The notes beneath the pieces are model-generated. The model was not told where the DNA came from and ran no database searches. It saw nothing but the letters and a program-made list of their open reading frames with translations. Source: Lachnospiraceae bacterium (lineage in GTDB: Bacteria; Bacillota; Clostridia; Lachnospirales; Lachnospiraceae). From it: a stretch of 64,000 nucleotides of DNA. Where the stretch lies: positions 31,209 to 95,208 of the forward strand of contig JAQUVX010000015.1 in the NCBI GenBank assembly GCA_028693165.1, given 5' to 3'. Positions 1-64,000 of this stretch are shown here, one piece after another; position 1 is the first letter of the stretch, and every line of letters begins with the position of its first letter. A program made the translations under genes and the position numbers.

Positions 1-200
1 TCGCTGGACACGGCCAGTACCTGACAGATTTTCTTCATAGAAGAAAGTGAAATGCCGACGGTTCCGCGTTCAATAGCGGAAACACTTTTTGTGCCAAGCC
101 CGACAAGTTCCCCAAAGCGTTCCTGAGTCATTCCAGCTTTTTCGCGTGCAAATTGGATTTGCGCTCCGATTTCCATATTGATTGTTTTCTTCTCTTTCAT
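1..200 (-). CDS. XRE-family HTH regulator, 3' end beyond window
   Basis: The reverse-strand frame starts at ATG 198-200 behind a GGTGG-type ribosome site and runs off the left edge, leaving about 66 residues. They form a Cro/CI-type helix-turn-helix with the typical MTQERFGEL and SVSAIERG segments. It is divergent from the DUF1273 gene and shares an intergenic region containing the palindrome at 270-286, so it may control both directions. The ligand or partner cannot be told from the part seen. Confidence 0.8.
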   Translation of the reverse strand, partial: MKEKKTINMEIGAQIQFAREKAGMTQERFGELVGLGTKSVSAIERGTVGISLSSMKKICQVLAVSS

Positions 201-241
201 TTCTACACCACCTATCACCATTAGTTTATGTAATGGTGGCG

Positions 242-286
242 TTGACTTAAACACATTGTTGGCATTATAATTATCGCATTGATAAT
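242..286 (+). promoter_or_regulatory. Promoter with adjoining ATTATC-N5-GATAAT operator
   Basis: A -35 TTGACT (242-247) and a -10 TATAAT (266-271) are 18 bases apart and face the DUF1273 gene. An inverted repeat ATTATC-GCATT-GATAAT (270-286) overlaps the -10 and the start region, where a repressor would block transcription. The neighbouring XRE protein is the obvious candidate; that assignment is inference. Confidence 0.5.
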
Positions 287-316
287 ACGATACCATACAA
301 AAGCGAGGAGAAAAAG

Positions 317-919
317 ATGGATTACAATACAACTTGTGCATTTACGGGGCATCGCCCCAGCAAATTTAGCTTTGGATATGATGAAGAACACCCGGATTGC
401 ATCCGGCTCAAAGAGCTGATGCAGCAGGAAATTGTTTTTTTAATGGAGCATGGTGTTACAACTTTTATTTCCGGCATGGCGCTGGGAGTGGATATTTGGG
501 GTGCAGAATTGGTGTTGGCACAAAAGGAAAAGCACCCGCAGATTCAGCTGATTGCCGCCATTCCCTGCGAAACGCAGGCCAATAAATGGTCGGTGGAACA
601 GCGGGAGCGCTATTTTGATCTGCTGGCTCAATGTGATGATACGGTTTATATCAGCAACCATTACTCACCGGCTTGTATGTTCCTCCGAAATCGCTGGATG
701 GTAGACCATGCCAAGTATTTATTGGCAGTCTATAACGGTGAGAAAAAAGGCGGCGCAGCTTACACGGTCGATTACGCACGGAAAAGGCACTGCCATGTTA
801 TACAGATTAACCCGGAGAAACAGACCATTATCCCAAATCTTGTTGTATTACAGGGGAATGAGGAGATGGAGAAAGCGCCAAAGTTGTCCGGCCACAATGG
901 GAAAACATCTGAAATATGA
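317..919 (+). CDS. SLOG-superfamily DUF1273 protein
   Basis: A 200-residue protein with the N-terminal TGHRP motif and an SGMALGVDIWGAE segment, both characteristic of the DUF1273 branch of the SLOG/Rossmann superfamily (YpsA relatives). These proteins are thought to bind nucleotide-like ligands; the molecular role in mobile elements is not established. The start ATG at 317 has GCGAGGAG eight bases upstream. Length matches the family. It is the first gene of a rightward group with the next two small genes, probably driven by the promoter at 242-271. DUF1273 genes are frequent in Tn1549-like elements. Confidence 0.85.
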   Translation: MDYNTTCAFTGHRPSKFSFGYDEEHPDCIRLKELMQQEIVFLMEHGVTTFISGMALGVDIWGAELVLAQKEKHPQIQLIAAIPCETQANKWSVEQRERYFDLLAQCDDTVYISNHYSPACMFLRNRWMVDHAKYLLAVYNGEKKGGAAYTVDYARKRHCHVIQINPEKQTIIPNLVVLQGNEEMEKAPKLSGHNGKTSEI

Positions 920-996
920 CCTTTCGCCGTATCCTTGCATGAGTAGGGCCAATGCAGTTAATATTAAGATAGAGATATAAAAAGGAGGCAAACACT

Positions 997-1305
997 GTGT
1001 TGACAAACGAAAATGTCATTGGAATTTTTCGGGAATATTTGAAACAGGATCAGGAAATTGAAATCGTAAATACAAGCCGTGGTTATTTGAAAATTGAGTG
1101 GGACGCCAACTCACCCTATTACAATGAGGTTTATCTTTGCACCACGCCGGAAGAATTGTTTGAGCAGCTATTGGATGATTTCAGAACCTATCAGGAGCTT
1201 GTGCTGACCAAAGGGAAACGGGAACCAACGGCGGAAGATGAGGCGATGGTAGAGCAGCTTTGTCAGCCTTATTATGAGAAGCGAAAGGAGCTGGAGGGAG
1301 TATGA
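997..1305 (+). CDS. Small acidic ICE protein of unknown function
   Basis: A 102-residue protein starting at GTG 997, chosen because AAAGGAGG (982-988) lies nine bases upstream. The sequence is acidic, with no signal peptide or membrane segment, and I see no recognised domain. It overlaps the following gene by four bases (ATGA at 1302-1305), so the two are translationally coupled. The position beside a CD1845-family gene suggests a conserved accessory gene of Tn1549-type elements. I cannot assign a function. Confidence 0.7.
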   Translation: MLTNENVIGIFREYLKQDQEIEIVNTSRGYLKIEWDANSPYYNEVYLCTTPEELFEQLLDDFRTYQELVLTKGKREPTAEDEAMVEQLCQPYYEKRKELEGV

Positions 1306-1592
1306 AAATTTTGCTAAAAATTCTATTTGCACCGGCCATAGCACTGCTGGCACTATTTGTTTGGCTCTGCATGGGGCTTTTGTACTGTTCGTCATTTGTG
1401 TTCGGTCTTGCTGGAACGGTAATCGCACTGCTGGGAGTGGCGGTGCTGATTACATATTCGGTGACAAACGGCATCATTCTACTGGTAATCGCTTTTCTGG
1501 TCAGCCCGGTGGGACTTCCGATGGCGGCGGCATGGCTGCTCTCCAAGGTGCAGGATTTGCGGTATTGGATTCAAGACTTGATATACGGATAA
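1302..1592 (+). CDS. CD1845-family small membrane protein
   Basis: A 96-residue hydrophobic protein with an opening MKILLKILFAPAIALLALF that I recognise as the CD1845 family of clostridial conjugative transposons. At least two long hydrophobic stretches (about residues 5-30 and 32-62) imply membrane insertion, with a more polar C-terminus. It overlaps the previous gene by ATGA. Its role in transfer or maintenance is unknown. A terminator-like repeat follows directly at 1597-1631. Confidence 0.75.
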   Translation: MKILLKILFAPAIALLALFVWLCMGLLYCSSFVFGLAGTVIALLGVAVLITYSVTNGIILLVIAFLVSPVGLPMAAAWLLSKVQDLRYWIQDLIYG

Positions 1593-1596
1593 AGAA

Positions 1597-1631
1597 AGAA
1601 GCACGGGAACAGTGACTGTCCTCGTGCTTCT
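1597..1631. terminator. Bidirectional terminator between convergent genes
   Basis: An inverted repeat of 17-base arms with two mismatches (1597-1613 and 1615-1631, AGAAGCACG...CGTGCTTCT) lies between the stop codons of convergent genes. There is only one base between the arms, so the inner pairs would open to make the loop. Confidence 0.55.
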
Positions 1632-1634
1632 GAT

Positions 1635-3026
1635 TTATGCTTTCATGTATTTTTGATTCTTGCTGTTTGGCTTATCAGGAATGGTCATTTTAAGTTTGCC
1701 GGATTCAAGAAGCGGATTTAGATAGGCTTTTCGGAAGTGTGAACGATTGGAAATGCCGATAAAACTTTGCATTTCTTCTCTTGTTCTTGCTTCGGCGCAA
1801 AAGGCAACCAATTCATCTTGACGCTTATCTTGGATGGTGACTTGGATGGTATCTTGGATGGTGGCACCATTCAAGTTGAAATTCACATTTTTCAAGACCA
1901 CTCGGAAATCGGTCGAAGTGGAGTAAAACTCCGGCTTTAGCTGTTCGGAATATCCGGGGAGCTTTGCTGTTTCACTCAAAATCTTTTTCAACCCGCTGCC
2001 ACGGCGTTCCATGAATTTCATCCGGTGGAACAGGTCAGCAATAATGGGATTGCGGCGTACCGAGCCAATGGTATCAATGTCGTATTCCTGAATAGGCTTT
2101 CCCTCAAACATTCCACCCGGAGATTGGATTTCAAGGCGATCATCATACATATCAATGTGGATTTCACTTCCCATAACGATCAGGTCACGGTGAATCAGGG
2201 CGTTCACCAAAGCCTCGGTCACTGCCCGATCTGCATAGTCGGGTTTATCTACACGATATTGTGATTCTTTCGCAAAGCGAACCTTGGAATTGTTACGAAC
2301 AAAGTTGCTGCCACTTTGCAGCAGATAAATCAGATTGCCCTCATATTCCTTATCGTCCAGTGCATCATCAAAGATAGAACCTTTTTCCAGACCATTCCAG
2401 CGGGTACAGAACAGCCGGGAATTATATACGATATGTTGATCGGCCAGCAGTTTACCTGCGTTTGTCAAAAATCCATCCTTATTTGCCAGCCCGAAAGAAA
2501 TATAATCGGATGGCTCAAAGTGAAGCCCGGTTCGTTCCAGATAGGTGGCCTCCAAAAGTGTAAAGCTGTAATCTGATTTTTTTGCATCTGTGACTAAAGC
2601 ATCAAAGGAACGATTTGTGCCTTTTAAGATCAGTTCATTTACCACATAATCCGGGGCAACAATGCTTTCGTTTCCTACGCGAATATAGGCTTCCATGATG
2701 CCGTCTGCTTTGTAGTAGTATGGCGTGGAGCGTCCGGAAGCCACGGAAAGCTCCAGAATATTTTTGCCATCTTCCTGCACCGGTGTAAGTACAAACTGTG
2801 GCAGTGGAGTAATGCGTTCTTTAATCAAACGGCTGATGATTTCCGCATCAGTCTGAACATTCTCCAGACCGCAAATGCTTCGGTCATCGGCAACACCAAA
2901 GAACAGCGTACCGCCAATGCTGTTTGCAAATGCACTGACGCTTTTGAGCCAGCTTTTTGGTTTCTTTGTTTCCAGAGCAACCTTGAAATCACATTCGGTT
3001 GCTTCGGCAATATGTTTCTCTATCAT
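1635..3026 (-). CDS. AlbA_2 (Schlafen-type) ATP-binding protein
   Basis: A 463-residue protein. The N-terminal ~120 residues match the AlbA_2/Schlafen DNA-binding fold (FKVALETKKP, SAFANSIGGTLFFGVADD). A GHKL-like ATPase half follows, with EALVNALIHRD (about 270) and RRGSGLKKIL (about 345). The C-terminal ~60 residues look like a winged-helix tail (SFIGISNRSHFRKAYLNPLL). Such proteins are common transcriptional-regulator-like genes of Firmicutes and mobile elements, but their targets are mostly unknown. It stands divergent from the relaxase and may have been added to the element, since a relaxosome accessory gene would more often sit here. Confidence 0.8.
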   Translation of the reverse strand: MIEKHIAEATECDFKVALETKKPKSWLKSVSAFANSIGGTLFFGVADDRSICGLENVQTDAEIISRLIKERITPLPQFVLTPVQEDGKNILELSVASGRSTPYYYKADGIMEAYIRVGNESIVAPDYVVNELILKGTNRSFDALVTDAKKSDYSFTLLEATYLERTGLHFEPSDYISFGLANKDGFLTNAGKLLADQHIVYNSRLFCTRWNGLEKGSIFDDALDDKEYEGNLIYLLQSGSNFVRNNSKVRFAKESQYRVDKPDYADRAVTEALVNALIHRDLIVMGSEIHIDMYDDRLEIQSPGGMFEGKPIQEYDIDTIGSVRRNPIIADLFHRMKFMERRGSGLKKILSETAKLPGYSEQLKPEFYSTSTDFRVVLKNVNFNLNGATIQDTIQVTIQDKRQDELVAFCAEARTREEMQSFIGISNRSHFRKAYLNPLLESGKLKMTIPDKPNSKNQKYMKA

Positions 3027-3123
3027 AAGAGCCTCCTTTACATGGGGCGTATGGACAATGAGTAATAAATTATATTATACCCAATTTTTCAGGATATTTC
3101 AATTTGGAAGGGAGGTTTATTTC

Positions 3124-4533
3124 ATGGCAACAACGAGAATTATGCCGCTTCACATCGGCAAAGGGCGGACGGCCAGTAAAGCTGTTTCTGACATCATCGA
3201 CTATGTAAAAAATCCGCAGAAAACAGAGAATGGAAAATTGATTTCCTGTTATGGTTGTGACAGCCGTACCGCTGACGCAGAGTTTGTGTTAGCCAAGCGG
3301 GAATACATTACCAAGACAGGGCGAGTGCGCGGCGCAGATGATGTGATTGCTTATCATCTGCGCCAGTCTTTTGTTCCGGGGGAGATTACGCCGGAGGAAG
3401 CAAACCGTATCGGCTGTGAGCTGGCGAAGCGATTTACAAAAGGCAACAATGCCTTTGTAGTCTGTACTCATACCGATAAAGCGCACATTCACAATCACAT
3501 CATATGGAACGCTGTCACAGTGGACTGTGATAGAAAATTCCGTAATTTCTGGGGCAGCACCAAAGCTGTCCGCCGCTTGAACGATACCATCTGCATTGAG
3601 AATGGATTATCCATTGTGGAGAATCCAAAGCCCCACGGGAAAAGCTACAACAAGTGGCTGGGTGATGCTGCAAAACCGCCGCACCGGGAGCTGCTGCGCG
3701 TTGCGATTGACAACGCTTTAGCGCAGAAGCCGAAAGATTTGGAAGCACTATTTTCCCTTCTTCAACAGGCAGGCATACAAGTGAAAAAGCGCGGGAAATC
3801 CATTTCCCTGAAAGCACCGGGACAAGACCGATTTGCCCGTATGGATACGCTGGGTGAAGATTATACGGAAGCTGCCCTTATCGCTGTTCTTGTCGGAGAA
3901 AAAAGCCATGCGCCACGGAAGAAAAAACTGGTGCAGGTAGAACCCCAAAAGGTCAATCTGCTGGTTGACATTCAGGCAAAGCTACAGGGCGGCAAGAGTG
4001 CCGGTTATGCGCGTTGGGCAAAGGTGTTCAACCTGAAACAGATGGCAAAGACCATAAACTATCTTTCGGAGAATGGGCTTCTGGAATATGCGGCTCTTGC
4101 CGAAAAAGCAAAGGCTGCAACCGACCGCTATAATACACTTGCTGCACAGATCAAGTCAGCTGAAAAGCGCATGGCGGAGCTTACGGTTCTGCGGACACAG
4201 ATCATCAACTATTCAAAGACCCGTGAGGTATATGCAGCCTACCGGAAAGCCGGATATTCTAAAAAGTTTTTGGCAAAACACGAAGCGGATATTCTGCTTC
4301 ATAAGGCCGCGAAGAAAGCCTTTGATGAGCTGGGAGTGCAGAAGCTGCCGCGCGTGAAAGAATTGCAGATTGAGTATGCCACTCTGCTGGAGCAAAAGAA
4401 AAATGCCTATGCGGAGTACCAGCAGGCCAGACAGGAGATGCAGGAGGTTTTGACGGCGAAAGCCAATGTTGACCGCCTGATGGGAACGGAGGAACAGAAT
4501 GCGGAGAAAGAAAAAGAACATGGCCAGCGATGA
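3124..4533 (+). CDS. HUH relaxase (mobilisation nuclease)
   Basis: A 469-residue conjugative relaxase that would nick oriT and lead the strand into the recipient. The histidine cluster HTDKAHIHNHIIWN (about residues 118-131) is the metal-binding HUH motif of MOBP/Tn1549-type enzymes. After residue ~300 the protein is helical and charged, with coiled-coil-like stretches. The frame is open further upstream, but ATG 3124 is chosen because GGGAGG stands ten bases before it and MATTRIMPLHIGKGRTA is the typical relaxase opening. The gene is followed by closely spaced palindromes, a plausible oriT region, and then by the RIT insertion. Confidence 0.88.
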   Translation: MATTRIMPLHIGKGRTASKAVSDIIDYVKNPQKTENGKLISCYGCDSRTADAEFVLAKREYITKTGRVRGADDVIAYHLRQSFVPGEITPEEANRIGCELAKRFTKGNNAFVVCTHTDKAHIHNHIIWNAVTVDCDRKFRNFWGSTKAVRRLNDTICIENGLSIVENPKPHGKSYNKWLGDAAKPPHRELLRVAIDNALAQKPKDLEALFSLLQQAGIQVKKRGKSISLKAPGQDRFARMDTLGEDYTEAALIAVLVGEKSHAPRKKKLVQVEPQKVNLLVDIQAKLQGGKSAGYARWAKVFNLKQMAKTINYLSENGLLEYAALAEKAKAATDRYNTLAAQIKSAEKRMAELTVLRTQIINYSKTREVYAAYRKAGYSKKFLAKHEADILLHKAAKKAFDELGVQKLPRVKELQIEYATLLEQKKNAYAEYQQARQEMQEVLTAKANVDRLMGTEEQNAEKEKEHGQR

Positions 4534-4571
4534 GCCGGTCATGTTCCCAAAGCGTTCGCAGAACGCGCAGC

Positions 4572-4662
4572 CACAGAATGAAATTCTGTGTTCAAAGGGG
4601 CTTGGGGGCGATGCCCTCAACAAGCGGTTTGTGGCTATCTGGATAGCCACAAGCATTGCTTG
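4572..4662. repeat. Cluster of four hairpins behind the relaxase, possible oriT region
   Basis: Four inverted repeats follow each other: CACAGAAT-gaa-ATTCTGTG (4572-4590), TTGGGGGC-gat-GCCCTCAA (4602-4620, one G-T pair), GTGGCTATC-tg-GATAGCCAC (4631-4650) and CAAGC-att-GCTTG (4650-4662). No coding frame of note crosses them. Their place directly downstream of the relaxase fits an origin of transfer or a transcript end. The nick site is not identifiable by eye. Confidence 0.45.
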
Positions 4663-4668
4663 CCGATT

Positions 4669-4688
4669 GTATCAGGAATTCCTGATAC
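4669..4688. repeat. Perfect 20-bp palindrome beside the RIT left end
   Basis: GTATCAGGAATTCCTGATAC is perfectly self-complementary and consists of two head-to-head copies of the ATCAGGAA core found in the RIT ends. It lies five bases outside the left terminal repeat and has no counterpart at the right end. It could be part of the target, a relic of an earlier insertion, or a recombinase crossover site. Confidence 0.6.
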
Positions 4689-4693
4689 TACCG

Positions 4694-4842
4694 GTTATCA
4701 GGAAGTGTGAGTTATCAGGAATGCTCTTAAAAATCTTTGATACATAAGGCTAAACACACAAAATATTCCTGATAACTTTTTCGATTTTTACACTATTTCA
4801 AAATAATCCTGTCTGTTTCCTCATTTATGAATTCCTGATAAC
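4694..4842. repeat. RIT left end: four-site terminal array
   Basis: The 11-mer GTTATCAGGAA occurs at 4694-4704 and 4711-4721 in direct orientation, then inverted (TTCCTGATAAC) at 4766-4776 and 4832-4842. Offsets are 17 bases between the first two, a 44-base gap, then 66 bases between the last two. The right end repeats exactly these distances in mirror image. Confidence 0.85.
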
Positions 4843-4896
4843 CCAGAGTATCCCTTACAATAGAATTGTAATTATTCTATATGTAGGAGGTGCTCT

Positions 4897-6117
4897 ATGA
4901 AAATCGAAGATTTGTGTCAGCAAGTCATAAGGGCTATGATTGACGCCGGATACACACAATGCTGTGCATGGTCCCGTTACAGAGATTTCTATTCTCCCCT
5001 GATTTCTTTCTATCACAGTTGTGGCGAGGATGAATTTAGCCTTGAAATGATGGTCAGATACAGTGAGTATTCCCATGCCAGGATGGAGGAGGAAAAAATT
5101 TGCGAACACCGTTATTATCAAATCAAGGACGGAATCAAGCGGATTATTGAATTCCATGAAACAGGGAAACTGTATTGGTCTTCCCAGGCCAAAGAATCAA
5201 AATTCCCTGTCAATGAGTATTACAGCAACCTGCTGGATCAATTCATTGGAAGTGAAAATTTCCATACGAATACCCGTGGGGATGTAATCTGGGCTTCCAA
5301 GCGGTATTTCTCCTGGCTCATGCAGGAAGGATTCGCGGATTTGAATGGTGTCGGCGTGACACAGATTCAGAAATATCTCTGCGAATGCCATGACCACTTA
5401 AAAGAAACATCTATTCATAACATACTACTCTATCTGAAAAAGCTGTACTGCTTCTTGAAAGATACAGGGTATTCAGACCACGATTACAAAGTATTGCTTT
5501 CCATGAAGATATGCCGTAAAAGCAAAGTGCTTCCAGCTGCAACACCGGAAGATGTAAACGCCATACTGAATGTATTGGATATGAGTTCTGTGACTGGAAA
5601 AAGGGATTATGCCATTATTCTTTTAGGCTGGGTAGTCGGCCTCCGGGCGATTGACATTATCAGGCTGAAATTGACTGATATTGATTGGAAAAAAGGTGAG
5701 ATCAGAGTTCTTCAAAGGAAGACTTCTGTGCCAGTCATTCTTCCCCTGACAAAAGATGTGGGGGAAGCCCTGCAGGATTACATCTTAAACGGGCGTCCTA
5801 ACTGTGATTATCAGGAAATCTTTCTGCGGATTCGCCCACCGTTCCGGCCATTTAAGGATGCTGTCTGCATTGGAGACCAGTATGATGTTTATTGCTATAG
5901 GGCAGGAATTAAGAGGGTGCCGTTTGATGGGAAAGGATTCCATTCACTGCGGAGGGCTGTCGGAAAAAACATGGTCACATCTGGAGTATCCGTGAATACT
6001 GTCAGTCAGGTTCTCGGACATACAGCTATGAATTCTGCAAAGAAGTATATCTCGTTGGACTCAAAGAACCTGAAAGAGTGCGCCCTTGATTTTAGCGGAA
6101 TCGAGGTGGCAGAATGA
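4897..6117 (+). CDS. RIT tyrosine recombinase 1
   Basis: A 406-residue site-specific recombinase, the first and longest of the trio. It has an N-terminal core-binding region (about residues 95-195) and a catalytic domain from about 220. Catalytic residues are visible: Arg in GLRAIDIIRL, Lys in LQRKTSVPV, His/Arg in FHSLRRAVG, His in LGHTAMNSAKKY and the final Tyr. The N-terminal ~90 residues are an extra domain with no clear relative. The start ATG follows GGAGG at 4887-4891. The stop overlaps the start of the next gene (ATGA), so the trio is one coupled operon. Confidence 0.88.
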   Translation: MKIEDLCQQVIRAMIDAGYTQCCAWSRYRDFYSPLISFYHSCGEDEFSLEMMVRYSEYSHARMEEEKICEHRYYQIKDGIKRIIEFHETGKLYWSSQAKESKFPVNEYYSNLLDQFIGSENFHTNTRGDVIWASKRYFSWLMQEGFADLNGVGVTQIQKYLCECHDHLKETSIHNILLYLKKLYCFLKDTGYSDHDYKVLLSMKICRKSKVLPAATPEDVNAILNVLDMSSVTGKRDYAIILLGWVVGLRAIDIIRLKLTDIDWKKGEIRVLQRKTSVPVILPLTKDVGEALQDYILNGRPNCDYQEIFLRIRPPFRPFKDAVCIGDQYDVYCYRAGIKRVPFDGKGFHSLRRAVGKNMVTSGVSVNTVSQVLGHTAMNSAKKYISLDSKNLKECALDFSGIEVAE

Positions 6118-7070
6118 GCAATTATGTCAGTGGCTTTGCCCCTCAGATAGAAGCCTTTTTTGATTTGCGAGTCGCACTTGGTCATTCCCCTAAGACCCAC
6201 GCTGGAAGTCTAAAACTGTTTGACCAGTATTGTGCTGCAGCCTATCCGCTTGAATCACAACTGACAGAAGAAATCGTACTTGGGTGGCTGGAGGATAGAT
6301 GCACCGATGTTTATGAAAAAGCTACAACGATGCGCCTGTTTGGCCAGTATCAGTGTGCTGTCGGACAGGCAGCCTTTGTCCTTCCGGAAAAATATGTGAC
6401 ACAAAAGCAGGACTTTTCTCCATATATTTTTTCTAATGAAGAACTAAGCCGCCTGTTTGCAGCTATTGACAGAACCCAGCCGTCAAAAGCGGAACCATTT
6501 ATGGATGAGATTGCCCCTGTGCTTTACCGAATGATTTACACCTGTGGGTTGAGGCCACGAGAAGGGCGTGAGCTTAAGACGGCGAATATAAACCTCAAAA
6601 CAGGGGAAATCCTTATCGCCCATACAAAACGTAAAAAAGACCGGATTGTTGTCATGTCTGATGATATGCGGAAACTTGCAGTAAAGTACAATGAAAAAAG
6701 GGGGATTTTCGGTAAGTCAAACGAATACTTTTTCCCTTCGTGGAATGGTGGCGACATGACGCAAAAACAGGTTGACTATTATCTGAAAAGTGCATGGAAA
6801 AAAGCAAATCCGGATTGTAGACAGTTGCCCCGTATCAGAACATATGATCTCCGGCATCGCTTTGCTTCTGCCTCATTGATGCGCTGGATTGACAAGGGGG
6901 AACTTTTGCAGGCAAAACTTCCGTACCTCCGTACATACATGGGACATGGCAGTTTGTCAGAAACGGTGCAGTACATCCACATCCTGCCGGAAAACCTGGT
7001 AAAGACTTCTGGAATTGATTGGGGCGCTTTTGATGAAATCATACCGGAGGTGCCGGAATGGGAAAAGTAA
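6114..7070 (+). CDS. RIT tyrosine recombinase 2
   Basis: A 318-residue tyrosine recombinase. Catalytic-domain motifs are CGLRPREGRELK (Arg), HTKRKKDRIV (Lys), YDLRHRF and MGHGSLSETVQY (His, Tyr). The first His of the usual HxLR box is Tyr here. This recurs in some RIT and phage-like recombinases, so it need not mean loss of activity. It starts in the ATGA overlap with gene 1 and overlaps gene 3 by 13 bases. Three different recombinases probably act together on the complex ends. Confidence 0.87.
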   Translation: MSNYVSGFAPQIEAFFDLRVALGHSPKTHAGSLKLFDQYCAAAYPLESQLTEEIVLGWLEDRCTDVYEKATTMRLFGQYQCAVGQAAFVLPEKYVTQKQDFSPYIFSNEELSRLFAAIDRTQPSKAEPFMDEIAPVLYRMIYTCGLRPREGRELKTANINLKTGEILIAHTKRKKDRIVVMSDDMRKLAVKYNEKRGIFGKSNEYFFPSWNGGDMTQKQVDYYLKSAWKKANPDCRQLPRIRTYDLRHRFASASLMRWIDKGELLQAKLPYLRTYMGHGSLSETVQYIHILPENLVKTSGIDWGAFDEIIPEVPEWEK

Positions 7071-8104
7071 AAGACATAGAGCTGTTTACGCTGATACATG
7101 ATTTTTTCAAAGTGTATCTGCCGAACCAGCGCAAATCCAGCCCTCATACAATTCGTTCTTATCAAAAAGCATTGGATTGCCTGCTGGATTTTGCTGCCGC
7201 ACAGCATGGCATTTCATTGAGTCAGGTCACCTTTGACATGATAAACAGTGTTGTATTATCAGATTTCCTTGATGGGCAGGAGAAAAATGGCATCTCTGTT
7301 TCAACGCGGAATCATCGGCTGAAAAGCATCCGCGCTTTTTATTCCTATGTTGCCATGAGAAAGCCGGCGTTGGCAATCCACCAGATGGAGATTTATAAAG
7401 TTCCATTCAAAAAGGCAGAAACAGTTACCACCATTGACTACATGAGTGAGACGGCGATGAGCGCTTTATTGGCGCAGCCGGACGCAACGGATAAAAAGGG
7501 ATTGCGGGATCAGTTTCTCTTACTTCTCCTATATGATACCGCAGCAAGGATCCAGGAGCTTGTGGATATCAAAGTGTGTGATATAAAGCGAGGAAAGACA
7601 TCTACGGTCATCCTGCACGGAAAAGGCTCCAAAGTACGAACTGTCCCGCTGATGCAAAAAACCATGCAGCACTTCGAGAATTACAACAAAGTCTTTCATC
7701 CAGGTGTAGATGAGTATTCCGAACATCCACTCTTTTACTCAGTAATTGGACGGAAGCAGGCCGCATTGGAGGAAAGCTCTGTAAGGAAGCTGGTTCATGC
7801 TTATGGAACTGCTGCCAGGGAAGTGTGCCCTGAAGTTCCTGATTCTGTACACCCCCATATGTTCCGGCATAGCCGGGCCATGCACCTGTATCAGCACGGT
7901 ATGGACCTTACGCTGATTTCCCAGTGGCTAGGCCATGCCCAGTTAGAAACAACTTTGATTTACGCTCACGCCGACACGGAGCAGAAAAGGAAAGCGATTG
8001 AGCAGGCCACCCCTGCAGACAGCCCGCTGAAAGCTCATCTGAACGCAGAGAAATATCAGGTTACAGATGATGAAATGTTAAAACGGCTTTATGGGCTGAA
8101 ATAG
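7058..8104 (+). CDS. RIT tyrosine recombinase 3
   Basis: A 348-residue XerD/integrase-like recombinase with a SAM-like N-terminal domain (PHTIRSYQKALDCLLDF) and a complete catalytic set: Arg in TAARIQELV, Lys in LHGKGSKVR, HMFRHSRA, WLGHAQLETTLIY. The start ATG 7058 lies within the end of gene 2 behind GGAGGTGCCGG. The stop is eight bases before the first terminal 11-mer of the right RIT end, so there is no room for cargo. Confidence 0.88.
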   Translation: MGKVKDIELFTLIHDFFKVYLPNQRKSSPHTIRSYQKALDCLLDFAAAQHGISLSQVTFDMINSVVLSDFLDGQEKNGISVSTRNHRLKSIRAFYSYVAMRKPALAIHQMEIYKVPFKKAETVTTIDYMSETAMSALLAQPDATDKKGLRDQFLLLLLYDTAARIQELVDIKVCDIKRGKTSTVILHGKGSKVRTVPLMQKTMQHFENYNKVFHPGVDEYSEHPLFYSVIGRKQAALEESSVRKLVHAYGTAAREVCPEVPDSVHPHMFRHSRAMHLYQHGMDLTLISQWLGHAQLETTLIYAHADTEQKRKAIEQATPADSPLKAHLNAEKYQVTDDEMLKRLYGLK

Positions 8105-8111
8105 TACAAAA

Positions 8112-8260
8112 GTTATCAGGAATTCAGAATCGCATTACTAAATGTATGACAGCCTTCAAAACAGGAATTCCCTAAAAGTTATCAGGAACTTATTTGTATC
8201 AATCCTTGTAAAATAGGGCTATTTTCAATGGGTTCCTGATAACTCACAATTCCTGATAAC
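8112..8260. repeat. RIT right end: four-site terminal array
   Basis: Copies of GTTATCAGGAA at 8112-8122 and 8178-8188 are followed by inverted copies TTCCTGATAAC at 8233-8243 and 8250-8260. Distances read inward (17, gap of 44, 66) equal those of the left end. The outer 28 bases match the left terminal repeat in inverted orientation except for one base. Confidence 0.85.
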
Positions 8261-8328
8261 TCCGCTACCCCTCCCCCCGTTCCGCTTCCCCCGTCCGCTC
8301 TCGCTAATAAGACACCTGGGAGCAGGAA

Positions 8329-8418
8329 AAATGCCCGCCAAAGGCAGGCATTTCCCCCAAATGAGCGTAAACAAATAGAAACCGCCTTGCATCCTCGCAA
8401 AGCGGCTCCTATTTGTTT
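8329..8418 (-). terminator. Terminator hairpins behind the reverse-strand XRE gene
   Basis: Two hairpins lie here. AAACAAATAG (8369-8378) pairs with CTATTTGTTT (8409-8418), and AAATGCCCGCC (8329-8339) with GGCAGGCATTT (8343-8353, one mismatch). On the reverse strand the first begins exactly at the TAG that ends the extended XRE frame at 8409-8411, the usual place for its terminator. The stretch 8261-8328 between the RIT end and the hairpins holds no gene I can see. Confidence 0.5.
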
Positions 8419-8495
8419 CTAATAGCCCCGTCTAATGCTTCCTCAATCACTGGCAGATATTCTTCGGGACATAACTTCACCTTATGGCTGACCCG

Positions 8496-8750
8496 CTAGC
8501 GCTGGGCGCTTTCTCCCTGAACAAGATCAGGTGTAAAATAGCGTTCCGCTGGCAGGCGGCATATTCGTATAAGACGCATCGCAACCGAGATACTGGGGAT
8601 AGCTTCACCCAATTCTATACTTGCAAGATAGCGATACGATATATCCGCTTCCTCCGCCAATTCTTTGCGGCCCATTCCCAAGGCTTCCAGTGAGGTTCTA
8701 ACATCTTCGCCAAAGGTTTCAAAGCCGGGACAATCTTTGACTTCTGCCAT
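8496..8750 (-). CDS. XRE-family regulator, probably shortened by a TAG
   Basis: An 84-residue HTH protein (GRKELAEEADISYRYLASIE) of the type that follows the relaxase in Tn1549-like elements. The frame ends at TAG 8496-8498, but the same frame continues for 28 sense codons (KVKLCPEEYLPVIEEALDGA) to a second TAG at 8409-8411 next to a terminator. The tail looks like a genuine C-terminus, so the first TAG is probably a nonsense mutation. The HTH itself is complete and may still bind DNA. The start ATG 8750 has GGTGAAG upstream. Confidence 0.72.
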   Translation of the reverse strand: MAEVKDCPGFETFGEDVRTSLEALGMGRKELAEEADISYRYLASIELGEAIPSISVAMRLIRICRLPAERYFTPDLVQGESAQR

Positions 8751-8820
8751 ATTACTTCACCCTATTGTTCATAGGGTGTCCTGGGAATGATGTAATATGC
8801 ACTCTAATGACTTTTATAGT

Positions 8821-9795
8821 TCAAAGTTTTGGGCCGCTTTTCATCACTTGCCGGTATTCATCTGGAAATAGCCCCGTGTTTCTGTGAAATAGGCTTGCAA
8901 ACCGTCCGGCATGGTGATACCCTACGGCTTCTGCAATCTGGCTGATTGTAAAATCTGTTCCAATCAGCATATATTCCGCATGGGCAATCCGCTTATTCTG
9001 GATAAATTCGGTAATCGTGTACCCGTACCGTTTTTTGAATAAGTAGCGAAGTTTTGTTTGGCCCATGCAGGCAATCCGCATTAGCTGTTCTGTTCTAATC
9101 TCAAAGGCGAAATGATCTTCAATGTAGCACTTCACCGCATCCAGATTTACAATATCGTCTTTCGTCAATTCACCGCTGGGGACAAATCCCTTGGCGGCTT
9201 TTGTTTTCTCTATAATCAATGAAATGGCCTCCGCCACCTTGCTTTCATAAAACAGGTGCGCTGCGATACCTGTTCCCTGAAACGTCTGTATCTGCCGCAT
9301 GAGCAAGACCAATTCAGGAAAATCAGAAATTCCATCCACGCTCCGAAAAGCCTCTTTTGGGTCTGGAAATTCACCGGGATATTTTTGCTCCAAATAGTCG
9401 TGATAATACCCCGGCATAAGCATCAGCTCCATACCATGGACAGGGACATTCTTGTGGTATCTGGCCCGGAACAACTGGCTTTCCGACACATGGCCCCGGA
9501 TGCAGCTTGCGGACAATCGCTTATAGGGGGACAATTCCTCTGCGGAAATCGTGTCGTAATAATTGATGGAAATGAAGTCCTGCTGCTGATATTCCAGCAC
9601 ATAGTCCTGTTTCAAGCGCAGGTCGAGGACAGCGATGGTAAATAGAGATTCCCGCTCATAGTACCAATAATATCCCTCGCCTAATTCTTCTGGCGGTTCG
9701 TAACAAATGCCCTCCAAATTCAGCGTTTCCTTACAGGCGCACGGATGAAAGCCCATGTTTGCCAGAAACGGTTCCGGCAGTTTTTTTGTCTGCAT
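8821..9795 (-). CDS. AraC-family transcriptional regulator
   Basis: A 324-residue regulator of the PchR/YbtA-like AraC branch. The C-terminal ~100 residues hold both HTH motifs (FEIRTEQLMRIACMGQTKLR and FTISQIAEAVGYHHAGRFAS). The N-terminal ~210 residues are the ligand-sensing region, with the segment HLFYESKVAEAISLI before the DNA-binding part. It is divergent from a pair of half-size ABC proteins, the arrangement of AraC regulators that control siderophore/metal transport in other bacteria. The palindrome at 9908-9925 lies between the two. The inducing ligand is not known. Confidence 0.88.
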   Translation of the reverse strand: MQTKKLPEPFLANMGFHPCACKETLNLEGICYEPPEELGEGYYWYYERESLFTIAVLDLRLKQDYVLEYQQQDFISINYYDTISAEELSPYKRLSASCIRGHVSESQLFRARYHKNVPVHGMELMLMPGYYHDYLEQKYPGEFPDPKEAFRSVDGISDFPELVLLMRQIQTFQGTGIAAHLFYESKVAEAISLIIEKTKAAKGFVPSGELTKDDIVNLDAVKCYIEDHFAFEIRTEQLMRIACMGQTKLRYLFKKRYGYTITEFIQNKRIAHAEYMLIGTDFTISQIAEAVGYHHAGRFASLFHRNTGLFPDEYRQVMKSGPKL

Positions 9796-9907
9796 GGCTA
9801 TGTAGTTCCTCCTTATCCACTTTCAACGAACATTCAGCACGATTCAACGCAAGTTAGTCAAAGCTATTGCATTGGATGCTCAAATGCGGTAAATTACGTT
9901 GTGGGTA

Positions 9908-9925
9908 GGTTAGCAGTATCTAACC
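9908..9925. promoter_or_regulatory. GGTTAG-N6-CTAACC palindrome, candidate metal-regulator operator
   Basis: The inverted repeat GGTTAG-cagtat-CTAACC lies in the divergent region between the AraC gene and the ABC operon. Its half-site matches the core of the known DtxR/IdeR box (GGTTAG...CTAACC), although the spacer is longer. A close relative occurs at 24507-24524. The DtxR-like protein encoded at 18638 is a candidate binder; the AraC protein is the alternative. Confidence 0.45.
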
Positions 9926-10001
9926 CAATAAAAGTATAGCAGACAATCCGGCATAATTCAAGAAAAATCGGATGGTCTGCGGAGAAAAGGAGGTCTCTTC
10001 A

Positions 10002-11780
10002 TTGAAAGATAAACAATCTTGGTTTCAGGCACTTCTTTCCTTTGCGTCACGTTGCAAGGGAAAGATGATCTTGTCGGTGATTTGTTCCATCATCAGCGTA
10101 TTCGGCGGATTTGTCCCTTTCCTGGGCGTGTATCACATCCTAAAGCTGTTTATTGAGGAACAGGCCGACACTTGTCAAATCTTATTCTGGTGCGGTATCT
10201 GCGTGGCCGGATATGTAGTAAGGCTTGTGTTTTTCGCCATATCCACAATTCTGTCCCACGTCAGCGCCTACACAATTTTGGAAACGATACGCATGGAGAT
10301 CGCTGACAAATTGATGAAAGCGCCGCTGGGCGATGTGATGAACAAGACCATCGGCCAGATCAAAAGCGTTATTGTTGACCGTGTGGAGGCTATCGAGCCG
10401 CCGCTGGCGCACTTCATCCCGGAGGCAACAGGCAACATTGTAATCCCTGTTGCAATCTTCATCTTCCTGCTGGTATTTGATTGGCGCATGGCTTTGGCCT
10501 CCATCGCCACAATTCCGTTGGCCGCAATCCCATTCGGCATTATGACCCGGAACTTCACGGAAAAATACGATGCTTACATGAAAGCAAACAATCATGTAAA
10601 CAGTGTGATCGTGGAGTATGTGGAGGGCATTGAAGTGGTGAAAGCCTTTAATCAGGCTACCAGCTCCTATGAGAAATTTGCAAAGGCCGTCGCCTCATTC
10701 AAGGACTACACTGTGGCATGGTATCAAAGCACATGGAAGCTGATGTACCTGGCGTTTTCCATACTGCCATCTACGCTGCTCGTTTCCCTGCCGGTGGGAC
10801 TGCTTCTTTTCTCCTACGGCTTCCTGACCGCCGCCGAGCTTTGTATGTGCCTGATTTTGTCATTGAGCATTATCGCCCCGCTGATGCGGCTGGAAGTCTT
10901 TGTGAATGAAATGAAAGTCATGGAGTATGGCATCAAGGAAACGCTGGAATTTATCAATATGCCCGAACTTCCCAATGCAGACAAGCCGGTATCGCTTGCA
11001 CATTCGGACATTGAACTGGAACACGTTTCGTTCAGCTACACCGGGAAAGAGAATGAAATGGTTCTGCACGATGTCAATTTGAAGATGCCGCAGGGCAGCT
11101 TTACTGCCTTAGTAGGGCCGTCTGGCGGCGGTAAATCCACAGTGGCAAGGCTGATTGCCCGATTTTGGGATGTGACAGAGGGCGGCATTAAAATCGGCGG
11201 CATTGATGTCAAGGATATTCCGTTGAAACAGCTCTCCGATATTGTCAGCTTTGTTACACAGGACAATTTTCTATTCAACTGCTCTCTGAAAGAAAATATC
11301 CGGCTGGGCGACCCCTCCGCAACGGATGAACAAGTCTATGCGGCGGCAAGAGCGGCCTGCTGTGATGAATTTATCGCCCGCCTGGAAAAAGGGTATGACA
11401 CCCCCGCTGGCGATGCCGGGAAACGGTTGTCCGGGGGAGAAAAACAGCGAATTGCCATAGCCAGAGCGATTTTGAAAAAAGCTCCTATTGTCATTTTAGA
11501 CGAAGCCACGGCATTTACCGACCCGGAGAACGAGGACAAGATTCAGCAATCTATTATGGCTCTGACGAAAGGTAAAACGCTGCTTGTGATTGCTCACCGG
11601 CTTTCTACCATCCAGAACGCCGATCAGATTGTGCTTCTGCAAAAGGGACATATCTCAGCAATCGGAAAGCAGGACGAACTTTTGAAAAGCAGCCCGCTCT
11701 ATGCTGATATGTGGCAAGCCCATATCGGCGCAAAGGCTTGGGCCGTTTCTGATGAAAGCGGGGTGGTTGTTCATGTTTAA
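10002..11780 (+). CDS. ABC transporter half-molecule (YbtP/IrtA-like), TM plus ATPase
   Basis: About 592 residues: a six-helix type-IV exporter fold membrane domain (about 20-310), then an ATPase domain with Walker A GPSGGGKST, signature RLSGGEKQR, Walker B VILDEATAFTD and H-loop AHRL. TTG 10002 is preferred over the ATG at 9972 because AAAGGAGG (9986-9993) is eight bases upstream. It overlaps the next ABC gene, so the two most likely form a heterodimer. With an AraC regulator and ECF genes beside it, a metallophore or metal role, as in YbtPQ/IrtAB, is the best guess; drug export is the alternative. Confidence 0.88.
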   Translation: MKDKQSWFQALLSFASRCKGKMILSVICSIISVFGGFVPFLGVYHILKLFIEEQADTCQILFWCGICVAGYVVRLVFFAISTILSHVSAYTILETIRMEIADKLMKAPLGDVMNKTIGQIKSVIVDRVEAIEPPLAHFIPEATGNIVIPVAIFIFLLVFDWRMALASIATIPLAAIPFGIMTRNFTEKYDAYMKANNHVNSVIVEYVEGIEVVKAFNQATSSYEKFAKAVASFKDYTVAWYQSTWKLMYLAFSILPSTLLVSLPVGLLLFSYGFLTAAELCMCLILSLSIIAPLMRLEVFVNEMKVMEYGIKETLEFINMPELPNADKPVSLAHSDIELEHVSFSYTGKENEMVLHDVNLKMPQGSFTALVGPSGGGKSTVARLIARFWDVTEGGIKIGGIDVKDIPLKQLSDIVSFVTQDNFLFNCSLKENIRLGDPSATDEQVYAAARAACCDEFIARLEKGYDTPAGDAGKRLSGGEKQRIAIARAILKKAPIVILDEATAFTDPENEDKIQQSIMALTKGKTLLVIAHRLSTIQNADQIVLLQKGHISAIGKQDELLKSSPLYADMWQAHIGAKAWAVSDESGVVVHV

Positions 11781-13521
11781 GACAACGAAACGCATTATTG
11801 ACTGGTGCGGGCCTTACAAAAAGAGGTTGTACCTGGGCTTTGTATGTGCGTTCTTTGCAACGTGGTTCGGCGCGGCCCCTACGATGGTAGCGGCCTTTGC
11901 CTTGGGCAAGGTCATTGACAGCGCACGGACGGGGACAGCCTTTGATACGTCCCTGATTGGACTGTGCATCGCTGCTGTGATCGTCCTTGTTCTCCTGCGG
12001 TTCCTGTTCTCGTATTGGCGGGCCAAATTGCAGGAGAGTATCGGCTATGAGCTGGCGGCGGAGCAGCGCATCAAAATCGGTGACATCCTCAAACGGGTTT
12101 CGCTGGGATATTTTCAGGAGCACAGCGCCGGTGATATTTTAAGCACAGTGACAACGGAATTATCCTCGCTGGAATATCAGGGCATGAGAATGATTAACGA
12201 AGTTGTCAACGGCTATATCAATGTGGTGGCGATTATCCTTTGCCTGGGCGTTTTCAGCATCCCCGCCGCTCTGGTCGCTGTCGCTGGCGTTCTGCTTTCC
12301 CTCTTGTTCCTGCATGGGGTATCTGTCCAGAGCGAGAAGAACGCCCCCATCAACGAACAGGCCGTTGAGGATATGTCCGGCGCTGTCATAGAGTATGTGC
12401 GCGGTTTGCCCATCGTCAAGTCCTTTGGACAAGAGGGCGCGTCTATTGCCAGCATGAAGCAGGCCGTCGGTGACAGCAGGGATATTAACATCAAAATTGA
12501 AAAAGGCTTTACCCCCTTTAACTGCCTGCACCTGTTTTCCCTAAAGCTGGCCTCCGTGGGGTTGGTACTGGTGACAGCGTGGATGACCTACTGCGGACAG
12601 ATGGAGCTGCCCATTATGCTCATGTTCTGTATGTTTTCCTTTACTATTTTCGGAAGCGTGGAGGCGGTCAACGATTCCGCCCATGTTCTCGGTGCCATTG
12701 ATTCCGCCATGAACAAGTTAGAGGAAATGCAAAAGGCCGTTTACATTGACGAGGGCGGTTCGGATATTATGCTTGCCTCCCACGATATTGAGTTTCAGCA
12801 CGTTACATTTGGCTATGACCGGCGGGAAGTCCTGCACGATATTTCTTTCAAAATTCCGCAGAACACAACGACCGCGATTGTCGGCCCGTCCGGGAGCGGA
12901 AAATCCACCCTCTGCAACCTGATCGCCCGTTTCTATGATGTAAGCGCAGGAGCGGTGAAGATCGGCGGGAGGAATGTCAAAGACTTTACCTGTGATTCCC
13001 TGCTCCGCAATATCAGCATGGTCTTTCAGAATGTGTATCTTTTCCATGACACGGTGAAGAACAATATCCGCTTTGGCAACCCCAACGCAACGGATGAAGA
13101 AATCATAGAAGCGGCGAAAAAGGCTCGATGCCATGACTTCATCCTGTCCATGCCGGACGGCTACGACACAATGGTGGGTGAGGGCGGTTCCTCCCTGTCG
13201 GGTGGAGAGAAACAGCGCATTTCCATCGCCCGCGCAATCCTGAAAGATTCTCCCATCGTGATTTTAGACGAGGCCACGGCCAGCATTGACCCGGAAAACG
13301 AGCATTTGATTCAAGAGGCTATCAGCGCCTTGACCCACGGCAAAACTATCATCACGATTGCCCACCGGCTGGCAACAATTCAAAGCGCCGACAAAATCTT
13401 GGTGGTGGACGGCGGCGGCATCGCCCAGCAGGGTACGCATGACGAGCTGATGGCGCAGGAGGGCGTTTATAAACGCTTTATTGAAATTAGAGAAAAGGCC
13501 GAGGGCTGGAGCATCGGCTAA
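11773..13521 (+). CDS. ABC transporter half-molecule (YbtQ/IrtB-like), TM plus ATPase
   Basis: A 582-residue partner of the preceding protein with the same layout: six membrane helices (about 15-300), then Walker A GPSGSGKST, signature LSGGEKQR, Walker B VILDEATASID and AHRL. ATG 11773 is chosen because MFKTTKRIIDW is the natural opening; it overlaps the upstream gene by eight bases. Both ATP sites of the pair look intact. Substrate cannot be read from sequence; context suggests metal or metallophore. Confidence 0.88.
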   Translation: MFKTTKRIIDWCGPYKKRLYLGFVCAFFATWFGAAPTMVAAFALGKVIDSARTGTAFDTSLIGLCIAAVIVLVLLRFLFSYWRAKLQESIGYELAAEQRIKIGDILKRVSLGYFQEHSAGDILSTVTTELSSLEYQGMRMINEVVNGYINVVAIILCLGVFSIPAALVAVAGVLLSLLFLHGVSVQSEKNAPINEQAVEDMSGAVIEYVRGLPIVKSFGQEGASIASMKQAVGDSRDINIKIEKGFTPFNCLHLFSLKLASVGLVLVTAWMTYCGQMELPIMLMFCMFSFTIFGSVEAVNDSAHVLGAIDSAMNKLEEMQKAVYIDEGGSDIMLASHDIEFQHVTFGYDRREVLHDISFKIPQNTTTAIVGPSGSGKSTLCNLIARFYDVSAGAVKIGGRNVKDFTCDSLLRNISMVFQNVYLFHDTVKNNIRFGNPNATDEEIIEAAKKARCHDFILSMPDGYDTMVGEGGSSLSGGEKQRISIARAILKDSPIVILDEATASIDPENEHLIQEAISALTHGKTIITIAHRLATIQSADKILVVDGGGIAQQGTHDELMAQEGVYKRFIEIREKAEGWSIG

Positions 13522-13532
13522 AGGAGGACATT

Positions 13533-14906
13533 ATGAACAAACAGACTGACACAAGGACAATGCTGCTGACGGCATCGCCGTTCCAGCTTATGATCTCATT
13601 GAGCTTACCCGCTATCATTGGCATGGTGGTGGTCGGCTTATACAATCTGATGGACGCTGTATTTGTGGGCCAGATGGTCGGTGAATACGCTATGGGCGCG
13701 GTTTCCGTGTCCTATCCGTTCACCCTGATTAACACTGGTGTTTCCACCCTGATCGGCGTTGGTTCCGCTTCGGTGCTGTCCCGTGCCGTAGGGAAAAAAG
13801 AGCAGGACACCATAGACAAGATTATGGGCAACCTGATCGCTCTTAACCTGATTCTCGGCATGATCATTACAGCGGTCGGCATGGTATTTACCCGCCAGAT
13901 TTTGACATTGAGCGGCGCGGAGGGTGAAATCCTCAACATCGCGGAAAGGTATCTGCGAATTATCTTTGCCGGTTCCCTCTTTGTCAATTTTGCACAGTCC
14001 GCTAACATGATTATGCGCGGCGAGGGCATTTTGAAAAAGGCTATGCTGATTACCGGCACAGGGGCCGTTCTGAATATTATCCTTGACCCGATTATGATTA
14101 CCCTGCTGAAAGCGCAAGGGCATGGCGTTGAGGGCGCTGCCTATGCCACAATCCTTTCCCAGTTCATTACTGCCAGCATCACACTTTGGTACTTCCTGAA
14201 AAAGAGCAAGATGGTGAAAATCCATCGTATCAGACTGGAAACCGGCTTGCTGCCGGAAATCCTGGGCGTTGGCTTTTCCGCGATGCTCATGCAGGTAATG
14301 ACCCTTGTTCAGCAGACGGTTCTTTACAATATTGCCGCACAGCATGGCGGCGATACATGGCAGATCATCCTTGGAGCGGCGCTCCGTGTCCAGTCCTTTG
14401 CGTTCATTCCCCTTTGGGGCATGAGTCAGGGATTCCAGCCCGCAGCCGGTACGAATTACGGCGCGAAAGAATATGACCGAGTAAAGAGTGTTACAAAGGG
14501 CTTTATGTTGGGGGCTACTGTTCTTGCGCTGATTTTCTATCTGCCGGTACAGCTTATGCCCAAAACCGTGTTGTCCTGGTTCATCGTTGACCCGGCAATC
14601 GTAGAGCAGGGGTGCGCTGACTTCCGTGTTTTATTCAGCACTTACATCACATTGGGCTTTTTGATTACAGCTATTACCCTATTCCAATCCCTCGGCAAAG
14701 CATCAAAGGCCAGCGTCCTGGTTGTGTTCCGCCAGATCGCATTGTTTATCCCAATGGCAATACTCCTCCCGAAAATCGGCGGTCTTGGGATTCATGGCGT
14801 ATTCTTGGCCCCGGCACTGACAGACGGCATTATCTTCATTGTGGCGATTCTTCTGATTGCTTCGGAGTTTCGCAATCTTACCAAAATGAAAAAGGAGTTG
14901 AAATAA
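13533..14906 (+). CDS. MATE-family efflux transporter
   Basis: A 457-residue protein with about 12 membrane helices in two similar halves. The family patterns NLMDAVFVGQMVGEYAMGAV and GAALRVQSFAFIPLWGMSQG identify a MepA/NorM-like MATE pump driven by Na+ or H+. AAAGGAGG is ten bases before ATG 13533, 11 bases after the ABC stop, so it is in the same operon. Its presence with ABC and ECF genes may serve export of a toxic or chelating compound. Substrate unknown. Confidence 0.88.
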   Translation: MNKQTDTRTMLLTASPFQLMISLSLPAIIGMVVVGLYNLMDAVFVGQMVGEYAMGAVSVSYPFTLINTGVSTLIGVGSASVLSRAVGKKEQDTIDKIMGNLIALNLILGMIITAVGMVFTRQILTLSGAEGEILNIAERYLRIIFAGSLFVNFAQSANMIMRGEGILKKAMLITGTGAVLNIILDPIMITLLKAQGHGVEGAAYATILSQFITASITLWYFLKKSKMVKIHRIRLETGLLPEILGVGFSAMLMQVMTLVQQTVLYNIAAQHGGDTWQIILGAALRVQSFAFIPLWGMSQGFQPAAGTNYGAKEYDRVKSVTKGFMLGATVLALIFYLPVQLMPKTVLSWFIVDPAIVEQGCADFRVLFSTYITLGFLITAITLFQSLGKASKASVLVVFRQIALFIPMAILLPKIGGLGIHGVFLAPALTDGIIFIVAILLIASEFRNLTKMKKELK

Positions 14907-14911
14907 ACAGA

Positions 14912-15511
14912 ATGGACAGAAATTTAAACAAACTGCAAGTGAAAGACCTTGTTACCATCGGCATTTTCTCGGCAATCTATTTTGTGATTAACCTGATCGT
15001 CATGGTAAGCGGAGGCATCACGCCGCTGCTGTGGATTTTCATGCCGCCGATTTTGAGTGTCCTGTGCGGTGTGATCTACATGCTCCTTGTGGCAAAAGTT
15101 CAGAAAACCGGAGCCGTTCTGGTTATGGGGCTGATTACCGGCCTGATTTATGTGGCAACCGGGCAATTTACGCTGGTGCTGCTTGTAACCTTTGGGCTGG
15201 CCTGCATCGTGGCAGAGCTGATTCGCAAAGCTACCGGCTACAATAGCTTTAAGGGTAATCTTCTCGGATATGCGTTCTTTTCCTTGGGTATGGTAGGCTC
15301 TCCGCTGCCGATCTGGTTATTCCGTGACAGCTTTTCAGAGCAGATGGTTTCCCAGGGGATGCCCGCTGACTATGTAGCGACAATGAATGCCGTTACTCCG
15401 ATGTGGGTGCTGATTGTAATGGTAGTGGCAACCTTTTTACTGGCTTTTGTTGGCGGCCTGATTGGAAAAGCCCTGCTGAAAAAGCACTTTGAAAAGGCGG
15501 GCATGGTTTAA
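14912..15511 (+). CDS. MptD-family ECF transporter S component
   Basis: A 199-residue membrane protein with about six helices, opening LQVKDLVTIGIFSAIYFVIN, which is typical of the MptD-family substrate-binding (S) component of energy-coupling factor transporters. It would capture the substrate and dock to the T and A components encoded next. It lies six bases after the MATE stop and overlaps the EcfT start by one base (TAATG). The ligand of MptD-type S proteins is not established; a metal complex would fit the neighbours. Confidence 0.85.
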   Translation: MDRNLNKLQVKDLVTIGIFSAIYFVINLIVMVSGGITPLLWIFMPPILSVLCGVIYMLLVAKVQKTGAVLVMGLITGLIYVATGQFTLVLLVTFGLACIVAELIRKATGYNSFKGNLLGYAFFSLGMVGSPLPIWLFRDSFSEQMVSQGMPADYVATMNAVTPMWVLIVMVVATFLLAFVGGLIGKALLKKHFEKAGMV

Positions 15512-16197
15512 TGATGGGGGCAACAGAAACAAAAGCGATCCATTTAGACCCCCGGACAGAATTACTGCTTCTGGTTATCGCCAACATTGTAGCCTTTACT
15601 TATTCTGCCCGGTGGATTGAATTTGCTGTTATCGGAGTGCTGGCACTACTGCTTTTGTGCTGCGGCTGTGGAAGAACGGCAATCAAATGGGTGATTGTAT
15701 TTGTGGGCCTTGTGGCCATTCAATACTATGTGATTCCCATTTTGCCAAAAATATTGGTCATCATGTTTTCAATTTTGACCGTATATGTCCGCAAATTGTT
15801 TCCATGCCTGATGATTGGCGCTCTTATTTTGAAAACAACACCGGTTCGATTTTTAATTATTGCACTAAGAAAATGGCATGTGCCTCAAAAGCTGATTATC
15901 CCGCTTTCTATCACATTGCGCTATTTTCCTGCAATCAAGGAAGAAAATCGGCATATCCGGGATGCTATGAAGCTGCGGAAAATCAAGGGACTTGAAAGAA
16001 AACTGGAGTGTATGGTTGTACCGCTTTTAATGTCCGCTGCTGGAACGGCTGATGAGCTGAGTGCTGCGGCCATTACCAGAGGAATTGAAAATCCTGTTCC
16101 AAAAACTTGTATCGTGGACTTACGTTTTCATATTCAGGATTACGTCTGCCTGCTGGTAGGATGTGTATTCATCGTAGCTGCAAACATAGCACATTAA
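15511..16197 (+). CDS. ECF transporter T component (EcfT)
   Basis: A 228-residue membrane protein with about five hydrophobic segments and the coupling-helix motif AAAITRGIE (about residues 180-188), the Ala-x-x-x-Arg-Gly signature through which EcfT contacts the ATPases. The start ATG 15511 shares a base with the previous stop. It completes an S-T-A set with its neighbours and is therefore likely a dedicated (group I-like) ECF transporter. Confidence 0.85.
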   Translation: MMGATETKAIHLDPRTELLLLVIANIVAFTYSARWIEFAVIGVLALLLLCCGCGRTAIKWVIVFVGLVAIQYYVIPILPKILVIMFSILTVYVRKLFPCLMIGALILKTTPVRFLIIALRKWHVPQKLIIPLSITLRYFPAIKEENRHIRDAMKLRKIKGLERKLECMVVPLLMSAAGTADELSAAAITRGIENPVPKTCIVDLRFHIQDYVCLLVGCVFIVAANIAH

Positions 16198-16254
16198 TTG
16201 TGATAGGCGCAAAAATACTTATAGAACATCTTATAGCGGAAGGAGGTCTTTTGC

Positions 16255-17664
16255 ATGGTTGATATTGAACAGGTGGACTTCTCCTATCATGGAGAAGAAA
16301 CACATGGGAGCCTGCACCAGATCAACATTCAGGTCAAGCCGGGAGAATGTGTCTTGTTATGTGGTAAAAGCGGCTGCGGCAAGACAACAATTACAAAGCT
16401 GATTAACGGCCTGATTCCCCATTTCAACAATGGGGATTTAAGCGGAAAAACGATTGTCGATGATATGGTGGTTGCGGAAACGCCTATGTACCGGCTTTCT
16501 GAAAAAGTCGGTTCTGTATTCCAAAATCCGAAGTCGCAATTTTTCAATATTGATTCAGATAGTGAGCTTGCATTTGGTTTGGAGAATAATGGGGTGGCCC
16601 CGGACATTATTCGTCAGCAGGTAGATAAAACAGTTCGGGACTTGCATATTGAGCATTTACTGCACAGGGATATTTTTTCCATGTCGGGCGGAGAAAAGCA
16701 AACTCTGGCTTTTGCCTCCGTTTACTCCATGAACCCGGAAATCTATGTGTTGGACGAACCCTCCGCCAACCTTGACCGAGCAGCTACCCTTACCCTGGGG
16801 GAAAAGTTAAAGCACATTAAAGCACAGGGAAAAAGCATTATCGTGGCAGAGCATCGCTTGTATTATCTGGCGGACATAATTGACCGGGCCATTTTTATTG
16901 TAGATGGGGAGATCGTAAGAGAATACAGCCGAGAGGAATTTTTAAGCCTGACAGACGAGGAGCGCCGCCGTATGGGGCTTCGTACCCTTGTCCAGAAAAA
17001 TCCACCGTACACACTTGCCAGCGCCACGGGTGGAGAATTGACCGCAAAAAATTTGACAGTTGCGAATAAAAAGCAAACTGTCTTTGAAAATATCAGTTTC
17101 AGCATATCATCCGGGGAAATCCTCGGCGTTCTCGGCCCCAACGGAGCGGGCAAAACAACACTGATGCGGTGTCTTGCCGGATTGCTGAAAGAGCGGAGCG
17201 GAGAAATTCTGTATCACGGAAAGCCTATACCGCTCAAAGAGCGGAACAATATCTGCTATATGATTATGCAGGATGTGAACCATCAGCTTTTTGGCGAAAG
17301 CGTCTGGAATGAGTGCGAGTTGTCGAGGGATGCGGATGTAACTGATGGTGGTATTGAAAATACCCTGGCCGACTTTGATTTGCTTGACTTTAAGGAAAAG
17401 CACCCTATGGCGCTGTCAGGTGGACAGAAACAGCGCCTTGCCATTGTAACGGGTGTTGTGGCTGGAAAGAAAGTGTTAATCTTCGATGAACCAACAAGCG
17501 GTCTGGACTACGACCATATGTGCATTGTAAGCCGGACGCTGAAAGACCTTGCGGCACAGGGCCATATCATATTTGTTGTTACGCATGATATGGAGTTTTT
17601 GGAGATTACTTGCAACCGTGTCATTCAGGTTGGTACACAGTATAGCGGAAAGCAGGACGCATGA
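16255..17664 (+). CDS. ECF transporter fused double ATPase
   Basis: A 469-residue protein with two complete ABC ATPase domains in one chain. Domain 1 has Walker A GKSGCGKTT, MSGGEKQ and VLDEPSANLD. Domain 2 (from about 260) has GPNGAGKTT, LSGGQKQR and LIFDEPTSGLD. The fusion replaces the usual EcfA1/EcfA2 pair, as in other MptD-linked systems. GGAGG lies about nine bases before ATG 16255. The 57-base gap after EcfT is the largest in the operon but carries no terminator. Confidence 0.88.
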   Translation: MVDIEQVDFSYHGEETHGSLHQINIQVKPGECVLLCGKSGCGKTTITKLINGLIPHFNNGDLSGKTIVDDMVVAETPMYRLSEKVGSVFQNPKSQFFNIDSDSELAFGLENNGVAPDIIRQQVDKTVRDLHIEHLLHRDIFSMSGGEKQTLAFASVYSMNPEIYVLDEPSANLDRAATLTLGEKLKHIKAQGKSIIVAEHRLYYLADIIDRAIFIVDGEIVREYSREEFLSLTDEERRRMGLRTLVQKNPPYTLASATGGELTAKNLTVANKKQTVFENISFSISSGEILGVLGPNGAGKTTLMRCLAGLLKERSGEILYHGKPIPLKERNNICYMIMQDVNHQLFGESVWNECELSRDADVTDGGIENTLADFDLLDFKEKHPMALSGGQKQRLAIVTGVVAGKKVLIFDEPTSGLDYDHMCIVSRTLKDLAAQGHIIFVVTHDMEFLEITCNRVIQVGTQYSGKQDA

Positions 17665-17691
17665 AAATTGCTCTGGACAGGAGGATGAACC

Positions 17692-18195
17692 TTGAACGAT
17701 GACCGAAAACTTATCTTTCCTGTTATTACGGGAATTGAAGTAGCATTTTCCAGTAAGCCAGAGCAGGAACGATGCGTACACTCTGAATTGGCCGCTGTCC
17801 CCTCCACGCTGATCTTTCAAAAGAGCGTGGAAAATGACATTCTGCTGGTCTATCAGGCAGGGAAACGATTGCCAGCGCCGTTTGCCAAGCGCCAACGGGG
17901 CGATGCAATTCTAATTGCCCCTGACATGGTAGCGTTTGAAGATTTGCAGGCATTTCCCGAATTATGGGATTTCATTCAAAGCATGAGGGACAAGCTGTAT
18001 TCGGACAGGCAGCTTTGTACCGTAAAACTTTCTCCGCAGATGAAAGACGTTTTTTCGGAGTTGGAACAGATACCTATTCCGCCGACTATGTTTCGATTTT
18101 TTATACAGCTAAAGGTGTTTGAAATACTCCTGTTGCTGTCTGCTGTAAATCTATATGGACAACAGGTACATTTCTATCCCTATGCGGAAATTTAG
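17692..18195 (+). CDS. AraC-type sensory domain without HTH, probably truncated
   Basis: A 167-residue protein starting at TTG 17692 (AGGAGG at 17679-17684). The end segment FRFFIQLKVFEILLLLSAVN resembles the linker just before the DNA-binding part of PchR-type AraC regulators and aligns in pattern with HLFYESKVAEAISLI of the AraC protein at 8821. The stop follows within 12 residues, so no HTH is encoded. It is either a truncated regulator gene or a freestanding ligand-binding domain. The latter could modulate the ECF operon it sits in. Assignment rests on my pattern comparison only. Confidence 0.5.
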   Translation: MNDDRKLIFPVITGIEVAFSSKPEQERCVHSELAAVPSTLIFQKSVENDILLVYQAGKRLPAPFAKRQRGDAILIAPDMVAFEDLQAFPELWDFIQSMRDKLYSDRQLCTVKLSPQMKDVFSELEQIPIPPTMFRFFIQLKVFEILLLLSAVNLYGQQVHFYPYAEI

Positions 18196-18207
18196 CGGGG
18201 GCGGCAA

Positions 18208-18452
18208 ATGAGCTTAAAAAAATCAGGAGAGGACTATTTGGAGGCCGTGTTGATGCTCCAACAAAAACAGGGTATGGTGCGCTCGGTTGATCTTGCCCGG
18301 CACATGGGTTACTCCAAGCCCAGCATCAGTCATGCGGTTGGCTCTTGTGGGACGGCGGCTTTCTGACCGTGGATAGGGACGGTTTTCTTCATTTGACAGT
18401 GGTGGGCCGGGAGGTTGCCGAAAAAATCTACGAAAGGTATCAGAAAATTTAA
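18208..18452 (+). pseudogene. Frameshifted DtxR-like regulator fragment
   Basis: From ATG 18208 the frame encodes a close copy of the intact protein at 18638 (SGEDYLEAVLMLQQKQG, VRSVDLARHM, SKPSISHAV). It then shifts: a stop comes in the first frame, while the next frame continues with LLWDGGFLTVDRDGFLHL and VGREVAEKIYERYQ up to TAA 18450-18452. The C-terminal helices are missing. It is a decayed tandem duplicate that ends at a junction with an ATPase remnant. Confidence 0.8.
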
Positions 18453-18454
18453 AA

Positions 18455-18631
18455 AGTCTAAGAAATATGGGAAAAACATTGTTTATCATCACCCATGACC
18501 CGGAATTGATTGAAAGGTGCTGTGATTACTTTGTATTTATTGATGATGGCCGGATAAGCTGGCATGACGGTTGGAACAATCAGAGCAAACAGAAGTTGGC
18601 GTACTTTTTTGCCCAGCCAGAACAGAGGTAA
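18455..18631 (+). pseudogene. C-terminal remnant of an ECF-type ATPase
   Basis: The frame through ATG 18467 to TAA 18629-18631 reads GKTLFIITHDPELIERCCDY followed by FVFIDDGRI. That is the H-loop and C-terminal strand of an ABC/ECF ATPase without Walker motifs. It is not a copy of the double ATPase at 16255. It is therefore the tail of a second ATPase gene, joined by deletion to the broken DtxR copy. It probably has no function. Confidence 0.7.
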
Positions 18632-18637
18632 GCAGAT

Positions 18638-19012
18638 ATGAAAATTCATGCGTCCGGCGAGGATTACTTGGAAGCTGTGCTAATCCTCCAACAAAAACAA
18701 GGTGATATGGTGCGTTCCGTTGACCTTGCCCGGCACATGGAGGTATCAAAACCCAGCGTTTGTCATGCTGTCCGTGTCTTAAAGGACGGTGGATTTCTCG
18801 CAATGGACGGTGACTGTTATCTTCATCTGACCGATGTTGGCCGGGAGGTAGCGGAACGCATCTACGAGCGCCACCAATTTTTTACCCAGCAGCTTATTGA
18901 CGCTGGCGTTGCCCCGGAGCTGGCAGAGCGTGAAGCCTGCCAGATGGAGCATACCATCAGCGAGGACAGTTTTCAAAAATTGAAGAACCGGTTGAAAAGT
19001 GATGAAAGATAG
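18638..19012 (+). CDS. DtxR/MntR-like metal-dependent regulator
   Basis: A 124-residue protein with the DtxR-family winged helix (EDYLEAVLILQQKQG, VRSVDLARHMEVSKPSVCHAV, LTDVGREVAERIYERHQ) and the dimerisation helices with candidate metal ligands (ACQMEHTIS). Family members bind DNA when loaded with Fe2+ or Mn2+. There is no SH3-like third domain, so it is of the short MntR/IdeR-like type. It follows the ECF genes and is the likely controller of this metal-linked cargo, possibly through GTTAG-N6-CTAAC sites. Confidence 0.85.
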   Translation: MKIHASGEDYLEAVLILQQKQGDMVRSVDLARHMEVSKPSVCHAVRVLKDGGFLAMDGDCYLHLTDVGREVAERIYERHQFFTQQLIDAGVAPELAEREACQMEHTISEDSFQKLKNRLKSDER

Positions 19013-19158
19013 AAGGAAAGTTACTTAGACATCTGCCATTTAAAGCCACTGTTTTGCGAGGGAATGTTGACCTTTTAGTGACAACGGAAAAGTATCGAGC
19101 TGATAGAATATGATAGATTTAGTTTAGGATTTTGACTTTCCTGCCAGGCAACAGAAAA

Positions 19159-19200
19159 GCCAGTGGGCAAGGAAGTTCCAATCAATCCTTGCCCGCTGGC
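19159..19200. terminator. Terminator between DtxR-like gene and reverse-strand XRE gene
   Basis: GCCAGTGGGCAAGGA (19159-19173) pairs with TCCTTGCCCGCTGGC (19186-19200) with one mismatch, followed by TTATTTTG on the plus strand and TTTTCTG on the minus strand. It directly abuts the stop codon of the reverse-strand gene and should work in both directions. Confidence 0.75.
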
Positions 19201-19557
19201 TTATTTTGTTTCCATGCGCTCAACAAGCTCGCTCAATTCCTTGGCGAGTGCCTGTGTGGACTTTAACAGCGTATCCCGTGCTGCAGGAGGACAGGCCATG
19301 TAGCTTACTGCAAGCTGCTTGCAGCCTTCTTCTTCCTCAGTCATATCCGCAGCAATGAGCGTATCCAAAGACAATTTCAGGGCTTTGGAGAGCGCAAGCA
19401 GTATTTCAAAGGATGGATTTTTCCGCCCCTTTTCAATCCCTGCGATATGCTTGATAGACACATGACAGAGATCGGATAGCTGCTCTTGCGTGAGCTTTGC
19501 TTCGTTTCTGGCAGTCCTTATCTGTTGACCTAAGCGTATTAAATCATTATTCGGCAT
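19201..19557 (-). CDS. XRE-family regulator of the ICE control module
   Basis: A 118-residue protein with a Cro/CI-type HTH in the first 60 residues (LTQEQLSDLCHVSIKHIAGIEKG) and a helical C-terminal half. It is divergent from the sigma-like gene and the xis/int module, the position of the repressor-type regulator in Tn916/Tn1549-like elements. Its targets are probably in the structured region 19558-20037. AGGTGAAC precedes ATG 19557 on the reverse strand. Confidence 0.82.
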   Translation of the reverse strand: MPNNDLIRLGQQIRTARNEAKLTQEQLSDLCHVSIKHIAGIEKGRKNPSFEILLALSKALKLSLDTLIAADMTEEEEGCKQLAVSYMACPPAARDTLLKSTQALAKELSELVERMETK

Positions 19558-19667
19558 AATTGTTCACCTCTACTATATTCTATCGTTCCGATTTGATTGG
19601 CGGTATGCCCTTATCGGTCTTGATAAACAGAACGATTATGCCGATTATCTCAAAAAATAGAGAGATA

Positions 19668-19703
19668 CTCTAACGAGTTAAAAAAAACGGTAACTCATTA
19701 GAG
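19668..19703. repeat. Inverted repeat in the divergent control region
   Basis: CTCTAACGAGTTA (19668-19680) and TAACTCATTAGAG (19691-19703) pair over 13 bases with one mismatch around an A-rich loop. It lies between the XRE gene and the sigma-like gene and could be an operator for the XRE protein or an RNA hairpin in the leader. Confidence 0.5.
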
Positions 19704-19718
19704 CGATTTCCCATGCCC

Positions 19719-19762
19719 AGACCATAGTTGCCGCTTTTGGAGGCAGTTATGGTCTTTCTTCT
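19719..19762 (+). terminator. Hairpin with pyrimidine tail upstream of the sigma-like gene
   Basis: AGACCATAGTTGCC (19719-19732) pairs with GGCAGTTATGGTCT (19742-19755) over 14 bases with two mismatches (one a G-T pair), followed by TTCTTCTTT. Shape and tail fit a terminator or attenuator for transcripts entering the xis/int module. Confidence 0.5.
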
Positions 19763-19898
19763 TTCGGACATACAGGTGCGGATGAAACCGCCAAATGGTG
19801 AACATTCAAAAAAATCCCGGCAAAAGCCTTGGAGCATCATGCTCCACCACCGGCATTATCGGGGTATCTAAACAGGAAATATAATATCGGCTTCTATT

Positions 19899-19940
19899 GG
19901 CGCGCCAGTAGCTCATTCGTGAGTGCTGGCGCGCCTTTTT
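19899..19940 (+). terminator. Strong terminator/attenuator before the sigma-like gene
   Basis: GGCGCGCCAG (19899-19908) pairs perfectly with CTGGCGCGCC (19926-19935), with an extra inner CTCA/TGAG stem, and is followed by TTTTT (19936-19940). It stands about 100 bases before the sigma-like start, so transcription of that gene would need readthrough or a promoter after it. Confidence 0.75.
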
Positions 19941-20037
19941 GTCGATTTTTGTCATATTGCGGCAGCTCCGTGGGTTGCCGTTCCCCTCCATCCCAGTTTC
20001 GGTCACTTATCACTTCATAACCGAAACGGAGGAAATT

Positions 20038-20463
20038 ATGGCACAGATCAATTTACGGGATTACTACCCGGATTTTTATAATGAGGACTATATCATTGAA
20101 GCACCTGAAGAAGTATTGCTGGTCATGCAGGAGTCAAAGCGAATGGAAGCAGCTTACCAGCGCAAGCGGTATCGCTACAAAGCGCATTATTCATTGGACT
20201 GCAAGGATGGGATCGAGCAGGAAGCGTTGCTTCATGTACCGACACCGCAGGAAGTTTTTGAAGAAATGGAGCGGCAGGAACAAATTAGCCGAGCAATCAG
20301 CTGTTTGCCAAAGAAGCAGGCACAGCGCATCCGCGCTCATTTCATTCTTGGTATGACGGTTTCCGAGATTGCTGAAATGGAGGGCGTTGCCAAAAGCCGC
20401 ATTTCAGAAAGCTTGAGTCTTGGTTTACATCATCTGCTGATTCTTTTGAAAAAGATGGAGTAA
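20038..20463 (+). CDS. Sigma-70-like HTH protein of the ICE control module
   Basis: A 141-residue protein whose C-terminal half matches sigma region 4 (ISCLPKKQAQRIRAHFILG, MTVSEIAEMEGVAKSRISESL). Short sigma-like proteins at this place (Tn916 Orf7 type) activate transfer or excision genes. ATG 20038 has CGGAGG ten bases upstream. The frame is open upstream, but the earlier ATG would cross the leader without a ribosome site. Regulation is probably through the upstream hairpins. Confidence 0.82.
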   Translation: MAQINLRDYYPDFYNEDYIIEAPEEVLLVMQESKRMEAAYQRKRYRYKAHYSLDCKDGIEQEALLHVPTPQEVFEEMERQEQISRAISCLPKKQAQRIRAHFILGMTVSEIAEMEGVAKSRISESLSLGLHHLLILLKKME

Positions 20464-20970
20464 AGGGCGGAACAAACGATTCAAAAATGTCACGGTTAGT
20501 AGAAGGACAAGTTTTTCTTGTCTGTCTATTGAACTTTGACAGCTGAATACACCATATTGCAGGTACATAACCCGCGTTATAGCGAATAAGGCACGACGCC
20601 ATGACAGTAGTCTAAGGAGGTGAATAAGGCTGCTTGAGCGACCATCGCCAGTCTTAATCCCGGTTCGGCACACCGGGCGCGATGACCGCGCGGGGGCATA
20701 ATGATACTTTCTCACGACCTCCTAAAGACTTGGGGGGAACCCTGTGGCGCACGAGTAAAACGACGCTGCGGAGTTATGACAGCTTCGCCAGAAGCGGCCT
20801 GCAATATGCCTATCGTCAGGGTGCGTGGCAAATATGGCGAGAAAAACAGACAAATAAAATAGTGACAGCCGCACCGAATTGCGCCGTATGTAATGACGGC
20901 ACTACCCATTTCGATGCGGCTGTTTTATACATAACCATCATTTTGCAATTTGCAGAAAGGAAATGATTTT
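20464..20970. other. 507-base intergenic stretch, structured, no supported gene
   Basis: Between the sigma-like gene and the toxin gene there are only short weak frames. GC-rich palindromic pieces occur (CCCGGT-tcggcac-ACCGGG near 20660, GCGCG-atgac-CGCGC near 20677), and a terminator at 20865-20927. A reading frame at 20682-20966 crosses that terminator, which argues against it being a gene. The stretch may be an untranslated control region of the element. Confidence 0.4.
20865..20927 (+). terminator. Terminator upstream of the PemK gene
   Basis: ACAGCCGCA (20865-20873) pairs perfectly with TGCGGCTGT (20915-20923), extendable inward to CCGAA/TTCGA with one mismatch, followed by TTTTAT. It separates the sigma-like transcript from the toxin/xis/int genes. 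Confidence 0.6.
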
Positions 20971-21384
20971 ATGCAAACATATTCCCGTGGGGAACTCTAT
21001 TTTGCAAATTTGAATCCGGTGATTGGCTCTGAACAGGCGGGGTATCGCCCTGTCTTGATTATCCAAAATAATGTGGGCAACCGATACAGCCCTACCGTAA
21101 TTGTCGCACCGCTGACCAGCAGACCGGATGCAAAGCCTACGCTGCCCACGCACTGCTACATTAGGGCTGGGGATGCACTAAAGCTCCCATCTTTAGTATT
21201 GCTGGAGCAGCTGCGTACTATAGATAAAAACCGGCTGGACAGCTATATTGGCAGTCTGGGAGCCACTTATATGAAAAGTATAGATTATGCGCTGGCCATC
21301 AGTGTGGGATTGAAGCACTATGCCCTTGACCAGCGCAGCGACACTCTTTGCAACATAAATACAATCCATGAAAACCAGAAATAG
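20971..21384 (+). CDS. PemK/MazF-type endoribonuclease toxin
   Basis: A 137-residue protein with the MazF fold signature RGELYFANLNPVIGSEQAG, followed by YRPVLIIQNN and a central IVAPLTS strand; these give the active-site Arg/Thr region of MazF-like mRNA interferases. ATG 20971 is preferred over the in-frame ATG at 20950 because GAAAGGA lies just upstream. No classical MazE gene precedes it. The small HTH gene that follows 13 bases after the stop could serve as antitoxin, or the protein may be a regulatory RNase of the element. Role inferred. Confidence 0.83.
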   Translation: MQTYSRGELYFANLNPVIGSEQAGYRPVLIIQNNVGNRYSPTVIVAPLTSRPDAKPTLPTHCYIRAGDALKLPSLVLLEQLRTIDKNRLDSYIGSLGATYMKSIDYALAISVGLKHYALDQRSDTLCNINTIHENQK

Positions 21385-21397
21385 AGGAGGACAAACC

Positions 21398-21631
21398 ATG
21401 TTTGAAGAAAAAATTGCCGCGATGAATCAAGAAACTACGGCTATACCGATTGATTATACACAAGGGAAAAGAACTTACACCGTGGATGAAATTCAGGATA
21501 TTCTCGGTATTAGCCGTCCAACAGCTTACGCGCTGGTAAAGAGAAACGAATTTCGCAGCATCCGTATTGGCGGTCAAATTCGTATTTCTAAAAAGAGTTT
21601 TGATGAATGGTTAGATCAGGGTGGTGTTTGA
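21398..21631 (+). CDS. Excisionase-like HTH protein 1
   Basis: A 77-residue protein with a MerR/Xis-type HTH: RTYTVDEIQDILGISRPTAY, then a wing with IGGQIRISKKSFDEWLDQ. These DNA-binding proteins act as excisionases or repressors in Tn916-like elements. ATG 21398 follows GAGGAGG. It is 13 bases after the toxin stop, so it could equally be the partner of the toxin. It is a paralogue of the next gene. Confidence 0.8.
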   Translation: MFEEKIAAMNQETTAIPIDYTQGKRTYTVDEIQDILGISRPTAYALVKRNEFRSIRIGGQIRISKKSFDEWLDQGGV

Positions 21632-21693
21632 TTGTCAAGGATACTGGTGAACGAAAAACACTCCATCGACATCTTTGTGCTTTTTGATGTTTT

Positions 21694-21743
21694 CTCCTAC
21701 AATGTAGCCAAGCCAAACGAAATTGGCTACATTGCAAAGGAGG
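21694..21743 (+). promoter_or_regulatory. Hairpin that can mask the ribosome site of HTH protein 2
   Basis: CAATGTAGCCAA (21700-21711) and TTGGCTACATTG (21723-21734) pair perfectly over 12 bases. The stem extends by CTCCT (21694-21698) against AGGAG (21738-21742), which is the ribosome site of the gene starting at 21754. In the folded RNA that site would be covered, suggesting translational control. Confidence 0.55.
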
Positions 21744-21753
21744 TACATAGTTT

Positions 21754-21993
21754 ATGGAAGACACAACTTATGGGAGTATTACAGCGCCAGTATTTGAGCA
21801 GAACGAAAAAAGAACGTATACCGTTGAGGAAATTCAAAACATATTGGGCATCAGCCAGCCAACTGCTTACAGCCTTGTGCGCCGCAAGATTTTCCATTAT
21901 GTGAAGATTGGAAGAAATATCCGCATTTCAAAAAAGAGCTTTGATAAATGGCTCGATCAGGGGATGCCGGAAGGGGGTGCAGAGCATGAGTGA
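21754..21993 (+). CDS. Excisionase-like HTH protein 2
   Basis: A 79-residue protein closely similar to the one at 21398 (RTYTVEEIQNILGISQPTAY, IGRNIRISKKSFDKWLDQ), hence a tandem duplicate. ATG 21754 is ten bases after AGGAGG 21738-21743, which lies within the hairpin at 21694-21743. It overlaps the next gene by eight bases. Likely a Xis-type DNA-bending protein that steers integrase toward excision. Confidence 0.82.
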   Translation: MEDTTYGSITAPVFEQNEKRTYTVEEIQNILGISQPTAYSLVRRKIFHYVKIGRNIRISKKSFDKWLDQGMPEGGAEHE

Positions 21994-22435
21994 TGTAATG
22001 CCGACCCCGACGAACAAGACCAGCATTTCCGTTCCTGAGATGCGGCAGTTGCTGGGGCTGGGAAAAACAGATAGCTACTGGCTGGTGAAGAAAAATCACT
22101 TTAAGACAATTATTGCAGCCGGTCAGATGCGTATTATGCTGGATAGCTTTGAGGAGTGGTATGCTGGTCAATTCCATTATCGTAAGATAACTGGCGAAGC
22201 GCCCGGTTCAAAGTGGACGGCAATTACAATGTCTGTCAGTGAAACGGCGGCACTGTTAAATATTAAAGAAGCAACCCTTTATGACTTGCTGAAAAAGAAA
22301 TCTTTTGAAACCATGAAGATTGATAATCGAACACGGATTGATAAGGCAAGCTTTGAAGTATGGTATGAGCGGCAGAGACATTATAAAAAAGTCATTGATA
22401 GAATTGGAGGCGATCTGAATGGCATCAATTGTTAA
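21986..22435 (+). CDS. Double excisionase-type HTH protein
   Basis: A 149-residue protein with two Xis/MerR-like HTH units: SISVPEMRQLLGLGKTDSYW to about residue 55, and MSVSETAALLNIKEATLYDL to the end. The frame is open further upstream, but ATG 21986 behind AAGGGGGTG is the likely start. It overlaps the preceding gene by eight and the integrase by 17 bases, so it is tightly coupled to both and is probably the recombination directionality factor. Confidence 0.8.
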   Translation: MSDVMPTPTNKTSISVPEMRQLLGLGKTDSYWLVKKNHFKTIIAAGQMRIMLDSFEEWYAGQFHYRKITGEAPGSKWTAITMSVSETAALLNIKEATLYDLLKKKSFETMKIDNRTRIDKASFEVWYERQRHYKKVIDRIGGDLNGINC

Positions 22436-23807
22436 GAGAAAAAGTAAGTTTTCCGTGGTTTATAACTACACGGATGAAAACGGAGGGAAGCGTCAGCGGT
22501 GGGAGACTTTTCCCACAAATGCAGAAGCAAAAAAACGTAAAGCACAGATTGAATTTGAACAAAGTACAGGGACATTTATTCCACCGGTAGCCAAGACCCT
22601 AAGAGAACTGTTGGAGGAATATATTTCGATTTACGGGGTGAACACATGGGCGCTTTCCACCTATGAAAGCCGTAGAGGATTGATTGACAATTACATCAAT
22701 CCGATTATCGGAGATATGCAGCTGGATGCATTGAATCCTCATGTGATGGATCGCTTTTACAGGGATTTGCTGAAAGTAAGGGCAAAGCCCCGGCCCTACC
22801 AACCAGATAAGGTAGACTACCTTTCTCCACGGACAGTAAAGGAAATACATAAGATACTTCGCAATGCTTTTAATCAGGCAGTAAAGTGGGAGCTTATATC
22901 CAAAAACCCAGTAGTGAATGCGACCTTGCCAAAATGTGAAGCCAAACCGAGAGACATCTGGACTGCGGAAACCCTTTTCCATGCCCTTGAAGTGTGTGAT
23001 GATGATAATTTATCACTGGCGCTCAATTTGGCGTTTTCCTGCTCTTTGAGAATGGGAGAAATGCTTGCTCTCACTTGGGACTGTATTGACATCTCACAGG
23101 AAAGCATCCATGCCGGTACAGCAAGTATCTATGTGAATAAGGAATTGCAGAGAGTGCAGCGCCAGTCGTTGGATGCACTCGATGGAAAAGGCGTAATCAA
23201 AATTTTCCCAGCCATCCTGCAATCCAGACATACTGCGTTGGTTTTGAAAGAGCCAAAGACTAAAACCAGTGTTCGGAAAGTGTTTCTGCCAAAAACAGTA
23301 GCCGAAATGTTGATTGCCCGGAAAGAGGAGCAAGGCGAAATGAAGGAACTGTTCGGAGATGAGTATGCAAATTACGACTTGGTATTCTGTTCTCCATTGG
23401 GAACACCTATTGAGGGACAGGTAATCAATCGGGCATTGAATAAGCTGATTACCGACAATAATTTTCCGAAGGTGGTATTCCATTCACTTCGCCACAGCAG
23501 CATCACTTATAAGCTCAAACTGAACGGCGGCGATATGAAATCAGTGCAAGATGATTCTGGTCACGCACAGATTAAGATGGTGGCTGATGTGTATTCTCAT
23601 ATCATTGATGATGACAGGCGGCTGAATGCGCAGAGATTTGAGGAAGCATTTTACTCTGGGCATCAGACGGATGCACCGCTGGAGAAAGAAATGGTTGAAA
23701 CTGAACAAACAGCTGACGCAGAAAACTCTGAACAGGAACTTTTGACGCGGCTTCTCAAGAATCCACAGATGGCAACGCTCCTCAAGACGCTGGCACAGAC
23801 CCTATAA
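22419..23807 (+). CDS. int: Tn916-type tyrosine integrase
   Basis: A 462-residue integrase that would excise and integrate the element. It has an arm-binding N-terminus (RKSKFSVVYNYTDENGGKRQ), a core-binding domain (about 60-165) and a catalytic domain with Arg in CSLRMGEML, HSLRHSS, SGHAQIKMVADVYSH including the Tyr. About 60 C-terminal residues after the catalytic Tyr are acidic and variable. ATG 22419 follows TTGGAGG. It is the last gene before the attachment site, as usual. Confidence 0.92.
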   Translation: MASIVKRKSKFSVVYNYTDENGGKRQRWETFPTNAEAKKRKAQIEFEQSTGTFIPPVAKTLRELLEEYISIYGVNTWALSTYESRRGLIDNYINPIIGDMQLDALNPHVMDRFYRDLLKVRAKPRPYQPDKVDYLSPRTVKEIHKILRNAFNQAVKWELISKNPVVNATLPKCEAKPRDIWTAETLFHALEVCDDDNLSLALNLAFSCSLRMGEMLALTWDCIDISQESIHAGTASIYVNKELQRVQRQSLDALDGKGVIKIFPAILQSRHTALVLKEPKTKTSVRKVFLPKTVAEMLIARKEEQGEMKELFGDEYANYDLVFCSPLGTPIEGQVINRALNKLITDNNFPKVVFHSLRHSSITYKLKLNGGDMKSVQDDSGHAQIKMVADVYSHIIDDDRRLNAQRFEEAFYSGHQTDAPLEKEMVETEQTADAENSEQELLTRLLKNPQMATLLKTLAQTL

Positions 23808-23818
23808 ATAAAATGAAA

Positions 23819-23853
23819 GCAAGACTTATATCAATCAATAAGTCTTGCTTTTG
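23819..23853 (+). terminator. Terminator of the integrase operon
   Basis: GCAAGACTTAT (23819-23829) pairs perfectly with ATAAGTCTTGC (23838-23848), followed by TTTTG. It is 11 bases after the integrase stop. Confidence 0.8.
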
Positions 23854-24060
23854 CTTTGTTCATGGTTGATAATAATTACAACAGCAACTAATGCCGTTTT
23901 ATAGGAGCGGTGCTAATTGCCAGCTAAAAAGAAAGACCAAAATGCCTGTTTTTTGGCTTGTTTTTGCCTTACATGGATTGCTTCCATAACGCGAGAAAAT
24001 CCGTGTAAAATCAAGACATTTTTATACTGGTTTTATTCGTTCATATCGCTTGGGGGCGAA

Positions 24061-24105
24061 CTCCTAAGCGGAAGGCCAGCGGTTCGAATCCGCTCAGGAA
24101 CACCA
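24061..24105 (+). other. 3' half of tRNA-Arg(CCU), ICE attachment site
   Basis: The segment contains an anticodon loop CTCCTAA, a 3' anticodon strand GCGGA, a five-base variable loop, a perfect T arm (AGCGG-TTCGAAT-CCGCT), a 3' acceptor strand CAGGAAC, and ACCA. The bases before the loop do not pair with GCGGA, and no D arm or 5' acceptor strand is present, so only the 3' half is here. This is what remains after an element integrates into the 3' end of a tRNA gene. The restored tRNA should lie left of the window. The stretch 23854-24060 before it holds no supported gene. Confidence 0.75.
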
Positions 24106-24114
24106 GAACGCAAT

Positions 24115-24153
24115 GCCCGAAAGCCTTGTAGAATCAAGGGTTTCGGGCTTTTC
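24115..24153 (+). terminator. Terminator of the original tRNA-Arg gene
   Basis: GCCCGAAAGCCTTG (24115-24128) pairs with CAAGGGTTTCGGGC (24135-24148) with one mismatch pair, followed by TTTTC. It lies ten bases after the tRNA CCA and marks the chromosomal side of the junction. Confidence 0.75.
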
Positions 24154-24496
24154 TTATACACCAGACCAAACTTGAACCAGTAATTTTTTTGCAAAATTGA
24201 TTAGCAAAAAGCGCTTCCTGCTAATCAATTTCATAAGTTTTTGGTCTGGACGCTGAACCATCCGCCCCTTGCTGGAAACCGGCGCATGGGGTGCAAAATG
24301 CCGCAAGGAATATCTCACCGATGCTCGACGATATTTCTATGGATACGTTCTTAATGACTAAGAATGACCATACGCTTCAAACCGCAGACCCGTTGGAGCG
24401 CGCTGAAATCATGCGCAACTGGAAACCGTACATTGAGCAACTACCCGAATACGAGTATCTTTGTGGGGATTTTCTGCTTTGGATGAAAAGAGTTAC
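24154..24496. other. Gene remnants and a 13-bp hairpin
   Basis: AAATTGATTAGCA (24194-24206) and TGCTAATCAATTT (24219-24231) form a perfect stem. After it, short frames (for example KCRKEYLTDARRYFYGYV near 24295-24350 and a 69-codon frame at 24291-24500) look like pieces of old coding sequence in different frames. I cannot name the parent genes, and nothing here is likely to be expressed. Confidence 0.35.
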
Positions 24497-24559
24497 TTGA
24501 CATTGTAGTTAGATAGTGCTAACTTAATCTATGAACAAATATAAAATGTTCATAGATTA
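24497..24559 (+). promoter_or_regulatory. TTGACA with AGTTAG-N6-CTAACT operator and following hairpin
   Basis: A consensus -35 TTGACA (24497-24502) is followed within the spacer by the palindrome AGTTAG-atagtg-CTAACT (24507-24524). A -10 at the right distance is poor. A perfect 13-base stem TAATCTATGAACA / TGTTCATAGATTA (24525-24537, 24547-24559) follows and ends in GGCTTTTG. The palindrome shares GTTAG-N6-CTAAC with the site at 9908. The TetR gene starts 58 bases downstream. Confidence 0.5.
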
Positions 24560-24617
24560 GGCTTTTGTATATATTAAAGAAAAATAGAAACTATACAGCA
24601 GATGGTAAGGAGAAAAA

Positions 24618-25217
24618 ATGGGAAAAGCATATTCAGAGGACGAAAAAAAGGAAATTCGTCAAAAGATATGGGAAGTTGGTCTTGAGATGTTTCATGATGA
24701 TAATCATAAAAGCTTAAACATCCGTGAATTAACAGAACGTGTTGGAATATCACTTGGAAGCTATTATAACTTTTACAAGAATAAAAAAAGCTTGATACGC
24801 GATATTATGGAATATCGAATGAAACAGAAATTGAATGCAATTCGGATAACATTTCCTGATTCACGAGAGAATCCTGTACAATATGTCGCAAATTTGTTGT
24901 ATATCAACTTTTGGGATATGGGAGAGAAAGTACAGAATAAGGCAATTTATAAGGAGATGCTCGATACGGTACTTACAGATGAAAAGGATGTTATGAATCA
25001 GATGTCATTGTCCTATGAGATCTTTTTTGGCGAGCTGACTGCTTATTGGGAGAAGGAGAATCTGACATATGAAATGGATATTCAGGGTGTTTTAAGTTTG
25101 ATTTATGGACTTTTCTTCTTTTTTGGAGCAAAAAAATATATGGAAGAGAGCTATTTTGAAGAATTACTAAAAGAGTTTATATACAGTGGCATGAATCGAT
25201 ATTTAAAATGCTATTGA
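24618..25217 (+). CDS. TetR-family transcriptional regulator
   Basis: A 199-residue protein with an N-terminal TetR HTH (LNIRELTERVGISLGSYYNF, YKNKKSLIRDIMEYRM) and a helical ligand-binding C-terminus. ATG 24618 follows AAGGAG. It is 39 bases upstream of the dikinase gene in the same direction, so it probably controls that gene and the following MATE gene in response to a small, perhaps antibiotic-like, molecule. The effector is unknown. Confidence 0.87.
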   Translation: MGKAYSEDEKKEIRQKIWEVGLEMFHDDNHKSLNIRELTERVGISLGSYYNFYKNKKSLIRDIMEYRMKQKLNAIRITFPDSRENPVQYVANLLYINFWDMGEKVQNKAIYKEMLDTVLTDEKDVMNQMSLSYEIFFGELTAYWEKENLTYEMDIQGVLSLIYGLFFFFGAKKYMEESYFEELLKEFIYSGMNRYLKCY

Positions 25218-25256
25218 TTGCAGCTGATTTATAAATTCAGGAAGGAGACAGGCTAA

Positions 25257-27743
25257 ATGATTCGGAATTTTAATTCCATCAGGGTCAATGAAGTAAATAT
25301 TGTGGGGGGAAAAGGTGCAAACCTGGGAGAAATGACACATGCAGGGATCGCTGTACCGGAGGACTTTGTCATTACCAGTGATGCATACCGATTATTCCTT
25401 AACGAAAACGGATTAACTGAATGGCTGAAAGCAGCCTTAATAGAGGCTGGCAGTGATGAGAGGAAATTGCTGGAATGTGCAAAACGTTTTCGGGAGAAGA
25501 TCCTTCAAAGCAGGATTCCAGCCGCTCTTGAAGCACGGATTACAGAGCAGTATAAACAGCTTGGAGAACAGACAAGAGTTGCAGTTCGTTCCTCCGCGAC
25601 AGCAGAAGACCTTGCAGATGCCAGCTTTGCCGGTCAGCAGGAAACCTATTTAAATGTAATTGGTACAGATGAGGTTCTGAAGCAGGTACAAAACTGCTAT
25701 GCATCCCTATGGGGGAATCGGGCGGTAATTTACAGAAAAAATCAGGGATATGATCAGAGCAGTGTTGCACTGGCGGTTGTCATACAACAGATGATAGAAA
25801 GTGAAGTGGCAGGTGTTCTTTTTACCGTAAATCCGTTGACCGGGAATGAAAATCAGATGCAGATCAATGCTTCCTATGGTCTTGGAGAATCGGTGGTATC
25901 AGGAAGGGTAACGGCTGACAGTTATGTATGTGATAAAGAGGGCAGGCTGATTACCTGTACACCAGGCAGTAAGGAAACACAGATTATATATGAAGCCGGT
26001 CATTCCGGTACCAGAGAAGTGAAGGTGAAGGAAGAGAAACAGAAGCGGCGTGTGTTAGACGATGAAATGCTTGCCAATTTGTGCAGGGAGGGGCTTAGGA
26101 TAGAGCAGTATTACAAAAAGCCAATGGATATTGAGTGGGGAATCTGCAAGAATAAAATCTATATTCTGCAGGCAAGGGCAATTACTACATTACATAAGGC
26201 CCCATCTGATGAAGAAGAAAAAAGAATACAAGACTATTTAAAGAGCTGTAAATGCAGCGGTCTACAGCGTCAGAATATGTCGTTTCTGCTAGAGAAGATG
26301 CCTTATGTATTTTATCCTTTTGACTATGAGTTGATTGAAGCTATCAGCGATCAGAAAAGCAACATTTTCTCAGAGGGCGGAATTATCATGGACATGCAGC
26401 CGCAGATTGATGATGATGGAATTATGATCTTGCCCACCAATGGAATCAGCGTGAACCGAAACCTGAAACATCTTCCGTCTCTTTTAAAAGAGATGAAGGA
26501 TATAGATGGCTGTCGGGTAAAACTGCAAAAGCAGATGGAAAATTTCAGGAAAGAGCTTGTGGATATTCAAAATACGGACTATGAAAATCTGACGCTTGCA
26601 GAATGTGGAACGCTGTATCCGTATTTTCTGGATTATATAAGACGTCTGACCTACAGTCGTTTTAAATATGCGTTATTTCCAAGTGCATTATGCAAGAAAA
26701 AACTTGAAAAAGCTTTAAAAAAAATAAATGTGAAGCTGACGGCTTATGACCTCTATCAGAATCTGGATTATGAGACAGCTGTTATGAGCAGGGATTTGAA
26801 AGGTCTTGCTGCAAAGGCGCAAAAAAATAAAGCAGTTACAGCAGCCATACAGGAGGGAATGCACTATGAGGCTATTTGCACAGCCTTTTCCCAAATGGCA
26901 GAAGCCTTTGCGGATTTTCTTGAGAAGCATGGATTCAAAACAGACTTTAACTGTTATTGTATTACAGCGCACTCTTTTTATGAAGATCCGGATAGAATGG
27001 TCAGGGTGATCCGACCACTGCTTGATGGTGACCATGAACAGAAGTCAGAAGAGAACAGTAGTTTTGATGTGTTAATGAAGCAGCTGGAGACTGTTGTTGG
27101 AGCAAAGGAGTATAAAGACTTAAGAAAAACCATCAATACCTTCCGTTATATGCACATTATTCGGGAAGAGAGTCAGTTGATGTGGGAGACCTGTTTTTAC
27201 TACACAAAAAAGCTGTTAAAGAGAACCTCCGTACTTCTTTGCGGGCATGACGATTATATGCAGGAGCTTTCCTATCTCTTTTTGGCGGAACTTACCAAAG
27301 TGTGTCAAAGAGGAGCTTTCAATGAAAGGGATCAGGAAAAAATCAAACGACGCAAGAAAATGCATTCATTGGCAGAAAATGTATGGGAACAGGCAAAACT
27401 AAAGGTTTTTCCTGATACCGGAGACACCTTAAAAGGAGTTAGCGGCAGTGCTGGAGAAACAATTGGAAAGGTATGCCTGATTCACGGTCCGGAGGAGTTT
27501 TATAAATTTCAAAAAGGAGATGTATTGGTGTGCCGTTTGACAGATCCGGAATGGACGCCTTTGTTTACGCTTGCATCAGCAGTAGTAGCGGATACCGGAG
27601 CAGCGCTTTCTCATGCGGCCATTGTGGCAAGGGAATATGGAATCCCGGCAGTACTGGGAGTTGGCCATGCAACCACCAGATATCATAATGGAGATATGAT
27701 CCATGTAAATGGTACGAAGGGGGAGGTCTCAAAAGTTGGATAA
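25257..27743 (+). CDS. PEP-synthase/rifampicin-phosphotransferase-like dikinase
   Basis: An 828-residue enzyme. The first ~315 residues are the PPDK-type ATP-binding domain (VGGKGANLGEMTHAGIAVPE, VRSSATAEDLADASFAGQQE, MDIEWGI). A divergent central domain follows (about 330-730), and the C-terminal swivelling domain has the phospho-His in GAALSHAAIVAREYGIP (His near residue 786). There is no PEP/pyruvate TIM barrel, which separates it from true PEP synthase (~790-875 residues with barrel) and matches the three-domain layout of rifampicin phosphotransferase. Substrate identity is uncertain. A TetR gene precedes it and a broken MATE gene follows with an eight-base overlap. Confidence 0.78.
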   Translation: MIRNFNSIRVNEVNIVGGKGANLGEMTHAGIAVPEDFVITSDAYRLFLNENGLTEWLKAALIEAGSDERKLLECAKRFREKILQSRIPAALEARITEQYKQLGEQTRVAVRSSATAEDLADASFAGQQETYLNVIGTDEVLKQVQNCYASLWGNRAVIYRKNQGYDQSSVALAVVIQQMIESEVAGVLFTVNPLTGNENQMQINASYGLGESVVSGRVTADSYVCDKEGRLITCTPGSKETQIIYEAGHSGTREVKVKEEKQKRRVLDDEMLANLCREGLRIEQYYKKPMDIEWGICKNKIYILQARAITTLHKAPSDEEEKRIQDYLKSCKCSGLQRQNMSFLLEKMPYVFYPFDYELIEAISDQKSNIFSEGGIIMDMQPQIDDDGIMILPTNGISVNRNLKHLPSLLKEMKDIDGCRVKLQKQMENFRKELVDIQNTDYENLTLAECGTLYPYFLDYIRRLTYSRFKYALFPSALCKKKLEKALKKINVKLTAYDLYQNLDYETAVMSRDLKGLAAKAQKNKAVTAAIQEGMHYEAICTAFSQMAEAFADFLEKHGFKTDFNCYCITAHSFYEDPDRMVRVIRPLLDGDHEQKSEENSSFDVLMKQLETVVGAKEYKDLRKTINTFRYMHIIREESQLMWETCFYYTKKLLKRTSVLLCGHDDYMQELSYLFLAELTKVCQRGAFNERDQEKIKRRKKMHSLAENVWEQAKLKVFPDTGDTLKGVSGSAGETIGKVCLIHGPEEFYKFQKGDVLVCRLTDPEWTPLFTLASAVVADTGAALSHAAIVAREYGIPAVLGVGHATTRYHNGDMIHVNGTKGEVSKVG

Positions 27744-29157
27744 TAAACCGCAAAAGCAGATAGAAATAGAAGGTGTGAAGGAGAAAAGAAGACAATATAT
27801 TCTAACAGCACCTCTGCTTCCGCTTCTGCTTAAAATGGCACTCCCGACAATGATCGGAATGATGGTTTCCCTGATTTATAATCTGACAGATACCTTCTGA
27901 ATTGGTCGATTGAATGACAAGAGTATGACAGCAGCCATTGGTATTGTATTTGCCTTTGTTTCCTTTATACAGGCGATGGGGTTCTGGTTTGGCTACGGCA
28001 GCGGCAATACCATGTTACGACTTCTGGGAGCAGGAGAGGAAAAGGAGGCCCGAATTATAGCAAGTGATGGTGTTGTGCTGTCACTTGCGGCAGGCGTGGT
28101 TATTATGCTTGCCTCTCTTGTACTGCTTAACCCTTTAGTAGTTTTCCTGGGAGGAAAAGCTTCTCCTGCCTTATTTACTTATACCAGAGACTACCTGCAA
28201 ATTATGCTGTATACCGTTCCCTTTTCCCTTTTATCAACGACTGTTTATAATCAGCTCAGACTATGTGGAAATGTGAAGGATGCCATGATTGGGCTGCTTG
28301 TTGGAATGCTTGGGAATATTCTGTTAGATCCTGTTTTTGTATTAGGATTGGGTATGGGTATTTGTGGAGCTGGAATTGCCACCTTGATCGGCAATGTTCT
28401 CAGCTGCTTTTGTGTAGTTATGATGTCATACAGACATGGAAATATCCCGGCAGGACTTCGTGGATTTCAATTCACGGGCGAAAGAATGTATCATATATTA
28501 GCAGGAGGTGCCCCTAATTTCTCCAGACAGGGAATTACCGGCGTGGCATCTGTACTGTTAAATCAGGCAGCCGCACCTTATGGAGAAACCCTGCTTGCAG
28601 GCCTTACCGTATCCACCAGAGTAGCCGCACTGGGATATATGCTGATGATTGGATTTGGACAAGGATTTCAGCCAATCTGTGCCATGAATTATGGGGCAGG
28701 GCAATATGAACGGGTGAAAAAAGCATTATGGCTGACAGGTGGAATAGGAACCGGATTTTTAATTATCGCTACAATGCTGATTTCAGTCTATGCAGTACCG
28801 CTTTCGGGCCTATTATCACAAAATTCTGATGTTGTGGAAATTGCTGTCAAGCTTGTCAGATATCAATGCATCTCATTTCCCTTCTTGGGTATTTATGCAC
28901 TGTCCAGCACGTTCTTACAGAACATAGGCAGATATTTCAGCGCACTTTTTGTATCCGTTGCAAGGCAGGGAATCTTTTATATCCCCCTGCTGTTTATCCT
29001 TCCGGCACTTCTGGGTGAGAGGGGAATCTATATTCTTCAGCCGATATCTGACCTGCTCTCTGTAATATTATCAGTTGGAGTTGTAGCAGCTTTGTGGAAA
29101 AGAAGCTTCAGCGTTTCATTATCCATGGGACGATGCCGCAATACTTTGCTCCCCTGA
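27736..29157 (+). pseudogene. MATE efflux transporter interrupted by one in-frame TGA
   Basis: TTG 27736 opens a frame encoding the first helix of a MATE pump (LLLKMALPTMIGMMVSLIYN, LTDTF). TGA 27898-27900 interrupts it, after which the same frame continues without further damage as IGRLNDKSMTAAIG and on to TGA 29155-29157. Joined, it is about 473 residues with the usual 12 helices. The stop falls at the conserved NLTDTFfIG position. A restart at TTG 27910 would lack helix 1. It is a recent pseudogene, a sequencing error, or rarely a recoded codon. Confidence 0.8.
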
Positions 29158-29253
29158 ATAAATAATAGATAGGTACAGCACTTATAAATAAGCGCGGGGG
29201 CGTATGTAATCAGGAACAGGCTCTATCCCACGCATATTTAAAGTAATTGTTAG

Positions 29254-29346
29254 CTCGGTTTTAATCGACTCGGTTTCATCCGAACTAATATTTACTTTTT
29301 TGCGACACAATGCTATAATGAGTTTAACTCGATATGAACCGAGTCG
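29254..29346 (+). promoter_or_regulatory. Promoter framed by a 10-bp inverted repeat
   Basis: -35 TTTACT (29291-29296) and -10 TATAAT (29314-29319) are 17 bases apart. CGACTCGGTT (29266-29275) upstream and AACCGAGTCG (29337-29346) downstream are perfect inverted copies, and a further half-site CTCGGTT lies at 29254-29260. The arrangement suggests a repressor that loops over, or otherwise brackets, the promoter. Confidence 0.55.
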
Positions 29347-29362
29347 GAAAGGACCGAATGAC

Positions 29363-30754
29363 ATGAAATTCTTTGGACGTGAAAAACAGTTAGCCCAAAT
29401 TGAACATGAAATGAAATCTGCTCAAATGCGAATGGCACTCATTTATGGCCGAAGACGAGTTGGCAAAAGTGAGCTGGTGAAGCAGGCACTGCGAAGAGTA
29501 GAAGAGAAGAGTATCTACTATGAATGTAAGCAGGTAACCGAAGCAAGCAACACAGCAAGTCTTTGTGATGTAATCTCCGAAACATTGAAGCTTCCAAAAC
29601 TTGGTTACACGAAGCTGGAAGAAATTCTGGATTATATATTCCAGTTATCCAGGGAAGAAAAAATGGTTCTTGTTCTGGATGAATACCCCTATTTAAGAGA
29701 AAACATCCGAGGGCTGGACAGCATTCTGCAGGCACTGGTAGATAAGTACCGAGACACTTCAAAGCTGACCTTTATTATTTTGGGATCCTATGTTGATATC
29801 ATGCGGTCACTGCTTGAGCACGCCAATCCCTTATTCGGCCGTGTAGATCTTGTGATTGATCTAAAACAGATGGACTACTTTGAATCTGCACAGTTTTATC
29901 CGGATTTCTCTCCAGAAGATAAAGTTCGACTCTATTCTGTTTTCGGCGGGATTCCCTATTTCAATCGCCTGATTGACAGCAATAAGACCGTGAAGGAAAA
30001 TATTATAGATTTGATTGCATCTCCCGGCGCAAGACTTGAGAATGAAGTATCCATGTATCTGAATGCAGAGATTTCCAAAATCACAAATGCAAATGAAGTA
30101 TTTGAGGCATTGGCCAAAGGATACTCCAAATACAGCGACCTTCTTTCCCAATCGCATGTGTCAAGTGGACCTACTCTTGTTGATGTTCTGGATAAGCTGA
30201 TGAGGATGGAAGTAGTAGTAAAAACAGCACCCGTGAATGATGAAAATAACAAGAAAAAAGCCGGCTATTATATATGTGATAACCTTTCTATGTTTTATTA
30301 CCGTTATATTTTCAGATATTCCTCTCAGTTGAAAATTATGGACTCCGAAATTTTCTATAAAAAATATATCAATCAGGACTTTGAGGAATATTTTGTACCA
30401 CATCAGTTTGAGGATATCTGCAGGCAGTATCTGATCCGTGAAAACAGGCGTGGAAATATCGATCCTGTATTTGAGAAAATAGGAAAATATTACTATGATG
30501 ATCCGATCAATCATACGAATGGGGAATTTGATATCGTCACAGAGGACGAAAACGGATATATTTTTTTTGAAGTGAAGTTCAGAAAGAATCCTGTGACAGA
30601 CAAAATGATTGATGAAGAAGTGGCACAGGTTCTTCAGACCGGTCTAATATGTTACAAATATGTTTTTATTTCTCGTTCCGGATTTGAAGGAGCAGAAACA
30701 GACCGTGTAAAACACATCAATTTGGAAGAACTTTATTTAAGAGAGTGTGTGTGA
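29363..30754 (+). CDS. Archaeal-type ATPase with DUF234 (nuclease-like) C-terminus
   Basis: A 463-residue protein. The N-terminal STAND/ATPase_2 domain has FFGREKQLAQIEHEM, Walker A YGRRRVGKSELV and Walker B MVLVLDEYPYL. A winged-helix middle (about 240-320) follows. The DUF234-type C-terminus has EFDIVTEDENGYIFFEVKFR, which resembles the D...ExK core of restriction-endonuclease-like folds. Such proteins are widespread, and a role in defence or element control has been proposed but not shown. ATG 29363 is the first in-frame start with the family opening MKFFGRE. It stands alone, between its own promoter and a terminator. Confidence 0.8.
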   Translation: MKFFGREKQLAQIEHEMKSAQMRMALIYGRRRVGKSELVKQALRRVEEKSIYYECKQVTEASNTASLCDVISETLKLPKLGYTKLEEILDYIFQLSREEKMVLVLDEYPYLRENIRGLDSILQALVDKYRDTSKLTFIILGSYVDIMRSLLEHANPLFGRVDLVIDLKQMDYFESAQFYPDFSPEDKVRLYSVFGGIPYFNRLIDSNKTVKENIIDLIASPGARLENEVSMYLNAEISKITNANEVFEALAKGYSKYSDLLSQSHVSSGPTLVDVLDKLMRMEVVVKTAPVNDENNKKKAGYYICDNLSMFYYRYIFRYSSQLKIMDSEIFYKKYINQDFEEYFVPHQFEDICRQYLIRENRRGNIDPVFEKIGKYYYDDPINHTNGEFDIVTEDENGYIFFEVKFRKNPVTDKMIDEEVAQVLQTGLICYKYVFISRSGFEGAETDRVKHINLEELYLRECV

Positions 30755-30762
30755 TGGCACAC

Positions 30763-30804
30763 CCATATTATTTCGCTAAATACTAATTTAACGAAATAAT
30801 ATGG
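30763..30804 (+). terminator. Terminator-like hairpin after the ATPase gene
   Basis: CCATATTATTTCG (30763-30775) pairs perfectly with CGAAATAATATGG (30792-30804). It is AT-rich and followed by ATTGTTCT rather than a clean T run, so termination strength is uncertain. Confidence 0.5.
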
Positions 30805-31315
30805 ATTGTTCTAAGACAAGCTCAATAGGCTTTTTGTTTCAATTTTGAAATCCACTTGTTATAATATGGAAAAAGCAGGATATACTGTTCATGTATTGCC
30901 TGACTGTATTACCAGTTACGACAAAAGTAAGTTTCCGCATTTCGAACCACACCAAAGTTGTTCTGGTGCCTATCCTCTTTTCCATATAGACGGTACTTCC
31001 AGAAGTGACTCAAAACAATTGTGAGCAGTCACGTTCTTCGTTTTTATGAGAACATAGCCGCTCTTTTTTGCTTTCTAGGAAAGTCCATGTTGGTTTCATA
31101 TTGTTAAGAAATTTTCTGTAGGACTTGTATTTATGAAGAAAATCTGGTTCTCAAAGGTGGTATGCTTCTATATGAAGGCTTGCCCAACGGATTCATTAGA
31201 AGCATAGGAAGTAATTAATTAGAACCAAAACAACTGAAATTGTGAAAAAATAGTCAAAATACATAAAGAAAAACGAAAAAAGAACGTAATTATAGCAAAA
31301 ATATATAATAAAACC
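30805..31315. other. Gene debris between the ATPase and the TRAP operon
   Basis: No complete gene is present. A frame from ATG 30866 begins MEKAGYTVHVLPDCITSYDK, which resembles a stretch of an isochorismatase-type hydrolase, then runs into unrelated sequence. A frame at 31135-31218 reads ENLVLKGGMLLYEGLP, which recalls the LKGG motif of AbiEii-type nucleotidyltransferase toxins. Both assignments are weak pattern matches to fragments. Confidence 0.3.
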
Positions 31316-31344
31316 TTGCATAATGAATTTCCATGTGTTAATAT
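31316..31344 (+). promoter_or_regulatory. Sigma-A-type promoter of the TRAP operon
   Basis: TTGCAT (31316-31321) and TAATAT (31339-31344) are separated by 17 bases, about 180 bases before the DctP start, leaving a long untranslated leader. Confidence 0.5.
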
Positions 31345-31522
31345 AACAACAACGGAAAACAAAATAAGAAAATAATTGCTTTAGAGAATAGAGAGTAGAG
31401 CAGGGACGAAGGCAGGCATAATTTGCTTGCCGATATACGGACTTGATCTACTTTTTTCATTGTCTAAAAGCACTTATGGGAGTTTCTGGAAAATATGCTT
31501 TTTGAAAGGGAAGGGTAGACGA

Positions 31523-32629
31523 ATGAGAAAATTGAAAAAAGTAGTTAGCCTGGCAACAACAGTAACCATGTGTGCAGCATTACTTGCAGGATGTGGGGGA
31601 TCATCAAAGCCTGCCGAGACAGCAGCACCGGCAGCAGGAGCTAAGACGGAAGCAGCATCCGCAGATACAGCGGCAGCAGGAGCCGCAGATGATGATTTTC
31701 AGATGACAATCAAGTTCTCAAACGTATTTCAGCCGGCAGAGTGGAACTATAAAGCAAGTGAGAAGCTGGCAGAGATGGTGAAGGAGAGAACGGAAGGACA
31801 CATTATCCTTGAGTATTACGGACAGAACCAGTTGGACTGCTATGCAGAATCTGTAGAGCAGGCACACAACGGAGCAGTTTGGATGGGACTTGAGGAGCCA
31901 TCGTATTTTGCTGATTACATTGGCGATTACAATGTGCTTGTAGGACCGATGCTTTATGCTTCCAATGAAGAGTACAATGCAGTCATGGATACCGATATTG
32001 TTAAGAACCTGAATGCACGCCTGGCAGCAGAGAATAACATCCACATTCTGGACACGCACTATTCCTTTGGTTTCCGTAATGTATGTACGAACAAAGTGGT
32101 AGAGAAACCAGCAGACTTAAGCGGACAGATGCTTCGTTCCACAGAGTCTCCATTATTCATACAGACCATCACCTGCCTGGGTGCAACACCTTCACCTATG
32201 AGCTTTACGGAGTGTATCTCCGCTATGTCCAGTGGAGTTGTGAACGGATTTGAGGGATCTACATCTACCTTAAAGGATACCGGTGCTTACGAATATACAA
32301 AGAACGTAGCAAGAACAAGTCATTTCATCGCAACACGCTGGTTATTTATGGCAGAGGATGTTTATCAGTCAATTCCTGAAAAGTGGAGAACCATCCTTGA
32401 CGAGTGCTGCGTAGAAGCAGGCATTTGGGAGCAGGAAAATGCACAGAATGACGAAGCGGACATGATTAAATTCCTGGAAGAAAAAGGCGTTACATGGAAT
32501 GATGTTGATACGGCAGCATTTACAGAGGCCTGTGCACCTGTATATGACTGGATTGTTGAAGAGTACAAAGCTGATCCGACTCTTTATCCGACATTAGTGG
32601 AATTCTTAACCGAGTACCGTAAAAAATAA
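31523..32629 (+). CDS. TRAP transporter solute-binding lipoprotein (DctP family)
   Basis: A 368-residue extracytoplasmic binding protein. A lipoprotein signal ends in LLAGCGG (Cys24), followed by an Ala-rich linker and the DctP fold (IKFSNVFQPAEWNYKASEKL, GQMLRSTESPLFIQ, GVVNGFEGS). It delivers a carboxylate-type solute to the DctQM permease encoded next. ATG 31523 is chosen over the ATG at 31427 because the lipoprotein signal starts there and GGAAGGG precedes it. The exact solute is unknown. Confidence 0.9.
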   Translation: MRKLKKVVSLATTVTMCAALLAGCGGSSKPAETAAPAAGAKTEAASADTAAAGAADDDFQMTIKFSNVFQPAEWNYKASEKLAEMVKERTEGHIILEYYGQNQLDCYAESVEQAHNGAVWMGLEEPSYFADYIGDYNVLVGPMLYASNEEYNAVMDTDIVKNLNARLAAENNIHILDTHYSFGFRNVCTNKVVEKPADLSGQMLRSTESPLFIQTITCLGATPSPMSFTECISAMSSGVVNGFEGSTSTLKDTGAYEYTKNVARTSHFIATRWLFMAEDVYQSIPEKWRTILDECCVEAGIWEQENAQNDEADMIKFLEEKGVTWNDVDTAAFTEACAPVYDWIVEEYKADPTLYPTLVEFLTEYRKK

Positions 32630-32664
32630 AACGATGTCATAAGTGTTTACCATCGGCGATAACG

Positions 32665-32707
32665 ATAACAGGCTGTCTGAATTTAAGTTGCTCAGGCAGC
32701 CTGTTAT
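32665..32707 (+). promoter_or_regulatory. Intercistronic hairpin between dctP and dctQ
   Basis: ATAACAGGCTGTCTGA (32665-32680) pairs with TCAGGCAGCCTGTTAT (32692-32707), 16 bases with one G-T pair. No T run follows. In many binding-protein operons such a stem protects the upstream mRNA or lowers readthrough, giving more binding protein than permease; that role is inferred here. Confidence 0.55.
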
Positions 32708-32749
32708 AAACGATGGAGGCAACCCTGCTTATGATATGAGGAGGCAAAC

Positions 32750-33250
32750 ATGGGGGAAAAAAAGAAAATTTCCTTAAAGACGATTTTGTTGAACCTGGAC
32801 GCAGTCATCACTGGAATCACGCTGGTATCCTGTACGGTCCTGGTTAACTGTAACGTGCTCATGCGTTATATTATGAGAAAGCCAATCTTCTGGTGTGAAG
32901 AAGTGGTTACGGGACTTTTTGTATGGACGGTATTTATTGGAAGTGCTTATGCGTATCGTACGCATTCCCATCTGGGAGTCGATGTACTTGTCAATGTTAT
33001 GCCGCCTAAGATGCAGAATTTTGTCCGCATTATGATCCAGTTTCTGGAGTGTGCGGTTTTGGTCATGCTGACCAACATCAGCATACAGTATTTATATAAT
33101 ACCATGGGGAAACTGACGAACACGCTGCGTGTACCAAATTGGTACATATCCATTGCAGTGCCGTTGGGATTTGGCTTATCCCTGATTTATTCTCTGTATT
33201 TTATTGTTACTGATCTTATAAAGATGAAGAAGGGAGGAGCAAAATCATGA
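32750..33250 (+). CDS. TRAP transporter small permease (DctQ)
   Basis: A 166-residue membrane protein with four hydrophobic segments and the DctQ pattern RYIMRKPIFWCEEVVTGLFV, followed by SAYAYRTHSHLGVDVLV. It is the small subunit that pairs with DctM. GAGGAGG precedes ATG 32750. It overlaps DctM by four bases (ATGA). Confidence 0.9.
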   Translation: MGEKKKISLKTILLNLDAVITGITLVSCTVLVNCNVLMRYIMRKPIFWCEEVVTGLFVWTVFIGSAYAYRTHSHLGVDVLVNVMPPKMQNFVRIMIQFLECAVLVMLTNISIQYLYNTMGKLTNTLRVPNWYISIAVPLGFGLSLIYSLYFIVTDLIKMKKGGAKS

Positions 33251-34554
33251 GTATAGTTGATCTGATACCTGTAGTCCTTGTGTTCCTCTTTTACTTTCTG
33301 GGTATGCCTATCGTATATTCGTTGTTTGGAGCAACCTTCTTTTACTTTTTATTTATTGACACGACATCTCAGCCGTGGCTGATTTTACAGACGGTCATGA
33401 AATCCACCCAGTCATTCTCCATGCTGGCAATTCCATTTTTCATTATGTCCGGATCGGTTATGAATTACGGCGGCATCAGTGAAAAAATGATGGATTTTGC
33501 GGAAGTATTGACAGGTCATATGAAGGGCGGACTGGCGCAGGTTAATGTATTGCTCAGTATGCTTATGGGCGGATGCTCCGGCTCTGCAAATGCTGACTGT
33601 GCGATGCAGAGTAAGATGCTGGTTCCGGAGATGGAACGCCGCGGCTATTCAAGAGCGTTCTCCGCAGCAATTACGGCAGCCTCATCGGCGGCAACTCCGG
33701 TTATTCCACCGGGAGTTAACCTGATTGTATTTACCTTGATTGCGCAGGTTTCTCTTGGACGTACGTTTGCAGCGGGCTATGTTCCGGGTATTCTGATGGC
33801 AGTTGCCATGATGATTACCGTTGCCCTGATTGCAAATAAGAGAAATTATCCAAAGTCTCGTGATAAACGTGCTTCTGCGATAGAAATTTTCAAACAGGCA
33901 TTTATCTCTTTCTGGGGATTGTTTTTCCCGTTTGGAATTATTCTTGGAATGCGTATGGGTATGTTTACTCCATCCGAGGGTGGTGCTGTAGCGGTTCTTT
34001 ACTGCTTTATCATCGGCGGGCTTGTGTATAGAAAGCTTTCTCTGAAGAAGCATCTGATTCCGATTGTGCTGGATACGATTTCCGGTACATCAAGCGTTGT
34101 TCTGATCATGGTAGCGGCAAAGGTATTTGGCTACTATATGACATGGATCAATCTGCCCAAGTTTGTTGCAGAAGCGATGCTTGGTCTGACAGATAATAAA
34201 TACATATTTTTGTTGATCTGCAACCTGGTTCTTCTGATCATGGGTATGTTCCTGGAGGGCGGAGCGGCCCTGATGATTATTACGCCGCTACTGCTGCCCG
34301 TTTCAAGACAGCTGGGAATTAATGATTACCATTTTGGTCTTGTTGCGATTGTTAATATCATGATTGGTGGAATCACACCGCCATTTGGTTCCATGATGTT
34401 TACGACCTGTGGTATTACCAAGTGTGCGATCAGTGATTTCCTAAAGGAGGTATGGCCGTTTATTTTGTGCCTGTTTCTCGTATTGCTGCTGCTGACATTC
34501 TGCCCGGTATTGATTACCTGTGTACCTGACTTACTGTATGGAGTAGCACCGTAA
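33247..34554 (+). CDS. TRAP transporter large permease (DctM)
   Basis: A 435-residue protein with about 12 membrane segments and family patterns AIPFFIMSGSVMNYGGIS, GGCSGSANADCAMQSKMLVP and ITPPFGSMMFTTCGI. It is the ion-coupled transport channel, driven by Na+ or H+. It starts in the ATGA overlap with DctQ and is followed after 11 bases by the YcxB-like gene. Confidence 0.92.
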   Translation: MSIVDLIPVVLVFLFYFLGMPIVYSLFGATFFYFLFIDTTSQPWLILQTVMKSTQSFSMLAIPFFIMSGSVMNYGGISEKMMDFAEVLTGHMKGGLAQVNVLLSMLMGGCSGSANADCAMQSKMLVPEMERRGYSRAFSAAITAASSAATPVIPPGVNLIVFTLIAQVSLGRTFAAGYVPGILMAVAMMITVALIANKRNYPKSRDKRASAIEIFKQAFISFWGLFFPFGIILGMRMGMFTPSEGGAVAVLYCFIIGGLVYRKLSLKKHLIPIVLDTISGTSSVVLIMVAAKVFGYYMTWINLPKFVAEAMLGLTDNKYIFLLICNLVLLIMGMFLEGGAALMIITPLLLPVSRQLGINDYHFGLVAIVNIMIGGITPPFGSMMFTTCGITKCAISDFLKEVWPFILCLFLVLLLLTFCPVLITCVPDLLYGVAP

Positions 34555-34565
34555 GGAGTAAAAAG

Positions 34566-35132
34566 ATGTATTCTAATTTTGAAATAGAGATGCAGCATAC
34601 GGAAGAGAGCCTTGTGGCGCTCTCCCATATGCAGTACAATCTGTTTTGCGGAAAAGACCGGTTCCTGAGAACCGTTATAAGCTTTGTGCTTGTGATTGGA
34701 GGAATTGTATCCTTTGCAAACTGGTGGGGAATTCTGCTGGTGGCTTATGGTTGTTATCTGACTACAAGCACCTATCTGTCAGCCAACAGAACGGCTCATA
34801 AGCTTTCTGACCAGATTAAGGCATCAGGCGCCCCGTTTCCCCATTCCCGCTATGTATTTAAAAACAGCGGGATGGAAATTTACCATGCCAAAGAACGTCA
34901 GAAAGAGGATATGGTAGGTTACGAAGACATCTTCAGGGTGGGAGAGGATATGAAATATTTCTATCTGTTTCGTGACCAGTACGGCGGATACATGATTCCA
35001 AAGGATAAGCTTGACGGCCGTCAGGAGGACTTCCGTAGGTTTATAGAAATGAAGACGGGAAAGGGAGTCCAGAGCAGTGCAGTTCCAATCGTCCGGTTAT
35101 ATAACTGGATCAGAAGAAGAATACAACAGTAG
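34566..35132 (+). CDS. YcxB-like membrane protein
   Basis: A 188-residue protein: a short N-terminal cytoplasmic stretch, two close membrane helices (about 37-70), then a YcxB-type C-terminal domain (YEDIFRVGEDMKYFYLFRDQ and GYMIPKDKL). Function of the family is unknown. It follows DctM by 11 bases with AAGGAG before ATG 34566, so it is co-transcribed with the TRAP genes. I see no evidence that it is part of the transporter. Confidence 0.78.
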   Translation: MYSNFEIEMQHTEESLVALSHMQYNLFCGKDRFLRTVISFVLVIGGIVSFANWWGILLVAYGCYLTTSTYLSANRTAHKLSDQIKASGAPFPHSRYVFKNSGMEIYHAKERQKEDMVGYEDIFRVGEDMKYFYLFRDQYGGYMIPKDKLDGRQEDFRRFIEMKTGKGVQSSAVPIVRLYNWIRRRIQQ

Positions 35133-35150
35133 AGCAGCAAGTAAAATCTA

Positions 35151-35177
35151 GAGCCTAATCGAAGGATTGGGTTCTTT
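35151..35177 (+). terminator. Terminator of the TRAP operon
   Basis: GAGCCTAATC (35151-35160) pairs with GATTGGGTTC (35165-35174) using G-T pairs, with a GAAG loop and a following T run. Confidence 0.65.
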
Positions 35178-35294
35178 TTACTTATTTATGTCAAAGGATT
35201 CGGATGCATACGATGTAAAAACATAGTGCAAAATGTCAAATTCTGCTGTATGATTATCGTCAAGTGCATTAAGGGAAAAGAAAGAGGTACTATA

Positions 35295-35858
35295 ATGAAC
35301 AAAATAATAGATTTGTTTGAGGTATCACCAATTATTACGGCTGTAAAAGATGATCAGGGGCTGGAGCATGCGCTGGAAACAGATTGTGCAGTTGTATTCA
35401 TTTTGTATGGAACCGTCTGCAATATTCAGGATATTGTAGACCGGATTAAAGCGAAGGATAAGGCGGCCATTGTTCACGTGGATCTGATTGCAGGATTGAG
35501 TTCTAAGGAGGTGGCTGTTGACTTTATCAAACAGAATACCCATGCAGATGGTATCATCAGTACAAAAATCCAGCTTGTAAAACGTGCTATCGATCAGGGA
35601 CTGTACGGAGGACAACGGACATTTATCATTGATTCCATCGCATTGGCGAATACAAAAAAACAACTGGATACATTCAAGCCTGATTTCATGGAGGTCATGC
35701 CGGGGGCGATGCCAAAGATTTTGAAGGAGATTCGCAGCTATACCGATATTCCGCTGATTGCAGGAGGACTTTTGTCCGATAAGAAGGATATTATGGCTGC
35801 TTTTGATGCAGGCGTGGATGCGGTGTCTACAACAAAGGAGATTCTGTGGTCGATGTAA
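35295..35858 (+). CDS. glpP: GlpP-type glycerol-3-phosphate-responsive antiterminator
   Basis: A 187-residue TIM-barrel-like protein with GlpP motifs: VFILYGTVCNIQDIVDRIK, HVDLIAGLSSKE, DGIISTK, EVMPGAMPKI and IAGGLLSDKKD. The Bacillus homologue binds glycerol-3-phosphate and prevents early termination of glp transcripts. ATG 35295 is preferred over the frame's earlier ATG at 35226 because AAAGAGG precedes it and the family begins at this point. No glycerol genes are nearby, so its target lies elsewhere. Confidence 0.88.
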   Translation: MNKIIDLFEVSPIITAVKDDQGLEHALETDCAVVFILYGTVCNIQDIVDRIKAKDKAAIVHVDLIAGLSSKEVAVDFIKQNTHADGIISTKIQLVKRAIDQGLYGGQRTFIIDSIALANTKKQLDTFKPDFMEVMPGAMPKILKEIRSYTDIPLIAGGLLSDKKDIMAAFDAGVDAVSTTKEILWSM

Positions 35859-35883
35859 AGGTAGGTTCTCGTTGTAATTGCAG

Positions 35884-35923
35884 AACGGGCGATCCTCGCT
35901 TCAAAGAGGACAGCCCGTTTATT
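35884..35923 (+). terminator. Terminator after glpP
   Basis: AACGGGC (35884-35890) pairs with GCCCGTT (35913-35919), extended inward by TCCTC/GAGGA, and is followed by TATT. Confidence 0.65.
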
Positions 35924-35983
35924 CGTTATTAGTCCCCAATCAGATTATGTTCAAGGGTGGCGTTTTTTACTTTTCGGGAACCT

Positions 35984-36011
35984 TTGCAAATCGCCAAAGA
36001 TGGTATATAAT
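35984..36011 (+). promoter_or_regulatory. Promoter of the GNAT gene
   Basis: TTGCAA (35984-35989) and TATAAT (36006-36011) are 16 bases apart, about 77 bases before the start codon. Confidence 0.5.
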
Positions 36012-36087
36012 AAATTAACAATAAAAATGACATGGCAAAAGCGCGCGGGATACCTGGTCAATCAGAGGCTATGGAGGGGAATCAATC

Positions 36088-36540
36088 GTGAATATAAAGC
36101 AAATTGTGGATCATAAAAAAGAATATATCGATTTGCTGCTGTTAGCGGATGAACAGGAAGATATGATCGACAGCTATCTTGAGCGTGGCGATCTGTTTGT
36201 TTTGGATGACGATGGAGTGAAAGCGGAATGTGTAATCACAAAAGAAGGTGACGGTGTTTATGAGCTTAAAAACATTGCGGTGTCACCGGATGATCAACGG
36301 AAAGGCTATGGAAAAAGTCTGATAGAGTATCTGTTTTCGTTGTTTACGGATTGCACCACCATGTTTGTGGGGACGGGGGATGTTCCCTCTTCGCTTACAT
36401 TTTATAAAAAATGTGGTTTTACGGAGTCGCATCGAATAAAAAACTTTTTCACAGATCACTATGATCACCCGATATTTGAAGACGGAAGACAATTAGTTGA
36501 TATGGTTTATCTGAAAAGGGAGAGGGAATTGCCGGAGTGA
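36088..36540 (+). CDS. GNAT-family N-acetyltransferase
   Basis: A 150-residue protein with the acetyl-CoA-binding motif A, VSPDDQRKGYGKSLIEYL, and motif B, SSLTFYKKCGFTES. It transfers an acetyl group to an amine; the acceptor is unknown. GTG 36088 is preceded by GGAGGGGA. It stands alone between glpP and the B12-sensor operon. Confidence 0.87.
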   Translation: MNIKQIVDHKKEYIDLLLLADEQEDMIDSYLERGDLFVLDDDGVKAECVITKEGDGVYELKNIAVSPDDQRKGYGKSLIEYLFSLFTDCTTMFVGTGDVPSSLTFYKKCGFTESHRIKNFFTDHYDHPIFEDGRQLVDMVYLKRERELPE

Positions 36541-36560
36541 TAAATTTCGGTTTGTTGCGA

Positions 36561-36589
36561 TTGAATAAAATCCTTTTAACTGATATGAT
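36561..36589 (+). promoter_or_regulatory. Promoter of the cobalamin-sensor/kinase operon
   Basis: TTGAAT (36561-36566) and TATGAT (36584-36589) are 17 bases apart, about 77 bases before ATG 36666. Confidence 0.5.
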
Positions 36590-36665
36590 ATAGATGAGAA
36601 AATAGATGTGCGTGATGGCTTTGATGCATAAGGGACACCGATTGATACGAGGGGGGGATATAAGT

Positions 36666-37742
36666 ATGAGTTTGTTCTATGTTGATGAAGCGGATGAATT
36701 AAATGAACTGGTACAGCGGATGTCGAAACGGCAGTATGAACAGTCACCGGGTTTATATGACGGACTTCCTGAACGGGCAAAGAAATTCATGAAACGGGAC
36801 TTCTTTTATGGAATCTCCTATTTAAAGTCTGCAATCGATTTAAAACAGGAACAGATTTTTGTATCGTATGTGAGGTGGACTTATGAATATCTGACCTATT
36901 TGATGGTCTATGTGAGCAGGGAGCAGATGACAGAGCAGTGTGTTGATTTCTATGTGGCGATGTCAGCATGTCTGAAAGATGAATTGCCGGCAGGAGATTA
37001 TGAATTCGCGGAAAGCTGTATTCAGCAGGGGATACAGGAGATTGAACGACTGTACAAAGAAGGATTTCCGAGAAGTGAAGCGGAGGAAACGCAGGAATCG
37101 AAGGAACGATACAATCAAATCGCAGCAGAATATATTGCCATTATCCTGAGAAGGGATTCAAAAGAGGCAATGCAGTATTTTCTGAAGCTGTATCAGGATG
37201 GAATGAATATTGCTGATATTTATCTGGAAGTGGTACAGAAGGTGATGTACAAGATCGGTGAACTGTGGTTTGAGAAAAAGATTAGCGTGGCGCAGGAGCA
37301 TTATTGTACGGCCTTGACCCAGACGGCGATTTCGCAGTTGTACTCGGCTATTTTTTCGACCCCGCCGAATGGACATACCATGATCGGATGCTGCATCGGA
37401 GGGGAGCTTCATGAGCTGGGTATGCGTATGATTACCGATTTGTTTACCTATGCTGGATGGAACAGCGTGTTTTTGGGGGCGGGAGTGCCGGAAGAAGCAC
37501 TTATTACGACGGTGAAAGAACAGAAAGCAGACCTAATTGCGCTGTCCGTTACGATGCCGCAGCATTTAATCCTGTGTAAAGAGTTGATTCAAGAATTGCG
37601 CAGCAAAGCTCCCGGCTTAAAGATTGCCGTGGGAGGGAAAGCATTTGAGGATGTACCGGATATCTGGCGTGAATGGAATGCGGATATTTATACAACAGAT
37701 GCAAGGGGATTAATTCAATGGGCACAGACGAACATTTTGTAA
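36666..37742 (+). CDS. CarH-like cobalamin-binding sensor protein
   Basis: A 358-residue soluble protein. The last ~210 residues are a B12-binding cap plus Rossmann domain. The cap carries WFEKKISVAQEH (Trp201, Glu211-His212), the exact Wx9EH motif of the AdoCbl light sensor of CarH. The Rossmann part carries GGELHELGM (Glu247, His249), the ExHxxG cobalamin-ligand motif. Instead of a MerR DNA-binding domain it has ~140 N-terminal helical residues of unknown fold. ATG 36666 follows GGGGGGATA. It overlaps the downstream hybrid kinase by 25 bases, so it probably signals to that kinase. Light sensing is inference; B12 or redox sensing is the alternative. Confidence 0.82.
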   Translation: MSLFYVDEADELNELVQRMSKRQYEQSPGLYDGLPERAKKFMKRDFFYGISYLKSAIDLKQEQIFVSYVRWTYEYLTYLMVYVSREQMTEQCVDFYVAMSACLKDELPAGDYEFAESCIQQGIQEIERLYKEGFPRSEAEETQESKERYNQIAAEYIAIILRRDSKEAMQYFLKLYQDGMNIADIYLEVVQKVMYKIGELWFEKKISVAQEHYCTALTQTAISQLYSAIFSTPPNGHTMIGCCIGGELHELGMRMITDLFTYAGWNSVFLGAGVPEEALITTVKEQKADLIALSVTMPQHLILCKELIQELRSKAPGLKIAVGGKAFEDVPDIWREWNADIYTTDARGLIQWAQTNIL

Positions 37743-39067
37743 AAGCAGATATTACAGAAGCACAGTTCTATCTGGAAGAGATGCAGAAGATGAATAATCA
37801 GATGATCAATATGCAGAGAGAACTGAATCGTGCGCTGATGGAATCCAGAAGAATGCAGGAAGAACTCAAGCAAAATGAAGAAGCGCGGATTGCATTGGAG
37901 GTATCGGAAAAAGCCGGAAAGGCAAAAATGGAGTTTATGTCACGGATGAGTCATGATCTGCGGACACCGATGAATGTGATTATGGGATTGACGGCTGCGA
38001 CACTGGACGAAGTCGATCATCCGGAATCGGTTCGGGAAAACATGGCTCATATTCGTTCTGCCAGTGATTATATGCTGGGGCTGATCAACGATATTCTGGA
38101 TATGGCGAAGACGGAGAAGGACGCAGTTGTATTGAAGTCGGAGCCGTACAGCTACAATGAATTTCTTATGGAGATGGCGACTCTGTTCCAGGCGCAGTGT
38201 ACGGCAAAAAATATTACGTTGGAGATAAAAAAGCCATCCCGGAATCCGATTGTCATGACAGACAAGCAGCGGCTGAAGCAGATCTTCTTCAACATTATTT
38301 CCAATGCGGTAACCTACACACCGCCCGGCGGAACAATCCGCATGGGTGCCTATGATGTAAGAATTGATGATGCCCAAAAGAAAATTTCTGCCGTATATCG
38401 TGTTGAGGATAATGGAATCGGAATGTCGGAAGCGTTTAAGGAGCATATCTTTGAGCCGTTTGTGCAGGAAGATAATGGCGTCAGCCCGGAACTGAAAGGA
38501 AGCGGACTTGGACTCAGCATAACCAAGCGGCTGCTGGAGCAGATGGGCGGAACGATACAGATCGAGAGTCAAAAGGGAAAAGGAACCACCGTAAGTGTGG
38601 AGCTGTCCTTCGATCTGGCAGCAAAAGGTCAGAGCAAAACACCGAAAGCCGGGGCGCAGCGTGAGCAGAATTACGCGGAGCAAACCTTTGCCGGCAAGAA
38701 TATTCTGCTCGCAGAGGATCATCCGTTAAATGCACAGGTTGCTCAAAGACTGCTGGAAAAGAAAAAGATCAATGTGATTCACGCAGAAAATGGAAAGGTG
38801 GCAGTTGAATTGTTTGCGGCGTCTCCGGCAGGCGGTTTTGACGCGGTTCTCATGGATATTCGGATGCCGGAGATGTCCGGTCTGGAGGCGGCGAGTGCCA
38901 TTCGCAGTATGGACAGGGCGGATGCAGCCACGATTCCGATTATTGCGATATCGGCCAATGCATATCCAAAGGATGTGCAGGAGAGCCTGAACGCAGGGAT
39001 GAATGCGCATCTGGCAAAGCCGATAAAACCGGCAGAGCTTTACGAAGCGCTGAAGAAATTTATGTGA
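37718..39067 (+). CDS. Soluble hybrid histidine kinase (HisKA-HATPase-REC)
   Basis: A 449-residue protein. It has an N-terminal coiled coil (about 15-70), a phospho-acceptor His79 in MSRMSHDLRTPMN, an ATPase domain with NIISNAVTYTPPGG, DNGIGM and GSGLGLSITKR, and a C-terminal receiver with Asp380 in VLMDIRMPEM. There is no membrane segment or PAS domain, so the input must come from a partner, most likely the B12 protein whose gene overlaps it. ATG 37718 is preceded by AAGGGG. No output protein is encoded in this operon. Confidence 0.88.
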   Translation: MGTDEHFVKADITEAQFYLEEMQKMNNQMINMQRELNRALMESRRMQEELKQNEEARIALEVSEKAGKAKMEFMSRMSHDLRTPMNVIMGLTAATLDEVDHPESVRENMAHIRSASDYMLGLINDILDMAKTEKDAVVLKSEPYSYNEFLMEMATLFQAQCTAKNITLEIKKPSRNPIVMTDKQRLKQIFFNIISNAVTYTPPGGTIRMGAYDVRIDDAQKKISAVYRVEDNGIGMSEAFKEHIFEPFVQEDNGVSPELKGSGLGLSITKRLLEQMGGTIQIESQKGKGTTVSVELSFDLAAKGQSKTPKAGAQREQNYAEQTFAGKNILLAEDHPLNAQVAQRLLEKKKINVIHAENGKVAVELFAASPAGGFDAVLMDIRMPEMSGLEAASAIRSMDRADAATIPIIAISANAYPKDVQESLNAGMNAHLAKPIKPAELYEALKKFM

Positions 39068-39106
39068 TGGATAGCAATATGTAATGATCATAATGGAAAA
39101 AACAGG

Positions 39107-39151
39107 AACGGTCTGTGCACGCCTTATTTGGAGTGTGGAGGCCGTTTTTTG
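39107..39151 (+). terminator. Probable terminator after the hybrid kinase
   Basis: An imperfect stem pairs ACGGTCTGTGCAC-type sequence after 39107 with GTGTGGAGGCCGT ending near 39145, followed by TTTTTTG. Several mismatches lower confidence. Confidence 0.4.
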
Positions 39152-39331
39152 TATTTGGTAACTGGCTGAAACGAAAACCGCATAAACGATAATAAAAAGC
39201 AACTAAAATAAGCGTTTTAGAATAAATTCTAATAAAAATGAATATAATTATAAATAAAACGAAAAAATAAATTGCTTTTTGCGGAGAAAGATGGTATCGT
39301 TATGGTAAATAAAACTAAAGGAAAAATGATT

Positions 39332-40624
39332 ATGAAAATACAAAGGATTGTTCTGGATGGATTTAAGAACTTAAATAAAGTAGATATTTCGTTCAATAAA
39401 ATCACGGCATTGGTGGCAGTAAACAACTTTGGTAAATCCAATGTATTAGCGGGCATTCAATTTGGCCTCGATTTTATGAGAGCGAAGGAGGAAGAGCGCA
39501 ATAGCTTTATGCAGGCAGACGACTTTATTCCGATCAATAAGGCATCTGTGAATAAGGATTTCCGATTTGAGGTGGAAATGACGACACCAATCAATGAAGT
39601 AAAATATCGGATTATTTATGGATTCTCTTTTGGATGGGTAAGATCGGGCATGGACAAGGCTGAAATTTCCAATGAGTATCTAAAAATAAAAGTTGATACA
39701 AAAGGAACAAAGTATACTCAATTAATTAGCAGACAGTGGAAAGAGGCCTTTTATAAAAGTTCTGAGACTGGAAGATGTACGACAGCAACAGCCATTGAAC
39801 GTCTGGAATTAGTTGCAAACAAATTAAAAGCATTTGATCAGTTATATTATATAGAAATCATTAAGAGATTAAACGATTTAAGATTGTACATGGAAAATAA
39901 TCTTGATGCCAAGAAATTTTATGTGCCCAATCCGCTGATCAGAAAGGGACTGCCGAATGATTTTGTAAATGCAGAAAATCTACCCAGAGTTATTGCAAAG
40001 CTAAGACAGATTAATCCTGGAAAATTTGACCTGCTTCTCGATGCGTACAAACGTCTTTTTCCTGATATAGAGGATATTATTGTCAGAGAAATCCAAATCA
40101 ATAAAAACGGAGAAGTGGTTGTTCCCGATGATGTACCGTTTATTGTATCCAATAGCATTTACCTGCTTTTTGTAAGAGATAAGAATTTAAGTAAGCTGAT
40201 AGATTTTGAGGCTATGTCAGATGGCGCCAAAAGAGTTTTTATGATTTTGACTAAAATAATCATGGCGAGTATGGAAGAGAAAAATATTTCTTTGATTGCG
40301 ATTGAGGAACCGGAGAATTCTATCCATCCCTCTTTATTTAAGACGTATCTCCAAATTATTGCGGATTTACTGGATGACTGTAAAGTGATTATTACAAGCC
40401 ATTCCCCATATATTATCAGTTTCATGGATATAGACAGTGTTTATGTAGGGATTCATAGAAGCGGCGGCATAGCGGAATTCTATGGATTTAAAAAGAGCAA
40501 AGAGAAGGCTCTTTTAGATGATGCGGATTCTGTGGACATGCAGTTGGGAGATTATATTTTTTCACTGTTGACAGATGATGAAAGTGAAATAGAAACATAT
40601 TTGGAGAGTGGAGCAGTTGAATAA
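39332..40624 (+). CDS. OLD-like AAA ATPase of a two-gene system
   Basis: A 430-residue SMC/ABC-type ATPase. The opening is IQRIVLDGFKNLNKVDISFN, with Walker A VAVNNFGKSN (first Gly replaced), signature-like MSDGAKRVFMIL, Walker B LIAIEEPENSIHP and the H-switch IITSHSPYIISF. This is the ATPase half of OLD/AriA/GajA-type proteins, without the fused TOPRIM nuclease. ATG 39332 is chosen because AAAGGA lies nine bases upstream. The gene overlaps the TOPRIM gene by 17 bases, so a functional complex is likely. Phage defence is inferred from family context. Confidence 0.83.
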   Translation: MKIQRIVLDGFKNLNKVDISFNKITALVAVNNFGKSNVLAGIQFGLDFMRAKEEERNSFMQADDFIPINKASVNKDFRFEVEMTTPINEVKYRIIYGFSFGWVRSGMDKAEISNEYLKIKVDTKGTKYTQLISRQWKEAFYKSSETGRCTTATAIERLELVANKLKAFDQLYYIEIIKRLNDLRLYMENNLDAKKFYVPNPLIRKGLPNDFVNAENLPRVIAKLRQINPGKFDLLLDAYKRLFPDIEDIIVREIQINKNGEVVVPDDVPFIVSNSIYLLFVRDKNLSKLIDFEAMSDGAKRVFMILTKIIMASMEEKNISLIAIEEPENSIHPSLFKTYLQIIADLLDDCKVIITSHSPYIISFMDIDSVYVGIHRSGGIAEFYGFKKSKEKALLDDADSVDMQLGDYIFSLLTDDESEIETYLESGAVE

Positions 40625-41216
40625 ATGCCTGGTATTATTTGTTGAAGGAAAAACAGAGGTTGAATTTTATAAAGAGCTGATTAGGCACATAAGAGAAAGT
40701 GCGGCATCGGGTAAACTTGATCACAAGATCATATGCAGAAGTGTTAATGGTATCGGAGGCTTTAAGAAAGAGGTCAATAGAATATTTTTAAAGGAAATTC
40801 TTCCAAAGCTGGAGGGCTATTCCGTAGTAGTGGCGCTATGCTACGATACCGATGTCTTTGGGTATGTTCAGAAACCAAAGATTAACTGGGGTGATATCGA
40901 AAAAATGCTGATACAGGATGGCGCGGAAGCCGTTATTCATATCAGGGCCGAGAAATCCATTGAGGATTGGTTTTTGCTTGATCTGGAAGGAATCCGGAGA
41001 TTCCTGAAACTAAAACCGGATGTACAGCCCAATGGAGCAACCGGTTACGAGAAGCTAAAATTCCTTTTTAAAAAGGCAAATAAAATTTATACAAAGGGCC
41101 AGGAGGTTAATGGATTCGTTCAAGTGCTTGACATAGAGCGAATCAGCCAAAAGGTATCAACTGGCCTGGAATTGTTATATACGGAATTGGGAGTACAGGA
41201 GATCCAGAAAAGATAG
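40608..41216 (+). CDS. Small TOPRIM-like nuclease partner
   Basis: A 202-residue protein with TOPRIM features: VLFVEGKTEVEFY (catalytic Glu) near the N-terminus and VVALCYDTDVFG (the DxD motif) at about residues 76-87, then AEKSIEDWFLLD. It resembles DUF4276/RloB-like and AriB-like effectors that work with a separate ATPase. GTG 40608 is taken as start; TTG 40617, with GGAGAG eight bases before it, is an equally good choice. Predicted role: metal-dependent nuclease triggered by the ATPase. Confidence 0.75.
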   Translation: MEQLNKCLVLFVEGKTEVEFYKELIRHIRESAASGKLDHKIICRSVNGIGGFKKEVNRIFLKEILPKLEGYSVVVALCYDTDVFGYVQKPKINWGDIEKMLIQDGAEAVIHIRAEKSIEDWFLLDLEGIRRFLKLKPDVQPNGATGYEKLKFLFKKANKIYTKGQEVNGFVQVLDIERISQKVSTGLELLYTELGVQEIQKR

Positions 41217-41250
41217 AAAAATAGGTACAGGTTAAAATACAGAATATGGC

Positions 41251-41288
41251 AATTCCCTGGCTGAAGCAGCAACCTCGGCCAGGGAATT
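41251..41288. terminator. Bidirectional terminator
   Basis: AATTCCCTGGC (41251-41261) pairs perfectly with GCCAGGGAATT (41278-41288), between the convergent TOPRIM and sheath genes. Confidence 0.75.
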
Positions 41289-41300
41289 TTGGAAAGAAAC

Positions 41301-43019
41301 TTATAAATGTTCGTTTGTATTATGCGTTATCTGAAACATCTCAAACTCTGCTGGCCGTATCGGCGCAATCCCAATCTCACAGATCAGCCTGCCGTTTAGA
41401 ATATCATCCTGGGTCATGGTAGAGGGACCGATGTTGATAAAGAACGCCTCGTCCGCACTGGAGCCAGCCAGCGCGCCGTTTCTCCACAGGGTGTCCAGGA
41501 ACATGCGAATGGTTCTGTCTGCGCGCGCCCAAAGATTGGCATCATTTGGCTCAAAACTTACCCAGCTTGTTGCAGCACGAATGCTTTCCTTCACGTAGAT
41601 CAAGAGTCTTCGGACGTTGATATATTTCCATGGCGAATCGGAAGACATGGTTCTGGCACCCCAGACACGAATGCCTTGTCCCGGCAGTGAGCGAATCAGA
41701 TTAATTCCTTTTGGACTCACGGTGCTCTGCGTGCCTTCATTATAATCGACACTCAGACCAACACATTGGCGAAGGACTTCGTTGGCCGGTGCCTTGTGTA
41801 CACCGCGAGAACAATCTACACGGGCGTAAACTCCCGCCACAGACGCACTTGGAGGAAAATAGCAGTTCTTTTTCTTGACCGAATCAAACATATTCAGCCA
41901 GGGGTGGTAGATTGCGGCATAGGAAGAGTCAAAATAAGAGCGATGGCGGAGCATTTCATCTGAAGTGTGTGTATCCTGTGGCATATCCAGGATTGCAAAA
42001 CGATTTTCCATGGTTTCACAATGCGCGATCAGGGCACGTTGGATCTCTGGGACTGTCACGCCGGGCATTGCCATGATGCTGACATCATCGATCTCTTTGA
42101 AGGCATGTAAGCCGCTGCGTTTTCCAGGGCCATTATCCTCTCCCAGGAAAAGAGCGGCATCCTCGGCGGGGAAGGTTTTTCCATCCTTTAGAAAGCCGGT
42201 ATATGCGGTATTATCCAAATGGAACTTTGCCATCCAGGCGGAAAGTCCGTTCTCCGCCTCATCTTCTGCGGAAAAAGAGGCATGCAGGAGGATTCCATTT
42301 GCCGTGACCCGGTTCACAAAATCTGCCGCCGCAGGATTCAGCGTGATGCGGTAAGCTTCTTTTATGTCATCACATTTTGCCAGCAGGTCAAAGCCGATTC
42401 GGTGCAACGATATGGAAGGGACCGGGGTGTTGTCCACATAAGGAATCGTAAAGGCGTGTTCCAGCTCAAGTGCTCCGTCGAGGACACGGACGATGCGGTT
42501 GTATTCGTTTCCCTCGCTGGAAACAAGCTCCACAAGATCACCTGCTTCAAATCCGCTGCTGCTTTTTACGCGGAAAATCTGCTGTTTCTCATCTCTTGCT
42601 TCTTCCAGGATATTCGTTTTGAACAGTTGCTGCTTTTCGAGAGAAATCCGAATTTCATTGCCCCACTCGCCGACACTGCCGGCTTCCATATGTAGTCTGA
42701 TACCTTCGTGTGCCAGCTCCATCGCAGCAACGGTATCTTGACTGCTTGCGACACGCATGACATAACAGGAGCTTCCGCCATTTGCAAAAAACTGTTCGAC
42801 TCCATAAGCCAGATAGCGATACTTCACTGAGATATCCAGGTATCTTCCAAACTGATACCCAAAATCGGTCGGACTTTGAATCCGCACCGGCTTTCCGGTA
42901 ACCGGACCGCGCGTTGCGAGTCCGACAAAACCGGCTGTCGAGGTACCGACACCTTCTATTACGTTCCTATCATCGTTAAATTCTTCCACAAATACTCCAG
43001 GAGATAGATATTCTGCCAT
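41301..43019 (-). CDS. Phage-type tail sheath protein, orphan
   Basis: A 572-residue contractile tail sheath protein. It opens YLSPGVFVEEFNDDRNVIEG, then GTSTAGFVGLATRGPVTGKP. The conserved C-terminal half contains YINVRRLLIYVKESIRAATS, followed by VSFEPND and a final beta segment IGIAPIRPAEFEMFQI. ATG 43019 has GAAGGAGG upstream; the frame's earlier start lies before the ribosome site. No tube, baseplate, spike or tape-measure gene is in the window. Either the rest of an injection system lies elsewhere, or the sheath is a domesticated remnant. Confidence 0.87.
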   Translation of the reverse strand: MAEYLSPGVFVEEFNDDRNVIEGVGTSTAGFVGLATRGPVTGKPVRIQSPTDFGYQFGRYLDISVKYRYLAYGVEQFFANGGSSCYVMRVASSQDTVAAMELAHEGIRLHMEAGSVGEWGNEIRISLEKQQLFKTNILEEARDEKQQIFRVKSSSGFEAGDLVELVSSEGNEYNRIVRVLDGALELEHAFTIPYVDNTPVPSISLHRIGFDLLAKCDDIKEAYRITLNPAAADFVNRVTANGILLHASFSAEDEAENGLSAWMAKFHLDNTAYTGFLKDGKTFPAEDAALFLGEDNGPGKRSGLHAFKEIDDVSIMAMPGVTVPEIQRALIAHCETMENRFAILDMPQDTHTSDEMLRHRSYFDSSYAAIYHPWLNMFDSVKKKNCYFPPSASVAGVYARVDCSRGVHKAPANEVLRQCVGLSVDYNEGTQSTVSPKGINLIRSLPGQGIRVWGARTMSSDSPWKYINVRRLLIYVKESIRAATSWVSFEPNDANLWARADRTIRMFLDTLWRNGALAGSSADEAFFINIGPSTMTQDDILNGRLICEIGIAPIRPAEFEMFQITHNTNEHL

Positions 43020-43196
43020 GGCTATGCCTCCTTCTCTGCTATATGATGAATCAAGTATAGCAGTAAGGATTAAAAACAACAAGAATAAATAAGGTGTTGG
43101 AATTCAGGAAACGGCCAACCCTTCTTCTAATTTAAGTTAAAAGTTAATATTATATCATAAAAATCCAGATTGTAAAGAGCGAATTATAGAAACAAA

Positions 43197-43225
43197 TTGA
43201 CTTTTGTCGAGAAAGCTCATATTAT
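43197..43225 (+). promoter_or_regulatory. Promoter of the sensor-kinase operon
   Basis: TTGACT (43197-43202) and TATTAT (43220-43225) are 17 bases apart, about 65 bases before the first start codon. A second TATAAT lies a little downstream. No intercistronic terminator is visible in the next 15 kb. Confidence 0.6.
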
Positions 43226-43291
43226 ATAGGATATAATGGCTTTTATTTTACAATATTTCAGAATTTTGAGGAGAACAGGGGGAATCAGAAT

Positions 43292-45388
43292 ATGTCCGAT
43301 ATGCAGCAAAAGAAAACAATTCTGATTGTTGACGATGTGGAACGAAACCGAGCCATTTTGTCAGAGATCTTTTCGAAATATTACACCATCATCGAAGTTG
43401 ACAACGGAAAAACCGCCTATGAATATATTCTGGCAAATCAGAAGGACATTGACGTGGTTCTGCTCGACTTGGTGATGCCGCTGATGGATGGGTTTCAGCT
43501 GCTCGAAAAAATCAAATGCTGCCCCAGTCTTGCGAACATTCCTGTAATCGTAACCTCCCAGGCAGGAGAGGACAACGAGGCAAAGGCGCTCGAAATGGGC
43601 GCAGCGGATTTTATTGCCAAGCCCTACAACGAAAAAGTGGCATTGAGGCGTGTGGATAATGTGCTTGCAAGCAGTACGGTTGTCAGGCTTGAGGAAGAAA
43701 AAGCAATCTATCAGAGAATGCGGGAAATGGAACAAAAAGCGAAAACAGACGCTTTGACCGGACTGAATAACCGTGCTGAACTGGAAGCACAGATGAATTC
43801 CTTTTTCTCAGGGGGAACGAACTTAAATGCCCTGTTCCTGATTCTTGATATCGATAATTTTAAGCTGGTCAATGACCGGTTCGGCCACACCAAAGGAGAT
43901 GAAGTGCTCCAGAAGGTGGCCCAGATACTTGGCTCCTGTTTTCGTAACGAGGATCTCACCTGCCGCATGGGTGGAGACGAGTTTTCCGCGTTTATCCGCG
44001 GAGAATTTGCACCGGAGGATTTGTCTGTGCGCTTGCAGCGGCTGTGTGAAAAGCTGCGGTTTCAGATTGAAGATATGAGCATCTCCTGTTCGATCGGTGC
44101 CTGTTCCTCCCCTGCCTACGGAAGGGATTATCAGACCCTGTATCAAAACGCGGATATGGCATTGATGACCGCAAAACGGCTTGGCAAAAACCAATATCAG
44201 ATTTTCGGCGAAGACACGCAGCTTCCATCCCATATGCTGCTCTGCAATGTGGACTGGCTGATGGATGAGGCCAGTGATGCGGTTATGGTTTGTGATACAA
44301 GTGATTACAGCCTGCTCTACCTCAATAACGTTGCCTGTGCAATCGCCGGAAAAAGCAAAAAAGAATGTATGGGCCAGACGTGTTACGAAGCCATATGGAA
44401 CCGGACTTCTCCGTGCAGGTACTGTCTTGATTCGGATAAGCCGTCCAATCTTTATCACGAGTATGAGGTTCATCCGGAAGGATCTGACCGCAGCTTTATC
44501 GTAAAAAGCAAGCTTGTGGACTGGGGTGGAAATCTTGCACGGATTCAATATATTCAGGACAACACACACAAAGCGGCGATCGCCAAGAAGATTTCCGATA
44601 TTTCGGCTGATCGCAAACGACTGCTCGATTTAATGCCGGGCGGGATTTTCCGCTACAGCGCAGAAGACGAGTCGTTCGATTTTGTCAGCAAAAATATGCT
44701 GAACATGCTGGGCTATACCCAGGAGCAGTTTGACGAAAAATTCCAACACAAATTTTCGAGACTGGTGTGGCACGAAGACCGGGATCGCGTAGAACGGGAA
44801 ATCGCAGATCAAATAGCTGTGAGCGACACGGATGAGTGCGAATACAGAATTGAGAAGGCAAACGGTGCGCTTTGCTGGGTGCATGATGTGGGGCATCTTG
44901 TTCGCAGCGAAAACGGAAAAGCATGGTTTTATGTGACCATTGTGGATATTACCGCACGTCAGCAGCATCAGGCAGAACTTGAGAATCACCAGGAAATGAT
45001 TCGAATTGCCCTGCTTCATTCCGGGCTGCAATATTGGGAGCATAATCTGCTGACTGATTGCTGCACAAACGGAATCAGGGATGCAGAGTATGGATTTGCA
45101 GATGTAATCCCCAATTACAGCCGTTTCTTAGAAGACAGCGGAACCATTCCGGCGGAATATGTTGAGCTTTACCGCAGGAAACAGCAGGAGCTTTATGATG
45201 GTGCCAAACAGGTGTGTTATGACATTCCGCTCAATGATCCGCAGGGAAATCAAATATGGTGGCGTGTGCGCTGTACGAATCTTTTTGATGCAGCGGGCAG
45301 ACCAGTGAAGACCATCGGCACCGCCGAAAACATTGATCAATTAAAAAAGCTGGAGCAGGCGGCACTGCTCCGAAATAAAAAAGGATAG
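43292..45388 (+). CDS. REC-GGDEF-PAS diguanylate cyclase
   Basis: A 698-residue cytosolic protein. It has an N-terminal receiver (about 8-125, Asp in VVLLDLVMP) and a GGDEF domain (about 150-305) with intact RMGGDEFSAF and DALTGLNNR, so it should make c-di-GMP. Two or three PAS-like domains follow (about 320-430, 445-570 and a weaker one to 690). PAS 1 contains CYEAIWNRTSPCRYC (Cys364, 375, 378). Having PAS after GGDEF is unusual. It is the only evident output protein of the operon. The four kinases downstream could phosphorylate its receiver. Confidence 0.88.
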   Translation: MSDMQQKKTILIVDDVERNRAILSEIFSKYYTIIEVDNGKTAYEYILANQKDIDVVLLDLVMPLMDGFQLLEKIKCCPSLANIPVIVTSQAGEDNEAKALEMGAADFIAKPYNEKVALRRVDNVLASSTVVRLEEEKAIYQRMREMEQKAKTDALTGLNNRAELEAQMNSFFSGGTNLNALFLILDIDNFKLVNDRFGHTKGDEVLQKVAQILGSCFRNEDLTCRMGGDEFSAFIRGEFAPEDLSVRLQRLCEKLRFQIEDMSISCSIGACSSPAYGRDYQTLYQNADMALMTAKRLGKNQYQIFGEDTQLPSHMLLCNVDWLMDEASDAVMVCDTSDYSLLYLNNVACAIAGKSKKECMGQTCYEAIWNRTSPCRYCLDSDKPSNLYHEYEVHPEGSDRSFIVKSKLVDWGGNLARIQYIQDNTHKAAIAKKISDISADRKRLLDLMPGGIFRYSAEDESFDFVSKNMLNMLGYTQEQFDEKFQHKFSRLVWHEDRDRVEREIADQIAVSDTDECEYRIEKANGALCWVHDVGHLVRSENGKAWFYVTIVDITARQQHQAELENHQEMIRIALLHSGLQYWEHNLLTDCCTNGIRDAEYGFADVIPNYSRFLEDSGTIPAEYVELYRRKQQELYDGAKQVCYDIPLNDPQGNQIWWRVRCTNLFDAAGRPVKTIGTAENIDQLKKLEQAALLRNKKG

Positions 45389-45398
45389 AGGCGGCAAT

Positions 45399-48300
45399 AT
45401 GGACACGAAATTAACGATGCTCATTGTCGATGACATGGAAGCAAACAGGGTGACCATGACGGTTGCTTTTTCTGAAGAATACAACATTTTATATGCTGAA
45501 AATGGGCAAGAAGCCATCGATGTCATCCAAAAGCACGGCAAGGAGATCTCAGTCATTCTGCTGGATATTTGTATGCCGGTGGTGGATGGGATGGGGGTAC
45601 TCAAGTGGCTGAAGGGCAGCACCTTTCACCAGATTCCGGTGATTGCGGTAACCGCAGAGGAAAGTGGTCAGCTGGAGGCGCTGGAAAACGGAGCGGCAGA
45701 TTTCATTGCAATGCCGACAGATAAAAGAATCCTACAAGCACGCATAAAAAACGTGCTTGGTTGCTGTGCGCCTGAAATGACGCAGCTGTATGCCGGTCTG
45801 GTCAATGAATCGCGGAGTGCCATTTATGTCAGTGATACAGCGAATTATGATTTGCTGTACATTAACCAGAGAGGTCTTGATTTGATGGGAGGGAGCCGCG
45901 CGGCCTGCACAGGAAAAAAGTGTTATGAGGCCTTGTTTCATCGGACAAGCCCCTGTGAATTCTGCAAAATCGGTTCGATGCATCACGATCAGTTTACGGA
46001 AAGAGAATTCCCGTATTCCCGGGATGGCAACATCTATCATTTGAGGGGAAAGCTGACTGATTGGAATGGACTTGAGGCACATGTTGAATACATCGAAGAT
46101 GTGACGCAAAGAAAAAAAGCGGAGCTGGAAAACAAGAAGCTGATGGAACAGCTCGCCTCTGTCATTGAGCATGTGCCGGGTGGTATGTGCCTGTATCACG
46201 TGGACCAAAACGGAATCCATCCGCTTGTTCACAATCAGGCCTTCTATGAAATTTTTGGTTATTCCACGGATAATGTGAAATCGGTACAGCAGCAGACAAG
46301 CTACTTAAATGTGCATCCGGATGACCTTGCAAAGCTTCAGTCAAAGATGAACGAAGCGATCCGGACATCGTCTCCGGTAAGCCACACCTACCGTGTGTGG
46401 AATGACGGCAGCAAGGAATATATCTGGATCTATCTGAATGCCATGATCATAGACCAGCCGGACGGCACAAAGCTTTGCTATGTGAGCTATACCGATGTAA
46501 GCGAAGAACGCAGGATTCAGCAGCAGCTCATCCAGGCAAAAGACGAGATGCAGCTGTTGATGAAAAAAGAAGAGGAAGCACTAAACAGCTACCGAACCTT
46601 AGTCAATACCGTTCCCGGCGGAATTGCGCTGTACAAGATCGACGGTGATAAAGTGAAAGTACCATTTTACAGCGATGGATTGTGTACATTGTCAGGCTAT
46701 GCGAGAGAAGAGCTGGAAGTGATTTGTGAAGATGACGTGATGGCGCTGATCGAGCAGGATGATGTTTCCTCACTTCGCGAAGCCATTAAAGATGTGGCTC
46801 ACAATTACTCAAGTATGGATTTGACCTATCGCATCCGCACAAAATCCGGTAAGCCATGCTGGGTTAATATGCGCAGCACTTATTTGAGAAGTGAACATGG
46901 AAAACCTGTTTTTCATGCTGTATTTATCGATGTGGATAGAATAAAAACCATCGAAGAATCAGAGAAAGAACAGCAGCTGCGTTATCAGGTGGCGATCAGA
47001 AGCTCCGGAATCAATGTGTGGGAATATGATATTCAGAGAGATTTACTGACCGTCGTATCAAATTCTTCTCGAATCAAGCAAAATTGCTTTACGATTGAAA
47101 ACTACATTCGTTCAACGGTAGAAAACGGATACGTGAGAGAAGACTGCCTTGAGACTTTTTACAGTGTTTTTGAACGGCTGCGGAATGGTGCGAAAGAAGT
47201 AAGCGAAGATATCTGGTATAAAACCACGGACGAAGCCGGCTGGTGGTGCGAACGCGTCATTTATACTACGGTATTTGATGAAAAAGGGACTCCGGTCAAG
47301 GCATTCGGTGCCGGCAGAGATGTGACCCGCGAAAAAGAGGCAATCAAGAAGTTTGATGAAGAAATGTCCTACCGCTCTGCCTTACAGCAAACCATCATCG
47401 CCTCCCTGAAAATCAATCTGACGCGGAATACGATTATCGAAGGAAACAGTCCGTTCCGCGTGATCAGTGAGCTTATAGAGAGCAATGATGCAGACCTGTA
47501 TTTCTCAAAAACCGCGGACTATTTTCTCGGCGAAAAAAGCAAAGAAGAATATAGAACCACCTTTAACCGCCATTCGCTGCTGGGTTATTTTAACCGCGGA
47601 GATTATTCGATTTCCATGGAATCTACCCGCGTTTTTGATACCAATAAAATATATTGGATCAAATACAATGTCCATCTCATGAGAAATCCGGAAACAAAAG
47701 AAATTTTTGCTTTTATTGTGGCGAATGATACAACCGATGAACAAGTGATGAAATCGATAATGGAAACCATCGCCAGAACGGATTATGACTTTTTTGTTGT
47801 CGTGAACGGCGCAAGCGATACCGCCGTCGATTATACGGTGAATTCCGAAAAACGACTTTTTACGGAGGATCAGCCGTTTCAGGAACACAACGAGATGTTG
47901 ATCCGGCAGGTTGTCTGCGCAGAAGACGTGGAGCGCGTTGTGGAAGAATGCCGCATCTCCAATGTTTTAAAGAAGATTGGAAATGGAAATGTACATAAAT
48001 TTGATTTTAATATGCGGGACAAAAACGGCGAGATTCGCCGCAAACAGCTGCAGCTGACCTTGATTAGCCAGGATCGAAAAGCATATCTGATGACACGCAT
48101 TGATGTAACCAGTGTATACGAGGAGCAAATGCGGCATCAGAAAGAGCTGGAGAAGGCACTGATTTCTGCAAAGCAGGCCAACCATGCAAAATCAGAATTT
48201 CTGGCACGCATGAGCCATGATATCCGCACACCCATGAATGCGATTATTGGCATGACTGAGCTTGCCAGGTATGAAACGAATTCTCCTAAGACAGTTGAAT

Positions 48301-49349
48301 ACTTACAGAGCATTGATGCTTCCAGCCATTTTTTGCTGGGGCTGATCAATGATATCCTCGATCTGAGTAAAATTGAAAGCGGTAAAATCAAGCTTCAGGA
48401 AGAACCCTATAGACTGGAAGAGTTCAAACGCAATATCAAAACCGTCATTTTTCCGTTGATAGAGGCAAAGCATATTGACTTTGTGATGAATATAAACTGC
48501 GATGCCGACTGTATTATCACGGACAAGCTCCGGTTTACCCAGATCTATTTTAATTTGCTGTCCAATGCGGTCAAGTTTACGCCCGAAGGCGGCCGTATTG
48601 AATTTTTCAGTGAGCATATCCCTGACCGCGACGGTAAATACGGGCTGCGATGCAGCATTCGTGACAATGGCATCGGCATGAGCCGTGCATTCCAAAAGCA
48701 CCTTTTCGAGCCATTTTCCCAGGAGAACAGAGGGTCGAATTCTGCCCAGCCGGGCACAGGACTGGGGCTTGCGATTGTGAAAAATCTGGTCGAAGCGATG
48801 GGCGGTTCGATCAAAGTATCCAGTACCATGGGAAAAGGCACGGAATTTACCGTGGAAAGCTATGTCAAGACGGTGCAGATGAACGAAACGGATGCAATCG
48901 CCTCAAGCGATTTGGAAGTTAATTTATCGGGAGCAAGCATTCTTCTGGTGGAAGACAATCATCTGAATGTTGTGGTTGCAAAGCGCCTTCTTGAACGAAA
49001 GGGGTGCATCGTGGACGTGGCGGCCAACGGTCAGCAGGCCGTGCAGCGGTTCTCGGAAAACGCTGAATTTTATTATGATGCAGTTCTCATGGATGTGCGC
49101 ATGCCGGTTATGAATGGCCTTGAGGCAACGGAACAAATCCGTGCCCTTGAGCGCGCCGACGCAAAAACGATCCCCATCATCGCGATGACAGCAGATGCCT
49201 TTGTGGAGGATCGGGACAAAACAAAAAATGCGGGGATGGACGCACACTTGTCCAAACCGATTGATTCAAAACTGTTATACCGCACACTTTATTCATTTAT
49301 TAATAAGAACAAGGCGGTAAAGAAGGAGGATGTGCGAAATGACAGATAA
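45399..49349 (+). CDS. REC-multi-PAS hybrid histidine kinase
   Basis: A 1316-residue protein without membrane segments. Order: receiver (5-120, VILLDICMPV), a PAS with CYEALFHRTSPCEFC (Cys175, 186, 189), then four to five further PAS-like units to about 920. HisKA follows with SRMSHDIRTPMN-type sequence (ARMSHDIRTPMNAI, His near 940), then HATPase (NLLSNAVKFTPEGG near 1050, GTGLGLAIVKN) and a C-terminal receiver (Asp in AVLMDVRMPV near 1231). It starts ten bases after the previous stop and overlaps the next gene by 11 bases. An N-terminal receiver in front of PAS units makes it a phosphorelay integrator. Confidence 0.88.
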   Translation: MDTKLTMLIVDDMEANRVTMTVAFSEEYNILYAENGQEAIDVIQKHGKEISVILLDICMPVVDGMGVLKWLKGSTFHQIPVIAVTAEESGQLEALENGAADFIAMPTDKRILQARIKNVLGCCAPEMTQLYAGLVNESRSAIYVSDTANYDLLYINQRGLDLMGGSRAACTGKKCYEALFHRTSPCEFCKIGSMHHDQFTEREFPYSRDGNIYHLRGKLTDWNGLEAHVEYIEDVTQRKKAELENKKLMEQLASVIEHVPGGMCLYHVDQNGIHPLVHNQAFYEIFGYSTDNVKSVQQQTSYLNVHPDDLAKLQSKMNEAIRTSSPVSHTYRVWNDGSKEYIWIYLNAMIIDQPDGTKLCYVSYTDVSEERRIQQQLIQAKDEMQLLMKKEEEALNSYRTLVNTVPGGIALYKIDGDKVKVPFYSDGLCTLSGYAREELEVICEDDVMALIEQDDVSSLREAIKDVAHNYSSMDLTYRIRTKSGKPCWVNMRSTYLRSEHGKPVFHAVFIDVDRIKTIEESEKEQQLRYQVAIRSSGINVWEYDIQRDLLTVVSNSSRIKQNCFTIENYIRSTVENGYVREDCLETFYSVFERLRNGAKEVSEDIWYKTTDEAGWWCERVIYTTVFDEKGTPVKAFGAGRDVTREKEAIKKFDEEMSYRSALQQTIIASLKINLTRNTIIEGNSPFRVISELIESNDADLYFSKTADYFLGEKSKEEYRTTFNRHSLLGYFNRGDYSISMESTRVFDTNKIYWIKYNVHLMRNPETKEIFAFIVANDTTDEQVMKSIMETIARTDYDFFVVVNGASDTAVDYTVNSEKRLFTEDQPFQEHNEMLIRQVVCAEDVERVVEECRISNVLKKIGNGNVHKFDFNMRDKNGEIRRKQLQLTLISQDRKAYLMTRIDVTSVYEEQMRHQKELEKALISAKQANHAKSEFLARMSHDIRTPMNAIIGMTELARYETNSPKTVEYLQSIDASSHFLLGLINDILDLSKIESGKIKLQEEPYRLEEFKRNIKTVIFPLIEAKHIDFVMNINCDADCIITDKLRFTQIYFNLLSNAVKFTPEGGRIEFFSEHIPDRDGKYGLRCSIRDNGIGMSRAFQKHLFEPFSQENRGSNSAQPGTGLGLAIVKNLVEAMGGSIKVSSTMGKGTEFTVESYVKTVQMNETDAIASSDLEVNLSGASILLVEDNHLNVVVAKRLLERKGCIVDVAANGQQAVQRFSENAEFYYDAVLMDVRMPVMNGLEATEQIRALERADAKTIPIIAMTADAFVEDRDKTKNAGMDAHLSKPIDSKLLYRTLYSFINKNKAVKKEDVRNDR

Positions 49350-52300
49350 GCAAGTTGAACTGGAAAAGCCATGGAATGAGGAGGAATGCAGGCACGAGCT
49401 GGAGTTGTACCGTGCCTCCCGGCTCGGCGGCGTTTTTACCGTTGTGGTAGATGAATACTTTACCCTGCTTTATGGAAATGACAAATATTTCCACATGCAC
49501 GGATACACCAAGGAGAGCATGGCGGCACGTCTTCACAATCATTGTGTGGAATATGTGCACCCCGAAGATCTCCCGGCAGTGATGCAGACCATCAACGATA
49601 CCCTGGCGGCCGGCCGTGATTATGCGGAATGGGTGATGCGTGTGATTACCGGCACTGGAGTGATCCGCTATATTCTTTGCAGCGGACTTTTCAGCACGGC
49701 CGATGATGGCAGGACGATCATGGAAGGCGTGGTTATGGATATCACCAGGCAGAAGGAGACGGAGGAGGCGCTGCGGCTCAGTGAGGAGAAATTCCGCATT
49801 GCCACCGAGAACTCGGACGTGTCTTTTTGGTCCTACAACCTTCTGACCAAAGAAATCATTCAGACCCCAGCTTCCCAAATGCGCCATGGATACGAGGAAA
49901 TCGTGACAGACGTTCCAGATTCGGTCATTCAATCGGGTTTTGTCCGCCAGGATTCGGTGAAGGCGTTTACAGAATTGTACGAGCATCTGCAGCAGGGTGC
50001 CAAAACGTGCTCTGCCGATATTTGGTTCCGTACCCCTGACAAAAAGGGGTGGTGGTGCGAGCACATTGATTATGCCAACGTGTTTGACAAAAACGGACGG
50101 CCTGTCTGCGCCTATGCAGTGGGTAAGGATGTAACATCGGTCAAGCTGGCGGAACAGCGGTACAATGAAGAACTGGCATATTCAAAAGCAATTCAGCACA
50201 GACGGCTGCTGGCGAAGGCCCGTTCGAATATGACACAAAATATTGTGGAATCCTACATCGCGAAAGACTATGTGAGCGTGATGACGGAGGGTGTTTCATA
50301 TTCTGTTGGCATGGAAGACCTGGCACAAACAGCCTTTACCGAAGAGCAGCAGGAGCAGGTTCGGCAGATGCTCAGCCGTGACCGGGTACTGAAGGCATTT
50401 GATCAGGGTGACACGCAGTATTCCTTTGATTATCAGCGAAAGACCCAGGATGGAACCATCATTTGGGTGAATACCACCGTGAAGTCCTACCAAAATCAGC
50501 AGACCAAAGATATTATGTCCTTTATGTACACCTATGATATCAATGAGGAAAAAATCAAGGATGGGATTATTCAGGCTGTTTCCGAAATTGAGCACGATTT
50601 TGTTGCCTTTGTGGACTTAAAAAACAACCGATACCTGATGTATCTTGGAAATAAAGAAAATGGTCCGCTGCCGGAGAAATCCAGCGATGACTATATGACA
50701 ACGATGACACAGACCAACCGCGAAATCGTGATTGCTGAGGATGCGGAGCGCATCAACCACGATATGATGCCGGAGACGATCAAAAAAAATCTGGAAAAGA
50801 AACGCGTGTATTCCACCGTTTGTGGAATCCGTCACACCGATGGAGGTGTCCGCCAAAAAAGAATACAATACGCCTATCTGGATCGGCTGAGTGAGCAGGT
50901 TGTGATTACGCGGAGCGATGTCACAGAGCTGTTCAACCAGCAAAGGCAGCAGCACGATATGCTGCAGACCGCCCTCCTTGCCGCAGAGCAGGCGAACAGC
51001 GCAAAAAGCGATTTCCTCTCGCGCATGAGCCATGAAATTCGCACACCGATGAACGCGATTATCGGAATGTCCACCATCGCGGCACAGTCCATCGGGGATG
51101 ATGCCCAGGTGGCGGACTGCATCAGTAAAATTGGAATTTCCTCACGCTTTTTGCTCTCGCTCATCAACGATATCTTAGACATGAGCAGAATTGAAAGCGG
51201 CAAGGTGCTGCTTAAAAATGAAAAGATTCCGTTTGAAGAATTTTTGAATGGAATCAACTCCATTTGCTACAACCAGGCCGCTGCAAAAAATATCGACTAT
51301 GAAAACATTGTGGATGCCAGCGTGGAGGATTACTACATGGGGGATGCGATGAAGCTTCAGCAGGTGATCATCAACATCCTTTCCAATGCCATCAAATTCA
51401 CTCCCGAACACGGGAAAGTATCCATCAGTGTCCGCCAGATGAAAAAGCAAAAGAACGATGCGGTGCTGCGTTTTGTAATCAACGACACAGGCTGCGGGAT
51501 CACGGAGGAGTATCTTCCACATTTGTTTGAACCGTTTTCACAGGAGGATTCCGGCACGACTGCGATGTATGGAGGCACAGGACTTGGCCTTGCAATCTGT
51601 AAAAACCTCGTTGCGATGATGGACGGTACGATTGCGGTACGCAGCATCAAGGGCGTGGGCAGTGAATTCACCATAGATGTGAAGCTCGGCATTACGGAAG
51701 AGACAAAAACAAGATATGCCAGGAAACAGCACTATAATTTTGCGGAGCTGAAAGCACTGGTGGTGGATGACGATGTTGTGGTTTGCGAGCAGGCGGTCAT
51801 CACCTTAAAGGAAATCGGTGTAAAATCGGAATGGGTAGACAGCGGACACAAGGCCGTGGCACGCGTGAAAGAAAAGTGGGCCAACAAAGAATACTTTGAC
51901 CTGGTTCTGATCGATTGGAAAATGCCCGAAATGGACGGAATCGAAACCGCAAAACAAATTCGTAAAATCGTCGGCCCGGAGGTTACCATCATTATTATGA
52001 CGGCCTATGACTGGGCGGCAATCGAGCATGAAGCAAAGCTGGCGGGCGTCAACCTGCTGATGAGCAAGCCGATGTTTAAATCCTCTCTCATCTCCGCCTT
52101 TGAAAAAGCGTTCTGCGAAAAGCAGGATGAAACGGAAATCAAGCAGGATTTTAATTTTGAGGGGAAAAGAGTGCTTTTGGTGGAGGATCATCCTCTGAAC
52201 GTGGAGGTTGCCAAAAAGCTGTTGGAGCGCAAGGGCTTTTTGGTTGAGCACGCAGAAAATGGAGTGCAGGCTGTGGAAATGTATGCCAAAACACCCGAAA

Positions 52301-52569
52301 GGTACTACGATGCCATCTTAATGGACATTCGGATGCCCCAGATGGATGGCTTGCAGGCGACAACCACAATCCGCCACATGAGCAAAGGAACCGCAAAAAC
52401 GATTCCGATTATCGCAATGACTGCAAATGCGTTTGATGACGATGTGCAAAAATCGAAAGCAGCAGGCATGGATGCCCACCTTGCAAAGCCCATTGAACCG
52501 AAGCAGCTGTTTCAAACCCTCTATGATTTTCTTTACGGAAGAAGGGATGAAAGCGATGACTCGAATTAA
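49339..52569 (+). CDS. PAS hybrid histidine kinase with two receivers
   Basis: A 1076-residue cytosolic protein: PAS-like units over the first ~520 residues, HisKA (SRMSHEIRTPMNAI near 558-571), HATPase (NILSNAIKFTPEHG near 677, GTGLGLAICKN), then two receivers. The first is at about 800-920 with VLIDWKMPEM, the second at about 940-1060 with AILMDIRMPQM. ATG 49339 is chosen over the ATG at 49330 because GGAGG 49325-49329 is correctly spaced to it. The first receiver has DWKMP in place of the usual DxxMP with hydrophobic residues, a feature shared with the last gene of the operon. Confidence 0.87.
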   Translation: MTDKQVELEKPWNEEECRHELELYRASRLGGVFTVVVDEYFTLLYGNDKYFHMHGYTKESMAARLHNHCVEYVHPEDLPAVMQTINDTLAAGRDYAEWVMRVITGTGVIRYILCSGLFSTADDGRTIMEGVVMDITRQKETEEALRLSEEKFRIATENSDVSFWSYNLLTKEIIQTPASQMRHGYEEIVTDVPDSVIQSGFVRQDSVKAFTELYEHLQQGAKTCSADIWFRTPDKKGWWCEHIDYANVFDKNGRPVCAYAVGKDVTSVKLAEQRYNEELAYSKAIQHRRLLAKARSNMTQNIVESYIAKDYVSVMTEGVSYSVGMEDLAQTAFTEEQQEQVRQMLSRDRVLKAFDQGDTQYSFDYQRKTQDGTIIWVNTTVKSYQNQQTKDIMSFMYTYDINEEKIKDGIIQAVSEIEHDFVAFVDLKNNRYLMYLGNKENGPLPEKSSDDYMTTMTQTNREIVIAEDAERINHDMMPETIKKNLEKKRVYSTVCGIRHTDGGVRQKRIQYAYLDRLSEQVVITRSDVTELFNQQRQQHDMLQTALLAAEQANSAKSDFLSRMSHEIRTPMNAIIGMSTIAAQSIGDDAQVADCISKIGISSRFLLSLINDILDMSRIESGKVLLKNEKIPFEEFLNGINSICYNQAAAKNIDYENIVDASVEDYYMGDAMKLQQVIINILSNAIKFTPEHGKVSISVRQMKKQKNDAVLRFVINDTGCGITEEYLPHLFEPFSQEDSGTTAMYGGTGLGLAICKNLVAMMDGTIAVRSIKGVGSEFTIDVKLGITEETKTRYARKQHYNFAELKALVVDDDVVVCEQAVITLKEIGVKSEWVDSGHKAVARVKEKWANKEYFDLVLIDWKMPEMDGIETAKQIRKIVGPEVTIIIMTAYDWAAIEHEAKLAGVNLLMSKPMFKSSLISAFEKAFCEKQDETEIKQDFNFEGKRVLLVEDHPLNVEVAKKLLERKGFLVEHAENGVQAVEMYAKTPERYYDAILMDIRMPQMDGLQATTTIRHMSKGTAKTIPIIAMTANAFDDDVQKSKAAGMDAHLAKPIEPKQLFQTLYDFLYGRRDESDDSN

Positions 52570-55360
52570 ACGAATCACCACCTGTTTCCTGTCCATAATG
52601 TTGAGCTTCTCTTTGTTTGCTGCCCCTGCGTTTGCAGCAGAGGCGGAAACAAGGAGTGACCAGCGTGTCGTGAAGGTAGCCTATCCGGAACAAAAGTACC
52701 TGACGGAAATCGATGAAAACGGAAGCTACTATGGCTATTCGTTCGACTACTTAAACAAGGTCGCAGAATTTGCAAATTGGAAACTTGAGTACATAACATA
52801 CCCCGGTATGAGCCTGAACGACCAGATTACGAGCGGTTTGAAGGCAATCGAAACAGGCGAAGCAGATTTGCTTGGCACTGTGCTGCGAAGTGAAGCGCTG
52901 GAAGAGATGTTCCTTTATCCGCAGTATAATTATGGAATGGTCTATACCACGCTGGAGGTTTTGGATACCAATCTTGAGATAACGGAAACGAACTTCATGC
53001 AGGTGAGCCCGTTAAAAGTTGCGATTATTGAAACAGCAAAAACCCGCAATGCAGAGCTGGATGAATATGTAAAGGAAACAAAACTGAACTGTGAATATGT
53101 CGTTTGCGACACGACAGAGGAACAGATTGAAGCCCTGAAAAACGGCAGTGCGGATGCCCTGCTCAAGGTGTCGCTGACGTTTCTTCCCGATCTGAAGCAG
53201 ATTGCACAGTTTGCACCCCGGCCCTTTTATTTTGCCGCAGGCAAGGGAAACGAAGCTGTGATCGCGGAGCTGGATGAGGCGATCCGAAAAATTCATATTA
53301 CGGACCCATACTTTGAAAGCAGACTGCGTTCCAAGTATTTTATCAACACCATTGGAGATTTTTCCTTATCAGAGACAGAGCGTGCATATGTAGCCGAAAA
53401 CCCCACGCTTCAGGTATTGCTATTCCCTCAATATGCGCCGTTTTCACTCGTGGACAAAAAGGGCGAGTTATGCGGAATGTCCGTTTCTATCTTAAACGAG
53501 ATCGGCGGAAAGGCCGGCCTTGCGTTTGAATATCATGTGGCAGAAGAAAATAAAACGATCAGTGAACAGACGGCTTGCGGAAAATACGACATCATACTTG
53601 GGCCTCCGCACAGCAATACCTTGGTGGAGGACAGCGGTCTTGTTTTATCGCAGCCCTACCTTGAGGCGAATTTAACGATGTTTCTCAACAAGTCTGCGGA
53701 AAGAAAGCCAAAATCCGAATGGGTTTTGGGACTGGTAAACGACGTGCCAGATCCGGTTGGCGAGGAATACAAAGAAGTCCGCTATTATAATACGACCGAA
53801 GAATGTCTGGATGCAGTGAATCGGGGTGAAGCGGACTATGGATACACCAGCAGATATAGCCTGGACTTCTATACCTCGGGCAACAGTCACAGAAATCTTC
53901 TCTATTTAAACTTATCCGGATACAACCGTGAGGTGGGCTTTTATGTGCCGAATACGGAATCCAGTGAGCTGTTGTCTATCATCAATAAGTATGTGCGAAG
54001 TACATCGCAGAAGGATATCCACGGCCATTTGTCCCTGGCACTGGATCACAAGGATTATGGCGGGCTGAAGGAAATCATGAACAACAACCCGCTGCTCGTA
54101 ATTATTGTGGGAGTTATTTTCTTCTCGCTGATCATGCTGACGATTATGCTGGCGATTTACAGCAACACCAACAAAAAGAGGAACCAGAAATTGCAGTTGG
54201 CCTACACCGCAAAGAGCGATTTCCTCTCCAGAATGAGCCATGACATGCGTACTCCGATGAACGGAATCATCGGCTTAACCGAGCTGACCTTAGATCTGAA
54301 GGGTTTACTGCCGGAGGTTGAAGACAATTTAACCAAGATTGACGAGTCGGCACACTACCTGCTCAGCCTGATCAACGACACGCTGGACATGAACAAAATC
54401 GAAAGCAACAAAATTGTGCTGAACCGCGAAGCCACCAACATTGACACCTTTTTCAATCAGATGATCGGGGTTGTCCAGGTGAGTGCCGAGCAGAAGAAGG
54501 TAAACCTGATTGCTGTCTCAAAGACACCGGCACTTCCCATGGTGTACTTAGACAAAGTGCGCGTACAGCAGATCTTTTTCAATCTCGTTTCCAACGCCAT
54601 TAAATTTACGCCCGAAAACGGCACCGTGGAAGCCCGGAACGAATGCACGTGTCTTGGCGAAACGCAGGTCAAAACAAAGCTGGTTGTCAAGGATAACGGC
54701 ATCGGTATCGATGCGGATTTCCTGCCAAGAATTTTTGAACCGTTTGAGCAGGAAAACAACTCGACAACCACCAACTACGCAGGAACCGGTCTGGGACTTG
54801 CCATCGTGAAAAATCTTGTCGAGATGATGGGCGGAACCATTTCGGTTGTGAGTGAAAAAGGAGTCGGTTCCGAATTTACGGTGGAGCTTGTGTTTGATGT
54901 GGCTGGAGAACAGCCGGAGCCTGAGATGAAGGCAGAAAGATTCGAGATCAGCTTAACCGGGAAACGTGTGCTTCTCTGTGAAGATCATCCGCTCAACACG
55001 CAGATTGCAACCAGACTGCTGCAAAAGAAGGGGATGCTGGTGGAACATGCGGAAAACGGTCAGAGCGCAGTAGAGCTGTTTGGACAGGCAGAACCCGGCT
55101 ATTACGATGTTATCCTGATGGATATTCGGATGCCGGTTATGGATGGAATCACGGCGGCAAAAACGATTCGGGCCCTTGACCGCACGGATGCAAAAAGCAT
55201 ACCGATTATTGCAATGACTGCAAATGCCTTTGACGAGGATGTGAAGAAAAGTCTGGATGCCGGCATGAATGCGCATCTGGCAAAGCCCATCGAACCAGCC
55301 GGGCTGTTTCAGACCATCTGCGATTTGATTGGCACAGTGGACGCAGATACCGAAAACTAA
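52556..55360 (+). CDS. BvgS-like kinase: two SBP3 domains, TM, HK, REC
   Basis: A 934-residue membrane sensor. It has a signal peptide (FLSIMLSFSLFAAPAFAAEA), two tandem family-3 solute-binding domains (about 35-265 and 275-500) outside the cell, one membrane helix (about 511-534, LLVIIVGVIFFSLIML), HisKA (SRMSHDMRTPMN near 558), HATPase (NLVSNAIKFTPENG) and a receiver (LCEDHPLNTQ near 805, ILMDIRMPVM). ATG 52556 is chosen because GAAGGG precedes it and it opens the signal peptide; it overlaps the previous gene by 14 bases. Ligand is probably an amino acid or other small polar solute. Confidence 0.88.
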   Translation: MTRIKRITTCFLSIMLSFSLFAAPAFAAEAETRSDQRVVKVAYPEQKYLTEIDENGSYYGYSFDYLNKVAEFANWKLEYITYPGMSLNDQITSGLKAIETGEADLLGTVLRSEALEEMFLYPQYNYGMVYTTLEVLDTNLEITETNFMQVSPLKVAIIETAKTRNAELDEYVKETKLNCEYVVCDTTEEQIEALKNGSADALLKVSLTFLPDLKQIAQFAPRPFYFAAGKGNEAVIAELDEAIRKIHITDPYFESRLRSKYFINTIGDFSLSETERAYVAENPTLQVLLFPQYAPFSLVDKKGELCGMSVSILNEIGGKAGLAFEYHVAEENKTISEQTACGKYDIILGPPHSNTLVEDSGLVLSQPYLEANLTMFLNKSAERKPKSEWVLGLVNDVPDPVGEEYKEVRYYNTTEECLDAVNRGEADYGYTSRYSLDFYTSGNSHRNLLYLNLSGYNREVGFYVPNTESSELLSIINKYVRSTSQKDIHGHLSLALDHKDYGGLKEIMNNNPLLVIIVGVIFFSLIMLTIMLAIYSNTNKKRNQKLQLAYTAKSDFLSRMSHDMRTPMNGIIGLTELTLDLKGLLPEVEDNLTKIDESAHYLLSLINDTLDMNKIESNKIVLNREATNIDTFFNQMIGVVQVSAEQKKVNLIAVSKTPALPMVYLDKVRVQQIFFNLVSNAIKFTPENGTVEARNECTCLGETQVKTKLVVKDNGIGIDADFLPRIFEPFEQENNSTTTNYAGTGLGLAIVKNLVEMMGGTISVVSEKGVGSEFTVELVFDVAGEQPEPEMKAERFEISLTGKRVLLCEDHPLNTQIATRLLQKKGMLVEHAENGQSAVELFGQAEPGYYDVILMDIRMPVMDGITAAKTIRALDRTDAKSIPIIAMTANAFDEDVKKSLDAGMNAHLAKPIEPAGLFQTICDLIGTVDADTEN

Positions 55361-55387
55361 AGCAATGCAATGTGGAGGAAGCAAAAC

Positions 55388-58300
55388 ATGAATATTTGGA
55401 AGAGAATCACCGGATCGGTACTGGCCTTTACCCTGCTCGCCTCGGCGGCCATTCCCGCCCTGGCAGCGGAGGAATCAAAAACCGTCCGGGTGGCCGTGAT
55501 GAACTACCCCAATTTTATCGAGCGTGAGGAAGACGGAACGGTCAGCGGTTACGCAGCCGAATATTTAGGTGACATTGCAGATTACACCGGCTGGAGCTAT
55601 GAATATGTGGATATGCCGTTTGGCGAAGCACTTGAAAAGCTGCATGCCGGTCAGGTGGACATCGTCGCGGCGACGCAGAAGGCGCCGGGGCGGGAAGAGC
55701 TGTACGATTTTTCCGAAAGCTCTATGGGCGAGAACGGCGCACTTCTCTGCGTGCTCGCAGATGATACGCGGTATGCGTATCAGGATTTCGCCAGCTTTGA
55801 AGGTCTGCGTGTCGGAGGAATCACAGGCTCTGCCTACGTTGAGCTGTGCGAAAGCTATATGGCGGAGCAGAAGATCGACGGCACGATGACGGAATTTAAA
55901 ACCAATGAGGAAGCGCGGGCGGCACTCGATGCCGGGCAGGTGGATGCGCTGATCATGGGGACAATCCGGTATACAAACGATTACAAGGTGATTGCCCGCC
56001 TGACCCCGACGCAGATGTATTTTGCCTGCAATCCCAACGATCCGGAGATCAAGGCCGGCATCGATGCGGCTCAAACATATATCCATGCAAACAACCGCTA
56101 TTATGAAATGGCGCTGGATGAGAAATATTTCAGCGATATTCAGGATTCCCAGGTGTTCAGCAAGGCGGAGCAGGCCTATATTGCGTCGCTGAAAGCGATC
56201 AATCTGGGGTATGTCTCGAACCAGGACCCGGTATCCTACACGGATGCCGATACCGGAGAATTTGCCGGAATGACCCGTCAAATCATGGACAGAATTTCTG
56301 AGATCAGCGGACTTCAGTTTCACTATATCCCACTTCCTGCCGGAAAGATCAATTATGACTATTTAAGACAGCATCAAATCGGGCTGGTTTCCAGCGTGGA
56401 GTATACCAGCATCAACCGTAAAGCAAAAGGCCTGCAGTTGTCCGACCCGTATCTCAGCGCTCAAAAGGTTTTTGTGGGCCGAAGCAATTTTACGTTTGAC
56501 AAAAACGCATCGCATGTGGTTGCGATGGCGACCGGATCGGAGAATATAGAAGCCTTTTTGCAGACGAAATATCCCAATTTCCGAATCCTTGTTTACGACA
56601 CCATCGAGGACAGCTTCCGTGCGGTGGTGAAGGGGGAAGCGGATCTTCTGATGCAGAATCAGTATGTGGTGACGAACCTTCTCTCAAAGCCGCAGTATGA
56701 TACCTTGTCCGCTTACCCGGTGGAGGGACTGAGTGACCAGCTGTGCCTGAGTGCGCTTTCGCTTATTGATGTCGAGGGGCAGCCGGAGGGCTTTCTTGCC
56801 GATCCATGCCTGATCTCCATTCTCAATAAGAGCATTGCTCAGATCAGCGGCGATGAGGCATCGCAGATCGTTGCCAAATTTACAACCGGAAAACCGTACC
56901 GCCTCACCTTGCAGGACACCCTGTATAAATACCGCGTTCCGTTTGCCGTGATTGCATTTCTGATGCTTGTCTGTATTGGCATGTTCATTCTCATTCTGAT
57001 GATCCGGCAGAGAAACATGAAAAAGATGGAGCTTAAAAACCAGCTTCTTTCCGAGGCGGCGCTTCGGGCGGATCACGCAAACAAAGCAAAATCGGAATTT
57101 CTTGCCCGCATGAGCCACGAAATCCGCACGCCCATGAATGCCATCGTTGGACTGACCGAAATCGCCAGACATCATTCGGGTGAAAAAGAAAAGATGGAGG
57201 ATTGTCTCTCAAAGATCGATTCCTCCGCAAAAATATTGCTTGGGATTATCAATGATGTGCTGGATATGTCCGCGATCGAGAGCGAAAAGCTGAAAATTGC
57301 ACACAATCCGTTCGACTTGAAGGCACTGATTTCCGCGATCTCCACCCTGTACTACACCCAGTGCAAAAACAAAAACATCACATTTGAAGTGAAGCTGACG
57401 GACGTGACGGAAGAGCGGCTGATCGGCGACGCACTCCGGGTAAACCAGATTCTGCTTAACCTGCTCTCCAATGCGTACAAGTTCACACCGGAGGGCGGAA
57501 CGATCACGGTCATGGTATTGCAGGAAAAGCGCGCCGGGAAAAAGGTGTATTTCCGTTTTTCGGTCAGCGATAATGGCTGCGGTATTTCCGAGGAGATGCA
57601 GACGCGGATTTTCAACCCGTTTGAGCAGGAAAGTGCGACGACGGCGCTCTCGCACGGCGGAAGCGGGCTGGGACTGTCGATCACGAAAAACCTGGTGCAG
57701 ATGATGCAGGGCGCGATCAAGGTGGAAAGCAAAAAGGATGTTGGCACGACGTTTACCGTGGAGCTTCCGTTTGACGTGGATACCGCCGCAGCGCAGCAGG
57801 ATGGCGCAAAACTGAAGGACATTCGGGCGCTGGTTGTTGACGATGACAGCAACACGCTGGAATACACCTCCATTGTACTTGACCGGATCGGTGTACAATA
57901 TGAAACCGCTACGGACGGAGAGAGCGCGATTCAGTTGCTGAGTGATCAGCACAGGCGAGGCAGCGGTTATGATATCTGCTTTGTGGACTGGAAGATGCCA
58001 GGCAAGAATGGCGTTGAGGTAACCAGAAAAATCCGTGAGCTGTATGACCAGGACACCATTATCATCATCGTATCCGCTTACGATTTATCAGAGGTAGAAG
58101 AGGAAGCGAAGGCGGCCGGCGCGAATATGTTTATTTCCAAGCCGCTGTTCCAGTCTGCCGTTTACAATGTGCTGATGACACTGAGCGGCGGAAAATATAC
58201 GAAGCTCACAGCAGACCAGTCCGCGTATGACTTTACGGGAAAACGGATTCTGCTTGCAGAAGACAACGAATTAAACCGCGAAATCGCAACGGATCTGCTT

Positions 58301-58624
58301 GAAATGGTAAATCTGAAGGTGGACTGCGCGGAAAACGGCAAAGAAGCGCTCGATATGTTCAACGCTTCCGCCGCAGGTACCTACGATGCAATTCTGATGG
58401 ATGTACAGATGCCGATCATGGATGGATATGAAGCAACCAGGGAAATCCGCAAGTCGGGGCACCCCCAGGCCAAATCCATTTCCATCTATGCTATGACAGC
58501 CAATGCTTTTTCGGAGGACGTGTCGGCGGCCTTCTCCGCCGGGATGAGCGGGCATATTGCGAAACCGATTGATACGGCGGTTTTGTATAGTACGCTTGAT
58601 AAATGTTTTGGTGAGGGGGCGTGA
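55388..58624 (+). CDS. BvgS-like kinase: two SBP3 domains, TM, HK, two RECs
   Basis: A 1078-residue paralogue of the preceding protein with an extra receiver. It has a signal peptide ending ASAAIPALAAEE, two solute-binding domains (about 32-265 and 275-505), a membrane helix (about 517-538), HisKA (ARMSHEIRTPMN near 570), HATPase (NLLSNAYKFTPEGG near 691, GSGLGLSITKN), receiver 1 (about 810-930, FVDWKMPGK) and receiver 2 (about 950-1070, ILMDVQMPIM). ATG 55388 follows GGAGGAAG. It is the last gene; a strong terminator follows. There is no HPt domain, unlike BvgS itself. Confidence 0.88.
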   Translation: MNIWKRITGSVLAFTLLASAAIPALAAEESKTVRVAVMNYPNFIEREEDGTVSGYAAEYLGDIADYTGWSYEYVDMPFGEALEKLHAGQVDIVAATQKAPGREELYDFSESSMGENGALLCVLADDTRYAYQDFASFEGLRVGGITGSAYVELCESYMAEQKIDGTMTEFKTNEEARAALDAGQVDALIMGTIRYTNDYKVIARLTPTQMYFACNPNDPEIKAGIDAAQTYIHANNRYYEMALDEKYFSDIQDSQVFSKAEQAYIASLKAINLGYVSNQDPVSYTDADTGEFAGMTRQIMDRISEISGLQFHYIPLPAGKINYDYLRQHQIGLVSSVEYTSINRKAKGLQLSDPYLSAQKVFVGRSNFTFDKNASHVVAMATGSENIEAFLQTKYPNFRILVYDTIEDSFRAVVKGEADLLMQNQYVVTNLLSKPQYDTLSAYPVEGLSDQLCLSALSLIDVEGQPEGFLADPCLISILNKSIAQISGDEASQIVAKFTTGKPYRLTLQDTLYKYRVPFAVIAFLMLVCIGMFILILMIRQRNMKKMELKNQLLSEAALRADHANKAKSEFLARMSHEIRTPMNAIVGLTEIARHHSGEKEKMEDCLSKIDSSAKILLGIINDVLDMSAIESEKLKIAHNPFDLKALISAISTLYYTQCKNKNITFEVKLTDVTEERLIGDALRVNQILLNLLSNAYKFTPEGGTITVMVLQEKRAGKKVYFRFSVSDNGCGISEEMQTRIFNPFEQESATTALSHGGSGLGLSITKNLVQMMQGAIKVESKKDVGTTFTVELPFDVDTAAAQQDGAKLKDIRALVVDDDSNTLEYTSIVLDRIGVQYETATDGESAIQLLSDQHRRGSGYDICFVDWKMPGKNGVEVTRKIRELYDQDTIIIIVSAYDLSEVEEEAKAAGANMFISKPLFQSAVYNVLMTLSGGKYTKLTADQSAYDFTGKRILLAEDNELNREIATDLLEMVNLKVDCAENGKEALDMFNASAAGTYDAILMDVQMPIMDGYEATREIRKSGHPQAKSISIYAMTANAFSEDVSAAFSAGMSGHIAKPIDTAVLYSTLDKCFGEGA

Positions 58625-58650
58625 TGGCTGGTTCCGGCTCAGAAAAAATT

Positions 58651-58700
58651 ATAATAAAAATCGCACACAATTCTTTCGCTTTGTGTGCGATTTTTATTAT
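58651..58700. terminator. Strong bidirectional terminator
   Basis: The 20-base arms 58651-58670 and 58681-58700 pair perfectly (core AAAAATCGCACACAA) with a ten-base loop and give a T run in both directions. It closes the sensor operon and the convergent DUF401 operon. Confidence 0.9.
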
Positions 58701-58702
58701 TT

Positions 58703-59926
58703 TCACATCAACCAAGCCAACCCATTCAACCCTATAGCATACCCAACCACAATCACCATAAAGCAGGCAATCACCGGTATGGTTCGCCGGATCAGTGTAC
58801 CGATAGACACCTTAAAATATTCGGTCGCAACAAACAGACAGATATGGGTCGGGGAGACCTGCATGGCCGCATACGCCGTACACATCAGAGCAATGACCAG
58901 CGGGAGACCCGCGCCGGGAACTGCCGCCATCGCCATCGGCATACACAGTGCGATGATGGCATTGGAACCGCTGATGACCGTCCCCACAAAGAAGATCAGG
59001 ATGAACACGAAGAATGCAGGAATCGGCAGGGTTGAGAACACCTCCGGCAGACTGTGAATCACCCCCGTGGAGGTGACAATATCCTTGAAGATCATAATCA
59101 AAAATGTATTATAAATAATGGCAGGTTCAAAAGCCGTATGAAACATGGGAAGAATTTCTTTGAAGGAAAATCGATCCACAATGAAATTCACCACAATCAC
59201 AATGGGTGTGACGATGTAAACCGGCATATCCAGAACGATGATCAATGCCACGACCATGGTAATGGACCACAGGCTTCTGAAAAACTTCTTGATTTCGGCT
59301 CGTCGGCCATGTTTGGAAAGCTGCGCGCCCTGCTCTGTCTCCTTCGGGATTTTCCGCAGATAAAACACATAGCCCAGTAAAAACAGCGCCGCTACCATCG
59401 GCAGCATGGCGAGGACAAACGAAGAGATGCTCACGCCGCTCAAGGTGATTCCAATCAAAATAGCACTGAAGGTCGGCACAAAGCTTTCCGGTATATGGCG
59501 GAAAAAGCTGGTGACAAATGCCTTATCCTCGGCGCTTAAATAATTCCCACAGGCGCTGTCTACCATGGCGGCGCAGATATTCATGGCACCGGCAGACGGC
59601 AAAAGCCCGATGACCGCAGGGGTCAGGGAAGCGTTGATGCGCCGGTTGTTGAAAATCCCGTCCAGCGATTCCCGCGCACCCTGCAGGCGCTTCCTCTTTT
59701 CCAGCATCCGCTGAAGAAAGGTGACCACATAAAAACTCAGAGCTACGGAAAGCGTACTCCAGTGGGTAACAGATTTCACCGTCAGCAGTGCGGCGTCACG
59801 CATAGAAATCCCATAAATAAGGACCGCAGCCACGATACCGCTGAGAATCGCAGCCGCCAGCGGCTTTTTAAACCATAAGATGACAATGATAACCAAAAAT
59901 ACAAGACAAAGCTTAATCAAATCCAC
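58703..59926 (-). CDS. DUF401-family membrane permease
   Basis: A 407-residue membrane protein with about 10-11 helices. Polar motifs SAGAMNICAAMVDSACG, GSNAIIALCMPMAMAA and AAMQVSPTHICLFVATEY in the hairpin regions match the DUF401/ion-transporter superfamily. It is the last of four reverse-strand genes with an amidohydrolase and a C-S lyase, so import of the substrate or export of a product of that pathway is likely. Substrate unknown. Confidence 0.83.
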   Translation of the reverse strand: MDLIKLCLVFLVIIVILWFKKPLAAAILSGIVAAVLIYGISMRDAALLTVKSVTHWSTLSVALSFYVVTFLQRMLEKRKRLQGARESLDGIFNNRRINASLTPAVIGLLPSAGAMNICAAMVDSACGNYLSAEDKAFVTSFFRHIPESFVPTFSAILIGITLSGVSISSFVLAMLPMVAALFLLGYVFYLRKIPKETEQGAQLSKHGRRAEIKKFFRSLWSITMVVALIIVLDMPVYIVTPIVIVVNFIVDRFSFKEILPMFHTAFEPAIIYNTFLIMIFKDIVTSTGVIHSLPEVFSTLPIPAFFVFILIFFVGTVISGSNAIIALCMPMAMAAVPGAGLPLVIALMCTAYAAMQVSPTHICLFVATEYFKVSIGTLIRRTIPVIACFMVIVVGYAIGLNGLAWLM

Positions 59927-59948
59927 AAACGGCTCCTCCCTTATTATT

Positions 59949-61118
59949 TTATTCCGTAAACGCCTGTTTCAGGCGGTTCAAGCCTTCCTCGACCAGATGC
60001 CTTGGCGCTGCAATGTTCATCCGCATGCAGAGATCACCGCTGTCAATGCAGGTTCTGCCATTGTTTAAGATCACGCCCGCCCGGTTCACGCAGCGGTCGA
60101 CGATTTCGTCCATGCTGTATCCGGTATCCCGAAAATCCAACCAGATCAGATACGTTCCCTCCGGGCGCGCCATCCGAACCTGTGGCAGATGTTCTTTGAG
60201 AAAGGCTTCTGTAAATGCCGCATTGTCCGCGAGATATCCGTTGAGGAGATCGACCCACGGGCCGCCCTCCTGGTAAGCCGAAATCAGGGCTTCCATCGAA
60301 AGTGCATTGCAATTATTGTAATGGGTTGCATCCCCATAATCCTGAAATTGTTTCGCAAGCCCTTCGTCAAAGATCACCGCGTAGGAAATCACAAGTCCTG
60401 CCAGATTAAATGTTTTCGTCGGCGCATAAAGCGAGATCACCCGGTTTCTCCAGCTTCCCGCCACCGTATGAAGCGGCGTGTGTTTCCGGCCATAGGCAAA
60501 ATCCGCCCAGATCTCATCCGCAACGATGGTAACGTTATATTTCTCACAGAGCTTCACGTAGCGGATGATTTCATCCGTTTCCCATACCCGCCCCACCGGG
60601 TTGCTGGGCGAACAGAACAGTGCCACCTTGACAGGGTGCTTCCGCAGCTTTTCTTCCATGTCCTCAAAATCAATCTCATAGCGGTTTCCATCGAAATGCA
60701 GAGGATTGGCGACCAAAAGCCGCTCATGCTGCGTGATGATTTCTTTGAACTTTGCGTAGCCCGGAGTCTGCACCAGAACCCCATCCCCCTTATCGGTCAG
60801 CACCTCAAGCGCCGTGGCGATAGAGCCAAGCACGGAATGCTGATAAAGGATGTGCTCCGGCTTGAGGGTGTCAACTCCGAAACGGTCTCTATGCCACTGG
60901 ATAATCGCGTCATAAAAGCGCTGTTCCGGCCGGAAATATCCGAATACCGGATGCTTTAACCGCTCCTCAATCCCCTGAATCACAAAATCCGGTGTTTCAA
61001 AATCCATATCGGCAATCCACATCGGCAGCACCTGCGGGCAGGTACTGGGCGGGCAGCAATCCCACTTGATGCAGCCCGTCCCCTTTCTATTGAAAGACTT
61101 ATTAAAATCGTAGCTCAT
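59949..61118 (-). CDS. PatB/MalY-type PLP-dependent C-S lyase
   Basis: A 389-residue fold-type I PLP enzyme. It opens DFNKSFNRKGTGCIKWD, with CSPSNPVGRVW, NVTIVADEIWADFAYG and the PLP lysine in APTKTFNLAGL. PatB/MalY enzymes split cystathionine or S-substituted cysteines into thiol, pyruvate and ammonia. AGGAGG precedes ATG 61118. In an operon with an M20 deacylase it would act second, on the freed cysteine conjugate. Simple aminotransferase activity is the alternative. Confidence 0.88.
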   Translation of the reverse strand: MSYDFNKSFNRKGTGCIKWDCCPPSTCPQVLPMWIADMDFETPDFVIQGIEERLKHPVFGYFRPEQRFYDAIIQWHRDRFGVDTLKPEHILYQHSVLGSIATALEVLTDKGDGVLVQTPGYAKFKEIITQHERLLVANPLHFDGNRYEIDFEDMEEKLRKHPVKVALFCSPSNPVGRVWETDEIIRYVKLCEKYNVTIVADEIWADFAYGRKHTPLHTVAGSWRNRVISLYAPTKTFNLAGLVISYAVIFDEGLAKQFQDYGDATHYNNCNALSMEALISAYQEGGPWVDLLNGYLADNAAFTEAFLKEHLPQVRMARPEGTYLIWLDFRDTGYSMDEIVDRCVNRAGVILNNGRTCIDSGDLCMRMNIAAPRHLVEEGLNRLKQAFTE

Positions 61119-61136
61119 GTTTCTTCCTCCTGTGTT

Positions 61137-62339
61137 TTACATCAAGTTTAAGAATGCTCCCGCAACAATGGTGGAAACGATGGATACTGCCACAATTCCG
61201 GCAATGATCATTTTCGGCATCAGAACACCATTTAAGAACAGGCGCTCCTCCTCTGTCTCCGCAACCGCTGCAATGGCTTCATCCGTAATGATATAGTTGA
61301 ATGGGAAGCCCAAAAAGCAGTTTAATCCAATCGCGATCGACAGGGTCGGGGAGTATTTCATAAACTTTCCGACCGTCACAGAGGAAACGGTGATGGCAAC
61401 GGTTGCCAGTGCCAAAAATCCAAGGATTGGAATAATCAGTTCCAGAAGCTGCTGCGGCGTGGAGCCGGCAAAGTTTCTCATAAAGGAAGCGGTTAAGCAA
61501 ACCTGCAAAATACCATAGGACTCCGCTTTCTTCAGCGGTTCTTTTTCCAGGAAGCCAAATACAACGCCCAGAATACCAAAGGTAATGTACAGAATCGTAT
61601 CACTGAAATATTTGCTGGTATAAAGGTTGATGGTGTATACAATCAGGGAAATCACACTCAGCTTCGCGAGGTAATAGGTATAGGTTTTGTATTTTGCAGG
61701 AACCAGATCATTTAATGTCTTTCTTCCGGTTGTGCTTTTGGTGCTTTCCTTTCCCTCGGATTTTGCCGCCGCCGTTTTCCAGATGGAGGTGCCTGCCCTG
61801 AAATCGGTTATCATAGACTTACATTCTTTGCGCAGGAAAAAGCTGGTCAGCGGGAATCCGAAAAATCCCTGGAATACAAACACCAGCGTTGCCAGCATTG
61901 CAATCTGATCCAGTCCACGTTCCAGTGCCGCGTCACTCATCAGCAGAGAAGCCATACCGCCGCCGGTCAGCGGAGGAATTGCCGCCACCGTCATTTCTTT
62001 TCCAAAGATTACAAAACCCAGCCCGCCTACAATGACCACAATTCCGGCAACTGCGGTAAGCGTGATCACAACCGTTTTCCAGTCCTGTTTAATCTGGTTG
62101 ATGTCAAACATGGTTCCGACATGAAGCAGAATAAACAAAAGCGTAATCTGACGAATCTGGTTTACATAAGATATATCAAGGATGTCTTTCGGAAATACGG
62201 AGCTCCAGTAGCCCGCCAGAAAGATAATCGATACAATCAGCAGAGACGGAATCCTGGCTTTTGTTTTTTTCGTAATCACTTCCGCAACATACATTGCCAC
62301 GAACACAACTGCAAGTGCTGTAACTAACGTCCATTTCAT
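61137..62339 (-). CDS. Multi-spanning membrane transporter, family uncertain
   Basis: A 400-residue protein with about 10 hydrophobic helices in two halves separated by a charged loop (about 185-215). GGGMASLLMSDAALERG in the first half recalls the glycine-rich hairpin of GltS/2-HCT-type carriers, and a second hairpin is LNCFLGFPFNYIITDEA. I cannot place it firmly in a family. The gene lies between the amidohydrolase and lyase genes, 19 bases before the latter, so it likely transports their substrate. Confidence 0.72.
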   Translation of the reverse strand: MKWTLVTALAVVFVAMYVAEVITKKTKARIPSLLIVSIIFLAGYWSSVFPKDILDISYVNQIRQITLLFILLHVGTMFDINQIKQDWKTVVITLTAVAGIVVIVGGLGFVIFGKEMTVAAIPPLTGGGMASLLMSDAALERGLDQIAMLATLVFVFQGFFGFPLTSFFLRKECKSMITDFRAGTSIWKTAAAKSEGKESTKSTTGRKTLNDLVPAKYKTYTYYLAKLSVISLIVYTINLYTSKYFSDTILYITFGILGVVFGFLEKEPLKKAESYGILQVCLTASFMRNFAGSTPQQLLELIIPILGFLALATVAITVSSVTVGKFMKYSPTLSIAIGLNCFLGFPFNYIITDEAIAAVAETEEERLFLNGVLMPKMIIAGIVAVSIVSTIVAGAFLNLM

Positions 62340-62365
62340 AGTTTTTTCCCCTTTTCTTTATCCCC

Positions 62366-63556
62366 TTATTGTAAAATGTCCAAAGCAACCTGTGCCGTCA
62401 TCTCAACCGATGGCGCCAGTACCGCTTCATCAATATCAAATTTGGAATTATGATGCTCTTCCCCGGAACCGACCTTCGGATTTTTAATCCCCACCAGTGC
62501 AAGGACACCCGGATATCGCTGCTGATAGCGCCCAAAGGACTCGGTGGCGTACCACGGTTCGCTGGTCACGATATATTCCTCGCCCATCGTTTCCTTCACA
62601 CAGTTTTCCGCAATCCGGGAAACCTCCGGATCGTTGATGACGGCGGAATTGGTGACTATTTTTCTCTCATACACCACTTCACAGCCATGAATCTTTGCGA
62701 CTTCTTCCGTAACACTGCACATGATTTCCATGGCTTTGACTCCTGCATCATAGTCGAAGTAGCGAAGCGTTCCAGAAAAGAATCCATCCGACGCAATGAT
62801 ATTGCCCTTGCTGCCAACCTGAATCTGTCCTACCGAGAAGACGACCGGGTTCGCCGGGTTCAGGCGCGCCTTCATCATCCCCGGAATCAGGGAAATGATA
62901 TCCACGATACAGCCCGCCGGGTTAATGCACAGGTCAGGCCGGCTGCCATGCCCGCCCTTTCCAACCAGCTTGATGGTGTAGCCCGCCACCGATGCCATCC
63001 TTGGCCCGGCCTGCAAAGAGACCTTGCCGCTTTCCAGCCCCGCATAAAGGTGGATGGCCCAGCAGTAATCAATCTGATAGTCCTCCAGCGCCTTCAACAT
63101 CGTCTCGATGCCTTCTCCATTTTCTTCTGCCTGTTCAAAACAAAACAGAATGCGTCCCGACATCTTCCCGATGACCTCCTTAAGCACCTTTGCCGCGCCT
63201 AAGGCAATCGCCATGTGACCATCGTGACCACATAAGTGGGCGGTCCCTTTTGTCCCTGAAATACAGCTTCGTTTTCCTGCCAGATTTTCCGGGTCCTCCA
63301 CGATAGGCAGCGCATCCATATCCGACCGGATCAATAAGGTCTTTCCCGGCTTCCCGGAATCCAGCGTGGCAATGATTCCACATTCTCCCACAGACACAAA
63401 CGGGATGTCCATGGCCTCAAGCTCCTGCTTGATCCTCCTGCTGGTGCCGTATTCTTTTAAGCTTGCTTCCGGGTTTTCGTGAAAATAGCGGCGCAGGCCG
63501 ACCACATATTCCCCGGAACGTCCGGCCAGCTCTTTGATGTTTGCTTTCAATAACAT
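62366..63556 (-). CDS. M20-family amidohydrolase (N-acyl amino acid deacylase)
   Basis: A 396-residue M20D-type metal hydrolase. It has RSDMDALPIVE, the metal-ligand CGHDGHMAIALG (Cys, His), FCFEQAEENGEG (catalytic Glu pair) and the C-terminal EEHHNSKFDIDE (His). A dimerisation domain lies in the middle. Family members remove acyl groups from amino acids, including N-acetylcysteine conjugates and auxin conjugates. ATG 63556 is taken; TTG 63550 is better spaced from GGAAGGAG, and an ATG at 63571 lies before that site. It is the first gene of the four-gene operon. Confidence 0.88.
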   Translation of the reverse strand: MLLKANIKELAGRSGEYVVGLRRYFHENPEASLKEYGTSRRIKQELEAMDIPFVSVGECGIIATLDSGKPGKTLLIRSDMDALPIVEDPENLAGKRSCISGTKGTAHLCGHDGHMAIALGAAKVLKEVIGKMSGRILFCFEQAEENGEGIETMLKALEDYQIDYCWAIHLYAGLESGKVSLQAGPRMASVAGYTIKLVGKGGHGSRPDLCINPAGCIVDIISLIPGMMKARLNPANPVVFSVGQIQVGSKGNIIASDGFFSGTLRYFDYDAGVKAMEIMCSVTEEVAKIHGCEVVYERKIVTNSAVINDPEVSRIAENCVKETMGEEYIVTSEPWYATESFGRYQQRYPGVLALVGIKNPKVGSGEEHHNSKFDIDEAVLAPSVEMTAQVALDILQ

Positions 63557-63705
63557 AATCTCCTTCCACATTTATTTGTCTGTATTGTACAAAGTGGAGT
63601 GGACTCCATGTCAAGAAAGAAACCATTTTTTTAATATTTACTTTTATTGGGCGGTATGCCATAATACATTTGATACCATTTCACAACGGATGAATGGAGA
63701 TTTTT

Positions 63706-63921
63706 ATGAAGATTGGCGAATTTTCCAGACTGCATCATGTCAGTATTGACACGGTGCGTTTTTATGTGAATGAAGGACTGCTGGTTCCAATTAAGGATGG
63801 ATATCACTATCAGTTTGACCAGCAGTGCTCCACGGATTTTCTCAATATTATGCTGTTAAAAGAAGTCGGTTTCTCCCCATCTTTGACACTTTATTACGAT
63901 GAAAATCCCAGAAACCGTTGA
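63706..63921 (+). CDS. Short MerR-like protein, truncated
   Basis: A 72-residue protein with the MerR DNA-binding N-terminus (MKIGEFSRLHHVSIDTVRFY, VNEGLLVP, LLKEVGFS). It lacks the rest of the wing helix, the dimerisation coiled coil and any ligand domain; normal members exceed 100 residues. The last ~15 codons diverge and merge with a terminator hairpin, so the gene was probably cut. It is divergent from the amidohydrolase operon and may once have regulated it. ATG 63706 follows GGAG. Confidence 0.65.
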   Translation: MKIGEFSRLHHVSIDTVRFYVNEGLLVPIKDGYHYQFDQQCSTDFLNIMLLKEVGFSPSLTLYYDENPRNR

Positions 63922-63951
63922 AAAATCAATAGTTTCTGGGACTTATTTATT
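63907..63951 (+). terminator. Terminator overlapping the end of the MerR-like gene
   Basis: CCCAGAAAC (63907-63915) pairs perfectly with GTTTCTGGG (63932-63940), followed by an AT-rich ACTTATTTATTTTT tail. It begins inside the last codons of the gene. Confidence 0.65.
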
Positions 63952-64000
63952 TTTATGAAAAGCGTACTAACTTTCTGTGTCTATCGTAGTTTTGACTTGC

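Follow-up and report, generated by a model that had tools for sequence, protein, structure and literature searches.

Which DNA moves when a RIT (recombinase in trio) element moves, and how three tyrosine recombinases could share one reaction, are questions raised by a locus in a 64,000-nucleotide stretch of DNA from a Lachnospiraceae bacterium (the whole stretch analysed, here called the window). RITs have been described as a gene trio with a 28–29 bp inverted repeat and an overlapping palindrome; the parts of that description drawn on here name no other binding site as convincing and treat mobility as undemonstrated (Van Houdt 2012, PMC3414803). A second account, in the part cited, lists RIT target specificity and the empty site as not tested (PMC10214605).

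The element in the window is a RIT, with ritA, ritB and ritC in that order on the forward strand as the only genes between its ends, an inverted repeat of ∼28 bp with a palindrome, and proteins with the class and catalytic residues of RIT recombinases. ritA (4897–6117) encodes 406 aa with catalytic residues R250, K275, H349, R352, H375 and Y384; ritB (6114–7070) encodes 318 aa (R147, K172, Y244, R247, H278, Y287) and ritC (7058–8104) 348 aa (R164, K189, H267, R270, H293, Y302). All three proteins contain the Pfam domain Phage_integrase. The catalytic R and K of RitA are kept in 46 of 46 aligned rows and the R, K, R, H and Y of RitB in 45 of 45; for RitC, R and K are kept in 43 of 43 rows and the remaining catalytic residues in 42. 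The second-box histidine position of RitB is H in 25 of 45 rows and Y in 20, the window protein having Y244. The ORF list gives overlaps of 4 bp (ritA/ritB) and 13 bp (ritB/ritC), the latter, with the start chosen here, being longer than the published 4–8 bp. A sequence-only reading of this DNA had already proposed a RIT element with three overlapping tyrosine recombinase genes, and their reading frames are indeed intact. RitA is described, in the part of the source cited, as carrying two core-binding domains (PMC8138268), which might span two sites. Searching the element's own genome gave a copy number of one: no second copy was found, and only the element's two ends matched each other.

Eight exact copies of GTTATCAGGAA are present in the element, four at each end, in mirror image. 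At the left end the terminal site 1 (4694–4704, + strand) is followed 17 bp further in by site 2 in direct orientation (4711–4721, +), then by two inverted sites, site 3 (4766–4776, −) and the clade-specific site 4 (4832–4842, −). The right end carries, read outward, site 4 (8112–8122, +; again clade-specific), site 3 (8178–8188, +), site 2 (8233–8243, −) and terminal site 1 (8250–8260, −). Start-to-start steps inward from the left end are 17, 55 (a 44-base gap) and 66, and those from the right end are identical; the sequence-only reading was exact in this order and these distances, and also in finding a single difference between the left and right outer 28 bases. When up to one mismatch is allowed, the motif occurs 14 times in the window, as compared with a mean of 1.27 and a largest value of 6 in shuffled sequence, none of 100 shuffles reaching 14.

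To gather relatives, 299 genomes from the same family were searched with RitA; 267 gave matches, mostly to ordinary integrases with weak scores. The 49 stretches taken around the better matches, together with L004 and one stretch of the element's own genome, made up 51 loci, 40 of which have the A-B-C trio in order. Plasmid records yielded further RITs from Pseudomonadota and one actinobacterium; a RitA scan of genome contigs yielded one distant locus, and a scan of viral contigs gave no match.

The boundary of the element on the ritA side had been placed at 4694. Six bases outside the left terminal site, counted in a 10-mer frame, is a 20 bp palindrome, GTATCAGGAATTCCTGATAC (4669–4688; hereafter P), which the sequence-only reading overlooked; it is formed by two abutting motif arms (palindrome 10/10, motif 18/20). 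Because of this position of P, the mobile unit in the window probably starts at 4669 instead. We propose that what moves is the element proper, E (4695–8259), plus P and the adjoining 6 bp spacer, ∼3.6 kb altogether. Across elements the layout is a6-P20-n'6-[E]-c6, with P beside one end only and with a, n' and c as 6-mers. E end–n–P–n'–E end would constitute one long hairpin.

The side of P was chosen by a script from palindrome and motif alone, with a threshold motif score of at least 13/20, and of the 29 elements whose ends could be scored, P reached this threshold in 20 (L035, L061 and L004 were left out of the P and 6-mer scoring). Among the nine below threshold, four showed no P (L037, L049, L066 and L071), two were mis-registered by the script (L042 and L051, the latter exact by eye), one has an evident P that scores 12/20 (L097), and two have too little flank (L052 and L074). 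In the 20 P-bearing elements, a equals c exactly in 14 and the reverse complement of n' equals a exactly in nine. The mean matches, 5.25 of 6 for a with c and 4.8 of 6 for the reverse complement of n' with a, compare with 1.89 for shuffled partners and with maxima of 3.05 and 3.35 in 5000 shuffles of the 6-mers, the elements not all being independent. Cupriavidus pHG1 (TAGCGC-P-GCGCTA-E-TAGCGC) and Rhodococcus (TACCAG-P-CTGGTA-E-TACCAG) show the layout perfectly. In L089, L091, L092, L093, L095 and L096, n' does not pair fully with a, and strict complementarity of a and n' was therefore rejected. Copying of n' from the target at each insertion was also considered and dropped: L091 and L092 share a target, and n' and a differ between them while c is constant.

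The fate of the 6-mers could be followed in rhizobial copies. Near-identical Sinorhizobium medicae RITs sit in different IS110 transposase genes, at V-K codons (GTNAAR). The same P is found in seven S. medicae copies, and five Salipiger copies share a P of their own; in all 12, some of which share flanks (L091/L092, L099/L101 and L100/L101), the orientation of P to ritA is constant, and P lies on the ritA side in seven and on the ritC side in five. Orientation is thus constant within a lineage with either side possible, Roseomonas L095 being reversed relative to S. medicae. In all 14 tabulated IS110 insertions (Roseomonas L095 and L097 included), P comes before E when the transposase gene is read 5' to 3', whatever the direction of E.

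Four uninterrupted rhizobial IS110 targets (three with exact flanks and one at ∼98%) lack P and contain a single 6-mer, with 466/466 aligned to the joined flanks. This 6-mer is GTCAAA at the L091/L092 site (from L104 and L154), GTCAAG at the L088 site (from L107 and L153), and GTGAAG at both the L089 site (from L151 and L152) and the L093 site (from L105). It is c, and not a, in four of four informative copies (L088, L089, L091 and L092) at three targets, all of them rhizobial and distant from the window element (26% RitA identity). L093 is uninformative because its a and c are the same, and for L094, where the search yielded only a 94% relative, the 6-mer GTGAAA agrees with c at five of six positions and with a at four. 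No empty partner crossing the junction well was found for L095, L097 or L102; the table of 6-mers leaves aside L090, whose right end is rearranged, L096, which has a P on either side and flanks forming an inverted repeat, and L103, for which the stretch taken lists no ritA. As judged by alignment of flanks, c is shown to be the 6-mer of the target and a to have been brought in with the element, and by the same comparison these distant RIT relatives have clearly moved.

By analogy with the rhizobial copies, CCGATT (a; 4663–4668, +) would have been brought in with the window element and CTCCGC (c; 8260–8265, +) would be the 6-mer of its target, TACCGG (n'; 4689–4694, +) lying between P and the terminal site. 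Here a matches c at one of six positions and the reverse complement of n' at four, and because the three agree so poorly the 6-mer rule is not visible in the window copy alone. Its left flank is a hairpin, CAACAAGC...GCTTG (4618–4662, +), downstream of a relaxase gene. Four RITs of the clade (the window element, L035, L036 and L038), in different genomes, start directly after this relaxase-end hairpin, and P is nearest to the hairpin in all four, although the direction of E varies. Matches to the left flank occur in 58 of 397 family genomes, and tblastn found no rit genes in 25 fetched loci that hold the hairpin. After the hairpin, 22 distinct continuations in unoccupied relatives read CC or CT next; homology with these relatives accordingly ends by 4664, thirty bases to the left of the boundary drawn earlier. 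The suggestion that empty and filled sites be compared was thus rewarded in the rhizobial targets, with their one 6-mer and no P, and failed for the window element itself: no close empty partner, and not its exact empty site, was found in 397 family genomes, right-flank matches beginning only ∼155 bp in. Insertion inside a conjugative element, as the sequence-only reading supposed for an apparently intact copy, is plausible from the relaxase gene at 2875–4533 and another tyrosine integrase gene at 22419–23807.

These loci bear on an explanation in which P is part of the target and E alone moves, preferring to insert next to palindromes similar to its own motif. P does resemble the element's motif, another P-like sequence lies past the opposite end in L036 and L038, and P-like palindromes occur at the hairpin without E in L112, L124 and L127, where they fit either an excision scar or a target feature, so that P might be a target feature in this clade. 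Nevertheless, the same P accompanies copies at different targets, the empty relatives of the four rhizobial target sites have no P, and neither do L110 and L111, which are ∼82% identical to the left flank of the window element. We regard this explanation as unlikely.

The poor fit of the 6-mers in the window, together with the single copy in the genome, could also mean that the window copy is a relic, formerly mobile in the manner described and no longer so. The reading frames and catalytic residues of all three genes are intact, however, and the eight sites are perfect, which makes loss of mobility a rather slim prospect.

Comparison of ends showed how far the array extends among RITs. A pair of outer sites at a 17 bp offset, with a third site in inverted orientation, recurs among RITs of the window's family, Pseudomonadota and Actinomycetota. 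In competition with 19 other offsets between 11 and 30, an offset of 17 was the best in 27 of 43 RITs with enough flank (L056, L060 and L078 having too little) and in 24 of 29 elements scoring at least 32; it was not the best in 16 of the 43, including L097 and L099. The motif itself varies among elements, examples being TTATCAGGAA, TTATCCCGAA, TTATGCAAAG and AAATCCAAAC. An inverted third site was present at both ends in 27 of 32 elements scored, and in 23 of these 27 its distance was matched within 1 bp between the ends; the mismatch in the others (L043, L093, L097 and L099) is 10 or 11 bp, about one helical turn. From one element to another this distance varies between 64 and 92.

A fourth inverted site, 65–66 bp further in, was found at both ends of the window element, L036, L037 and L038; L035 has it at its only complete end, and among the elements scored it is confined to these five. 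They fall inside a seven-row clade (support 100/99) of a RitB tree of 45 rows, together with L039 and L040. L039 is a truncated contig; in L040 the right end carries three sites, and no array was found at the left. The exact 17/44/66 four-site pattern therefore does not hold for RITs in general. Inner sites varying freely in number and spacing, or empty sites placing the boundary elsewhere, would have told against the sequence-only reading, and this is borne out in part: the number of inner sites varies between clades and their spacing between elements, but within an element the spacing is matched. Since the inner sites are conserved in arrangement, a defined protein–DNA assembly of several proteins at each end, as previously suggested, may fairly be inferred; each recombinase might take its own site pair there, as the sequence-only reading conjectured.

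It might be argued that the arrays are mainly operators of the ritA promoter and that their mirrored counterpart on the right arose by an old duplication. The left array does occupy the region upstream of ritA, where one promoter-like match (4737–4764) overlaps it, although such matches are no commoner than in shuffled sequence (4 as against a mean of 7.2). We consider a mainly regulatory role improbable: beyond ritC, where the right array lies, the element has no further gene to control, the spacing is matched at both ends in those 23 of 27 elements though motif sequences differ between elements, and the outermost site lies at the insertion junction. DDE-like cut and paste with a 6 bp target duplication, to which the exact identity of a and c in 14 of 20 elements might point, is scarcely credible for an element that has no DDE enzyme and has three tyrosine recombinases with conserved catalytic residues, and in which, wherever a and c differ, only c is present at the empty site, contrary to what target duplication predicts.

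We think it probable that a RIT is a transposon whose three tyrosine recombinases move E, P and the 6 bp spacer by way of a circle with two core-type junctions and 6 bp crossovers. In the intermediate, a circle of E and P, P would keep the E ends apart and be flanked on both sides by a core-type junction made up of an E end, 6 bp and a P arm, and the 6 bp crossovers of the two junctions would be near reverse complements of each other. Either junction could attack the target, with its 6-mer setting the orientation, and the side of the target on which P comes to lie would consequently be constant, irrespective of the direction of E. Accessory sites are absent from P and number three or four at the ends of E, an asymmetry that may tell the recombinases which arm is which, and the difference between an arrayed E end and a bare P arm could determine which step comes first. 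That the 6-mers have a one-sided fate, the target's staying on the E side, suggests that one strand is preferentially exchanged, as in the reports on strand-biased circularizing integrative elements (SEs). The roles assigned here to the three recombinases are presumptive.

More tentatively, RITs may represent a type of transposon with a portable recombination partner, in which a travelling 20 bp P would provide two opposed att sites with complementary 6 bp crossovers. Strand and side of insertion would then be fixed, and a symmetrical-ended element would insert either way at an oriented target, possibly via a folded single strand. In integron cassettes, a folded junction at attC could rebuild a double-stranded core site; for RITs, folding is speculation.

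From the empty-site comparison come an insertion unit, a 6 bp crossover and a preference for targets in conserved parts of other mobile elements, and with them a way of testing how one reaction is divided among three recombinases. The RIT reaction offers as handles three or four sites at each end, a single bare P, and a 6-mer from which the exchanged strand can be read.

Set against known systems, five points provisionally appear to be new: the rule for the arrays, a fourth site specific to one clade, the movement of P with the element, the 6-mers and the empty sites. The published description of RITs, in the parts cited, shares with our elements overlapping ritA-ritB-ritC genes, a length of ∼3.5 kb, a 28–29 bp inverted repeat, a palindrome beside the genes and insertion into mobile elements; absent from those parts are three- or four-site arrays, 6-mers, P as a moving part and an empty-site comparison (PMC3414803). 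The Tn554 family and GInts likewise have several cooperating tyrosine recombinases, and Tn554 leaves a 6 bp footprint, but as far as the cited portions of these sources go their gene sets are other than that of RITs (TnpA, TnpB and TnpC; GinA-D; PMC10214605, PMC5385486). The four genes of SEs and GInts, which include Tfp/GinC and Srap/GinD, contrast with the three genes only of the window element. SEs come close in the reaction itself, having, according to the part of the report cited, a 6 bp crossover with the target's 6 bp at one fixed end and the donor's at the other, an arrangement of sides that four of four informative rhizobial RIT copies resemble; they differ in their genes (intA, tfp, intB and srap) and in that no P is reported there (PMC10214605). 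In SEs, as described in that part, the sides are fixed by intA, whereas in the RITs studied here they appear to be fixed by P (PMC10214605).

P, the 20-bp palindrome of the element's motif arms that lies beside one end of the recombinase-in-trio (RIT) element and is the proposed moving part, has counterparts at hairpins that carry no RIT. In three fetched loci (L112, L124 and L127), a P-like palindrome lies in the first 40 bases past GCTTG, the end of the hairpin downstream of the relaxase gene, at the point where RITs insert; no rit gene was found near these palindromes, which are possibly excision scars.

Three further loci (L096, L049 and L071) have one flank present as inverted copies on both sides of the element. 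P is found on each end in L096; in L049 and L071 it is present at neither. Such elements could be the reciprocal outcomes of recombination in which the participating copies carried P on opposite sides; those from drafts could instead be assembly artefacts. Many draft contigs around RITs are ∼3.1–3.7 kb long and end at or inside the element (L035, L039, L046, L050, L060, L074 and L078), a pattern that the collapse of multiple identical copies would produce.

In the window, a Schlafen AlbA_2 ORF (1635–3026, minus strand) and the beginning of the relaxase ORF overlap on opposite strands, and a further tyrosine integrase (Phage_int_SAM_3; 22419–23807) may belong to the surrounding conjugative element. 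Distant from the RIT is a phage tail sheath protein gene (41301–43082, minus strand). The window also holds a series of large PAS/histidine kinase/response regulator/GGDEF hybrids (43292–58624).

Elsewhere, transposase genes are the insertion sites of RITs (L047, L051, L059, L067, L070 and L085–L102). By-eye reading of short translations suggests that the targets in draft loci belong to IS3, IS21-like and IS256 elements, and IS110 annotation adjoins several plasmid RIT copies.
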